Source: an uncultured Prevotellaceae bacterium (GTDB taxonomy: Bacteria; Bacteroidota; Bacteroidia; Bacteroidales; Bacteroidaceae). From it: a stretch of 40,125 nucleotides of DNA. Location: the NCBI GenBank assembly GCA_902762565.1, contig CACWOS010000022.1, forward strand, positions 1-40,125. Reading direction: 5' to 3'. The notes beneath the pieces are model-generated. The model worked only from the letters and a program-made list of their open reading frames with translations, ran no database searches and was not told the origin of the DNA. How positions within the stretch are numbered: the stretch's first letter is position 1; each line of letters starts with the position of its first letter. The translations under genes were made by a program, and so were the position numbers. Below are positions 1-40,125 of the stretch, piece after piece.

Positions 1-84
1 AGAGTTGATGCCATTCTCCTTCAGAGCAGCAAGAACCTGGTTGATACGGCGCTCCTGACTCTCAAACTGTACTTTTCTAATCAT
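1..84 (-). CDS. Probable GGGtGRT-family protein, N-terminal part only
   Basis: Only the first 28 residues are inside the window. The start codon is at 84-82 and is preceded by a strong Shine-Dalgarno sequence (complement of 91-99) that overlaps the stop codon of the gene upstream. The peptide begins MIRKVQFESQERRINQ. I recall this kind of start from the GGGtGRT family of Bacteroidetes and Firmicutes, which sits next to a NifU-like scaffold gene as it does here. The function of that family is unknown to me. The assignment rests on the short N-terminus and the neighbour, so it is tentative. The gene is cut by the window edge, not visibly broken. Confidence 0.5.
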   Translation of the reverse strand, partial: MIRKVQFESQERRINQVLAALKENGINS

Positions 85-97
85 TGTCGTATCCTCC

Positions 98-799
98 TTA
101 TTCTTTACGTGGGTCAATAGCCTTTACTGCACCCTGCTCCTCAGTCGTGCGACCGTAAGAACCGGTGTTCTTCTTCATAGCCTCATTGGCATCCATACCG
201 TTCTTGATGGCTTCCATCATCTTGCCCAGGTGTACATACTCGTAACCGCAAACCTCGTTGTTGGCGTCGAGATACATCTTGGTGATGTAACCCTCGGTGA
301 GCTCGAGGTAACGGGTACCCTTGGCAACGGTGCCATAGAGCGTACCAGTCTGTGAGCGGAGACCCTTACCGAGGTCTTCCAGACCAGCGCCGATAGCCAG
401 ACCACCCTCAGAGAAAGCACTCTGTGTGCGGCCATAGACAATCTGCAGGAACAGCTCGCGCATAGCGGTGTTGATAGCGTCGCAAACGAGGTCAGTGTTC
501 AGGGCCTCGAGGATGGTCTTACCTGGCAGAATCTCAGAAGCCATAGCTGCTGAGTGAGTCATACCGGTGCAACCGATAGTCTCAACAAGAGCCTCCTGAA
601 TCACGCCGTCCTTGACGTTCAGACTCAGCTTGCAGGCACCCTGCTGAGGTGCACACCAACCAATACCGTGGGTGTAACCCGAAATGTCCTTGATCTCTTT
701 TGCCTGAATCCATTTGCCCTCCTCGGGAATGGGTGCAGGACCATGATAAGCGCCCTTACAAACGCTACACATGTTTTCTACTTCTTTTGAATAAATCAT
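98..799 (-). CDS. NifU-like iron-sulfur cluster assembly scaffold protein
   Basis: The 233-residue protein carries a segment resembling the NifU/IscU N-terminal fold: 'ETIGCTGMTHSAAMASEIL' around residues 73-91, with the Cys-Thr-x-Met-Thr-His arrangement of scaffold proteins. Cys residues near the N-terminus (CSVCKG, residues 11-16) and in 'GWCAPQQGACK' (about 47-57) could serve as further cluster ligands. It is longer than IscU (about 130 aa), and the C-terminal half is not a domain I recognise. It is cytoplasmic by sequence. It lies 13 nt upstream of the partial GGGtGRT gene and probably shares its mRNA. The start at 799 gives MIYSKEVENMC and lies about 40 nt downstream of a good promoter. 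The general scaffold role is inferred from the family; the client protein is unknown. Confidence 0.7.
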   Translation of the reverse strand: MIYSKEVENMCSVCKGAYHGPAPIPEEGKWIQAKEIKDISGYTHGIGWCAPQQGACKLSLNVKDGVIQEALVETIGCTGMTHSAAMASEILPGKTILEALNTDLVCDAINTAMRELFLQIVYGRTQSAFSEGGLAIGAGLEDLGKGLRSQTGTLYGTVAKGTRYLELTEGYITKMYLDANNEVCGYEYVHLGKMMEAIKNGMDANEAMKKNTGSYGRTTEEQGAVKAIDPRKE

Positions 800-845
800 A
801 TTTGTTTAATATAATAAAAATAAGTATATACAAATTTCGGAATTG

Positions 846-877
846 CAAAGTTACGGGGATAATCTGAATTTTCCAAA
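846..877 (-). promoter_or_regulatory. Bacteroidetes-type promoter for the NifU-like gene
   Basis: On the minus strand TAACTTTG (853-846) matches the -7 consensus TAnnTTTG, and TTG (876-874) lies 20 nt upstream as the -33 element. Transcription should begin near 840. It is divergent from the promoter at 927-957. Confidence 0.65.
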
Positions 878-926
878 CCTTATTTCCCTTATTTAAGAAC
901 AATTAACAGGCAAATCCGTTACATAT

Positions 927-957
927 TTGCAACTTTCCTTTTTTATTTGTAACTTTG
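927..957 (+). promoter_or_regulatory. Bacteroidetes-type promoter for the C_GCAxxG_C_C gene
   Basis: TTG at 927-929 and TAACTTTG at 950-957 are separated by 20 nt. The predicted 5' leader is about 70 nt and contains the AAGAAGAT-type repeat at 981-1024. Confidence 0.65.
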
Positions 958-980
958 CCATGTGAATGTGACAAAAATGA

Positions 981-1024
981 AGTAAGAAGAAGATAAGAAG
1001 AAGATAAGAAGATAAGAAGAAGGA
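981..1024 (+). repeat. Purine-rich tandem repeat in the 5' leader
   Basis: Imperfect repeats of an AAGAAGAT/AAGATAAG unit run directly into the Shine-Dalgarno sequence AGGAGG (1021-1026) of the next gene. Copy-number change here would alter the leader next to the ribosome binding site. Confidence 0.6.
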
Positions 1025-1031
1025 GGTAATT

Positions 1032-1523
1032 ATGAAAATGACTGAAAAGGACTTAGATGATCGAGTCGTACGCGCTGTTGAGAACTTCATGGCGGGCTAT
1101 GGCTGTTGTCAGAGTGTGGTGGCTGCCTTTGCCGACCTTTACGGGATGGATGACATCATGGCCAAGCGCATAGCCGCAGGTTTTGGCGGTGGGGTAGGTC
1201 GCATGCGTATGATGTGTGGTGCCGTCTCTGGTATTGTCATGTTGGTTGGTCTTGACTGCGGACAGATAGAAGGTGCCGATCGTGAGGGCAAGTCGGCCTG
1301 CTATAAGGTTGTGCAGGAACTGCTGGCCCGTTCGCAGGCAGATAACGGCAGCCTGATATGTGCTGAGATACTTGGGCTGAAGGGGCATGAAAAGGCGCAG
1401 TCCAGTTATGTGGCTTCGGCTCGTACGGCGGAATACTATAAGACGCGTCCCTGTGCTGCCAAAGTGGAGAGTGCTGCACGCATTTTTGCCGACTATCTGA
1501 GAGAAAAACAGAAGTCGTTTTGA
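1032..1523 (+). CDS. C_GCAxxG_C_C family putative redox protein
   Basis: The 163-residue cytoplasmic protein has the spaced cysteines of the C_GCAxxG_C_C family: GCCQS (about residues 24-28), MMCGAVSG (about 60-67), LDCG (about 74-77) and later Cys residues at SACYK, LICAEIL and RPCAAK. Family members are thought to bind metal or act in redox reactions, but I know of no proven reaction. The start is fixed by the strong AGGAGG five bases before the ATG at 1032. It is transcribed divergently from the NifU-like gene, which fits a shared iron-sulfur or redox theme, though that link is inference. Confidence 0.8.
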   Translation: MKMTEKDLDDRVVRAVENFMAGYGCCQSVVAAFADLYGMDDIMAKRIAAGFGGGVGRMRMMCGAVSGIVMLVGLDCGQIEGADREGKSACYKVVQELLARSQADNGSLICAEILGLKGHEKAQSSYVASARTAEYYKTRPCAAKVESAARIFADYLREKQKSF

Positions 1524-1573
1524 CCTACATCAAGAAGAAACCATATAAACGTAAATTTTGCGTAAAACATTCG

Positions 1574-1602
1574 TTGTGTTCGCACACAATTTCGTACCTT
1601 TG
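1574..1602 (+). promoter_or_regulatory. Promoter of the structured RNA upstream of the HhH gene
   Basis: TTG (1574-1576), 18 nt, then TACCTTTG (1595-1602). Transcription should begin near 1607, well upstream of any coding sequence. Confidence 0.6.
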
Positions 1603-1606
1603 CATC

Positions 1607-1824
1607 GTCAAACAGAAAAAGTGAGACAAAAGATTTGTTTTCAAGGTTAACGTTTTAATGGTTTTAGGTTATGATTATTTTGAATTATGTAGTAGTTTCA
1701 CTCGCTAAGAAAGGTCTTCATCTGATGAAGCACTAAAATATAAATAGGCGAGTAACTTGCTCCGAGGAGAATGATTCGGAATAAGAAAGGTTCCGCAACC
1801 GCGATGGTTGTGGGATTTTTTTTT
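1607..1824 (+). ncRNA. Structured RNA or transcription attenuator, about 215 nt
   Basis: This segment has its own promoter and ends in a strong intrinsic terminator: TTCCGCAACC (1791-1800) pairs with GGTTGTGGGA (1806-1815), followed by nine T. Further helices can be read directly: ACTCGCT (1700-1706) with GGCGAGT (1747-1753), enclosing CTTCAT/ATGAAG (1716-1730), and TCCGA (1761-1765) with TCGGA (1776-1780). CGGAA (1777-1781) can instead pair with TTCCG (1791-1795), which would break the terminator. This competing set of stems looks like an attenuator or riboswitch, but an independent small RNA (for example a 6S-like RNA) is possible. I do not recognise the family. Confidence 0.5.
1791..1824 (+). 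terminator. Intrinsic terminator of the structured RNA
   Basis: A ten-pair stem (1791-1800/1806-1815, including two G-T pairs) with a GCGAT loop is followed by T at 1816-1824. Confidence 0.8.
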
Positions 1825-1832
1825 GTTTTTAT

Positions 1833-1863
1833 TTGGTATTTCTCTTGCTTATTAGTACCTTTG
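1833..1863 (+). promoter_or_regulatory. Promoter of the HhH gene giving a near-leaderless mRNA
   Basis: TTG (1833-1835), 20 nt, then TACCTTTG (1856-1863). The ATG of the gene is at 1873, only about 4 nt after the expected transcription start. This also argues against any start codon upstream of 1863. Confidence 0.6.
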
Positions 1864-1872
1864 TCGACTGTT

Positions 1873-3873
1873 ATGGCGAGATATCTGATAATAGTATTAG
1901 TTTGTTGGTTTTCTGTCGTCGTGTATGGCCAGAATGACTGGCAGAGTGCTTTACGCCAATGGATGACAGTCGAAGATATGGAAGAAGCGTATGGCGCAGA
2001 GGCTATGGAACAGCTTGCAGAAATGGTGGCAACGCCTATAAACCTGAATCAGACGACACGTGAAGAGCTAGAAGCACTGCCCTTCCTGACGGCTGTTCAA
2101 GTAGAACAAATCACGGAGTATATCTATCGCTATGCGCCCCTCCGCTCCATAGGCGAACTGAAGATGATTGCCAGTCTCGACTATCATACCCGCCAACTCC
2201 TAGAACATTTTGTCTATATTGGTCCCGAACAACCTCGGCGTGTGTGGCCGAAGATGAGTGATGTGGTTAAATATGGACGAAATACCTTTGTGGCCAGTGG
2301 TAAAGTGCCTCTATACGAAAGGAAGGGTGACAAGTCGTCAACGAAGAACGGCTATCTGGGCTATCCTTATCGCCACGACATCCGCTATCAGTTTAACTAT
2401 AACGATCGTATCAAATTTGGTGTGACTGCTGCACAGGATGCCGGCGAACCATTCTTGACGAATAAAAACCGGATGGGATACGACCATTACAGCTATTACC
2501 TACAGTTGCGTCGCATGGGACGGCTGGAAGAACTGAACCTTGGCATGTTTCGCGTACAAATGGGTATGGGGCTGGTGATGAATACCACTTTCAGTCTGGG
2601 AAAGTTGGCTACGTTACAGTCACTGGGACGCACTACCCACATGCTGACAGCCCATGCCTCCCGTTCACAGGGCGATTATCTGCAGGGTGTCGCTGGCACC
2701 CTACGCATCGCCAAAGCCTGGCATCTGACGGCTTTCGCCTCGTATCGGGGAGTGGATGCTACGCTGAACAAAGACAGTACGGCGCGCACCTTGCTGCGTG
2801 ACGGTTATCATCGGACACAAACGGAACTCAACAAGAAACACAATACACATGAGACGGATTTGGGTGGTAGTATCGGCTATCGACAGGGTACTTTCCATGT
2901 CAATATGAATATGGTATATACACACTTCAATCGTCAACTGATACCTCAGCAGGTGCTCTATAAACGCTATGCTGCCTCAGGTGCCAACTTTACCAATGTC
3001 AGTCTGGACTATGGCTATAACAACAACCGATGGGGGATAGCCGGTGAGACGGCTGTCAACGAACAAGGTGCCGTCGCTACTATCAATACCCTGAACTGGC
3101 GAACGACGGAAACCTTGACGTTGATGTTGCTGCACCGCTATTACGACAAACGCTACACAGCACTGCATGCCCGTAGTTTCGGCGAGGGTAGCAGTGTACA
3201 AAACGAACATGGTATCTATCTGGGTGCTAAGTGGCAGCCTTCACGTGCGTGGCTGATGCAAGGATATGTTGACTACGCTCACTTTAGTTGGCCGCGCTAT
3301 CTTGTGAGTAACTCGAGTGATGCGTTCGACGCATTGCTCTCTGCACGGTATGACAAGCAGAAATGGAACATAGAGGCGCGCTACCGCATGCGTATCCGGC
3401 AACGGAACAACACCGAAACAAAACGGCTGGAAAACCGTCCAGAACACCGATTGCGTCTGCGTTCTTCCGTGAATGTGTTGCCTCAATTGTCTTTATTGAC
3501 GCAGGCAGATGCTGTCCGTACGTGGGCCGACAAAGCATGGCAGCAAGGGCTTATGTTGAGTGAACATGCCACGTGGCAATGGCGTTGGCTGAAGGCCGAT
3601 GCTCATATCGGCTGGTTCCATACGGACAGTTACGATGCCCGTCTCTATCAATACGAGCACTCTATACAATACGATTTCTCGTTTCCCGCCTACTATGGTC
3701 ATGGACTGCGCCATTCCCTGATGCTGCAGGCTAACATCGGTCGTCGTTTCGTGACGGTCATAAAATATGGAACGACCAAATATTTTGATCGTTCCACGAT
3801 TGGTAGCGGTTTGCAACAGATTAATCATTCGTCAATGACTGACATCCTTCTGCAACTCCGTTATAACTTCTAA
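1873..3873 (+). CDS. Helix-hairpin-helix domain outer-membrane protein
   Basis: The 666-residue protein starts with a signal peptide (MARYLIIVLVCWFSVVVYGQ). It then has paired helix-hairpin-helix segments of the ComEA type: 'INLNQTTREELEALPFLT' and 'YAPLRSIGELKMIASL', within about residues 45-100. The remaining ~550 residues alternate aromatic and polar residues, repeat Tyr-rich strands and end in YNF, as expected of an outer-membrane beta-barrel. A longer reading frame opens at 1771, but it would start inside the terminator hairpin and upstream of the promoter, so I take the ATG at 1873. The HhH part might bind DNA or another polymer at the cell surface, but that is inference. It converges on manC with only 4 nt between the stop codons. 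Confidence 0.7.
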   Translation: MARYLIIVLVCWFSVVVYGQNDWQSALRQWMTVEDMEEAYGAEAMEQLAEMVATPINLNQTTREELEALPFLTAVQVEQITEYIYRYAPLRSIGELKMIASLDYHTRQLLEHFVYIGPEQPRRVWPKMSDVVKYGRNTFVASGKVPLYERKGDKSSTKNGYLGYPYRHDIRYQFNYNDRIKFGVTAAQDAGEPFLTNKNRMGYDHYSYYLQLRRMGRLEELNLGMFRVQMGMGLVMNTTFSLGKLATLQSLGRTTHMLTAHASRSQGDYLQGVAGTLRIAKAWHLTAFASYRGVDATLNKDSTARTLLRDGYHRTQTELNKKHNTHETDLGGSIGYRQGTFHVNMNMVYTHFNRQLIPQQVLYKRYAASGANFTNVSLDYGYNNNRWGIAGETAVNEQGAVATINTLNWRTTETLTLMLLHRYYDKRYTALHARSFGEGSSVQNEHGIYLGAKWQPSRAWLMQGYVDYAHFSWPRYLVSNSSDAFDALLSARYDKQKWNIEARYRMRIRQRNNTETKRLENRPEHRLRLRSSVNVLPQLSLLTQADAVRTWADKAWQQGLMLSEHATWQWRWLKADAHIGWFHTDSYDARLYQYEHSIQYDFSFPAYYGHGLRHSLMLQANIGRRFVTVIKYGTTKYFDRSTIGSGLQQINHSSMTDILLQLRYNF

Positions 3874-3877
3874 CTAC

Positions 3878-4969
3878 TTAGATAAACTCATCGCCGTACT
3901 TAATCTGCACCTCATTGACGTACTTGCGTACTAGTGCTGACGAATCACCTTTCTTACAGATTAACAGTACATTACCTTCTTCGGCTATGATGTAGCCATC
4001 GAGTCCGCTAATGACACCCAACTTACCCTTCGGCAGACGGATGATGTTGTTCGTTGCGTCATCCAGCAACACTTCGGTATCAAGCATGACGTTGTCATCA
4101 GGTGCCTTGCTCATGCATTCATAGATGGCGTGCCATGTACCTAGGTCAGCCCAACCAAAGTCACACTTCATGACGTAAACCGAGCGCCCTTGTTCCAAGA
4201 TGGCATAGTCGAGCGATAGGTTAGGGTAGCGTGGGTAGTTTTGGGCTACGTACTCCAGTTCTTCTTCATAAGTGTAGTCGGGCAAGTCAATGTACATGTT
4301 GCGCAACACACTGGGGAAGATATGCTCGAAGGTATTGGTCAGGTGGAACGAATTGACGATGAAGATACCAGTGTTCCAATAGAACTCGCCACTCTCCATA
4401 AACATCGTAGCAAATTCGCGCTCAGGCTTCTCGGTAAACGACTTGACGCTGTAGACGTCGGGCTTGCAGCTCGGATCACCTAATTGAATGTAGCCGTATC
4501 CAGGCTCCGGACGGGTGGGACGTACGCCCATAGCCAGCAGTACGTTGTGCTCAGTGACGTAGCTAATGCCCGTTTCCAGGCTGCGCTGGAACTTCTCCTC
4601 GTTCATCACCATCTGGTCGGACGGTGTGATGATGATGTTGGCTTTTGGGTTGATACGCTTGATGCGCATATTGGCCCATGCCACACTAGGTGCGGTATTG
4701 CGATGTACGTGCTCTACCAGAATGTTCATATCTGTCAGGTCGGGTAATTGCTCCTTGACCAAGGGCAGATATTCCTTACACGTACATATATATATATTCT
4801 GAGCAGGCAACACACGTACAAATCTGTCATAAGTAGTTTGCAAGAGTGTACGGCCTGTACCGAAAAAGTCAATAAACTGCTTGGGCTTCTCTATCCTGCT
4901 GGCAGGCCATAACCTTCTACCCCGGCCTCCTGCCAGGATAACACAGTAATTCTGATTGCTGATTTCCAT
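3878..4969 (-). CDS. manC: Mannose-1-phosphate guanylyltransferase
   Basis: This 363-residue cytoplasmic enzyme makes GDP-mannose from mannose-1-phosphate and GTP, for capsule, O-antigen or glycoprotein sugars. The nucleotidyltransferase signature ILAGGRGRRLWPASR is at about residues 11-25, followed by KPKQF. Other conserved parts are HRNTAPS (about 88-94), the metal-binding-like 'TPSDQMV' (about 115-121), PGYGYIQ (about 155-161) and FTEKP. It has only the pyrophosphorylase domain plus a short beta-helix tail, without the phosphomannose isomerase domain of bifunctional enzymes. No other sugar-nucleotide gene is beside it. Confidence 0.9.
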   Translation of the reverse strand: MEISNQNYCVILAGGRGRRLWPASRIEKPKQFIDFFGTGRTLLQTTYDRFVRVLPAQNIYICTCKEYLPLVKEQLPDLTDMNILVEHVHRNTAPSVAWANMRIKRINPKANIIITPSDQMVMNEEKFQRSLETGISYVTEHNVLLAMGVRPTRPEPGYGYIQLGDPSCKPDVYSVKSFTEKPEREFATMFMESGEFYWNTGIFIVNSFHLTNTFEHIFPSVLRNMYIDLPDYTYEEELEYVAQNYPRYPNLSLDYAILEQGRSVYVMKCDFGWADLGTWHAIYECMSKAPDDNVMLDTEVLLDDATNNIIRLPKGKLGVISGLDGYIIAEEGNVLLICKKGDSSALVRKYVNEVQIKYGDEFI

Positions 4970-5001
4970 GTTATATCACGTATAGATTCAAAATCACGGT
5001 G

Positions 5002-5032
5002 CGAAATTACGAAAAGATTTACAAAAAAACAA
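5002..5032 (-). promoter_or_regulatory. Possible manC promoter
   Basis: On the minus strand TAATTTCG (5009-5002) has one mismatch to TAnnTTTG, with TTG (5032-5030) 20 nt upstream. Weaker than the other promoters listed. Confidence 0.35.
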
Positions 5033-5072
5033 GAAAAATGCATCTTTTTTTAAAAAATTCATCATTCGATGC

Positions 5073-5101
5073 TTGTTATTCATTTTTTTTGTGTAATTTT
5101 G
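5073..5101 (+). promoter_or_regulatory. Promoter of tRNA-Leu
   Basis: TTG (5073-5075), 18 nt, then TAATTTTG (5094-5101). The tRNA begins 12 nt downstream of the -7 element. Confidence 0.55.
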
Positions 5102-5112
5102 CACCCGCTTAA

Positions 5113-5194
5113 GCCCAGATGGCGGAATCGGTAGACGCGCTGGTCTCAAACACCAGTGGGGCAACCCATCCCGGTTCGAGCCCGGGTCTGGGTA
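5113..5194 (+). tRNA. tRNA-Leu (anticodon CAA)
   Basis: A class II cloverleaf can be drawn. The acceptor stem is GCCCAGA (5113-5119) with TCTGGGT (5187-5193). The anticodon stem is CTGGT/ACCAG around the loop CTCAAAC, placing anticodon CAA at 5147-5149, which reads TTG leucine codons. A short variable arm (about TGGGGCAACCCA) and the T arm with GGTTCGAGCC follow. The 3' CCA is not encoded; the bases after the discriminator A5194 are CTA. Confidence 0.93.
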
Positions 5195-5212
5195 CTAGGC
5201 TTAAAAAGTGAA

Positions 5213-5246
5213 AGTGCTGCAATCATTGATTTGCAGCACTTTTTTT
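5213..5246 (+). terminator. Intrinsic terminator shared by tRNA-Leu and the converging barrel gene
   Basis: AGTGCTGCAA (5213-5222) pairs perfectly with TTGCAGCACT (5231-5240), followed by a T run to 5246. The stop codon of the converging gene is at 5251-5249. On the minus strand the hairpin is followed by TTTCACTTTTT, so it may serve both directions. Confidence 0.85.
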
Positions 5247-5248
5247 GT

Positions 5249-8200
5249 TTAGAACGATCTACCACCGCCAGGGAATCCGCCGCCACCAGGGAAGTCACCG
5301 CCTCCAGAGAATCCGCCGGGACCATCGCCACCCCAGCCACCACGACGGCCACCTCGTCCGTTGCCACCACCACCATTACGACCACCGAAGAAGTTCAGGC
5401 GATAGCTGACGTGCAGCATGGCATATGACGTGATGGCGTTGACTTCGCGGTCGGTCCAACCATTGGCATTGACAGTACGGGTGAAGTTGGTCTGTTGGCT
5501 CAGGATATCATACCACTGTAGCATCACCGTCAGCACTTTTCCGCGTAGGAAACTGTGCGATAGTTGGGCATTCCACAGTAGTTCGTTGGTGTTGAGGCTT
5601 GCATCAGCATAACCTCGTTTGCTGAACATGTGGAAGTCGGTAGATAGGTTGGAGCCCCAAGGGAACGTAATCTTGGTATTGCCACCATACGAGAAGTTCC
5701 ATGTTGTCAGGTTGTTGGAAGCCTGCAGACGGTTGTCGGTACGAGCGTAGGTGGTACGTCCGTTCAGTGATACGCTGAGCCACTTGTTGCGGAAACTGAG
5801 CGATACAGATGGGTTCACGTTGTAGGTGTGTGTCACGTTACGGTCGGGAATGGCCGTACGGTTCAGATTGACATAGCCCACACGGTGGGAGTAGGAGGCA
5901 TTGATGGATCCACTAACGTCCCAACGGTTCAAGGTGTCGAGTCCAACGGTGAAACTCATGCCGAAGTTGGCACTCCAGTTGCCGTTGATGTTTTCTGGTC
6001 GTGAGGTGCGTCCGCCCGTTTTCTCATCGTAGGTTACGATATTGCCGATACTATTGCTGGTTATCGTCCATCCGGCATTAGAATTGAAACTCCAGTTACG
6101 CTGTTGCTTGGGAACTTGGAAGCCTAGGGAGTCGGTGATGAGCTTGGGCTGTCGCATCATCTGGAAGTTGACACGGAGGTTGCTGTTGAAGGAAGGCTTC
6201 AGTCCGGCATTACCCGTTGTGATATTCAGCGGATTGGTATCATCGTAAATTTCAAGTAGTTGTGTGATGCTTGGCTGTTGCGTCTGACCACGGAACGTGA
6301 CTTGCAGATTGGTCTGTTGATTGAAGCGATAGCGCATGTTAAGTGTTGGCGACATATTAGTCACGGTGCGTACGGTGTCGACGGGACGGCCCAGATACTG
6401 CTGGATAAAGTGAGAGCGCTGGGGCAGGATGGACAGACCAACGTTCATGTTCATCTTGTCGCGGACATAGCGCAACTGTACTTCTGCCGTGTGGCTATAC
6501 TCCGTGCGCTCTGAATAGCGGCTCAGACGGGGGCTCAGGTAGGTCTCGTAGGGATTGTCGAGATTACCGAAGAGCGCAGCCCAGTCGCGATAGCCGTTCA
6601 GTGCCTCTGCAAAGGCCGCTTCTGAGTATTCGGGGAAGTCATAGGTGGCAGGATCGTTCTTCTGATGGCTGTATTGGTATCGGTAGTTCAGTTGCAGGAA
6701 CAGTCCCTGTTGTCCAAAGCTGCGACCGTTGCGTCCTCTGCCTCCTCCGAAGGGACCGCGTCCCTGACTTTGTTCGGGTTGTTCCTTGGGCTGGAAAGTT
6801 AAAAGGGGCTCGGTATAGGTAATACCCAGTGAGTAGCTCAGGTTGTTGTTGTCAGACACGGTATAACGGTTGGTCTGATAGGTAGAGTCCTCGTCTACAT
6901 ATCTCTTCTTCTGCTGATAGAGGTGGACAGCTGAGAGACTGGCATTTTGGTTGTCACCCTTGCTATAGCGGAAACCGAAGCTGAGTGCTACGTTACGTCC
7001 CTTGCGCCCGAAGCGACGGAATAGTTGCAGTTGAGAATTGATGTTTTTATTGTCACTATAACTTAAAGACTTGTTTTGCCGGCTGTTGACAACCAAGGAA
7101 TCTTCGCTTAGTATCTTCAGGTCATCAAGATTCAGCGGGTCTCTGACATAATCGTAAGGGTTGGCATTGAACGAGGCTGACGTCGAAAAACTTCGGCTAT
7201 CGTTGGTGCCGAAACTGATGTCAGGACGCCAGGAGAGTGTCGTTACTGAGTCGATAGTCCACTGAAGGTTCATGTTGCCTGTCCAGTTGTTGTTGCGTGA
7301 GTAGCTCTGGCTGACACTGTTCGAGAAGGCACCGCCTGTCCGACGGACAAAGCTTTCCGAACCTGTACGGTTCCAGTTGTCGGCATCAGCATGATTCCAC
7401 GTGACGCGCCCACTTAATTTTAGCTTGTTCTGTTTCTCATAGCTGATGTCAAGTGCAGCCGTCTTTGTCTCACGTTGTCCTTGTCCGTTGCCGCGTCCTC
7501 GTCCGCCTCGTCCGCTGAAGTTACGGTCGTTCACGTTGTTGGCATTACCCATAAACGTGTAGCGCATGGCGCCAAAAGGCTTCATGGCTGTCAGACGGAT
7601 GCCGTAACGTTTATCCGTACCATAACCGATGTCAGGGTTGGCCTGTAAGCCACGACGGGCACTGCGCTTGGTGACAAATTCTAGCACGAAGTCGTCGTTG
7701 CCGTCGTCTACACCCGTCAGTCGGCTTAAATCGCTCTTCTCATCGTAAGCTTTCACCTGATCAATGACGTATGAGGGCAGATTTTTCATCACCGCATCGT
7801 TGTTGCCTGTCATGAAGTCGCGACCGTCCATCTTGAAACGTTTCACGTCCTTGCCGTTGATGCTAATCTTACCGTCGTCGTCAATCTTGGCGCCGGGCAG
7901 TGCTTCAACTAGCGCCTCTATCACCGAACCTTCTGGTACGCGATAGGCATCGGCATTATATACCACCGTATCGTCCTTGATGATCATCTTCGGCAGATTA
8001 GCCGTCACCACTGCTTCGTCCAACTGCATGGCATCTGGCTTCAGTGCTATTCTGCCAACTGTCTGCGTGTGGCCAGCTGTCAGACTGACGCGCTGTTCTG
8101 CTGTCTTATAGCCTAAGAAAGAGATGCGTAATAGGTAAGTACCCGTGGTGTTGCCACTGAACGAAAAACGTCCCTGAGCATCAGAATAGGTGCCTCCGAC

Positions 8201-8371
8201 AAATGTGGTGTCACTACTGCTGATGCGGTATAACTGGGCTGTAGCCCTCGTCAGGGCATCGTTAGTGTCGGCATCTATCACTCGGCCAGACAACGAAGGA
8301 ACTTGTGCTGACATGCTCATTGCCCATAGACAGCACAAAACAGACAAAAAAGTGGGTCGTAGAATCTGCAT
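5249..8371 (-). CDS. Large outer-membrane beta-barrel protein, TonB-receptor-like
   Basis: The 1040-residue protein has a signal peptide (first ~22 residues, ending SAQ). A carboxypeptidase-regulatory-like domain follows: 'LSGRVIDADTNDALTRATAQL' through 'LRISFLGYKT', about residues 27-95. Next is a plug-like segment (about 115-225) and a long beta-barrel, as in the 'outer membrane beta-barrel family' of Bacteroidetes. Two Gly/Arg-rich insertions lie in loops (near residues 288-298 and 528-548), and the protein ends in a Gly-rich tail of about 45 residues after the last strand. Its ligand is unknown and no SusD partner is adjacent. I saw no good promoter in 8372-8530. Confidence 0.8.
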   Translation of the reverse strand: MQILRPTFLSVLCCLWAMSMSAQVPSLSGRVIDADTNDALTRATAQLYRISSSDTTFVGGTYSDAQGRFSFSGNTTGTYLLRISFLGYKTAEQRVSLTAGHTQTVGRIALKPDAMQLDEAVVTANLPKMIIKDDTVVYNADAYRVPEGSVIEALVEALPGAKIDDDGKISINGKDVKRFKMDGRDFMTGNNDAVMKNLPSYVIDQVKAYDEKSDLSRLTGVDDGNDDFVLEFVTKRSARRGLQANPDIGYGTDKRYGIRLTAMKPFGAMRYTFMGNANNVNDRNFSGRGGRGRGNGQGQRETKTAALDISYEKQNKLKLSGRVTWNHADADNWNRTGSESFVRRTGGAFSNSVSQSYSRNNNWTGNMNLQWTIDSVTTLSWRPDISFGTNDSRSFSTSASFNANPYDYVRDPLNLDDLKILSEDSLVVNSRQNKSLSYSDNKNINSQLQLFRRFGRKGRNVALSFGFRYSKGDNQNASLSAVHLYQQKKRYVDEDSTYQTNRYTVSDNNNLSYSLGITYTEPLLTFQPKEQPEQSQGRGPFGGGRGRNGRSFGQQGLFLQLNYRYQYSHQKNDPATYDFPEYSEAAFAEALNGYRDWAALFGNLDNPYETYLSPRLSRYSERTEYSHTAEVQLRYVRDKMNMNVGLSILPQRSHFIQQYLGRPVDTVRTVTNMSPTLNMRYRFNQQTNLQVTFRGQTQQPSITQLLEIYDDTNPLNITTGNAGLKPSFNSNLRVNFQMMRQPKLITDSLGFQVPKQQRNWSFNSNAGWTITSNSIGNIVTYDEKTGGRTSRPENINGNWSANFGMSFTVGLDTLNRWDVSGSINASYSHRVGYVNLNRTAIPDRNVTHTYNVNPSVSLSFRNKWLSVSLNGRTTYARTDNRLQASNNLTTWNFSYGGNTKITFPWGSNLSTDFHMFSKRGYADASLNTNELLWNAQLSHSFLRGKVLTVMLQWYDILSQQTNFTRTVNANGWTDREVNAITSYAMLHVSYRLNFFGGRNGGGGNGRGGRRGGWGGDGPGGFSGGGDFPGGGGFPGGGRSF

Positions 8372-8530
8372 TTAGTTTTTGTTTTCTTGTTTGACGTGAA
8401 TAAAAACAAATGGTTTAATGCATGATGTTTAAAAAAATAAAGTAAATAATACGGGCAACTGCAGGTCATCAGTATCGACTAGCAGAATATTATTCTTTTA
8501 GGCTTTCGTTTTAAGCCGTTACTTGGAAAC

Positions 8531-8561
8531 ATCTTCTATGAGCGGAATGCTTTTAGAAGAT
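8531..8561 (+). promoter_or_regulatory. Hairpin/dyad just upstream of the sulfur-operon promoter
   Basis: ATCTTCTA (8531-8538) pairs with TAGAAGAT (8554-8561), with an inner AGC/GCT. It ends 23 nt before the -33 element of the sulfur operon. It could be an operator or a weak terminator (ATTTTCTGATTTTT follows). No gene upstream reads into it. Confidence 0.35.
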
Positions 8562-8584
8562 ATTTTCTGATTTTTGTGCGTTAT

Positions 8585-8615
8585 TTGGTGGTTTGTTCCA
8601 AACCCTCTACCTTTG
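8585..8615 (+). promoter_or_regulatory. Promoter of the sulfur/encapsulin operon
   Basis: TTG (8585-8587), 20 nt, then TACCTTTG (8608-8615). The predicted leader to the ATG at 8646 is only about 25 nt, too short for a riboswitch. It therefore excludes the longer in-frame start at 8574. Confidence 0.7.
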
Positions 8616-8645
8616 CAGTCGGAAATAGCAAATAAAAAGAGAGAG

Positions 8646-9830
8646 ATGAGAAAACAGACCACAGCAATCAATACACCCTTCGTGCGACCAGATGTTTATG
8701 GCGCGCTGGCGGTTCCTATATATAATAATGTGTCGTTCGAGTTTAAGGATGCACAAGAGATGAGTGATGCCTTCTGCAACCGCATCAAGGCACCAGACTA
8801 TGCTCGCATCGCCAACCCTACGGTGACGCAGTTCGAGCAACGTGTGAAGGCTTTGACGGGAGCAGACCATGTGACGGCATTCAATTCTGGTATGGCAGCC
8901 ATCAGTACGGCACTGTTGGCTGTGGTTGCGCAGGGTAAAAATGTCGTGACGTCGCGCCACTTGTTTGGCAATACCTTGGCACTGATTAGTGGTACGCTGC
9001 TGAGGCTCGGTGTTAAACCTCGTCTGCGCGATCTGACCAATTTGGAGGCTGTAGAGCAAGCTATCGACGAGCAGACCGCTTGCGTGTTCTTGGAGATTGT
9101 GACGAATCCACAGTTGGAGGTGGCTGACCTCAAGGCCATCGCAGACATTGCCCATAAGAAGGGCGTCCCACTGATAGCTGACTCGACGGTCATTCCCTTT
9201 ACGGAGACAAACCTCAAGGCGTTGGGTGTGGACGTCGAGGTGGTGTCGAGCACCAAGTACATTTCTGGCGGTGGCACGTCGTTGGGCGGACTGATCATTG
9301 ATTACGGTACGTTCCCGCAGATAAACCAACGTGTGAAGTACGATCTGCTCATTAATCTTGGCGTATATATGACGCCACAGACGGCTTATATGCAGACCCT
9401 TGGACTGGAGACGCTCGATGTGCGTTACCAGCGACATGCTGCCAACACCTTGCAATTGGCGAAAGACCTGTCAGAAATTCCTGCCATCCATCGCGTCAAC
9501 TACATCGGTCTGCCTGATAACCCTTATTACAATTTGGCTCAACAGCAGTTTGGGTCGACGGCGGGGGCGATGCTGACTATCGATCTAGAATCAAAGAATG
9601 CTTGTTTCCGCTTCATGAACCGTCTGAAGCTGATACATCGGGCAACGAACCTCTTTGACAACCGTACATTGGCCATCCATCCTGCTTCAACCATCTTCGG
9701 ACTCTTCCCTGAGCGACAATTAGAACAGATGGATGTGCGACAGACAACCATCCGCCTGTCAGTGGGTCTGGAGTCACCCGAAGACTTGCTGTTGGATATC
9801 CAGCAAGCCTTGAAACTAGACGATTTATAA
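8646..9830 (+). CDS. Cys/Met-metabolism PLP enzyme, O-acetylhomoserine sulfhydrylase-like
   Basis: The 394-residue cytoplasmic enzyme belongs to the pyridoxal-phosphate family of cystathionine gamma-synthase, gamma-lyase and O-acetylhomoserine sulfhydrylase. Visible motifs are YARIANPT (about residues 52-59), 'FNSGMAAIS' (79-87, cofactor phosphate contact), the cofactor aspartate in 'IADST' (179) and the PLP lysine in '[10 protein letters not shown]' (K204). The YARIANPT and SGGGTSLGG segments are more like MetY-type sulfhydrylases than MetB, though the protein is somewhat shorter than typical MetY. It heads the operon and sits 19 nt before cysK. A role in fixing sulfide or protein-bound sulfur onto O-acetylhomoserine fits the context but is inferred; gamma-lyase activity is an alternative. 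Confidence 0.75.
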
Positions 9831-9849
9831 AAAATTCATCAATAAACAT

Positions 9850-10791
9850 ATGGGAAAAATAGCACAAGACTTAACTAACCTGATTGGCAATACGCCATTG
9901 TTAGAGCTGACAGGAACAGAACGGGAACTCGGACTGAAAGCACAGATTGTGGCTAAGTTGGAATTTCTGAATCCGCTTCGCAGCGTGAAGGATCGTACGG
10001 CGCTGGCCTTGATAGAACGGGCGGAGCGCAAAGGGCTCATTGGCCCCCCCACAGCCATTATCGAGCCAACATCAGGTAATACGGGTGTGGGATTGGCTTT
10101 TATCTCAGCCATTCGTGGTTATAAACTCATTTTGACGATGCCCGATGCTATGTCGGTAGAGCGTCGTACGCTGTTGAAGGCATTAGGTGCCGAACTGGTA
10201 TTGACGCCTGCCTACGAAGGTATGTCGGGGGCTATACGTAAGGCTCAGCAACTGGCCGAGGAGATAGGCGATGCCTATATTCCACAGCAGTTCGAGAATC
10301 CTGCTAATCCTGATGTGCATCGTCGGACAACCGCAGAGGAGATTATCCGCGATACTGACGGTCAGATCGACATCTTCGTAGCTGGTATTGGTACAGGTGG
10401 TACGATATCTGGTGTTGGTCAGGTATTGCGACAGCAGGACAAGAAGGTGAAGATAGTGGGTGTAGAGCCTTACTCATCATCGGTACTCAGCGGTGAAAAG
10501 CCCGGTCCTCACAAGATACAAGGAATTGGTGCTGGTTTCCAGCCTAAGACGCTCGACACAACAGTGTATGACGAGATTCTTCGTATCAAGGACGATGAGG
10601 CCTATGGCGTAGCTCGTCTGCTGGCTCGCAAAGATGGCGTCTTGGCAGGTATCTCCAGTGGTGCTGCAGCCGCTGCAGCCATCAAACTGGCACGTCGCCC
10701 TGAAAATGAAGGTAAACGTATTGTGGTGTTGTTGCCCGATACTGGTGAACGCTATCTGAGCACGGCGCTATATAATTTTGACAAGGAATAA
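9850..10791 (+). CDS. cysK: Cysteine synthase A (O-acetylserine sulfhydrylase)
   Basis: The 313-residue PLP enzyme forms cysteine from O-acetylserine and a sulfur donor. The PLP lysine is in [10 protein letters not shown] (K47). '[10 protein letters not shown]' (about 72-81) binds the substrate carboxylate, QFENPANP follows at about 143-150, and '[10 protein letters not shown]' (about 176-185) binds the cofactor phosphate. Length and motifs are normal for CysK/CysM. It lies second in the sulfur operon. Given the sulfur-carrier genes downstream it could use a protein thiocarboxylate as donor, as CysM does in Mycobacterium; the sequence alone does not settle this. Confidence 0.92.
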
Positions 10792-10795
10792 TGTT

Positions 10796-11275
10796 ATGGC
10801 TGACAATAAGAAACTAAGCATCATCGCTTTTAGTGGCGATTTCGACAAACTGACCGCAGTATTTACATTAGGTACGGGCGCGGCGGCGGTAGGCTACGAG
10901 GTGAACATCTTCTTCACCTTCTGGGGCCTCGACGCCATCAAGCAGAAGCAGGGCCGCTCGTTCACCGGCGGTAACTGGCTGACGAAGCTCTTCGGCTTTA
11001 TGATGGGTGGACTGAAAGTTACGCCTACGAGCCGTTTCAACTTCCTTGGTGCAGGCCCGAAGATATTCCGCTACCTGATGCGCAAGAACAACGTGGCGAC
11101 GCTCGAGGAACTGGTCGAGGCGGCCAAGGCGCTCGGTATCAACCTCTATGCCTGCGAGATGGCGATGCACGTGCTCGGCCTGAAGAAGGAGGACTTCATC
11201 CCCGAGGTGAAGGACGTGCTCGGCGTGGCATCGTTCCTCAATCTGAGCGAAGGCGGACAGACATTGTTTATTTAG
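10796..11275 (+). CDS. DsrE/DsrF-like sulfur-relay protein
   Basis: The 159-residue protein resembles the DsrE2/DrsH-like family: beta-alpha start 'KLSIIAFSGDFDKLTAVFTLGTGAAA', then 'VNIFFTFWGLDAI', a hydrophobic 'LFGFMMGG' and the conserved 'NLYACEMAMHVLGL' with Cys120 as the probable persulfide site. Such proteins pass sulfane sulfur between carriers, often beside TusA as here. I take the ATG at 10796, 4 nt after the cysK stop, not the in-frame ATG at 10778 inside cysK. From about 10865 codon usage becomes strongly C-ending compared with cysK. No membrane anchoring is certain. Confidence 0.82.
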   Translation: MADNKKLSIIAFSGDFDKLTAVFTLGTGAAAVGYEVNIFFTFWGLDAIKQKQGRSFTGGNWLTKLFGFMMGGLKVTPTSRFNFLGAGPKIFRYLMRKNNVATLEELVEAAKALGINLYACEMAMHVLGLKKEDFIPEVKDVLGVASFLNLSEGGQTLFI

Positions 11276-11305
11276 TTAAGAATTAAGAGTTAAGAGCTAA
11301 GAAAT
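11276..11305 (+). repeat. Heptamer spacer between dsrE-like and tusA-like genes
   Basis: Units AGTTAAG, AATTAAG, AGTTAAG, AGCTAAG run up to the start codon region. Each unit holds a TAA. Confidence 0.6.
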
Positions 11306-11530
11306 ATGGCAACAAAGGTATTAGACATCACGAAGGAGCACTGCCCGATGACTTTCGTCAAGACCAAGATTGAGCTCTCGAAGCTCCAGCCGGGCGACAT
11401 CCTGGAGGTATTGCTCGCAGAGGGGGAACCTCTGGACAATGTGCCGCGCAACGCTAAGGAGCAGGGCTACAACGTCCTTTCCGTCGAACACGTGGAAGGA
11501 ACAATACATAAGGTAACGATAAAAAAGTAA
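11306..11530 (+). CDS. TusA/SirA-like sulfur carrier
   Basis: The 74-residue protein has the TusA fold signature: 'LDITKEHCPMTFVKTKIEL' with Cys13 as the sulfur-carrying residue, then 'LQPGDILEVLLAEGEPLDNVPRNAKEQGY'. The usual CPxP is CPMT here, a variation common in TusA-like relatives outside tRNA thiolation. It normally takes sulfur from a cysteine desulfurase or DsrE protein, both encoded in this operon. It is cytoplasmic. Which partner it hands sulfur to is unknown; the encapsulated desulfurase or the ThiS-like carrier are plausible. Confidence 0.88.
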   Translation: MATKVLDITKEHCPMTFVKTKIELSKLQPGDILEVLLAEGEPLDNVPRNAKEQGYNVLSVEHVEGTIHKVTIKK

Positions 11531-11566
11531 AAAGGTAAAAAAGTAAAACATTAAAACTAAACGATT

Positions 11567-13006
11567 ATGGCAGATTCAAATCTTCAGCGCAGTGTGACCA
11601 CTGCCACCGCCAGAAGACTGGCAACCACCACTAAAACAGCCCCACAGATGGGCTCGATTACTCCGAGATTACTTCTTAAGTTATTGCCCTGGGTGCAGGT
11701 TAGTGGCGGCACGTTTCGCGTGAACCGCACGAAGGTCGAATTGAGAAAGAGTGAGCGTCTGCCCATTCAGTATCTGAATGGCGAACCATCGTTCTCTGCA
11801 AAGAGTCTGAAGGCGATTCCTCTATTCTCTGAGTTCGAGGATGATATTGTTGATCGTTTGGCTCGTTCGTTCGAGACCAAAGAGGTGGAAATCGGGAAAT
11901 TGTTTGTCGAAGAAGGTAAGGACAAGCAGAAATTCTTTATCGTGGCCAGCGGACAGGCTGAGGTCATCAGTAAAGGCCCTCATGGTGAAGAGTTGCGCAT
12001 AGCACTCTTGGGTGATGGCGAATACTTTGGTGAGGCTGACCTGCTGGATGATGCAGAGTCGACGGTGAGCGTCCGTGCTATCACACCGACAGTGTTTCTT
12101 GGACTGAAACTGAAGGAACTGGAGAAATTCATCAAGGAAGTTCCCGACTTCCGCGAAACCTTCGGGAAGGCCGTCGACAAGCAGCTGCGCCTGAAGGCTA
12201 CGGTCAACGATCACGGTGAGAAGCACATCGACCTGGTGAGTGGACATGAGGAGGACAATATCATCCCTGAGACCTATATCGACTACGAGGAGAATCCAAC
12301 GGAGTACGCGCTGAACACGCTACAGACCGTTGTGCGTGTACATACTCGTGTCAGTGACCTCTACAACAACCCCTATAATCAGTTGGAAGAACAGCTACGC
12401 CTCAGCATCGAGAGCATCAAAGAACGCCAAGAGTGGGAGTTAATCAACAACAAGCAGTTCGGTCTGTTGGCTGCTGCCAATCCAGCTTACCGCATTACGA
12501 CACGATACGGCGCACCCACACCCGACGACCTCGATGAACTGCTGTCGCTGGTATGGAAGGAACCTGCATTTTTCATCGCTCATCCGCGTGCCATCGCTGC
12601 CTTCGAGCGCGAATGTACGTGGCGTGGTGTGCCGCCTGTGACGACGGATCTTTTCGGCACTCGCGTGATTCTGTGGCGTGGTGTACCCCTGATTCCTTCA
12701 GACAAGGTGGAGGTAGAGGGACAGTACCTAACGGGCCGTGGTGTTGGTACCACAAAGATTATCCTCGTGCGTGTTGGCGAGAAAAATCAGGGCGTCATTG
12801 GTCTGCACCAGAGCGGTATTCCAGGTGAGATTGCTCCCTCATTGTCAGCCCGATTGATGGGTCTCGACAAGTTTGGTGTGGCTTCTTATCTGCTCACTAA
12901 GTATTTCAGTCTTGCTTCGCTCACCGACGATGCCATCGCTGTCCTTGAGAATGTAGAAGTAGGCTACTATCATGACTATCAGCACAGGAACAAAGTAGAG
13001 AAGTAA
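11567..13006 (+). CDS. Family 2 encapsulin shell protein with inserted cyclic-nucleotide-binding-like domain
   Basis: The 479-residue protein is recognisable as a family 2 (SrpI-like) encapsulin, the HK97-fold shell of a protein nanocompartment. After a Thr/Ala-rich N-arm (1-30) comes a shell segment (about 31-80). A domain like those that bind cyclic nucleotides follows (about 83-195, with 'IPLFSEF' and 'GDGEYFGEADLL'). The main shell domain runs from about 230 to the end, including 'SDLYNNPYNQLEEQLRLSIESIKERQEWELINN', 'PAFFIAHPRAIAAFERECTWRGVPP' and the C-terminal 'YYHDYQHRN'. In the nucleotide pocket the usual Arg after the GE motif is replaced by Ser/Thr (GEADLLDDAESTV, residues 155-167), so canonical cAMP binding is doubtful. 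The cargo desulfurase starts 3 nt after its stop. Confidence 0.9.
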   Translation: MADSNLQRSVTTATARRLATTTKTAPQMGSITPRLLLKLLPWVQVSGGTFRVNRTKVELRKSERLPIQYLNGEPSFSAKSLKAIPLFSEFEDDIVDRLARSFETKEVEIGKLFVEEGKDKQKFFIVASGQAEVISKGPHGEELRIALLGDGEYFGEADLLDDAESTVSVRAITPTVFLGLKLKELEKFIKEVPDFRETFGKAVDKQLRLKATVNDHGEKHIDLVSGHEEDNIIPETYIDYEENPTEYALNTLQTVVRVHTRVSDLYNNPYNQLEEQLRLSIESIKERQEWELINNKQFGLLAAANPAYRITTRYGAPTPDDLDELLSLVWKEPAFFIAHPRAIAAFERECTWRGVPPVTTDLFGTRVILWRGVPLIPSDKVEVEGQYLTGRGVGTTKIILVRVGEKNQGVIGLHQSGIPGEIAPSLSARLMGLDKFGVASYLLTKYFSLASLTDDAIAVLENVEVGYYHDYQHRNKVEK

Positions 13007-13009
13007 TTC

Positions 13010-14500
13010 ATGATTGATATTCAGAATATTAACGGATACGGTATACAGGATCCTGGGCTCGAACTGCTGAGGCAAGTAGCGCAGCAATACTGTCCCGAGG
13101 AGCTTCAGGCGGAACGGAAGGAGGTTGTTCCTGACGAAGGTCTGAACTTAGAGGCGCTGGCGTTTCTGTATGATGCTTTGCCAAAGCATCAAACGGAACA
13201 GCCCTCTTCGCTGCCCAAGGATGACGGTTTCGGCATCGGCATCCCTGAGACGCAGAAGCTGCGCGACCTGCACTACGAGGAGGCCGACACGCTTAACTCG
13301 GAGCAGATTAAGCGCGACTTCCCCGTGCTGAACCAGAAGGTGAACGGCCACGACCTTGTGTGGCTCGACAACGGTGCCACGACGCAGAAGCCGAACCTGG
13401 TCATCGACAAGATCTCGGACTATTACCGTAATTATAATTCGAACATCCACCGCGGTGCGCATACTCTTGCTGCCCGTGCAACGGATGCTTACGAAGAGGC
13501 CCGTGAAAAGGTGCAACGGTTCATCAACGCCGCCACCAGCGAGGAGATCATCTTCGTGCGTGGTACCACCGAGGGCATCAACCTCGTGGCGCAGACCTAC
13601 GGCCGACAGTTCCTGACGCCGGGCGATGACGTCATCGTTAGCGAGCTCGACCATCATGCCAACATCGTGCCCTGGCAGCGCGTGGCTCAGGAGAAGGGTG
13701 CCACACTGCGCGCCATCCCCACCGACCAGAATGGCGACCTGATTCTCTCGGAGTTCGAGCGCATCATCACGCCTCGTACGCGGTTCGTCAGCGTGGGCCA
13801 TGTGAATAACACCTTCGGCACCATCAACGATGTGCAGCGTATCATCGAGATTGCTCATGCGCACAACATCCCCGTGTTGATTGACGGTGCTCAGTCCATC
13901 GCCCACACGCCTGTCGATGTGCAGGCTTTGGGTGCTGACTTCTTCGTGTTCAGCGGTCATAAGATTTACGGCCCCAACGGCATCGGTGTGGTCTACGGTC
14001 GCAAGGAACTGCTCGATAAGATGCAGCCCTGGCAGGGTGGTGGTAACATGATTAAAGATGTCACCATCGAGCGCACTGAATACAATGTGCCACCCGCCCG
14101 CTTTGAGGCAGGAACGCCCAACGTCGCCGATGCTATCGGACTGGGTGCTGCCCTCGACTACGTGTCGCACATAGGTCTGCGCAACATTGAGCACCACGAG
14201 CACCAGTTGACGGAGTATGCCCGCGAGCAACTCGCCCAGATTCCTGGTCTGACGCTCATCGGCAATCCTAAGAACCGCGTTTCTGTCGTGAGCTTCGTCC
14301 TCGACGGTATCCCCGTGCCCGAGGTTGGCACCTTGCTCGACAAGGAAGGTATCGCCGTACGTGCCGGTCACCACTGCGCCCAGCCCGCCCTGCGCGCCCT
14401 TGGCTACGAGATGAGTGTCCGTCCCACCTTCGCTCTCTACAACACCCGCGAAGACGTGGACAAGTTAGTAATTGCAGTGAAAAAGATTATTGGAAGATAG
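13010..14500 (+). CDS. Encapsulin cargo cysteine desulfurase (SufS-like) with N-terminal loading extension
   Basis: The 496-residue PLP enzyme releases sulfur from cysteine as an enzyme persulfide and leaves alanine. Residues from about 96 on are a complete class II desulfurase: 'DFPVLNQKVNGHDLVWLDNGATTQKP', 'FVRGTTEGINLV', 'SELDHHANIVPW', the PLP lysine in 'VFSGHKIYGPNGIG' (K318) and the catalytic Cys456 in 'RAGHHCAQPALR'. The first ~95 residues are absent from ordinary SufS and are acidic with Gln/Pro-rich stretches, as in desulfurases packaged by family 2 encapsulins. The shell gene ends 3 nt upstream, so the two are surely cotranslated. Base use changes sharply near 13240, between extension and catalytic core. 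No sufBCD genes are nearby, which argues for sulfur storage or relay. Confidence 0.92.
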   Translation: MIDIQNINGYGIQDPGLELLRQVAQQYCPEELQAERKEVVPDEGLNLEALAFLYDALPKHQTEQPSSLPKDDGFGIGIPETQKLRDLHYEEADTLNSEQIKRDFPVLNQKVNGHDLVWLDNGATTQKPNLVIDKISDYYRNYNSNIHRGAHTLAARATDAYEEAREKVQRFINAATSEEIIFVRGTTEGINLVAQTYGRQFLTPGDDVIVSELDHHANIVPWQRVAQEKGATLRAIPTDQNGDLILSEFERIITPRTRFVSVGHVNNTFGTINDVQRIIEIAHAHNIPVLIDGAQSIAHTPVDVQALGADFFVFSGHKIYGPNGIGVVYGRKELLDKMQPWQGGGNMIKDVTIERTEYNVPPARFEAGTPNVADAIGLGAALDYVSHIGLRNIEHHEHQLTEYAREQLAQIPGLTLIGNPKNRVSVVSFVLDGIPVPEVGTLLDKEGIAVRAGHHCAQPALRALGYEMSVRPTFALYNTREDVDKLVIAVKKIIGR

Positions 14501-14503
14501 ATT

Positions 14504-14728
14504 ATGGCAAAGATTACAGTAAACGGAGAGGTGCAGGAGGTGCAGTTGCCCCTCAGCCTCACAGAGTTGATCAGACAGAACAACGTACAGCAGCCCGAAA
14601 TGGTAAGCGTTCAGGTGAACGACGACTTCGTGGACCGTACTGAGTGGGACGGCCTGCAACTGAAGGAAGGCGACAACGTTGATTTCCTGTACTTCATGGG
14701 AGGAGGGGATATAAAGTTTGAAGTTTGA
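14504..14728 (+). CDS. ThiS/MoaD-like sulfur carrier with a six-residue tail after Gly-Gly-Gly
   Basis: The 74-residue beta-grasp protein resembles ThiS/CysO-type carriers: 'MAKITVNGEVQEVQLPLSLTEL' and 'EGDNVDFLYFMGGG'. Carriers of this family become thiocarboxylated on a terminal Gly-Gly. Here GGG is followed by DIKFEV, and both the tail and the TGA stop are read out of the heptamer repeat that fills the downstream gap. The tail must be cut before activation, as is known for HcyS in Wolinella, where a JAMM protease removes the extra residue; such a protease is two genes downstream. With no thiG, thiC or moaE in the window, a role in thiamine or molybdopterin synthesis is less likely than cysteine or homocysteine synthesis. 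Confidence 0.82.
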   Translation: MAKITVNGEVQEVQLPLSLTELIRQNNVQQPEMVSVQVNDDFVDRTEWDGLQLKEGDNVDFLYFMGGGDIKFEV

Positions 14729-14797
14729 AGTTTGAAGTTTGAAGTTTAGAGTTTGAAGTTTGAAGTTTGAAGTTTGAAGTTTGAACATTGAAGATTG
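14714..14797 (+). repeat. Twelve heptamers (AAGTTTG) joining sulfur-carrier gene to E1 gene
   Basis: Eight exact AAGTTTG units and four variants (AAGTTTA, GAGTTTG, AACATTG, AAGATTG) fill the gap completely, starting within the last codons of the ThiS-like gene and ending six bases before the next ATG. Confidence 0.95.
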
Positions 14798-14803
14798 AAA
14801 ATT

Positions 14804-15613
14804 ATGATTGACTTTTCTGAAGAACAGATACAGCGCTATTCGCGGCACATCCTGTTGCAGGACGTCGGCGTGGAAGGACAAGAGAAAATCATGAACGCGC
14901 GTGTGCTCGTAGTGGGTGCCGGCGGACTGGGTGCTCCCGTGTCGCTCTACCTCGCTGCAGCAGGCATCGGCACCATTGGTATCGTGGATGCGGATGTCGT
15001 CGATTTAAGCAACCTGCAGCGTCAGGTGATCCATTTTACCAAGGACGTGGGCGTACCGAAGGTAAAAAGTGCTGAGGAGAAAATCAAGGCCATCAATCCC
15101 GATGTGAAGGTAGATACCTATTACGAGTTCCTCGACTCGTCGAACGCGCTGGACGTCATCAAGGAGTACGACTTCATCGTCGACGGCACGGACAACTTCC
15201 CCGTGAAGTTCCTCATCAACGATGCGTGCGTCATGGCGGGCAAACCCTTCTCGCATGGTGGCATCCTGCGTTTCAATGGTCAGACGTTTACTCACCTGCC
15301 CGGCACCGCCTGCTACCGTTGCATGTTCAAGGAACCGCCTCCCGTGGGTGCCGTTCCCACCTGTTCACAGGCAGGCGTACTGGGAGCCATCGCCGGTATG
15401 CTCGGCACCATTCAGGCCGCAGAGACCCTGAAGTATTTCACAGGCATTGGTGAACTGCTGACCAACCGTCTGCTTACCTTCGATGCCAAGACCATGCTGT
15501 TCCGCACGGTTCCCGTGAGGCATCGCGACTCGTGTGCCGTCTGCGGCAGCCACCCCACCATCGACCGCCTGATAGACTACGAACAGGCCGCTTGCGACCT
15601 TAAGCATAATTGA
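14804..15613 (+). CDS. ThiF/MoeB/HesA-type E1-like adenylyltransferase
   Basis: The 269-residue enzyme should adenylate the C-terminal glycine of the sulfur carrier using ATP. Visible are the nucleotide loop 'VVGAGGLGAP' (37-45), 'DADVVDLSNLQRQVIH' (62-77), the 'DGTDNFPVKFLINDAC' region (127-142), four zinc cysteines (C170, C173, C244, C247) and a candidate active-site Cys187 in 'PTCSQAG'. It lacks the C-terminal rhodanese domain of MoeZ/UBA4-type enzymes, so sulfur must come from another protein, plausibly the desulfurase, DsrE-like or TusA-like product. The ATG at 14804 is taken as start; a TTG nine bases earlier lies in the spacer repeat. Confidence 0.88.
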   Translation: MIDFSEEQIQRYSRHILLQDVGVEGQEKIMNARVLVVGAGGLGAPVSLYLAAAGIGTIGIVDADVVDLSNLQRQVIHFTKDVGVPKVKSAEEKIKAINPDVKVDTYYEFLDSSNALDVIKEYDFIVDGTDNFPVKFLINDACVMAGKPFSHGGILRFNGQTFTHLPGTACYRCMFKEPPPVGAVPTCSQAGVLGAIAGMLGTIQAAETLKYFTGIGELLTNRLLTFDAKTMLFRTVPVRHRDSCAVCGSHPTIDRLIDYEQAACDLKHN

Positions 15614-15622
15614 TAATTGACA

Positions 15623-16021
15623 ATGATTATTCCACAGACCATTATTGATGAATTGACAGCTCAGGCCCAGCAGGACGCACCTAATGAGACGTGCGGTTAC
15701 CTGCTGGGTACTAGCGGCCAGGAGGGCGACGTCGTGTCGGAGAACTACCGGATGGAGAATATCGACCACTCGCCAGAACACTTCTCCTTCGCCCCCAAGG
15801 ACCAGTTTGCTGCCCTGAAATACGCACGCAGCAAAGGTCTGAAGATTCTCGCCAATTGGCACAGTCATCCCGCCTCGCCCTCGCGTCCATCGCAGGAAGA
15901 CCTCCGTTTGGCCAACGACCCTACCATCCGTTACGCCATCCTCTCCCTCCACGAAGGCGTTCACCTCAACTCCTTCAAGATCCTGAACGGCGAGGTAGTG
16001 GATAAGGAAGTACACCTTTAA
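15623..16021 (+). CDS. JAMM (Mov34/MPN) metalloprotease of the sulfur-carrier pathway
   Basis: The 132-residue protein has the complete zinc-protease signature: Glu22 in PNETCGYLLG and 'HSHPASPSRPSQED' with H80, H82, S90 and D93. Small bacterial JAMM enzymes of this type (Mec in Mycobacterium, HcyD in Wolinella) either trim the sulfur carrier to expose Gly-Gly or release the newly made amino acid from it. Both jobs fit here, since the carrier has a tail after GGG and two sulfhydrylases are encoded upstream. The start is ATG 15623, 9 nt after the E1 stop. It is the last gene of the operon. Confidence 0.88.
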   Translation: MIIPQTIIDELTAQAQQDAPNETCGYLLGTSGQEGDVVSENYRMENIDHSPEHFSFAPKDQFAALKYARSKGLKILANWHSHPASPSRPSQEDLRLANDPTIRYAILSLHEGVHLNSFKILNGEVVDKEVHL

Positions 16022-16127
16022 AATTGAAAATTGAAAATTGACTTTGCCGAAAGGCGCATTGGTGGAGATAGAAGTGGTTGCTTTCGAAATACCATAGTTG
16101 TGGTATGCGAATGCCATAAATGTGGGA
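16022..16127 (+). promoter_or_regulatory. Gap between sulfur and uptake operons with several dyads
   Basis: A short heptamer run (AAATTGA) is followed by GCC-GAAA-GGC (about 16045) and a perfect ATACCA/TGGTAT hairpin (16089-16094/16101-16106), with a second overlapping dyad GGTAT...ATGCC. They lie 20-40 nt upstream of the -33 element and could be operators. No T-rich terminator for the sulfur operon is seen. Confidence 0.35.
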
Positions 16128-16158
16128 TTGTGAGAATGTAGAAATCGCCGTACCTTTG
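16128..16158 (+). promoter_or_regulatory. Promoter of the uptake operon
   Basis: TTG (16128-16130), 20 nt, then TACCTTTG (16151-16158). Transcription should begin near 16164, giving a leader of about 165 nt that contains the Cys/Met-rich upstream ORF. Confidence 0.7.
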
Positions 16159-16197
16159 CAGCGTGAAATAAAAGTTAATAGTTTAAAGTATAGAGTT

Positions 16198-16377
16198 ATG
16201 AGAACAATGATGATGAACCTGCGAATGCGAATGTGGTGCTGCTGTTGCTGTAGCATGCATATGATGCGTAATGATAAGGAGAAACGAAACCAACACAATA
16301 TTAATATATATAACGAACAACAACAATATGAAAAAACCGGTATTCCACATAGCATTGTTCTTAGGGGTGCTGCTTAG
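16198..16377 (+). CDS. Upstream ORF with poly-Cys/Met leader peptide, overlapping the next gene
   Basis: The reading frame from ATG 16198 encodes up to 59 residues. Residues 1-23 contain nine Met, five consecutive Cys (residues 14-18, codons TGC TGC TGT TGC TGT at 16237-16251) and His21, in the order W-CCCCC-S-M-H-M-M. The frame ends at TAG 16375-16377, 50 nt inside the following gene, which is in another frame. It lies about 34 nt after the predicted transcription start. The composition is far from random and suggests a sensing leader peptide, for cysteine/methionine supply or for a soft metal such as copper. No strong Shine-Dalgarno is present, as is usual in Bacteroidetes. Translation is not proven. 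Confidence 0.6.
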   Translation: MRTMMMNLRMRMWCCCCCSMHMMRNDKEKRNQHNINIYNEQQQYEKTGIPHSIVLRGAA

Positions 16378-17215
16378 TCAGACAGCCATTAGTCAGGAAA
16401 AGATTTCGCTGCGCGTACCTAACTTTGTACGTCCTCTTGTAGAGAAGTGGGCCAGCGACTACCAGAAAAGCCACACAAACGTTGATTTCCAGTTTGTTTC
16501 AGGGAAATCGCAGGATAACAATTCCAACACACTATCGTTGGCGACCGATGCAGAAGCAGTGAGTTTTGCTCGCTTTGCTGTGCTTCCCGTCACCACGAAG
16601 AATTCTGTGGCCGACCACCTGATAGCCTCGCACCGCTTGAATGCCAAGAAGTTGCGTTCGCTGTTCTTCGTGAAGGACGAGTTGGACGAGACGCGAGAGG
16701 AGACAAAAGCCGAACAGCACGTTCATATCTATACAGGCAACAGCCAACAGTCGGCCTCGCGCCTCTATGCCTCGTATCTGAAGCAAGAGACCGCAAACTA
16801 CAAAGGCAAGAAGATTTCGGGCGACGACTCGTTTCTCACTACAGCCATCAGTCGCGATCCCCTGGGTGTCACCATCAATTCCTTATCCAATATTTTCGAT
16901 ATAGACAATCGTCAATTGAAAGCATCGCTGACACTGTTGCCTTTGGATATCGACAAGCAGGGCCGACAGACGTTGGAAAGCGGACGCTTGGATGACATCA
17001 TTATGCTGTTGGAACACTCACAGTACGATGAGATTCCCGTAGGTCGCGTAGGTTTTGCCTATCAACACAGCAACACCGCCATCAATGACTTCGTGGGTTG
17101 GATACTGACTACAGGTGTCAACGATCTGCACCACTACGGTCTGCTATCTCTGACTCAGAAAGAATTGGCAGCTCAGAAGCAGCGCGTAGTCAACAAGGAC
17201 TTAGCACAAAAATAA
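16328..17215 (+). CDS. Periplasmic substrate-binding protein, PstS-like
   Basis: The 295-residue protein starts at ATG 16328 with a signal peptide (MKKPVFHIALFLGVLLSQTAISQ). It then reads 'ISLRVPNFVRPLVEKWASDYQKSHTNVDFQFVSGKSQDN', the opening of a phosphate-type periplasmic binding fold. Later segments such as 'FARFAVLPVTTKNSVADHL' and 'HIYTGNSQQSASRLYASYL' also fit that superfamily. No ABC permease or ATPase genes are nearby. It is instead followed by susC/susD-type genes, so it may deliver or sense the imported compound in the periplasm. The ligand is unknown. The upstream frame from 16271 is rejected because it lacks a signal peptide at its start. Confidence 0.7.
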   Translation: MKKPVFHIALFLGVLLSQTAISQEKISLRVPNFVRPLVEKWASDYQKSHTNVDFQFVSGKSQDNNSNTLSLATDAEAVSFARFAVLPVTTKNSVADHLIASHRLNAKKLRSLFFVKDELDETREETKAEQHVHIYTGNSQQSASRLYASYLKQETANYKGKKISGDDSFLTTAISRDPLGVTINSLSNIFDIDNRQLKASLTLLPLDIDKQGRQTLESGRLDDIIMLLEHSQYDEIPVGRVGFAYQHSNTAINDFVGWILTTGVNDLHHYGLLSLTQKELAAQKQRVVNKDLAQK

Positions 17216-17250
17216 ACTTTAGCCATCATAAATACTTGTTTTAAAATGCG

Positions 17251-17282
17251 AGGAGCGGGCAACGTGACGGCCCGTTCCTTTA
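17251..17282 (+). terminator. Hairpin between binding-protein gene and susC-like gene
   Basis: AGGAGCGGGC (17251-17260) pairs with GCCCGTTCCT (17270-17279, one G-T pair), followed by only a short TTT. It is probably a leaky terminator or an RNA-processing site setting relative expression within the operon. Confidence 0.55.
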
Positions 17283-17298
17283 GAGAAGATTTGCGCTT

Positions 17299-20200
17299 AT
17301 GGGAAAAAGATTGTTTACACAGATTATACTGCTGGCAACGGCAACCATAGCTTTTGCACAGACCACTCTGACGGGTCGCATCACCGATGCTCGTACTGGT
17401 GAGCCTCTGATTGGTGCCACACTGGTACCTAAGTCGAGTAAGGAGACTGGTGCCGTGACGGATGCAGAGGGTAATTTCCGACTGCTGACCAAAAACAGGT
17501 TACCGCTGACGTTGAGCGTCGAGTATGTGGGCTATCGTTCACAGGAGGTTGACGTCTATGATGACTCGGAGACTATTGACATTCAGCTCATTGACAATTC
17601 CAACAAGCTCAGCGAGGTAGTGGTCGTTGGCTACGGCACTCAGAAGCGTACCCAATTGACGGGTAGCGTGACAACCGTTCGCGCTGAGGTGTTTGAAAAA
17701 AGTCTGCAGCCTACGCTCGATGGTGCCCTGAGCGGACAGGTGGCAGGTCTGAACGTGACAGCCACCAGTGGTCAGCCTGGTGCCGACAGCCAGATACGCA
17801 TTCGTGGCGGCAACTCTATCAATGCCTCGAACGAGCCTCTCTATGTTGTCGATGGGTTCATCTACTTCAAGGATGCCGCCCTGAATGGCACGGGTCTTGG
17901 AGCCATTGAAGGCAGTCTGAATCCGCTGGCTACCATCAATCCCAGTGACATCGAGTCTATCGAGGTGTTGAAAGACGTCTCGGCTACTGCGATCTATGGT
18001 TCACGTGGTGCCAATGGCGTCATCCTAATTACTACGAAGAAGGGTAAGTTGGGCGAGGGCAAGGTCAACATCAGCTACGGCTATAAGATTGGCGTGAGCC
18101 ATGTCAGCAAGAAGCTCGACCTGCTGGGTGCCTCGGAATGGGCCAAGTTGCAGAAGGACTTCTTTGACAACAAGGGCGGCTACACCGATGCCGACATCGC
18201 TACACTAGGCAAGGGTACTGACTGGCAGGATGCCGTGTTGCGTACGGCTACCCAGCAGACCCACGAGCTGAGCATCAATGGTGGCGGACAAAAGAACCGT
18301 TACGCTTTCTCGGCCAACTATACCAATCAGGACGGTATCGTCATCGGTTCTGGTTTCCAACGTTACAACTTCCATGTCAATGCCGAGTGGAAACTGAAGA
18401 AAGACCTGCACTTTGGTGTTAATGCCACCTACGGTCGCTCGAAGCAGAGCGGGCTGACCACGACCGAGGAACAGGTGTTCAACTCGTCGCCTTATTCGGC
18501 AGGCATTACCAATAGCTTTGTCTATGCCCTGCTGACACCGCCCGTCATTCCAGTATACAATGCCGACGGAACGTACAACTTCACCAATCCCTATGAGTAT
18601 GCCTACTTTGCCATTGGCGACCATGCGGCCAATGCCGTCTACGACCTGAAGGAGAGTGTGGCAGAGAACATCAACAACTATCTGCTCTCCAGCCTATGGG
18701 CTTCCTATCGCATTGGCCGTCTGACCGTGAAGGCTTCGGTGGGCCTGAACAGCGAGAAGTTGACGCAGAACTACTTCTCGGGAGCCTACACATCGCTCGG
18801 ACTGGCTACGCAGGGCATCGGCGGTGTGGGCAATCGTCAGACTGACGTGTGGCAGCAGGAATATACCGTTAGTTACAGTCACAACCTAAATGACAAGCAC
18901 TATATCGACGCATTGGCTGGCTATACCCGCCAGACACAGACATCCACCTATAGCGCCACTCGTACCAACCACTTCACCAATGAGGCTCTGAAACAGTATA
19001 ATCTGGGTGACGGTGCTAACGTCTATACACCGCAAACCGGCATCAGCGAGTCGTCGCTGAACTCACTGCTGGCTCGCGTCAACTATACTTTCCTTGGACG
19101 CTATAACGCTACGGCCACCTTCCGTGCCGACAACAGCAGCCGCTTCTCGGCAGGTAATCGTTGGGGCTACTTCCCTTCGTTAGGCCTGTCTTGGAACGTC
19201 GAGAAGGAGTCGTTCCTGAGTACCGTCCGCAGCATCGACTATCTCAAGGTACGCCTGTCCGCTGGTCTGGTGGGCAATCAGGAAATCAGCGATTATGCCT
19301 TCACCACCTCCTACGCTACAGGTTCGTATGCTGGCAGCAGCAGCTATTCGAAGCAGAATGCCGCCAACGACAACCTGAAGTGGGAAACCACAGCCAGTTA
19401 TAACCTCGGCGTCGACCTCGGACTCTGGCACGATCGCCTGAGCATCACGTTCGATGCTTACTACAAGAAGACCAGCGACCTGCTGTTGATCGTGCCGATG
19501 GGGTTCGCATCAGGCGTTACCACCCAGTTGCAGAATGTGGGCAATGTCGAGAATATGGGCGTTGAACTGTCGGCCAACGTAGCTCTCATCCGTCGTAAAC
19601 GCCTCTCGTGGACGCTTGGTGCCAATGTGGCTTACAACAAGAACGAGATTACCGACATGGGTACAACGGATAACGTCATCCAAGGTGCTGACAACCAGTA
19701 TATCCTGCATAAGGGCGAGTCGTTGGGTTCGTTCTACGGATTGAACTACCTCGGCATCGTACAACCTGGCGAGGATGTGAGCCAGTTGCCTACGGTTAAT
19801 GGACAGATCCCCAAGGTTGGCGACCTGAAGTTTGAAGATACCGATGGCAACCAACGTATCGACGGTAACGATCGTCAGATACTGGGTAGCATCCAACCCA
19901 AGCTCATCTATGGTTTCTCGACACAGCTGACGTGGCGTGGACTCGACTTCTCGGCATCATTTGCCGGCACCTATGGCAACAAGGTGTACAATGCTCTGGG
20001 CCGTCGTCTGGAATTGGTTGGTGACTCGTACAATGTGCTCAGCACGGTTGGTGAACGTCTGGCTAATATCGACTATCCGCTGTCTACCGTCAATGCCCGT
20101 CCCTTCTCGTATATCGACAGTCGTTATGTGCAGAGTGCTAGCTATCTGAAGTTGCGCAACGTCACCATTGGCTATCGCCTGCCATTGGCCAAGGCGTTCC

Positions 20201-20352
20201 CTGTAGACGTGCGTATCTATGCCACAGGCCAGAACCTCTTCACCATCACACCCTATAAGGGCTACGACCCCGAGGTGGCCAGCGGCACAGATGCAGGTGC
20301 CTATCCTTCGTCGCGCAGCATCGTATTTGGTATTAACTTAACATTAAAATAA
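17299..20352 (+). CDS. SusC/RagA-type TonB-linked outer-membrane transporter
   Basis: The 1017-residue transporter has a signal peptide (to about residue 20) and a carboxypeptidase-regulatory-like domain ('LTGRITDARTGEPLIGATLV', about 23-100). The SusC signature 'LSEVVVVGYGTQKRTQLTGSVTTV' lies at about 105-130, followed by the plug ('QIRIRGGNSINASNEPLYVVDGF', 'IESIEVLKDVSATAIYGSRGANGVILITTKKG') and a long barrel ending in 'VFGINLTLK'. It imports a ligand too large or scarce for porins, with the SusD lipoprotein encoded 49 nt downstream as lid. No polysaccharide-degrading enzyme is present, so the cargo is probably not a glycan; a peptide, sulfur compound or metal complex is possible. Confidence 0.93.
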   Translation: MGKRLFTQIILLATATIAFAQTTLTGRITDARTGEPLIGATLVPKSSKETGAVTDAEGNFRLLTKNRLPLTLSVEYVGYRSQEVDVYDDSETIDIQLIDNSNKLSEVVVVGYGTQKRTQLTGSVTTVRAEVFEKSLQPTLDGALSGQVAGLNVTATSGQPGADSQIRIRGGNSINASNEPLYVVDGFIYFKDAALNGTGLGAIEGSLNPLATINPSDIESIEVLKDVSATAIYGSRGANGVILITTKKGKLGEGKVNISYGYKIGVSHVSKKLDLLGASEWAKLQKDFFDNKGGYTDADIATLGKGTDWQDAVLRTATQQTHELSINGGGQKNRYAFSANYTNQDGIVIGSGFQRYNFHVNAEWKLKKDLHFGVNATYGRSKQSGLTTTEEQVFNSSPYSAGITNSFVYALLTPPVIPVYNADGTYNFTNPYEYAYFAIGDHAANAVYDLKESVAENINNYLLSSLWASYRIGRLTVKASVGLNSEKLTQNYFSGAYTSLGLATQGIGGVGNRQTDVWQQEYTVSYSHNLNDKHYIDALAGYTRQTQTSTYSATRTNHFTNEALKQYNLGDGANVYTPQTGISESSLNSLLARVNYTFLGRYNATATFRADNSSRFSAGNRWGYFPSLGLSWNVEKESFLSTVRSIDYLKVRLSAGLVGNQEISDYAFTTSYATGSYAGSSSYSKQNAANDNLKWETTASYNLGVDLGLWHDRLSITFDAYYKKTSDLLLIVPMGFASGVTTQLQNVGNVENMGVELSANVALIRRKRLSWTLGANVAYNKNEITDMGTTDNVIQGADNQYILHKGESLGSFYGLNYLGIVQPGEDVSQLPTVNGQIPKVGDLKFEDTDGNQRIDGNDRQILGSIQPKLIYGFSTQLTWRGLDFSASFAGTYGNKVYNALGRRLELVGDSYNVLSTVGERLANIDYPLSTVNARPFSYIDSRYVQSASYLKLRNVTIGYRLPLAKAFPVDVRIYATGQNLFTITPYKGYDPEVASGTDAGAYPSSRSIVFGINLTLK

Positions 20353-20401
20353 AACTAAACTTACACACAGTATTAACTAAAAGGTAAAAGGAGATTTAAG
20401 T

Positions 20402-22057
20402 ATGAAGAAGAATTTTTTATTCAGTGCCGCATTGGCAGCAACCCTTTCATTAGGATTCGTATCTTGCTCGAGCAGTAGCGATGATGCAGGTAGTAATAAT
20501 AATCAAGTGACAGACGAGAATGTCGTAGACGATGATGCCAGTGCCTTGGCGCTCGTCAACGGTGTCTATAGCCACTGGCAGCCCCTGTCGTCATCGTTCT
20601 CGTTCATCATCGAGCTGAACTCGAACAAACTCATATCCTTCGAGGGTGAGGAGAGCGAGGCCGGTCCTGTGAACAGCCGTTTCGAACAGGAACCCACCAC
20701 GTGGTATCAGGTGAAGATATTCAACCACCTGCTTCTCGGCATTGCTCAGGCTAATGAGGCCATCACCACCATCGACAACTCGCTGAAGGCCAAGAAGGTG
20801 ACGCAGTCGGGTTATAACGCCGCCGTCGGTAAGGCGAAGTTCCTGCGCGCCTTGGCTTACCTGAAGCTGGCCCAGTTGTGGGGTGAGGTGCCCGTATTCA
20901 CGGAGAATGGCGGTTCTACCACTGAGCGTCAGGAACTGAACGTTGTGTTCAACCAGATTGTCAGTGACTTCACAGAGGCCGAAGCCCTATTGAACGACTA
21001 TAATGGTGACCCGCGCGTTCCTTCCAAGCAGGCTGCTCAGGCTCTATTGGCTCGTACCTATCTGGTATGGGGTGACAACCCACTGACTGCAGCAGAGGTT
21101 CAGGCCATCGCCAATGGTCAGGCTGATCCTCAGTTCTCGAAAACAGACAGTCGTCTGGAGAAAGCTGTCGCGTATGCCGACAAGGTTATCAACAGTGGTA
21201 AGTTGGCCCTCGATCCAGAGTTCAACAAACTCTATGGCCGCGACTATGAGAGTAACAAGCGTGGCACCAACGAGCACCTCTTTACTATCGCCCACGATGG
21301 TGACAAGAATGATGCTCAAGGCAACCACCAGACGCACTGCTCATGGACTTTCCCATTCCTTAACGGTGAAAACAACAAAGGATTTAAGCAGAACCATACC
21401 GAAGTGGCCGACGACAATCTTTATGACGACTGGAAGGCTGAGCAGCCTAATGACAAGCGTCTAGCAGAGACCTACCTCGTTGAGGTGAAGAACCCTGAGG
21501 ACGGTCAGACTTACCACTACTACTCACCCGTCTATACGCCCATCAATGGTAAGGGTGTAGACCAGAGTTACGAGAATTCAGAGAATCTGGAGATTAAGCA
21601 GAACAGTGTCGACCGTATCGAGATTCGCTATGCCGAAGTGCTGTTGACGAAGGCCGAGGCTCTTGTGCAACTGGGTCGCAACACTGAGGCCGCTGAGCCT
21701 TTCAACCAGCTGCGCCGTCGTGCCGGCATCGCTGAGGTCAGCGCTCCCACTTTCCCCGAGATCAAGCGCGAGTGGGACTACGAATTCACTTACGAGCAAT
21801 TCTCTGTGTTGAACAGCTACCGCTGGAAGGACTTGATATCTTCTGTCAAGAAGGTTTCGGCCTACAAGCACTTCGCCGACGACTGGAAGACAGCCCTCGG
21901 CAACACCTACAACGCTGATCAGGAGGCCTACTTTACCAAGGTGCACAACCACCTGCGCGCCAAGTATAATAACATTCGTGGCAAGCACTATCGCCAGCCC
22001 ATCCCGACAGGCCTGAGCGGTGAGGCACTTGGTATTGCCCAGAACCCAGGATATTAA
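20402..22057 (+). CDS. SusD/RagB-type surface lipoprotein
   Basis: The 551-residue protein has a lipoprotein signal (MKKNFLFSAALAATLSLGFVSC, lipidated Cys22) followed by the Ser/Asp-rich sequence SSSSDDAGS typical of surface export. The SusD fold is shown by 'KFLRALAYLKLAQLWGEVPVFTEN' (about residues 141-164), 'AAQALLARTYLVWGD' and the C-terminal 'EIRYAEVLLTKAEALVQLGR' and 'IRGKHYRQPIPTG'. It caps the SusC-like transporter encoded immediately upstream. The ligand is unknown. Confidence 0.93.
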   Translation: MKKNFLFSAALAATLSLGFVSCSSSSDDAGSNNNQVTDENVVDDDASALALVNGVYSHWQPLSSSFSFIIELNSNKLISFEGEESEAGPVNSRFEQEPTTWYQVKIFNHLLLGIAQANEAITTIDNSLKAKKVTQSGYNAAVGKAKFLRALAYLKLAQLWGEVPVFTENGGSTTERQELNVVFNQIVSDFTEAEALLNDYNGDPRVPSKQAAQALLARTYLVWGDNPLTAAEVQAIANGQADPQFSKTDSRLEKAVAYADKVINSGKLALDPEFNKLYGRDYESNKRGTNEHLFTIAHDGDKNDAQGNHQTHCSWTFPFLNGENNKGFKQNHTEVADDNLYDDWKAEQPNDKRLAETYLVEVKNPEDGQTYHYYSPVYTPINGKGVDQSYENSENLEIKQNSVDRIEIRYAEVLLTKAEALVQLGRNTEAAEPFNQLRRRAGIAEVSAPTFPEIKREWDYEFTYEQFSVLNSYRWKDLISSVKKVSAYKHFADDWKTALGNTYNADQEAYFTKVHNHLRAKYNNIRGKHYRQPIPTGLSGEALGIAQNPGY

Positions 22058-22112
22058 TTGGTTATAGTTTATTGTTTAAAGTTTAAAGATATAACGTAGG
22101 AGGTTTACAGTT
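22058..22112 (+). repeat. Short heptamer spacer with an unusually strong ribosome binding site
   Basis: GTTTATT, GTTTAAA, GTTTAAA units are followed by TAGGAGGT (22097-22104), 8 nt before the ATG at 22113. Such a strong Shine-Dalgarno is unusual among these genes. Confidence 0.5.
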
Positions 22113-23063
22113 ATGAAGATACTCAAAAATTCCTTTCTTTCGGTTGTGGTAGTGCTCTTGGGCACTACCGTGACCTCCTGCAACAGCAACGACGACGGTG
22201 TGCAGGCAGGTATCGAGATTCCTGGTATCACAATCACAGACGATATTGACTGCTGCTCAGCAGAGGAGGCACTGCAGGTGTACCGTTTCTTGCAGACCGT
22301 CAAGATTGTGCCAGAGTTGTCGACCGTTATCGATGGCAAGTACAACGTATTTGCTTATACCAAGACGGGCGCTCTGCACACGGGCTATAACGACATCTAT
22401 TTCGTAGCCACCAAGCAGTCGACGGGCAACTATATCAAGAACTTCGATGTGACGAACCTCACGCCGCTGATGCACATGGTGAAGATGGATATGTATCACA
22501 GTACACCAGTGGGCGGTGCTGCCGAGAGTTTCAACGGTGCCTATTTGGCAGTGAAGCACACGTGGGTATCGCTCGTGATGAACACCAGTGACGCTGGCTC
22601 GTGGACACTATCATATGACGCACTGGTATTGGGCAAGACGGGCGGTATCGAGAAAAAAGATGTTGTGGTAAATGCTCTGCCCAACGGACAAGTGTGGCTG
22701 AAGTCGTTCAAGGCAGGCGACGACACCTATTACCTGTCGCTGGTAAACCCCAATGAATGGCAGACCGGCACGAACGGCATCCGCGCCTACGTCTCGAAGA
22801 AGAGCGCCAAGGCCACCACTCCCTATCTTATAGCTGAGAATTCCTTTACCATCGGCATCGACCCCCGCATGCCTGACATGGGTAACCATACGTCGCCTAA
22901 CAATACGGCACTCGTAAAACAAACCGATGGCAGTTATCAGGGCACTATTAACTTGACAATGACAGGTCTGTGGCGCATTCATCTGACCGTGAAGGACGCT
23001 GATGGTAACGTCGTGGCTGGTGGCGAGGAATTGAGCTCACTGTACTGGGATGTCACGATTTAA
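22113..23063 (+). CDS. Lipoprotein with a FixH/YtkA-like C-terminal domain
   Basis: The 316-residue protein has a lipoprotein signal (cleavage before Cys23, 'TTVTSCNSND'). I do not recognise the first ~210 residues by name; they include CC at 47-48 and a Met/His-rich 'PLMHMVKMDMYHS'. The last ~90 residues ('IDPRMPDMGNHTSP...GSYQGTINLTMTGLWRIHLTVKDADGN') resemble the YtkA/FixH-like domain, where the MPxMG and His residues suggest binding of a soft metal such as copper. It stands between susD and a TonB receptor that looks like copper receptors. Metal binding is inference from motif and context. Confidence 0.55.
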   Translation: MKILKNSFLSVVVVLLGTTVTSCNSNDDGVQAGIEIPGITITDDIDCCSAEEALQVYRFLQTVKIVPELSTVIDGKYNVFAYTKTGALHTGYNDIYFVATKQSTGNYIKNFDVTNLTPLMHMVKMDMYHSTPVGGAAESFNGAYLAVKHTWVSLVMNTSDAGSWTLSYDALVLGKTGGIEKKDVVVNALPNGQVWLKSFKAGDDTYYLSLVNPNEWQTGTNGIRAYVSKKSAKATTPYLIAENSFTIGIDPRMPDMGNHTSPNNTALVKQTDGSYQGTINLTMTGLWRIHLTVKDADGNVVAGGEELSSLYWDVTI

Positions 23064-23122
23064 GATGGATGATGTAAGAAGTAAGATGGATGATGTAAGA
23101 TGTAAGATGTAAGAAGTAAGGA
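23064..23122 (+). repeat. Heptamer spacer (GTAAGAT/GTAAGAA/GGATGAT)
   Basis: Seven-nt units fill the gap between the lipoprotein stop and the TonB receptor start, carrying TAA in the sense direction. Confidence 0.85.
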
Positions 23123-23125
23123 CGT

Positions 23126-25090
23126 ATGCTTGGATTATTATTGTTGACAATCGGATTGCAGGCCGACACCACCGTGAACCAGTCCCAACGGCTGGATGAG
23201 GTGGTGGTGGTCTCCCGCAAGCAGGGCGGCAAACGCTCTGCCAAGGGACAGGTAGCGTCTATCGACGAACACCTGTCGGAGTTGTCGCACGTCAATCTGG
23301 TACGACGTGGGTCATACGCTTGGGAGCCTGTGGTCAACAATATGCAGACCGAGCGTATATCCACCACCATCGACGGCATGAAGATATTCTATGCCTGCAC
23401 GGACAAGATGGATCCCGTGACGAGTTATGTGGAGAGCGGCAATCTGCAGAGCATCAGCCTGAATGCTGGACTGGACGGTAATCCACAGGCTACGGGGAAT
23501 ATCGGTGGTGCACTGGATTTGCGACTGAGAAAGGCGGGCTTTGACAATACCTCCTTTACAGCCACGGCAACGGCGGGCTACGAGACGAATGGTCACGTGC
23601 AAGTGTATGGTGCCGATGCTGCCTGGTCGTCGCATCGGTTCTATAGCAATGGTGGTGTGTTCTATCGTCATGCGGACAACTACAAAACGGGTGGAGCCAA
23701 GGAGTTGCCATTCTCACAGTTCCAGAAAGTCAATGCATTCGTGAATGGCGGTGTCAGACTGGCTGAGCATGATATGGCAGAGGCAACGTTCATCTTCGAC
23801 CGTGCCACTGACGTGGGCTATCCGGCTCTGAACATGGACGTGGCGAAGGCTGAGGCCTTCATTACCTCGCTGTCGTATAAACATCTGTTTCAGGACAGCC
23901 GACTGGAGTCGTGGGAGACGAAGGTGTACTACAATCACATCACTCACATCATGGACGACACGAAGCGCCCAGACGTTGCGATCCACATGGATATGCCAGG
24001 CAAAAGCTGGACGGCTGGTGCCTATTCACTGCTGACGGGTAGCTTTGGAAAACATACCGCACAGTTGAACATAGACAGTTACTACAATCGTCTATTTGCC
24101 GACATGACGATGTATCCTGGTGGTGCGGCTCCGATGTATATGGTGACGTGGCCCGATGTGGGAACTATGAATATCGGTGCTGCGCTGACGGACAACATTC
24201 ACCTCAGCAATGTGTCGACCTTGCGCCTTTCTGGTAAACTCTCTTGGCAACAACAACGTCTGAACAGCGAGGAGGGCTACAAAGCACTGAGCGTCTTTTT
24301 CCCTGGCATGGAGAATTATTACCACCAGACGACGGGTCGCATCGCTGCCAACTATCAATTGTCCACGGTCAATTCTCAGTTGTCAATCGGGGCTGGTTGG
24401 GGCAGCAGAGCACCCACGGTGACGGAGGCTTATGGCTATTATCTGAACAACACCTTCGATCAGTACGACTATATTGGTAATCCACGGCTAAAGAACGAGA
24501 GTGCCATTGAACTGAATGTTGCTTATCAACTTTCAATCCTCAACTTTCAACTTTCAACTGATATTAACGCGTTCTTCTTCTCGAACTACATCATCGGACA
24601 GTTTGAGAATCGCCTGAGTGCGATGACTGTCGGTGCCGAGGGCGTAAAGGTCTATGGCAACATCGATCACGCCACCATTGCCAATGCCTCACTGACTGCC
24701 AATTACAATATGAAGGTATCTAAACGCTCAGCGCTCAACTATCGACTCTCGCTGGGCTATGCCATAGGACGTGATGCCGATGGCGATGCCTTGCCTTTGA
24801 TATCACCTTTCAGCTATGACTTCCGACTGGCCTATGATTATCAGAAACTGCATGTACAGGCTGAGGTAAAGGGCAATACGCGTCAGGACACGTCTGGCAC
24901 TACATATGGTGAATCGCCTGCTGCTGCATGGACCGTACTAAACCTTTCTTCACAATACCAATTCTCGCAATTTACCCTGCGTGTGGGCATTGAGAATGTA
25001 TTCGACCGACTCTATGCCACCTATGCTGACTGGAACGATATTCCGCAAAAAGGACGCAATATTTTTGCGAGTTTAGAGTTTAAGATATAA
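23126..25090 (+). CDS. TonB-dependent outer-membrane receptor, copper-receptor-like
   Basis: The 654-residue receptor has a short signal sequence (about 14 residues), a TonB-box/plug start ('LDEVVVVSRKQGGKR'), a plug with 'ERISTTIDGMKIFYACTDKMDPVTSYVE' and a barrel ending in 'GRNIFASLEFKI'. Segments 'ATDVGYPALNMDVAKAEAF' and 'YYNHITHIMDD...HMDMPGKSWTAGAYSLL' recall the NosA/OprC-type copper receptors, which is my main reason for suggesting a metal ligand. Two stretches (about residues 409-421 and 467-479, YQLSTVNSQLS and YQLSILNFQLST) are encoded by heptamer repeats of the same kind as the intergenic spacers. The plain SusC-type N-terminal domain is absent. Confidence 0.75.
   Translation: MLGLLLLTIGLQADTTVNQSQRLDEVVVVSRKQGGKRSAKGQVASIDEHLSELSHVNLVRRGSYAWEPVVNNMQTERISTTIDGMKIFYACTDKMDPVTSYVESGNLQSISLNAGLDGNPQATGNIGGALDLRLRKAGFDNTSFTATATAGYETNGHVQVYGADAAWSSHRFYSNGGVFYRHADNYKTGGAKELPFSQFQKVNAFVNGGVRLAEHDMAEATFIFDRATDVGYPALNMDVAKAEAFITSLSYKHLFQDSRLESWETKVYYNHITHIMDDTKRPDVAIHMDMPGKSWTAGAYSLLTGSFGKHTAQLNIDSYYNRLFADMTMYPGGAAPMYMVTWPDVGTMNIGAALTDNIHLSNVSTLRLSGKLSWQQQRLNSEEGYKALSVFFPGMENYYHQTTGRIAANYQLSTVNSQLSIGAGWGSRAPTVTEAYGYYLNNTFDQYDYIGNPRLKNESAIELNVAYQLSILNFQLSTDINAFFFSNYIIGQFENRLSAMTVGAEGVKVYGNIDHATIANASLTANYNMKVSKRSALNYRLSLGYAIGRDADGDALPLISPFSYDFRLAYDYQKLHVQAEVKGNTRQDTSGTTYGESPAAAWTVLNLSSQYQFSQFTLRVGIENVFDRLYATYADWNDIPQKGRNIFASLEFKI
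24353..24390 (+). repeat. Heptamer-like repeat inside the TonB receptor gene (first)
   Basis: Units TCAATTG, TCCACGG, TCAATTC, TCAGTTG, TCAATCG; in frame, encodes QLSTVNSQLSI. Confidence 0.6.
24525..24560 (+). repeat. Heptamer repeat inside the TonB receptor gene (second)
   Basis: Units CAACTTT, CAATCCT, CAACTTT, CAACTTT, CAACTGA; in frame, encodes QLSILNFQLSTD. Confidence 0.75.
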
Positions 25091-25092
25091 GT

Positions 25093-26277
25093 ATGAAAAG
25101 AACATTGATATGGATTGGTGCACTCGTAGTGGGTGCTGTCTTGGGACTGTTGGGCTTGAATTGGCTCAACGAGGTCATGAATTTTGTGGCAACGGTATAT
25201 ACGCGATTGTTCCAATTGTTGGCAGTGCCTACCATTGTGCTGGCAGTGATTACCACCTTTGCCACGTTTGGTTCGAAAGGCTCAGGCAAGATTTTTGCCC
25301 ACACACTGACCTATACTTTGCTGACGACATTCGCTGCAGCAACTGTAGGCGCCGTACTCTATGTGCTCATCGCCCCAGGCAATCTGCCCTTAGAGGCTAT
25401 CAGTGAGCCATCTCAACCTTCCGACCTCGCCCCACAGACATCATACATCGACCATATTATCAGCATCGTGCCTAACAACATTGTAAAACCAGGTCTGGAA
25501 GGTAACGTGCTATCCTTGTTGCTGTTAGCCTTTGCCATTGGCTTCGGATTGTCAAAGTTGCCGGATTCAGAGAATAAGGCTGTGGTAGTAAAAGGACTGT
25601 TAGGACTGCAAGAATTGTTGTTCCTCTTAATCCGTGGGCTCATTTGGGCTTTGCCTTTAGGTATCGTGGCTTTCTCGGCACAGCTGGCTGCGCAGGTATC
25701 GGCAGGTGTGGTGGTCGATAGTATTGGTAAGTATGTGTTGGTTGTGTTGGGAGGCAATGTCGTCCAGTTCTTTATCATTCTGCCAATCTTCCTGTTGCTT
25801 CGAGGGCTGAACCCAGTTCATGTGCTGGGTCGGATGATGCCTGCCGTTCTGATGGCGTTGTTTACCAAGAGCAGTGCGGCCACTTTGCCTGTTACAATGG
25901 ACTCAGCAGAGAATCGCCTGGGCATTCGTAGCAAGGTGGCTCGTTTTGTCCTGCCCGTCTGCACCACGATTAATATGAACGGTTGTGCCGCCTTTATCCT
26001 TGTCACTTCGCTTTTTGTGATGCAGAATGGTGGCACACCTCTGACATGGACTACCATCCTGCTATGGATTGTAGTGTCCGTCATATCGGCTGTGGGTAAT
26101 GCCGGTGTCCCTATGGGTTGCTATTTCCTCACTCTCTCGCTCATGTCGGGCATCGGCGCCCCTGTCGCTATCTTAGGCATCATCCTGCCTATCTATACCA
26201 TCATCGACATGGTGGAAACAGCTGAGAATGTCTGGTCAGACTCGTGCGTTGCTGCTATGGTCAATCGCGATATATGA
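25093..26277 (+). CDS. Dicarboxylate/amino-acid:cation symporter (DAACS family)
   Basis: The 394-residue inner-membrane protein has about eight hydrophobic membrane segments and the family hallmarks: a serine-rich hairpin motif 'LFTKSSAATLPVTM' (about residues 256-269), 'TTINMNGCAAFI' (about 294-305, the NMDGT-like cation site) and 'GNAGVPMGCYFLTLSLMSGIGAP'. The family carries glutamate, aspartate, serine/threonine or cystine with sodium or protons. Its start is 2 nt after the TonB receptor stop, so it is cotranslated with the uptake operon. If the poly-Cys leader senses cysteine, a cystine or related amino acid would be an attractive substrate, but the sequence does not prove it. Confidence 0.82.
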   Translation: MKRTLIWIGALVVGAVLGLLGLNWLNEVMNFVATVYTRLFQLLAVPTIVLAVITTFATFGSKGSGKIFAHTLTYTLLTTFAAATVGAVLYVLIAPGNLPLEAISEPSQPSDLAPQTSYIDHIISIVPNNIVKPGLEGNVLSLLLLAFAIGFGLSKLPDSENKAVVVKGLLGLQELLFLLIRGLIWALPLGIVAFSAQLAAQVSAGVVVDSIGKYVLVVLGGNVVQFFIILPIFLLLRGLNPVHVLGRMMPAVLMALFTKSSAATLPVTMDSAENRLGIRSKVARFVLPVCTTINMNGCAAFILVTSLFVMQNGGTPLTWTTILLWIVVSVISAVGNAGVPMGCYFLTLSLMSGIGAPVAILGIILPIYTIIDMVETAENVWSDSCVAAMVNRDI

Positions 26278-26301
26278 TATCAGGTCGCATAGCGAGACAG
26301 G

Positions 26302-27414
26302 CTATTTCAGCAGGTGATAGGTTCCTCCGGCCAATGGTTTGATAATACCCTTCATCTCTAATGAGAAGAGAAGAGCTGTTAGTTGACCAATAGGAATGTT
26401 CGTCTTAACACTGATGATGTTAAGTTGCAAGTCGTTGGTCTGCTGTAAGAGACTGACCACTTGCTGCTCTTCAGGTGTGAGGTCTGGGAACAGCTGGCGC
26501 TCAATGGCTTCTGGCTTTTGCTGAACAGTTTGCCATCCCATATTCTCTATCAGGTCTTCAGCACAGGTAATGAGTGCTGCCGTGTTGTTTCGAATCATCT
26601 TGTTGCAGCCCTCGCTATATGGCATCCCTATAGCCCCGGGGAATGCATAGACGTCGCGACCATACTCTTGGGCGATGCGACAGGTAATGAGGCCTCCGCC
26701 TTTGATGGCACTCTCGACGAGAATGGTAGCATCTGAGATGCCTGCCACGATACGGTTGCGCTGGCGGAAATTATTGGGTAGTGCCTCTGTCTGACTCATA
26801 TACTCCGTGAGCAGGCCTCCCTGCTTCAGCATGTTGGCGGCAATGTCGCGATGGGCATGTGGATAAATCTGGTCGAGTCCGTGAGCCAGCACGCCTACCG
26901 TCTCGAAGCCCTGCTGAAGGGCATTGCTATGTGCACAGACATCGATGCCGTATGCTAGGCCACTGACAATCAATACCTGTGGACACATGGTGCGCAAGTC
27001 GGCGATGAAGCGTCGTATCAAGTCCTGTCCGTAGGTCGTGCAATGGCGTGTACCCACGATATTCAGCACATAGCGTTGGTTGAGGTCGGCACTACCTTTA
27101 TAATAGAGGAGTAGGGGAGCGTCGGGACATTCGCTGAGCCGTTGGGGATAGTCAGCATCGCCCAGGGTCAGGACACGGATGTTGTTCTTGGTGACGAATG
27201 CCATTTCGGCAGCAGCCCGTTTCAGTGCATCGTCCCAGTTTTTCATCGCTTCGCGCAGACGGGGTGTCGTGTCAGGCACCACATCGCCAATATCGTTGCG
27301 ATGGTCGTAAACCGCCATGGCGCTACCCAATGTCTGATAGAGCTGTAAGGCCATCTGCTGGTTGAAGCCCGTCATGCGGGTCAGTGCTATCGCGTAGTAT
27401 GTTTCGTCGTTCAT
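26302..27414 (-). CDS. dprA: DNA-processing protein DprA
   Basis: The 370-residue protein loads RecA onto incoming single-stranded DNA in natural transformation. It has an N-terminal helical region (1-85) and the Rossmann-like DprA core: 'VLNIVGTRHCTTYG' (about 115-128), 'IVSGLAYGIDVCAHSNAL', 'GVLAHGLDQIYPHAHRDIA', 'LPNNFRQRNRIVAGIS' and 'ESAIKGGGLITCRIAQEYGRDVYAFPGA'. A C-terminal winged-helix-like domain follows (about 308-370). Its start overlaps the thioesterase stop by 4 nt (ATGA), so it is translationally coupled. It converges on the symporter gene with 24 nt between. Confidence 0.94.
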   Translation of the reverse strand: MNDETYYAIALTRMTGFNQQMALQLYQTLGSAMAVYDHRNDIGDVVPDTTPRLREAMKNWDDALKRAAAEMAFVTKNNIRVLTLGDADYPQRLSECPDAPLLLYYKGSADLNQRYVLNIVGTRHCTTYGQDLIRRFIADLRTMCPQVLIVSGLAYGIDVCAHSNALQQGFETVGVLAHGLDQIYPHAHRDIAANMLKQGGLLTEYMSQTEALPNNFRQRNRIVAGISDATILVESAIKGGGLITCRIAQEYGRDVYAFPGAIGMPYSEGCNKMIRNNTAALITCAEDLIENMGWQTVQQKPEAIERQLFPDLTPEEQQVVSLLQQTNDLQLNIISVKTNIPIGQLTALLFSLEMKGIIKPLAGGTYHLLK

Positions 27415-27809
27415 AGATAGGCTGAAAATGCTTGGTTGTAGTCTTCACTGTCGCTTAGTCGTCCGTTGATAAGACACACCAGCGTGATGTCGCCACGGAA
27501 ACAGAGGGCTTCATCGCTGGCACGGAAGATGTCCTGATGGAACACGTACTTGATGCCTTGCTTCTCAAGCCACAGGCGCGAAATGAACTCGTCATCGCAA
27601 CGTAAGGGTGTCTTGAACTGTAGATTCATGCGGGCAACTACGGCATCAACACCTTTTTCGTGCATCTCGGCAAATGAGAGTCCGCACGTCTTCAGAAACA
27701 AATGACGGGTATGCTCAGTGTAGTGGAGGTAGTTGGCATTGTTCACAATGCCTTCGATGTCGCACTCGTAGTCGCGTACCTCCATGCGGGTTTCAAAACA
27801 GTATTTCAT
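27411..27809 (-). CDS. Acyl-CoA thioesterase, 4HBT hotdog fold
   Basis: The 132-residue protein has the hotdog-fold thioesterase pattern: 'FETRMEVRDYECDIEGIVNNANYLHYTEHTRHLFL' with the catalytic-type Asp17 followed by the 'GIVNNANYLHY' loop, then 'DAVVARMNLQFKTPLRCDDEFISRLWL'. It resembles YbgC/FcbC-type enzymes that hydrolyse acyl-CoA. The substrate is unknown. It precedes dprA with a 4-nt overlap. Confidence 0.85.
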   Translation of the reverse strand: MKYCFETRMEVRDYECDIEGIVNNANYLHYTEHTRHLFLKTCGLSFAEMHEKGVDAVVARMNLQFKTPLRCDDEFISRLWLEKQGIKYVFHQDIFRASDEALCFRGDITLVCLINGRLSDSEDYNQAFSAYL

Positions 27810-27810
27810 T

Positions 27811-27856
27811 GACTATCACTATTCACTATTCACTATTCACTATTCACTATTCACTA
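27811..27856 (-). repeat. Heptamer spacer (TAGTGAA units on the coding strand)
   Basis: Five exact copies (plus-strand CACTATT, 27817-27851) and a partial one fill the gap before the thioesterase start. Each sense unit contains TAG and TGA. A perfect hairpin GCGAAGCG/CGCTTCGC (27857-27864/27870-27877) abuts it, with the stop codon of the upstream gene in its loop. Confidence 0.9.
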
Positions 27857-27865
27857 GCGAAGCGC

Positions 27866-29164
27866 TTATCGCTTCGCGCGCAGGTATTCGTAACCTATAC
27901 GACAGCGCAGGCAGTCCTTTTTGTCGCAATATTCCTTCTTTAACTGGATAAGCGCCTGTGAGTCGCCTGCCGACTTCACCGTGAGACCACACTCCTGCCA
28001 CATACGGATGATGTGATTGTTTTCAGCCTTCAGTTGTTCGAGGAAGTCGAAGGCCCGGTCACATAGCTCTTCGCGACAGGTTTGACGCCCGTAGGCGAAG
28101 AGTAGGGGAATGCAGGTGTTGATGATCAACAGGTTGATGGAGAACGGCGACAGGTGCTTGGCATTGCTGGTGCTCTCTGAACCGAACGTATAGTGGGTTT
28201 CCCAATATGGTGTCACCTGCGTACGCATCTTCTGGCTTAGGCTGATGACGTCGGGGCATTCTATCAACTCTGAAAGTCCTGCCTTGCGCATGTAGTAGAG
28301 GTTGGCCAACTGGGCTATACGGATATGCGGGAAGTTCTGGGGACGCAGGCGGAGGAAACGCCACAATTGGGCGTTCATGGGCTGCAACTGGAACTTATGG
28401 GCCAGATACTGGTATTCGTTGCGCAACTTGGCAAAAAATCCCTCGTTCAGTGCCTGTTGCTGATAGCGTTCAGGAATGGTGTTAAGCTCCAAGAGTCCGG
28501 CCTGTCCCATGAAGATAGCCTCAATCTGAAATAGGTCGTCGCGATGCTTGCCAACGGCACTCAAGGGAATATGACGGGCCCACTCCTCGAAGGCATCGCC
28601 ATTGATGCCAAAGCCATAGTTGCGTGCCAGTGTCTGAAAATAGGCCTCCTCCCATGATCCGTCACGTTCTTTGACACGCTGTAAGATTGCGATAGTCTTT
28701 TGCTCCAATCGCTCCGTCTGCAATGCTGCCATCCACGAATGAATGACAAGTGGTGTCAGAGTAGGGATAATCTTATAGCAGGGTGGATACTGGTCGGTCT
28801 TCAGCAGTTCCTCGTAGTTCTGCAGGACTGATGGTGGAACCTGTAGCACCATTTGAGGTACAAAATGGCCCTCCAGCGTCTGTACGTCACGGTCGGCTTC
28901 GCCCACAACGTGTAGTACCACGTTATTATAATGTTCGTCCTTGTCGTGACCGTGTTGGTACCAGTGCGACGAACGGTCGTGAATCTCGACATTGCCTGCC
29001 CATTCGATGCCGTTAATCTTCACCTTGGCATTGAAGAAGTCAGGACCGGCGTTGTGGTTGTGTAGGCCTGGGTCGATAACTTCCACACGACGACCGTCAG
29101 TGGTCTGCAGGTCGCCAATCGGCCACATCTTATGTTTCCAGCAATAGTGCAGTAATTGTTCCAT
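27866..29164 (-). CDS. DUF2851 family protein
   Basis: The 432-residue protein is a typical Bacteroidetes DUF2851 member: 'MEQLLHYCWKHKMWPIGDLQTTDGRRVEVIDPGLHNHNAGPDFFNAKV' at the N-terminus and 'WAGNVEIHDRSSHWYQHGHDKDEHYNNVVLHVV' (about residues 57-88). This His/Asp-rich start looks like a metal-dependent enzyme, but no function is established as far as I know. The C-terminus has four close cysteines (EYCDKKDCLRCRIGYEYL), which could bind zinc. I choose ATG 29164, 4 nt after the peptidase stop, because the longer frame would overlap that gene. It lies in a four-gene operon ending with dprA. Confidence 0.8.
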   Translation of the reverse strand: MEQLLHYCWKHKMWPIGDLQTTDGRRVEVIDPGLHNHNAGPDFFNAKVKINGIEWAGNVEIHDRSSHWYQHGHDKDEHYNNVVLHVVGEADRDVQTLEGHFVPQMVLQVPPSVLQNYEELLKTDQYPPCYKIIPTLTPLVIHSWMAALQTERLEQKTIAILQRVKERDGSWEEAYFQTLARNYGFGINGDAFEEWARHIPLSAVGKHRDDLFQIEAIFMGQAGLLELNTIPERYQQQALNEGFFAKLRNEYQYLAHKFQLQPMNAQLWRFLRLRPQNFPHIRIAQLANLYYMRKAGLSELIECPDVISLSQKMRTQVTPYWETHYTFGSESTSNAKHLSPFSINLLIINTCIPLLFAYGRQTCREELCDRAFDFLEQLKAENNHIIRMWQECGLTVKSAGDSQALIQLKKEYCDKKDCLRCRIGYEYLRAKR

Positions 29165-29168
29165 AGTG

Positions 29169-30377
29169 CTATAAGATAAGTTGCTGCATGTGTTCCGGTG
29201 CAAATAGCTGTTGGGCCACATCCTGTAACTGTGGTGCCGTGATGGCGTCTATTTGTTCAATCAGTTCTTCAAGGCTACGCTCCTTGCCGTAGTGCAGGAA
29301 GTGTTTGGCCATATCGAGTGCAAACTGTTCGCGATTGTCTGCAGCAATGGTAAGCTGTCCTTTGAGTTGCCGCTTGGCAGCACTGAACTGTCGCTCTGTG
29401 AGTGGTGACTGCATCATGCGGTCTAGTTCGCGACGTACTAGTCGGATGCAACGCTTCACATCGTGATGGTCGCAACCGAAGTAGACGCTCCATACACCTG
29501 TATCGCTGTAGCTGGCCATCGAACTCTCGACGGTATAGACCAGTCCGTGCTGTTCGCGTAGCTTCAGATTCAGGCGGGCATTCATACCTGGTCCACCCAA
29601 GATGTTGTTCAGCAGGAAGAGTGGCATGCGCCTAGGATCGTTATAGCCGAACGATTGGCAGCCTAGCATGACGTGGGCCTGATGATGCTCTTGAGGGGTC
29701 AGCGATGCGTGATAACTGTTGAGTGGTATGTCTTGCTGATGAGGCCGCTGTTTACAATAGTCTTTCGATTCCAGCGTCTTCACCAAACGCACAAAGTTTA
29801 CGTCGCCGTAGACAAAGAAAATGGCATTGTCAGGGCGATAGTATCGCTGGGTAAAATGAAGCGCGTGTTGCGAGGTAAAGCTTTGAACCTGCTCACGCGT
29901 ACCTAGTATATTATGTCCTAAGGGGTGGCCTTTGAACAGTTGGTTTTCAAAGATGTCGTAGATCAGTTCGGCAGGCGTGTCGTTGTAGCTCTCTATCTCG
30001 TCACAGATGACGTCCACTTCGCGTTCAACCTCGTGCTGGGGGTACTGACTGTAAAAGACGATGTCTGTCAATAGGTCAACGGCACGGGAGAAATGTTCTT
30101 TTTGGATAGCAGCATAGAAGGTGGTGTCTTCCTTATTCGTAAAAGCATTCAGGTCGCCACCAACACTCTCCAGACAGTTCAGTATCTGGATGGCTGACCG
30201 GCGACTGGTGCCTTTGAAGCTCATGTGTTCGCAGAAATGGGCCACACCCTCTTCGCCTGCCATCTCATGACGCGAACCAGCAGCAATACCGATGCCGCAA
30301 TACACCACAGGCGATGGTGACGACAAATGGATGATGCGTAGACCGTTGGACAGTGTTGCTGTATTGTAATTCTTCAT
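29169..30377 (-). CDS. M16-family zinc peptidase
   Basis: The 402-residue protein has the inverted zinc motif HFCEH in 'GVAHFCEHMSFKGTSRRSA' and the distal glutamate region 'DVICDEIESYNDTPAEL', as in insulinase-type and mitochondrial-processing-type peptidases. It continues with the substrate-side 'GPGMNARLNLKLREQHGLVYTVESSM'. Start ATG 30377 (MKNYNTATLSNGLRI) matches the family N-terminus; the longer frame from 30446 reads through the promoter. No signal peptide is seen, so it is probably cytoplasmic. It heads the operon. Confidence 0.9.
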   Translation of the reverse strand: MKNYNTATLSNGLRIIHLSSPSPVVYCGIGIAAGSRHEMAGEEGVAHFCEHMSFKGTSRRSAIQILNCLESVGGDLNAFTNKEDTTFYAAIQKEHFSRAVDLLTDIVFYSQYPQHEVEREVDVICDEIESYNDTPAELIYDIFENQLFKGHPLGHNILGTREQVQSFTSQHALHFTQRYYRPDNAIFFVYGDVNFVRLVKTLESKDYCKQRPHQQDIPLNSYHASLTPQEHHQAHVMLGCQSFGYNDPRRMPLFLLNNILGGPGMNARLNLKLREQHGLVYTVESSMASYSDTGVWSVYFGCDHHDVKRCIRLVRRELDRMMQSPLTERQFSAAKRQLKGQLTIAADNREQFALDMAKHFLHYGKERSLEELIEQIDAITAPQLQDVAQQLFAPEHMQQLIL

Positions 30378-30385
30378 TTCGATTG

Positions 30386-30393
30386 CAAAGGTA
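30386..30393 (-). promoter_or_regulatory. Probable -7 element for the peptidase operon
   Basis: The minus strand reads TACCTTTG, nine bases upstream of the ATG. No clear -33 TTG lies at the right distance. It would give a very short leader and is divergent from the kinase promoter. Confidence 0.4.
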
Positions 30394-30413
30394 ATAAAAA
30401 AGATTAAAATCTT

Positions 30414-30443
30414 TTGTTCTGCTCTCAACTTTTCGTAATTTTG
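30414..30443 (+). promoter_or_regulatory. Promoter of the kinase-Nudix operon
   Basis: TTG (30414-30416), 19 nt, then TAATTTTG (30436-30443). The ATG is at 30461. Confidence 0.6.
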
Positions 30444-30460
30444 CACGAAAAATATGGATT

Positions 30461-31405
30461 ATGCGTAAGGTAATAGGAATAGGAGAGACCGTACTAGACA
30501 TTATTTTCCGTGACAATCAGCCCATCAGTGCCCTGCCTGGTGGCAGTACATTCAATGCCATCATCTCGTTGGGACGGGCAGGTGTCACCACAGGTTTTAT
30601 CAGTGAGACGGGTAACGACCGTGTGGGTCGCTTGATAACGAGTTTCTTGGAACAGAACGGTTGCTCGTCGTCGAGCGTCTGTGTATATCCGGACACGAAG
30701 TCGCCATTGTCGCTGGCCTTTCTGAATGAGAAGAACGATGCTGACTACGTCTTTTATAAGGATCATCCCAACGACCGCCTTGAATTCCAGTATCCAGACA
30801 TAGAACCTGACGACATCGTGCTCTTCGGTTCTTACTATGCCCTGAATCCTGTTATCCGCAAACAAGTCTACGAATTCCTGCAATATGCCCATGAACATGG
30901 GGCTATCCTTTACTACGACGTCAATTTTCGTGCTTCCCATCAGAATGAGGCTATGCGACTGCGTGCCAACCTGCTGGAGAACTTTGAATTGGCAGACATC
31001 GTGCGTGGCTCATCGGAAGACTTCGACATACTCTTCCATAAGACGGATGCTGCGGCCATCTACCGCTCTGAAATCCAGTTCTATACCCAACAGTTCATCT
31101 ATACACATGCTGCAGAGCCCATTGAATTGTTCAGCACGGGCGGCTTCCGTAAGCAGTATCCTATTGAGCCTATCCAGACGGTAAGTACTATTGGTGCGGG
31201 TGATAATTTCAATGCTGGATTCTTGTTTGGGCTGATTCGTGACAGCATCACGCGTGAACAACTGCAACAGGGACTGAACGAACAACAGTGGGACCGTCTG
31301 ATTGCCTCTGGCCAACAGTTCTCTGCCGAGGTCTGCGCTAGCCTTCAAAACTATGTGTCACCCGAATTCGGTATAGCCCATCGCAACGAACTACAATCCG
31401 TGTAA
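30461..31405 (+). CDS. PfkB-family carbohydrate kinase
   Basis: The 314-residue cytoplasmic kinase shows the ribokinase-type features: 'GIGETVLDIIF' at the start, 'LPGGSTFNAIISLGRAGVTTGFI' (about residues 25-47), and the anion-hole/catalytic motif 'TIGAGDNFNAGFLFG' (about 244-258) with the catalytic Asp. It resembles fructokinases, but the substrate cannot be assigned from sequence alone. It is followed after 38 nt by the Nudix gene. Confidence 0.88.
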   Translation: MRKVIGIGETVLDIIFRDNQPISALPGGSTFNAIISLGRAGVTTGFISETGNDRVGRLITSFLEQNGCSSSSVCVYPDTKSPLSLAFLNEKNDADYVFYKDHPNDRLEFQYPDIEPDDIVLFGSYYALNPVIRKQVYEFLQYAHEHGAILYYDVNFRASHQNEAMRLRANLLENFELADIVRGSSEDFDILFHKTDAAAIYRSEIQFYTQQFIYTHAAEPIELFSTGGFRKQYPIEPIQTVSTIGAGDNFNAGFLFGLIRDSITREQLQQGLNEQQWDRLIASGQQFSAEVCASLQNYVSPEFGIAHRNELQSV

Positions 31406-31430
31406 TCTGTATAATCCGTGTTCGAAATAA
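31399..31430 (+). repeat. ATCCGTGTA-type spacer repeat
   Basis: Imperfect copies AATCCGTGT, AATCTGTAT, AATCCGTGT span the end of the kinase gene and the gap. A related sequence occurs at 37430-37462. Confidence 0.6.
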
Positions 31431-31443
31431 AGATATTAGCGTA

Positions 31444-31989
31444 ATGTCTCATCCATTAGATAAATTCGTGTTTTGTCCTGTCTGTGGCAGCTCCCGCTTT
31501 GAGGTCAATAACTTCAAAAGCAAGCATTGTCAGGACTGTGGTTTTACGTATTATGCCAACCCATGTTCTGCTACAGCGGCCTTTATCGTCAACGACCAAG
31601 AGGAGATGCTCGTGGTTCGGCGCGCTAAGGAACCGGCTAAGGGAACCCTTGACCTGCCAGGTGGTTTCGTGGATATGTATGAGACGGTGGAGGAAGGCAT
31701 GCGTCGCGAAATCAAAGAGGAAACGGGACTCGACGTCACTGACATCCAGTATCTCTTTTCCTCACCTAATGTCTATGAATATAGCGGTATGGGCGTCCAT
31801 ACCCTTGATATGGACTTCCTGGTTCCTGTTCATGGCGACGTCCCGCCCATCAAGGCTGCCGACGATGCCGCTGAGGCTCTATGGATTCCCATCCGTGATG
31901 TGAATCCCGCAGAGTTCGGCCTTACCAGCATCCGCAATGCCGTCATCCGATTCCTGAAGATGATGTCAAAACACCAAGAAAAAGCATAG
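31444..31989 (+). CDS. Nudix hydrolase with N-terminal zinc ribbon
   Basis: The 181-residue protein begins with a zinc ribbon ('FCPVCGSSRFEVNNFKSKHCQDCGF', four cysteines), followed by a Nudix domain with a complete Nudix box 'GGFVDMYETVEEGMRREIKEETGL' (about residues 75-98). Such enzymes hydrolyse nucleoside-diphosphate derivatives such as NADH or nucleotide sugars. The substrate here is unknown. It is the second gene of the kinase operon. Confidence 0.88.
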   Translation: MSHPLDKFVFCPVCGSSRFEVNNFKSKHCQDCGFTYYANPCSATAAFIVNDQEEMLVVRRAKEPAKGTLDLPGGFVDMYETVEEGMRREIKEETGLDVTDIQYLFSSPNVYEYSGMGVHTLDMDFLVPVHGDVPPIKAADDAAEALWIPIRDVNPAEFGLTSIRNAVIRFLKMMSKHQEKA

Positions 31990-32057
31990 TTTTTTCATGA
32001 AAAGAAGTCCTAATCAAGAAAAAAAGGGTTAAAAAGAACATTTTTTTTGTTTTTTTT

Positions 32058-32087
32058 TTGGAATTTAAAAAATTATTCCTATCTTTG
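32058..32087 (+). promoter_or_regulatory. Promoter of the surface-protein operon
   Basis: TTG (32058-32060), 19 nt, then TATCTTTG (32080-32087). The first gene starts at 32615, so the leader is about 520 nt. Confidence 0.65.
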
Positions 32088-32092
32088 CACTC

Positions 32093-32500
32093 GTATAAGC
32101 CTGCCCGTGCGTGGGTTTGGGCAATAAATAACATCGATGGAATGAGACCTCAGACCAGTTGTACGGTCAGTCTCGAAAGGACGTTTTCTTAACGTTACTG
32201 TCTGTACAATCAAATCTCGCAAATTTGAATCTACTTACAGCGGTGATGCAACAAGAAGCGTCTGCGTGGGTTGATTTTATGTCTCCATGCGGTTTCCCCC
32301 CCTTATATATAATAAGGTGTATGCCATTAACGTTGGTATGCATTTTTGCATATATATCATAAAGGGAATACAACGCCGTAGTGTGAGCATATATATCGCT
32401 CGGCGTGGGCAGGCTTTACGTTGCTTATCCTTAAGTAGGGGCAATGCGAGAGCCTGATTGTAGGGATAGGCGCGGAGAGAGACATACTCCCACGTCTTTT
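32093..32500 (+). promoter_or_regulatory. Long structured 5' leader of the Ig-like repeat protein gene
   Basis: No gene lies between 31990 and 32614. AAGCCTGCCC (32097-32106) pairs perfectly with GGGCAGGCTT (32407-32416), closing a ~320-nt domain. Inside are ACGCCG/CGGCGT (32373-32378/32401-32406, abutting the closing stem), TATGCA-TTTT-TGCATA (about 32336-32351), ACGTT-TTCTT-AACGT (about 32181-32195), and TTGTAC...GTACAA (about 32159-32208) with a second CAGT/ACTG helix. A second domain has GCTTATCC with GGATAGGC (about 32422-32471). CGTGGG (32404-32409) can also pair with CCCACG (about 32489-32495), just before TCTTTTT, an alternative fold. GCGTGGG occurs three times. I recognise no known RNA family. 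Confidence 0.5.
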
Positions 32501-32614
32501 TGTTTCCATACGTTTGGTTGATAAATAGTGCTGACTAGGGGAGCAGTCGGCAGGATGGTTGTATGGTTTAATTTTTTTATAACTTTTATTTATTAACTTA
32601 AAATTAAAAAGCGT

Positions 32615-35600
32615 ATGAAGAAGAATTTTCTTTTATTGCTGTTGATGACCCTCTTGCCGTTGGCAGGTTGGTCTCAAACTGATTTGTCCGCTGGATGGGA
32701 GATCGTATTTGATCCTACAGGTCCTGTCACTTACACAGGTAAGAACCAAACACCTGCAGTCAAGTTGAAGAAAGGTGAAAGCTACTTGACATCAGGCTTC
32801 AATGTTGAGTGGAGTTCAACTGAAATTAAAAATGCTGGTAGTTACACAGTAACTGTCACTGCAGACAACACTAACACCTATGATGACTTGGCTACTCCGA
32901 CCAAGAAGTTCTGGATTCTCAAGGCTAATAGCGAACCAACAAACACACCTGCTGTAATAGATGGTTTTACTTGGGATGGTGAGGAACATAATCTGGTTAA
33001 AACTCCTCTAACTGTAAATTTTGGTACTGTTGAGTATTCACTTGACCAGCAGAACTGGAGTTCTTCTAATCCAAAAGCAAAGGATACTGGTAAATATAGT
33101 GTTTATTACAGAGTGCAGGGTACAGACAACTGGAATGGCATCGGATCAACAAAGATAGGTGATGTCGTTGTCAATGGTAAGCCTATTACTGCTACAGCTC
33201 CTACCGCTGTGGATGGGCTTAAGTATACCGGTGTGGCACAGGATTTGATTGCTGCTGGTACTATTACTAAAGGTCTGGGTACAATGAAGTACAGACTTGG
33301 TACATCTGGTGCTTGGAATACAACTCTTCCTCAGGCTACTAAAGCAGGTAACTACACTGTTCAGTGGATGGTAGAAGCCGCTGAGGGCTACAATGACATT
33401 GCTGCTACTAATGTTGCTGTTTCTATTGCTGCGGTCGCTCCTACAGTTTCTAAGGCTACTGGAGCTACTGGTCTGACTTATAACAAGAATGCTCAGGCAT
33501 TGCTGAGTGCAGCTGCTACTGCTTCGCTTAATGCTCCTGTGAAGTATCAGATTAGTACAGACGGTGGTAATACTTGGGGTGCTGCTACTGCTTATGCAAA
33601 TGTTAAAGGAACAAATGCTGGTACATATAAGATTAAGGCTATAGTTGAAGCTGGTGGTAACTTCTTGGCAGCTGCAGGCGATGCTATTGATGTGACTATT
33701 GCTAAGAAGCAAGCTGCTGCTCCTGCCGCTATTGCAGGTCTTGTATATAACAAAAATGCACAGGCTCTGATTACTGCTGGTGAAGAAGGTATTGTTCTAT
33801 ACAGCTTTAACGGTGGCGCATGGACTACTTCTATTGATGGTATCAAGGGTACAAATGCTGGCGAATATAACGTGCAGTATAAGGTGGAAGATGCCAACTA
33901 TAAGGCATTTGCTGCTACTGCAATTTCTAATGTGAAGATTGCTAAGGCACTCTTGACCATTGTTGTTAAGGATCGTGAAAAGACCTACGATGCTACGACT
34001 GCTCTTCCTGCTATTGGAGATAACTACGAGGCCATTTCTCAGGTTGAAGGCTATAGTCTTTCTGGTATTGCTTACAAGACTACAGAAGAGAAGAATGCCG
34101 GTGAGTATGCGGAAGAACTTGATGTAACAGGTTATCCTGCAAACGCCAACTATGAGGTAAATATCGTTAAGGGTAAGCTGACTATTAAGAAGGCTCAGCT
34201 GACCGTTACTGCAAATACTGGTCTTAAATGTGATATGAACGCCGATGCTGCTGATGTAGTTAAAAATGCGTATGCAGTAGCTGGTGTTCAGGGTGGTGAG
34301 GCTGACAATGTTGTTTGGAAAACGTCGCCCGTTCTGACATCTAATGCTCCTACACCTCTTGTTCCTGGTGACTATACCCTGTCATTCACAAAGGGAACAC
34401 TGAAGTCAGCCAACTACGAGATGTCTGAGGAAGGTGACGGTGGTTATGTCGTTCCCGCTGCTGCTAAGCTGAACGTGACTGCTGCTGCAGGATCTAAGGT
34501 GGTTATTACCGTTGTTGGTCACGAAAAGACTTATGGCGATGCTGATCCTGACTATACTACGTGGGTTGCTGGTACTGACTACTATGTATCAGGTCTGCAG
34601 GGCGATGATGCCATCAAGACAATCACTTTCTCTCGTGCAGATGCAGATGTTGAAAATGTTGGTGAGTATGCTCTGAATGCTGTTGCTACTGTTAACCATC
34701 CCGAATATTATGACGGTCCTATTACTTACAACAACTCAAAGCTGACCATCAATAAGAAGGAACTGGTTGCTACAGTGGGCACTCAGTATGTTACTGTTGG
34801 AACTACTCCTGAGGAATTGCCCGATGGTGATGCATGGAGTGTGACGGGTCTTGCGTTCGACGACACGAAGGAGGATCTTGGCGGAACGTTGTCTATACCT
34901 GCTGGCGCATTTGCCACAACAGGTGAAAAAGTCATCACGCTGGCTATCACCAATACTAATTATAAGCTGAAGGCTGGTTCAGAGAAGGGTAAGCTGATTG
35001 TGATCGCTTCTACTGCTCTTGCTCTCGACGACACCAAGGCTGATAACTTCGAAAAGATTGTAGCCTCTAATGGTAAGACTCTTCATGTTACGATGGCCTT
35101 GAAGCGCGATCAGGATCTGCCTGCTGGTACAACTCGTACATGGACTGCTGGTCGTTGGAACTCTTTGATTCTGCCGTTCGATATTACTATTCCGGAACTG
35201 TCTGCTGCATTCGGCTATGCTATCTTTAACGTAGTTGATGAGGCTAATTCTAAGGAAGGAAGCGTTAAGTTCAAGCTTGAAATGGGTATCGACGGTGCTA
35301 TTGAAGCTAACACGCCAATCCTGATCAAGACTATGGCTGATTATGCTGGCGCTAAAGTCATTGATTTCGGTAGTAAGAAGATTGTTGCTCCTGCTGCTGC
35401 TAAGGTTGAAAAGGCTATTGGTTCTACTGGTTACAAGTTCGTAGGTACTTACGAGACTGTTGCTGTAGACAACGCAACTCCTGACTACCACTTCTGGATT
35501 GGTTCAACTGATGCTCCTGCACATATCGGTGCTACCTCATCAAACACCTGGAATGTACTTCCTTTCGCTTGCTACGTTGACCAGACTGCAAACGCCAACG

Positions 35601-35800
35601 TTCCTGCTGCTGATATGATCTTCACCTTCGAGGATATCGATGGCAATACGACCGCTATCCGTGGTATCTCTTCTGACAATGCAGATAAGGTAAAGGCATT
35701 CGGCGAGGGTTGGTATAACCTGAACGGTGTCAAGCTGCAGGGTGCTCCTACAGAAAAGGGTATTTACATCAAGGACGGCAAGAAGGTCGTTTTGAAGTAA
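32615..35800 (+). CDS. Large secreted surface protein with Ig-like/MBG repeats
   Basis: The 1061-residue protein has a signal peptide (MKKNFLLLLLMTLLPLAGWSQ). About four ~85-residue repeats follow (within residues 25-445), each with a 'GLxYNKNAQALI' or 'GLKYTGVAQDLI' start and a 'KGTNAGxYxVxYKVE' end. Then come MBG-type domains with 'KTYDATTALPAIG' and 'KTYGDADPDYTTW' (about 450-790) and a C-terminal part ending 'GWYNLNGVKLQGAPTEKGIYIKDGKKVVLK'. That tail resembles the conserved end of many Prevotella surface proteins and may act in export or anchoring. The role is probably adhesion or surface coating, by inference. Ala/Thr-rich repeats and GCT-heavy codons set it apart from its neighbours. 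Confidence 0.8.
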   Translation: MKKNFLLLLLMTLLPLAGWSQTDLSAGWEIVFDPTGPVTYTGKNQTPAVKLKKGESYLTSGFNVEWSSTEIKNAGSYTVTVTADNTNTYDDLATPTKKFWILKANSEPTNTPAVIDGFTWDGEEHNLVKTPLTVNFGTVEYSLDQQNWSSSNPKAKDTGKYSVYYRVQGTDNWNGIGSTKIGDVVVNGKPITATAPTAVDGLKYTGVAQDLIAAGTITKGLGTMKYRLGTSGAWNTTLPQATKAGNYTVQWMVEAAEGYNDIAATNVAVSIAAVAPTVSKATGATGLTYNKNAQALLSAAATASLNAPVKYQISTDGGNTWGAATAYANVKGTNAGTYKIKAIVEAGGNFLAAAGDAIDVTIAKKQAAAPAAIAGLVYNKNAQALITAGEEGIVLYSFNGGAWTTSIDGIKGTNAGEYNVQYKVEDANYKAFAATAISNVKIAKALLTIVVKDREKTYDATTALPAIGDNYEAISQVEGYSLSGIAYKTTEEKNAGEYAEELDVTGYPANANYEVNIVKGKLTIKKAQLTVTANTGLKCDMNADAADVVKNAYAVAGVQGGEADNVVWKTSPVLTSNAPTPLVPGDYTLSFTKGTLKSANYEMSEEGDGGYVVPAAAKLNVTAAAGSKVVITVVGHEKTYGDADPDYTTWVAGTDYYVSGLQGDDAIKTITFSRADADVENVGEYALNAVATVNHPEYYDGPITYNNSKLTINKKELVATVGTQYVTVGTTPEELPDGDAWSVTGLAFDDTKEDLGGTLSIPAGAFATTGEKVITLAITNTNYKLKAGSEKGKLIVIASTALALDDTKADNFEKIVASNGKTLHVTMALKRDQDLPAGTTRTWTAGRWNSLILPFDITIPELSAAFGYAIFNVVDEANSKEGSVKFKLEMGIDGAIEANTPILIKTMADYAGAKVIDFGSKKIVAPAAAKVEKAIGSTGYKFVGTYETVAVDNATPDYHFWIGSTDAPAHIGATSSNTWNVLPFACYVDQTANANVPAADMIFTFEDIDGNTTAIRGISSDNADKVKAFGEGWYNLNGVKLQGAPTEKGIYIKDGKKVVLK

Positions 35801-35811
35801 TTAATAATAAA

Positions 35812-35845
35812 ACTTGTTCGCACTTATCCAATAGTGCGGACAAGT
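35812..35845 (+). terminator. Strong hairpin between surface-protein gene and small ORF
   Basis: A 13-pair stem (35812-35824 with 35833-35845, one G-T pair) is followed by TTTAATTG. Without a real T tract it is more likely a leaky terminator or stability element than a full stop. Confidence 0.5.
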
Positions 35846-35873
35846 TTAATTGATCACTAAACAGAATAAGAAA

Positions 35874-36065
35874 ATGAAGAAACGTGAATATCTAAGTCCT
35901 GAAATGGAAGTTGTCGAACTGAAGCATCATACCGTTTTACTTGCTGGTAGTGCTGGCAGTGAGACTGCATCAGGAACTGATGAGTCTATCGAGTTCGCTC
36001 CTGAAAATAATCTTCCCGGTATTGATCTCATACCAGGAATTGATAACAATATTTTATTCCAATAA
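35874..36065 (+). CDS. Small peptide of unknown function (63 aa)
   Basis: The peptide begins MKKREYLSPEMEVVELKHHTVLLAGS and continues Gly/Ser/Glu-rich to 'IDLIPGIDNNILFQ'. I recall many small Bacteroidales proteins with a similar start ('Y.SP..EVVE......LAGS'), often encoded beside surface proteins, without known function. The basic start and later acidic, Gly/Ser-rich part recall a leader plus core, so a secreted or processed peptide is conceivable. It lies 28 nt after the hairpin and before a good terminator, so it belongs to the same transcription unit as the repeat protein. Confidence 0.65.
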   Translation: MKKREYLSPEMEVVELKHHTVLLAGSAGSETASGTDESIEFAPENNLPGIDLIPGIDNNILFQ

Positions 36066-36138
36066 GCACATAGAAGAATTGTCCATCTATGTGATGGGTT
36101 TTGAGAAAAAGTATATCTCTCATAAATTTATCTAAACC

Positions 36139-36183
36139 AATCTGGGGTGTGGGCCGCTAATGCCTTACGCCCCAGATTTTTCC
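36139..36183 (+). terminator. Terminator of the surface-protein operon
   Basis: AATCTGGGG (36139-36147) pairs with CCCCAGATT (36170-36178), followed by TTTTCC. Confidence 0.75.
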
Positions 36184-36274
36184 TAACAGCAATGATCCTG
36201 CTATCCTGCTACCCTTGAGTGCTCTCCGAACGCACCATAGGCGGAAGGTTTACGAACCATGCCGTTTTACTATG

Positions 36275-36338
36275 AGAGAAAGGCCGTTTCTCTTGTAGCG
36301 AGAGGCCGTTTCTCTTGTAGCGAGAGGCCGTTTCTCGC
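36275..36338. repeat. Tandem hairpin repeat (GAGAGGCCGTTTCTC)
   Basis: Nearly three copies of a 22-nt unit. Each copy folds on itself, for example GAGAAA/TTTCTC in the first and GCGAGA/TCTCGC in the last. The rest of 36184-36427 holds no gene or promoter that I can see. Confidence 0.8.
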
Positions 36339-36427
36339 AAATAGGATATGAGTTTAAGTGACCCGAAAGTGACATCGGCTCACGGAAGTTGTTACGGACT
36401 CGAGGTGTTTTTTATTCTAAGTTTGAA

Positions 36428-37393
36428 TTAGAATGCAGAGGCCTTTAGCTTGAGTCCTGCAGTCTCATCAATGCCAAACATGAGGTTCATGTTCTGGACG
36501 GCCTGACCGACGGCACCTTTTAAGAGGTTGTCGATGGCAGAAGTGACAAGCAACTTGTTGCCGTACTTCTCGCAATGGACGAGGGCTTTGTTGGTGTTCA
36601 CCACCTGCTTGAGGTCGATAGCCTTCTCAGTGTAGTGTGTAAAGGCTGCATCACGATAGAAGTCCTTGTACTCTTCAATAATGTCCTCGATAGGTGCTTT
36701 TGTCTTGATGACAGCAGTACAGAAGATGCCGCGCGCAAAGTCACCACGATAGGGGATGAAGTCGATGTCGGCATCGAGATAACCCTGAACCTGTGCCAGC
36801 GACTGACGTATCTCGGCGATGTGCTGGTGCTGGAAGGGTTTGTAAATGCTCAGGTTGTTGTTACGCCATGAGAAATGAGTGGTAGCACCCGGTTTCTGAC
36901 CAGCGCCTGTTGAACCCGTGATGGCATTGACGCTTACATCTTCCTTCAGCAGGTTTAGATGGGCCGCAGGCAGCAGAGCCAGCTGTATAGCCGTGGCAAA
37001 ACAGCCAGGATTGGCCACATGCTGCGCCTTCTGGATGTCCTCCTTATTGATTTCTGGCAGACCATAGACATAGTCGTGGGCGCCCTTGATGCGGAAGTCC
37101 TGAGCTAGATCGATAATCTTCACATTCTCAGGGATGGTATGCTCCTTGAGGAATGCCTCGCTCTTGCCATGACCAAAGCAGAAGAACACAACGTCTACCT
37201 GGTCAAACGGCATCTCGTCAGTGAACTTCAGATCGGTATCGCCGATCAGTCCTTCGTGGACATCTGAAACCAGATTACCTGCATTGCTCTCTGAGTTAGC
37301 GAACACAATCTCTGCCTCAGGATGATTCAACAGCAACCTTATCAGTTCACCGCCCGTATAACCTGCTGCACCTAATATTCCTACCTTTATCAT
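36428..37393 (-). CDS. argC: N-acetyl-gamma-glutamyl-phosphate reductase
   Basis: The 321-residue NADPH-dependent enzyme makes N-acyl-glutamate semialdehyde in arginine synthesis. It starts with the nucleotide-binding 'VGILGAAGYTGGELIRLLLNHPEAEI' (3-28). The active-site Cys is in 'HVANPGCFATAIQLAL' (about 125-140), followed by 'SVNAITGSTGAGQKPG' and the conserved 'FIPYRGDFARGIFCT'. Length is slightly below the usual ~345. It is last in the arginine operon inside the window. In some Bacteroidetes the acyl group is succinyl, not acetyl; the sequence does not tell me which applies. Confidence 0.93.
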   Translation of the reverse strand: MIKVGILGAAGYTGGELIRLLLNHPEAEIVFANSESNAGNLVSDVHEGLIGDTDLKFTDEMPFDQVDVVFFCFGHGKSEAFLKEHTIPENVKIIDLAQDFRIKGAHDYVYGLPEINKEDIQKAQHVANPGCFATAIQLALLPAAHLNLLKEDVSVNAITGSTGAGQKPGATTHFSWRNNNLSIYKPFQHQHIAEIRQSLAQVQGYLDADIDFIPYRGDFARGIFCTAVIKTKAPIEDIIEEYKDFYRDAAFTHYTEKAIDLKQVVNTNKALVHCEKYGNKLLVTSAIDNLLKGAVGQAVQNMNLMFGIDETAGLKLKASAF

Positions 37394-37417
37394 ATTGTTT
37401 TTCTTTTTGCAGCGGAC

Positions 37418-37458
37418 GACAGCGGACTTTTTCGGATGGTCCGTGTTAATCCGCTGTC
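37418..37458 (-). repeat. Hairpin between argG and argC
   Basis: GACAGCGGA (37418-37426) pairs with TCCGCTGTC (37450-37458). The loop contains CGGA/TCCG and sequence related to the ATCCGTGT repeat at 31399-31430. It is probably an intercistronic stability or processing element. Confidence 0.55.
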
Positions 37459-37471
37459 ATCCGTTTAAAAA

Positions 37472-38677
37472 TTATCTCTTCTCATCCTTGTGGATGCCGT
37501 AGTAAACGCGGAGTGGTGTGCTTGAAACCTTAATGAAACCTTTGGCTTCGTCAGCAGTCCAACCAGTCTGCGTCTCACCGTACTCGCCGAGCTTGCTCTT
37601 CGTCAGGTCGTTTGCAGAGTCGATACCTACGGTCTCGAAGCCATAAGGACGGAGCTTCAGGATAGCAGTACCCGTTACATTGCGCTGTGAAGAGGTAAGC
37701 ATAGCCTCGATATCGGGCATAACGGGCTCTAAGTACTGGCTCTCGTGCAGGAACATACCGTACCAGTTGGCAACCTGATCTTTCCAGTACTGCTGCCACT
37801 TGCTCAAAGTAGACTTCTCCAACAAACGGTGTGCCTCGATGATCAGTTTGGGAGCTGCAGCCTCGAAACCTACACGGCCCTTGATGCCGATGATGGTGTC
37901 GCCCACGTTGGCATCACGACCGATGGCGTAAGAAGCGCCAATCTCCTCAATCTTCTGGATAGCCTTGATGTGGTCGTCGAACTTCTCGCCATTCACGGCA
38001 ACAATCTCGCCCTTCTCGAACTGAATCTTCAGCAGAGACTCCTTCTCAGGGTTCGTTACATGCTTCAGATAAGCCTCCTCGGGCAGTCCCTGTGTGGGGT
38101 CGAGCAACTCGCCGCCACAGATACTGGTGCCCCAGATGCCGACGTTATAAGAATACTTCAACTTGGTGAAGTCAGCAAAGTAGCCGTTGGCGTTCAGGTA
38201 GTCTACCTCTTCCTTACGAGTCAGATTGCGGTCGCGCGTCAGGGTGATAATCTCCACACCGGGAGCCATCACCAGGAAGGTCATATCGAAACGGATCTGG
38301 TCGTTACCAGCACCCGTTGAACCGTGGGCGATAGCATCAGCACCAATCTCCTTGGCATAGCGTGCAATGGCGATAGCCTGAAAGATACGCTCGCTGCTGA
38401 CAGAGATGGGATAGCAGTTGTTACGCAATACGTTACCGAAGATCATGTACTTCAGCGACTTCTCGTAATATTCCTGCGTCACGTCGAGGGTCACATATTT
38501 CACAGCGCCCAGCTTGTAGGCATTCTCTTCGTTTCTCTTTAACTGCTCTGCAGAAAAACCACCCGTATTGGCACAGGCGGCATATACCTCATAACCTAAC
38601 TCCTTGGTCAGATACATCACATTGTAGCTGGTGTCCAAACCACCACTGAAAGCTACGACAACTTTTTTCTTGCTCAT
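37472..38677 (-). CDS. argG: Argininosuccinate synthase
   Basis: The 401-residue ATP-dependent enzyme joins citrulline and aspartate. It has the ATP pyrophosphatase loop 'VVVAFSGGLDTSYNVMYL' (6-23), 'AHGSTGAGNDQIRFD' (about 117-131) and 'YSYNVGIWGTSICGGELLDP' in the middle. Length is normal. It lies 26 nt after the GNAT gene in the arginine operon. Confidence 0.94.
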   Translation of the reverse strand: MSKKKVVVAFSGGLDTSYNVMYLTKELGYEVYAACANTGGFSAEQLKRNEENAYKLGAVKYVTLDVTQEYYEKSLKYMIFGNVLRNNCYPISVSSERIFQAIAIARYAKEIGADAIAHGSTGAGNDQIRFDMTFLVMAPGVEIITLTRDRNLTRKEEVDYLNANGYFADFTKLKYSYNVGIWGTSICGGELLDPTQGLPEEAYLKHVTNPEKESLLKIQFEKGEIVAVNGEKFDDHIKAIQKIEEIGASYAIGRDANVGDTIIGIKGRVGFEAAAPKLIIEAHRLLEKSTLSKWQQYWKDQVANWYGMFLHESQYLEPVMPDIEAMLTSSQRNVTGTAILKLRPYGFETVGIDSANDLTKSKLGEYGETQTGWTADEAKGFIKVSSTPLRVYYGIHKDEKR

Positions 38678-38703
38678 ATTTATATATTTTACTTTTTACC
38701 TTT
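38678..38703 (-). repeat. Heptamer spacer between GNAT gene and argG
   Basis: On the coding strand AAAAGTA, AAAAGGT, AAAAAGT, AAAATAT units lead into the argG start. The GNAT stop codon lies inside the first unit. Confidence 0.6.
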
Positions 38704-39309
38704 TTACTTTTCATCCAGTGCCTTGATGCGCTCTAATACCTCTTCGGGTATCTTGGCGGGCAAGTGTTCCTCAGGATTGTAAAGCATAGCCGTGCAGATG
38801 CAGTATTTACGGCCTGTACGATGTAGCACGTCTACGTTGACACAACCTTCGCAGCCACGCCAGAAGGCTTCATCGTCAGTCAGGTCAGCAAAGGTGACGG
38901 GCTGATAGCCTAATTCGGTATTCATCTTCATCACGGCAGCACCACTGGTCAGTGAGAAGATCTTGGCATGGGGCCAACGGGTACGAGCCAGCGAGAAGGT
39001 CATGTCTTTGATCTTTTTGGCTACACCCAGTCCGCGGAAGTCTGGATGTACTATCAGACCAGAGGTAGTTACATATTGCTTATTGCCCCAAGTCTCGATG
39101 TAGCTGAATCCTGCAAAGGTGTCGCCACTAAGGGCTATCACTGCTTTGGCCTCCTTCATCTTGGTAGCTAGATATTCATGCGTTCGTTTGGCAATACCCG
39201 TCCCACGCACTTTAGCGGCATCGGCAATCGTCTGCAAAATGGTGTCTACGTAAACCTCATGTTCTGGACCTGCCACAAAAACTTCTATATGATTGTCTTT
39301 CTGTTCCAT
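38704..39309 (-). CDS. GNAT N-acetyltransferase of the arginine operon
   Basis: The 201-residue protein has a GNAT fold with the acyl-CoA-binding segment 'TSGLIVHPDFRGLGVAKKIKDMTF' (R/Q-x-x-G-x-G/A type). Its C-terminal part has four close cysteines ('RGCEGCVNVDVLHRTGRKYCICTAM', about residues 150-174), which could bind metal. Its position between argR and argG suggests the first step of arginine synthesis, acylation of glutamate, or a regulatory acylation. It is unlike classical ArgA, which carries an amino-acid-kinase domain. Function is inferred from context. Confidence 0.72.
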   Translation of the reverse strand: MEQKDNHIEVFVAGPEHEVYVDTILQTIADAAKVRGTGIAKRTHEYLATKMKEAKAVIALSGDTFAGFSYIETWGNKQYVTTSGLIVHPDFRGLGVAKKIKDMTFSLARTRWPHAKIFSLTSGAAVMKMNTELGYQPVTFADLTDDEAFWRGCEGCVNVDVLHRTGRKYCICTAMLYNPEEHLPAKIPEEVLERIKALDEK

Positions 39310-39357
39310 TTTAACTATGAACTCTTAACTATTAACTATGAACTGTGAACTATAAAC
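39310..39357 (-). repeat. Heptamer spacer between argR and GNAT gene
   Basis: Plus-strand units AACTATG, AACTCTT, AACTATT, AACTATG, AACTGTG, AACTATA. On the coding strand TAG recurs. Confidence 0.9.
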
Positions 39358-39834
39358 TCACCTCATATTTGGCACTACTTCACTGAGTGCTTCAATCACT
39401 TCATCCTTCGTTACACCTTGCTTGATGACGATGAAAATCGTATCGTCGCCTGCAATAGTTCCTATAATTTCTTCAATATGACTATTATCTATATTATATG
39501 CAATACTACTGGCATAACCAGGACGCGTTTTGATGACACCCATGTTGCCAGAGAAATGAATGCTCAGGAATCCTGGTACTTGCATCATCTCATGTATGGA
39601 ACGTGGCGTGCTGACACGTTTGTACATGGTGTCATTTGGCAGTACATATACATAGTTGCCTCGCATAGTGGCTGCTTTGGCCACTTTCAGTTGTTTCAAA
39701 TCGCGACTGAGCGTGGCTTGCGTCAACTGAAAGCCCTCGCTCTTGAGGGCTTCTAGTAACTCGTCCTGACTACCAAGCTCTTGACTCGAGATAATCATTC
39801 GTAGCGCTTCCAATCGATCGTTTTTTACTTTCAT
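39358..39834 (-). CDS. argR: Arginine repressor ArgR
   Basis: The 158-residue regulator has an N-terminal winged helix ('RLEALRMIISSQELGSQDELLEALKSEGFQLTQATLSRDLKQLKV', with the 'TQATLSRDL' recognition helix). The C-terminal hexamerisation and arginine-binding domain has 'GTIAGDDTIFIVIK' (GTIAGDDT motif). Start ATG 39834 is chosen because it is about 22 nt after the predicted transcription start; the longer frame would begin upstream of it. It heads and probably controls the arginine operon. Confidence 0.93.
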   Translation of the reverse strand: MKVKNDRLEALRMIISSQELGSQDELLEALKSEGFQLTQATLSRDLKQLKVAKAATMRGNYVYVLPNDTMYKRVSTPRSIHEMMQVPGFLSIHFSGNMGVIKTRPGYASSIAYNIDNSHIEEIIGTIAGDDTIFIVIKQGVTKDEVIEALSEVVPNMR

Positions 39835-39861
39835 CTTGGTATATTTATTCAAATTTGGCTG

Positions 39862-39892
39862 CAAAATTATACAATTTATAGCATTCTACCAA
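39862..39892 (-). promoter_or_regulatory. Promoter of the arginine operon with a possible ArgR site
   Basis: On the minus strand TAATTTTG (39869-39862) and TTG (39892-39890) are 20 nt apart. The AT-rich inverted repeat AAATT-ATAC-AATTT overlaps the -7 element and could be an ArgR operator; this second point is speculative. Confidence 0.6.
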
Positions 39893-40037
39893 ACTTTTCA
39901 CAATCTTTTTTACAGCTTTTTTCATTCTTTCGCTTTTCTAACGATGGTTGGTTAGCGACAGAAGGCTCCAATGGCCAGTTTCTTCATGTGTTTCTTCTCG
40001 TATGTTTCGCGCGCGTATATAATAATAGGTATATAGT

Positions 40038-40080
40038 ATTCCGAGGCTTGACTCAAATCAAGTCTCGGAATTTATTTCTT
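40038..40080 (+). terminator. Orphan intrinsic terminator on the plus strand
   Basis: ATTCCGAGGCTTGA (40038-40051) pairs with TCAAGTCTCGGAAT (40058-40071, one G-T pair), followed by TTATTTCTT. No plus-strand gene lies upstream of it. Otherwise 39893-40125 shows only a small CTAAC/GTTAG hairpin near 39940 and no gene. Confidence 0.6.
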
Positions 40081-40125
40081 AAAAAGTCTAAAATAATTCT
40101 CAAAATATTTGGTGGGTTGGAAAAT

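Follow-up and report, generated by a model that had tools for sequence, protein, structure and literature searches.

The Wolinella pathway consists of a ThiS-like carrier with at least one residue past its glycines, an E1 enzyme, a JAMM protease and MetY, and the CysO-CysM-Mec system of Mycobacterium consists of a carrier, a JAMM protease and a cysteine synthase. The first of these systems, HcyS-HcyF-HcyD-MetY, is cited in PMC6225789 and PMC5764234. Operon class 4e, as it appears in an excerpt of Iyer, Burroughs and Aravind (2006, PMC1779556), has sulfite reductase and sulfate genes and shares with the locus described here a ThiS/MoaD-like protein, a JAB protease, a rhodanese-less E1, SirA and an O-acetylhomoserine sulfhydrylase; in contrast to our locus, that excerpt mentions neither an encapsulin nor a desulfurase. 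Family 2B encapsulin operons with a cysteine desulfurase, of which Andreas and Giessen counted 199 (2021, PMC8346489), pair a shell that has a cNMP-type insert with a neighboring SufS-like desulfurase extended at its N-terminus, as our locus does. Serine acetyltransferase and rhodanese are the accessory genes named there, and ThiF, MoeB, JAB, TusA, 'sulfur carrier' and methionine are all absent from the main text. The family 2A SrpI-CyD system (Nichols 2021, PMC8049743) likewise has an encapsulated desulfurase with an N-terminal motif, L..LA..FF (published cargo motif LARLANEFFS), and packaging is predicted for our desulfurase; the 2A shell, however, lacks the insert, and ThiF and TusA are absent from the main text of that paper. 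No account of shell, desulfurase and carrier pathway in combination was found in the literature searched, in keeping with the initial annotation, which knew of no description of the full combination.

The locus analyzed here comes from a bacterium of the Prevotella type that probably lived in the rumen, and lies in a window (the whole stretch of DNA analyzed) of 40,125 nucleotides. Nine same-strand genes had been read at 8646–16021; all nine ORFs were present and intact on the + strand, and each matched its family in Pfam and NCBIfam profiles (Table 1), the Pfam scan covering 30 window proteins. The residues that we take to be catalytic were present in the window proteins and kept in the alignment rows of relatives. 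Like the Wolinella pathway, the window holds a tail-blocked ThiS-like carrier, an E1, a JAMM protease and a MetY of the 3RI6 kind. Unlike that pathway, the cluster has no sulfite reductase, nor did PF01077 match one in the genome, which is 94% complete; instead, the cluster carries the encapsulin shell and the desulfurase together with TusA and DsrE. We judge it rather probable that these genes direct sulfur to methionine, with an encapsulated desulfurase acting in place of sulfite reductase or in addition to it.

Table 1. Features of the locus, with positions in the window and the profile or scan supporting each.
Feature	Position	Strand	Evidence
-7-like promoter element TACCTTTGC	8608..8616	+	pattern scan
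HcyS-clade MetY, PLP-dependent, O-acetylhomoserine sulfhydrylase-like	8646..9830	+	PF01053 308 bits
CysK, canonical cysteine synthase A	9850..10791	+	TIGR01139 442 bits, cut-off 351
DsrE2-like protein, probable sulfur relay	10796..11275	+	PF13686 (DrsE_2) 137 bits
TusA-like sulfur carrier	11306..11530	+	PF01206 73 bits
Family 2B encapsulin shell protein, inserted cNMP-type domain	11567..13006	+	NF041163 567 bits, cut-off 400
SufS-like cysteine desulfurase, N-terminal extension of ~100 residues, presumed cargo	13010..14500	+	PF00266 501 bits
ThiS-like sulfur carrier, tail FLYFMGGG-DIKFEV	14504..14728	+	TIGR01683 63 bits, cut-off 37
ThiF/MoeB-like E1 adenylating enzyme	14804..15613	+	PF00899 270 bits
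JAMM protease (Prok-JAB)	15623..16021	+	PF14464 89 bits

The initial call of a family 2 encapsulin was confirmed and narrowed to family 2B. The SrpI-like HK97 shell domain matched PF19307 with 376 bits, and the cNMP insert (PF00027, residues 106–191) sits between N- and C-terminal parts that align with SrpI. Against the solved structure 9BJE the protein scored 386 bits over residues 7–466; that entry is named as a Crp/Fnr regulator, and we read it as a 2B shell because the shell parts and the insert both align. Assembly into a virus-like protein shell is predicted. In the adjacent desulfurase, Cys456 and Lys318 were found in 79/79 rows. The cargo model NF041166, which describes family 2A cargo, scored 727 bits, below its cut-off of 800, with the first 84 residues outside the match. 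This N-terminal region carries LRQVAQQYC at residues 20–28, and a motif resembling the published one was found in 80 of 87 desulfurases with a pattern drawn up after the sequences were seen; it was missing in 2 of 18 examples (L015, L048). By analogy, the desulfurase is presumed to be packaged in the shell. Of the two putative sulfur relays, the DsrE2-like protein probably starts at the in-frame ATG at 10796, scored 68 bits with NF047629 (cut-off 210) and has Cys126 (numbered from 10778) in 83/83 rows; TusA matched no NCBIfam model above its cut-off, and its Cys13 was present in 84/84 rows.

A single promoter had also been proposed for the nine genes. A -7-like element lies ahead of them at 8608–8616, but a version of the pattern that also requires TTG at a set distance upstream gave no match there. 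The element TACCTTTGC is presumably a Bacteroidetes-type promoter -7 element; the window has 11 such elements, whereas its shuffles average 4.9 and 1 in 100 of them reached 11, and as a promoter this candidate is weak on its own. The terminator scan returned 6 sites in the window (mean of 7.7 in shuffles), and the two on the + strand, at 9068 and 15012, were both intragenic, so that none lay between genes. ThiS and E1 are separated by an array of ~12 AAGTTTG copies (14714–14799).

That the gene set should stay together in relatives had been set beforehand as a refutation test. The reading came through this test with strong linkage: most of the set was found to be kept together, in differing gene orders and orientations. 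Among 301 genomes of the family, the shell gene occurred in 37 and the short JAMM gene in 38, with 35 carrying the two together (p = 8e-40, uncorrected for kinship); both genes were on one contig in 31 of these 35, and within 5 kb in 30. By genus, the JAMM gene occurred in 10/10 shell genera versus 2/20 others, and in genus g360 shell and JAMM sit in different genomes. Across 295 genomes of the order, 6/7 shell genomes and 6/288 others had the JAMM gene. Gene content was counted in the 46 of 86 loci that had enough flank: DsrE, TusA and desulfurase were present in all 46, MetY in 43, ThiS in 40, E1 and JAB in 39 each, and CysK in 22. Since the set also occurs in named Prevotella strains (L083, L091), a culture test should be feasible.

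Six shell-less genomes of the order had the JAMM gene. Four carry the module beside a sulfite reductase (L149, L150, L153, L154), and the other two (G144, G243) gave no PF01077 match. The sulfite reductase bore a C-terminal TusA domain in both loci scanned (L149, L154), and DsrE and TusA resembling those of the window were retained in L150, L153 and L154; this arrangement has been published as a Wolinella-like class of operon. All 8 genomes of the family sample with a sulfite reductase had the JAMM gene, and 37 of the 38 JAMM genomes had shell or sulfite reductase, the remaining one (G722) having JAMM alone. One shell genome, G064, has a shell locus with its own ThiS, and E1, JAMM, MetY and sulfite reductase together ~20 kb away. 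We count this split arrangement, G722 and the two genomes of the order with no PF01077 match against the main reading. The proposal that the compartment is the sulfur source survives as the simplest reading, because sulfite reductase adjoins the same carrier module in some of the shell-less relatives. Alternatively, the carrier pathway could use free sulfide, the donor in the Wolinella pathway, with shell and desulfurase forming a separate, co-regulated unit that detoxifies cysteine and stores sulfur. The sulfite reductase neighbors just described favor this, as do the divergent transcription of thiS-E1-JAB in many loci and six of the 37 shell genomes that also keep a sulfite reductase, which we counted against the main reading; two of these (G707, G732) carry the JAMM gene 11–12 kb from the sulfite reductase, with the shell on another contig. 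We nevertheless consider it unlikely: TusA and DsrE belong to families of persulfide carriers and accompany the shell in every well-flanked locus, 29 of the 38 JAMM genomes have a shell but no sulfite reductase match, and the E1 proteins of shell genomes form one group (94/94).

The initial annotation had left the product as cysteine or homocysteine. The closest solved relative of the window MetY is 3RI6 (342 bits; next best 234), which we take to be the Wolinella enzyme, and its clade is separate from canonical MetY with support of 100/100; the PLP-binding Lys204 was found in 70/70 rows, one of them (L160) from a shell-less locus. Among the fetched stretches of shell-less module loci, a clade MetY was seen in L154 only and not in L149, L150, L151 or L153; it was also seen in L155 of the shell genome G064. 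Elsewhere it occurs without JAMM or shell (G165, L159) and beside a PatB/MalY-like gene, as judged by eye (G229, L157); these patterns count against the main reading. CysK is ordinary, scoring 286 bits with the cysM model TIGR01138 (cut-off 394), and its best solved relatives bear the names cysteine synthase A or O-acetylserine sulfhydrylase. Because MetY groups with 3RI6 and is kept in far more loci than CysK, homocysteine is favored and is the most likely product of the carrier pathway. The other option, a CysO-like route in which CysK would use the carrier thiocarboxylate and O-acetylserine, is quite improbable. Although the window shares carrier, JAMM protease and cysteine synthase with CysO-CysM-Mec, its CysK is a cysteine synthase A and not CysM, MetY is the better kept enzyme, and nothing would be gained by turning cysteine sulfur back into cysteine. 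Pointing the other way, CysK adjoins ThiS in more distant genomes (L011, L012, L013, L015 and the shell-less L154), L011 has a gene that weakly matches serine acetyltransferase and whose cluster occurs in 11 loci, and in G055 shell and module are present and a clade MetY was not found. In the window's own genome, a MetA-type homoserine acyltransferase speaks for the main reading, as does the finding that none of its three PF01053 proteins falls in the clade of ~380 residues that we take to be the cystathionine type; against it, two canonical MetY enzymes exceed the cut-off, so the genome has a sulfide route.

The three carrier glycines were found in 68/68 rows and the residues after them vary; the GGG tail is blocked by a C-terminal extension, as expected of a carrier activated by a protease. 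PF00899 was the sole Pfam match of the E1, with no rhodanese domain, and its Gly loop, Arg73, Asp130, Cys187 and four further Cys were present in 63/63 rows. For the JAMM protease, Glu22, His80, His82, Ser90 and Asp93 were present in 61/61 rows. The refined starts of E1 (14804) and JAB (15623) are probable. That the carrier is a SAMP-like ubiquitin-like modifier, conjugated and released by E1 and JAMM with the sulfur genes as partners in regulation, is very improbable: the E1 reaches 337 bits against the SAMP E1 model (cut-off 450) and the JAB 64 bits against that of desampylase (cut-off 130), but both fall short, and the recurrent partners are sulfur genes. A cofactor set for thiamine thiazole or molybdopterin beside an encapsulin operon is hardly credible, even with the carrier above the thiS cut-off, the E1 above that of the MoeB subfamily (NF004281, 278 versus 266 bits) and, by eye, ThiG-/ThiH-like genes near the shell operon in L192 and L194, loci of another class, since the partners at the locus are a JAMM protease and MetY and the Pfam scan found no ThiG or molybdopterin synthase among the 30 window proteins covered.

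The sequence shows the gene parts with their active-site residues intact, a linkage that is conserved, and a carrier module that occurs with shell and desulfurase in some genomes and with sulfite reductase in others; packaging, sulfur flow and product are inferred as follows. Cysteine, from CysK or uptake, would enter the shell, where the packaged SufS-like enzyme would desulfurate it, yielding alanine plus sulfur in the form of persulfide or of a store; both the packaging and the storage are here modeled on family 2A work. Should that cysteine come from sulfide by way of CysK, the cycle would be costly unless storage or regulation is its purpose, a point against this reading. TusA and the DsrE2-like protein may carry the sulfur out of the shell. 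By analogy with Wolinella, the JAMM protease would trim the carrier tail and expose the glycines, and the E1 would adenylate the carrier, which would then receive sulfur as a thiocarboxylate. MetY would then attach the sulfur on the carrier to O-acetylhomoserine, after which homocysteine, freed by the JAMM protease, would go to methionine. Overall, sulfur from cysteine would reach methionine without cystathionine, and a protein shell would be its reservoir.

Taken as a whole, the first interpretation of the locus is partly supported. We give even chances to a broader proposal, that a protein organelle serves as a dedicated sulfur reservoir for methionine synthesis, with desulfurase and TusA/DsrE loading a protease-activated ubiquitin-like carrier, and that this compartment-based, cystathionine-free route to homocysteine arose once in Bacteroidales when an older thiocarboxylate operon gained a shell in addition to its sulfite reductase or in exchange for it. 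The gene linkage lets a sink be read for encapsulin sulfur, namely MetY together with a protein carrier. If this is correct, family 2B desulfurase compartments would have a physiological role, cysteine would be linked to methionine by a route without cystathionine, and the design would be modular, with one thiocarboxylate module fed by either sulfite reductase or a protein organelle.

The nine plus-strand genes proposed by the initial annotation were found in the same order on the window, which is one entire contig of 40125 bases from a genome of 3.39 Mb in 113 contigs. Pfam and NCBIfam assignments agreed with the identities proposed for them and narrowed the shell to family 2B and MetY to the HcyS type. 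One shell gene scored above the cut-off in the window's own genome. A fixed-spacing promoter pattern had no match upstream of 8646, and Rfam at gathering thresholds returned one tRNA and nothing else. A contig profile search with the shell gave 533 relatives, the best 80 of which were used; their titles were mostly Prevotella, Prevotellaceae, Bacteroidaceae or Bacteroidales, including Prevotella aff. ruminicola Tc2-24 (locus L083), Prevotella sp. khp7 (L091) and Bacteroidales bacterium KHT7 (L042), and many named the rumen, reticulum, omasum or abomasum. We infer that the window's own source was the rumen. L083 comes from genome G295, which has matching coordinates with G758, a member of the window's genus; on this ground we call its bacterium Prevotella-type.

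Features of the window, with a regulator from the related locus L021 in the last line
Coordinates	Strand	Feature	Basis
8646-16021	+	HcyS-type MetY, cysteine synthase A, DsrE2-like, TusA, family 2B encapsulin, SufS-like desulfurase, ThiS-like carrier, E1-like, JAMM protease	Pfam, NCBIfam
11520-11556		Shorter AT-rich repeat, in or at a further gap	
14714-14799		Tandem AAGTTTG array, 12 copies, in the ThiS-E1 gap	
16020-16041		Shorter AT-rich repeat, in or at a further gap	
16151		TACCTTTGC element	
16199-16378		Met/Cys-rich small ORF (MRTMMMNLRMRMWCCCCCSMHMM...), between the TACCTTTGC element and the transporter-type operon	
16328-26277		Operon: secreted binding-protein-like gene (no Pfam match), SusC, SusD, YtkA-like, TonB-receptor-like of 654 aa (no Pfam match), sodium:dicarboxylate-type symporter	
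L021:14713-15351		LuxR-type regulator	GerE domain

The neighbourhood was examined in 86 shell loci, the best 80 of the 533 relatives plus six from the order search, some of which share a genome (L021 with L031, L025 with L045). A filter requiring flanks of at least 4.5 kb before and at least 5.2 kb after the shell kept 46 loci and dropped 40. In all 46, DsrE, TusA and desulfurase genes lay within 9 kb of the shell, as did MetY (at least 45% identity) in 43, ThiS in 40, E1 and JAB in 39 each, and CysK in 22; all nine genes occurred together in 16. Most of the set that the initial annotation had expected to persist in relatives was kept together in these well-flanked loci, with its order varying: MetY stood first or last, and the carrier-E1-JAMM genes either followed the shell in its own orientation, which is the window's arrangement, or preceded it, in some loci divergently and in others co-directionally. 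Outside the window's family but within its order, three loci (L011, L012 and L013) held shell, desulfurase, TusA, DsrE, ThiS, E1, JAB and CysK together in a different order, with CysK adjacent to ThiS. No E1 or JAB gene was found near the shell of L015 (genome G064).

The shell was sought in 301 family, 295 order and 395 phylum genomes, and the JAMM gene in the family and order samples, at thresholds (79 bits in the family, 80 in the order) chosen after the lists had been inspected. Weaker or longer-frame JAMM matches were left out (G900 in the family, G079 and G127 in the order); shell-less G900 has two short pieces (51 and 37 bits), perhaps the fragments of a disrupted JAMM gene. G295 and G758, identical in coordinates, are probably one genome, as likewise are G297 and G707. 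Among the 301 family genomes, 37 had a shell, 38 a short JAMM gene and 35 both, on one contig in 31 and within 5 kb in 30; the two shell genomes with no JAMM gene were 78 and 86% complete. Uncorrected for kinship, the association gave a Fisher's exact p of 8e-40, and at genus level, likewise uncorrected, the JAMM gene was present in 10/10 shell genera vs 2/20 others (p 2e-6). In the order, it was found in 6/7 shell genomes, the seventh being 65% complete, vs 6/288 others. A chance neighbourhood was therefore rejected, given both the conserved loci and this co-occurrence.

Residues 7-466 of the shell align with 9BJE, which by our own reading is a 2B shell, and the alignment with SrpI (6X8M) falls into two pieces flanking an insert. 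A family 2A shell was rejected on the presence of this cNMP insert; the 2B model scored 567 bits vs 423 for the 2A model, both over cut-off. A regular expression that we wrote for the cNMP-binding motif had no match in 94 shells and was itself uninformative.

The desulfurase carries an extension of ~100 residues. The motif LDNGATT was present in 78 of 88 desulfurases, preceded in 74 of those by a stretch of 97-156 residues, and alignment of the extensions revealed two kept blocks, around CPE..L and around GFGIGIPETQKLRDLHYEEADTLN. The first block, LRQVAQQYC in the window, resembles the 2A cargo motif, given as LARLANEFFS in the available text of PMC8049743. A cargo-like pattern, composed after the sequences had been inspected, matched 80 of 87 desulfurases, among them some linked to 2A shells and some linked to the 2B shells of a different class. 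It matched 0.1 to 1.2% of the same N-termini after shuffling (encapsulin-linked examples), and 16 of 18 examples carried it, the exceptions being L015 and L048. Against the preferred reading, a path from encapsulated desulfurase through TusA/DsrE and the carrier to MetY and homocysteine, the window desulfurase scored under the cut-off of the curated cargo model.

The carrier ends in FLYFMGGG followed by residues varying in number and kind; the only carriers in our listing that end at the third glycine are that of L154 and the thiamine-type ThiS of L194. All three glycines were kept in 68/68 shell-locus rows and 6/6 further rows. Residues that we presume to be catalytic in JAMM, E1, TusA, DsrE, desulfurase and MetY were present in all shell-locus rows, preselected by identity and completeness filters, except for one gap at one MetY position; among JAB rows beyond the main set, 1/9 had a gap at the Glu.

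Sulfite reductase was sought with PF01077 in the family sample and 27 chosen genomes. Six genomes of the order have the JAMM gene and no shell; in four (L149, L150, L153 and L154) a sulfite reductase lies beside the module of carrier, E1 and JAMM genes, and DsrE and TusA resembling the window's occur in L150, L153 and L154. PF01077 had no match in the other two, G144 and G243, nor in the window's own genome; it matched 2/10 shell genomes searched (G064, G297) and 1/11 without shell and short JAMM gene (G002). The two sulfite reductases scanned with Pfam, from L149 and L154, have a C-terminal TusA domain. These proteins beside carrier, E1 and JAMM (by blast also in L150 and L155) are two-repeat sulfite reductases fused to TusA, a fusion previously unfamiliar to us. 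In the family, PF01077 matched 8/301 genomes, all JAMM-positive, six with and two without a shell. The 38 JAMM genomes comprised 29 with shell only, six with both, two with sulfite reductase only, where JAMM lay within 5 kb of it, and one with neither (G722). In two of the six with both (G707, G732), JAMM lay 11-12 kb from the sulfite reductase and the shell was on another contig; in the other four, JAMM was near the shell and the sulfite reductase elsewhere. Strict replacement of sulfite reductase by shell was rejected, since 6/37 shell genomes retain it.

In a tree of 23 hand-chosen and hand-labelled E1 rows (15 shell, 5 sulfite reductase, 3 other), the E1 proteins of shell genomes formed one group at 94/94, just below the starred level; L156 was labelled shell by its genome, whose shell is on another contig, and L155, labelled sulfite reductase, belongs to G064, a genome that carries a shell too. 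Because these proteins group together, the shell may have joined the module once.

The best solved relative of the window MetY was 3RI6 (342 bits, next 234), as it was of a second MetY type, which in other loci follows the desulfurase (348 vs 249); we take 3RI6 to be the Wolinella enzyme. In a midpoint-rooted tree of 47 PF01053 proteins, which carries a long-branch warning, the HcyS-type MetY enzymes grouped in a single 15-member clade (100/100, stem 0.94) that excluded the canonical MetY types. The two other PF01053 proteins of the window's genome both exceeded the O-acetylhomoserine sulfhydrylase cut-off. None of its three fell in the ~380-residue clade that we take to be the cystathionine type; this may be consistent with a requirement for a different cysteine-to-methionine path. 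A MetA-type homoserine acyltransferase, a candidate for making the acetyl ester, is present in this genome, as in 9/10 genomes searched. CysK is a canonical cysteine synthase A, on which ground a CysO-CysM route was rejected. Several further observations count against the preferred reading: canonical MetY is also present in the window's genome, clade MetY lies outside the module in G165 and G229, G055 has the module without it, it was not found in the fetched stretch of L149, L150, L151 or L153, five loci have CysK right next to the carrier, and six shell genomes retain sulfite reductase. The initial annotation left the product as cysteine or homocysteine. Since cysteine would be the donor, it is unlikely as the putative product, and homocysteine is likely.

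Met/Cys-rich leaders, counted in 13/17 loci by a home-made score with no control, were also seen upstream of a homologue of gene LRR16 in L051, L057, L060, L063, L064, L071, L072, L075, L077, L080, L091 and L093. Such a leader could serve as an attenuator that responds to sulfur amino acids; the surrounding RNA folded no better than shuffles (z +0.86). Homologues of the downstream transporter-type operon adjoin the shell in several other loci, and because of this recurrence the operon may import a sulfur compound. The LuxR-type regulator and its cluster lie near the shell in 36/86 loci, and relatives occur in shell-less genomes, near MetY genes in G165 and G239; it was rejected as a part of the system on matches, many weak, in 27/27 genomes, shell or not. 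In L192, L194 and L195 (G414, G466, G547), from another class of the phylum, a short Cys-run peptide precedes a 2B shell operon. That of L192 and L194 has, partly by eye, DUF4395, MetY, LuxR-type, CysK and serine acetyltransferase-like genes, with ThiG/ThiH-like genes nearby.

A 2006 paper (PMC1779556, available text) describes an operon class that unites carrier, JAMM, E1 and SirA/TusA with sulfite reductase and O-acetylhomoserine sulfhydrylase, and lists Wsuc and Gmet for it. The accessible portion of PMC6225789 cites the Wolinella pathway as a protein-thiocarboxylate route to methionine and has E. coli TusA accepting persulfide from a desulfurase. Family 2B desulfurase operons are already known, 199 having been counted (PMC8346489, main text); that main text never mentions JAB, ThiF, MoeB, TusA, 'sulfur carrier' or methionine, and ThiF and TusA are likewise absent from the available text of PMC8049743. 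Like the initial annotation, to which no description of the full combination was known, a literature search covering listings, abstracts and passages of mainly open-access main texts found no description of an encapsulin joined to a thiocarboxylate pathway, and none combined with homocysteine/methionine biosynthesis, with Prevotella and desulfurase, or with elemental sulfur. On the simplest reading, a putatively encapsulated desulfurase would supply the window's sulfur, with cysteine as donor. The evidence points to two known systems joined, with sulfur sources exchanged around one module.
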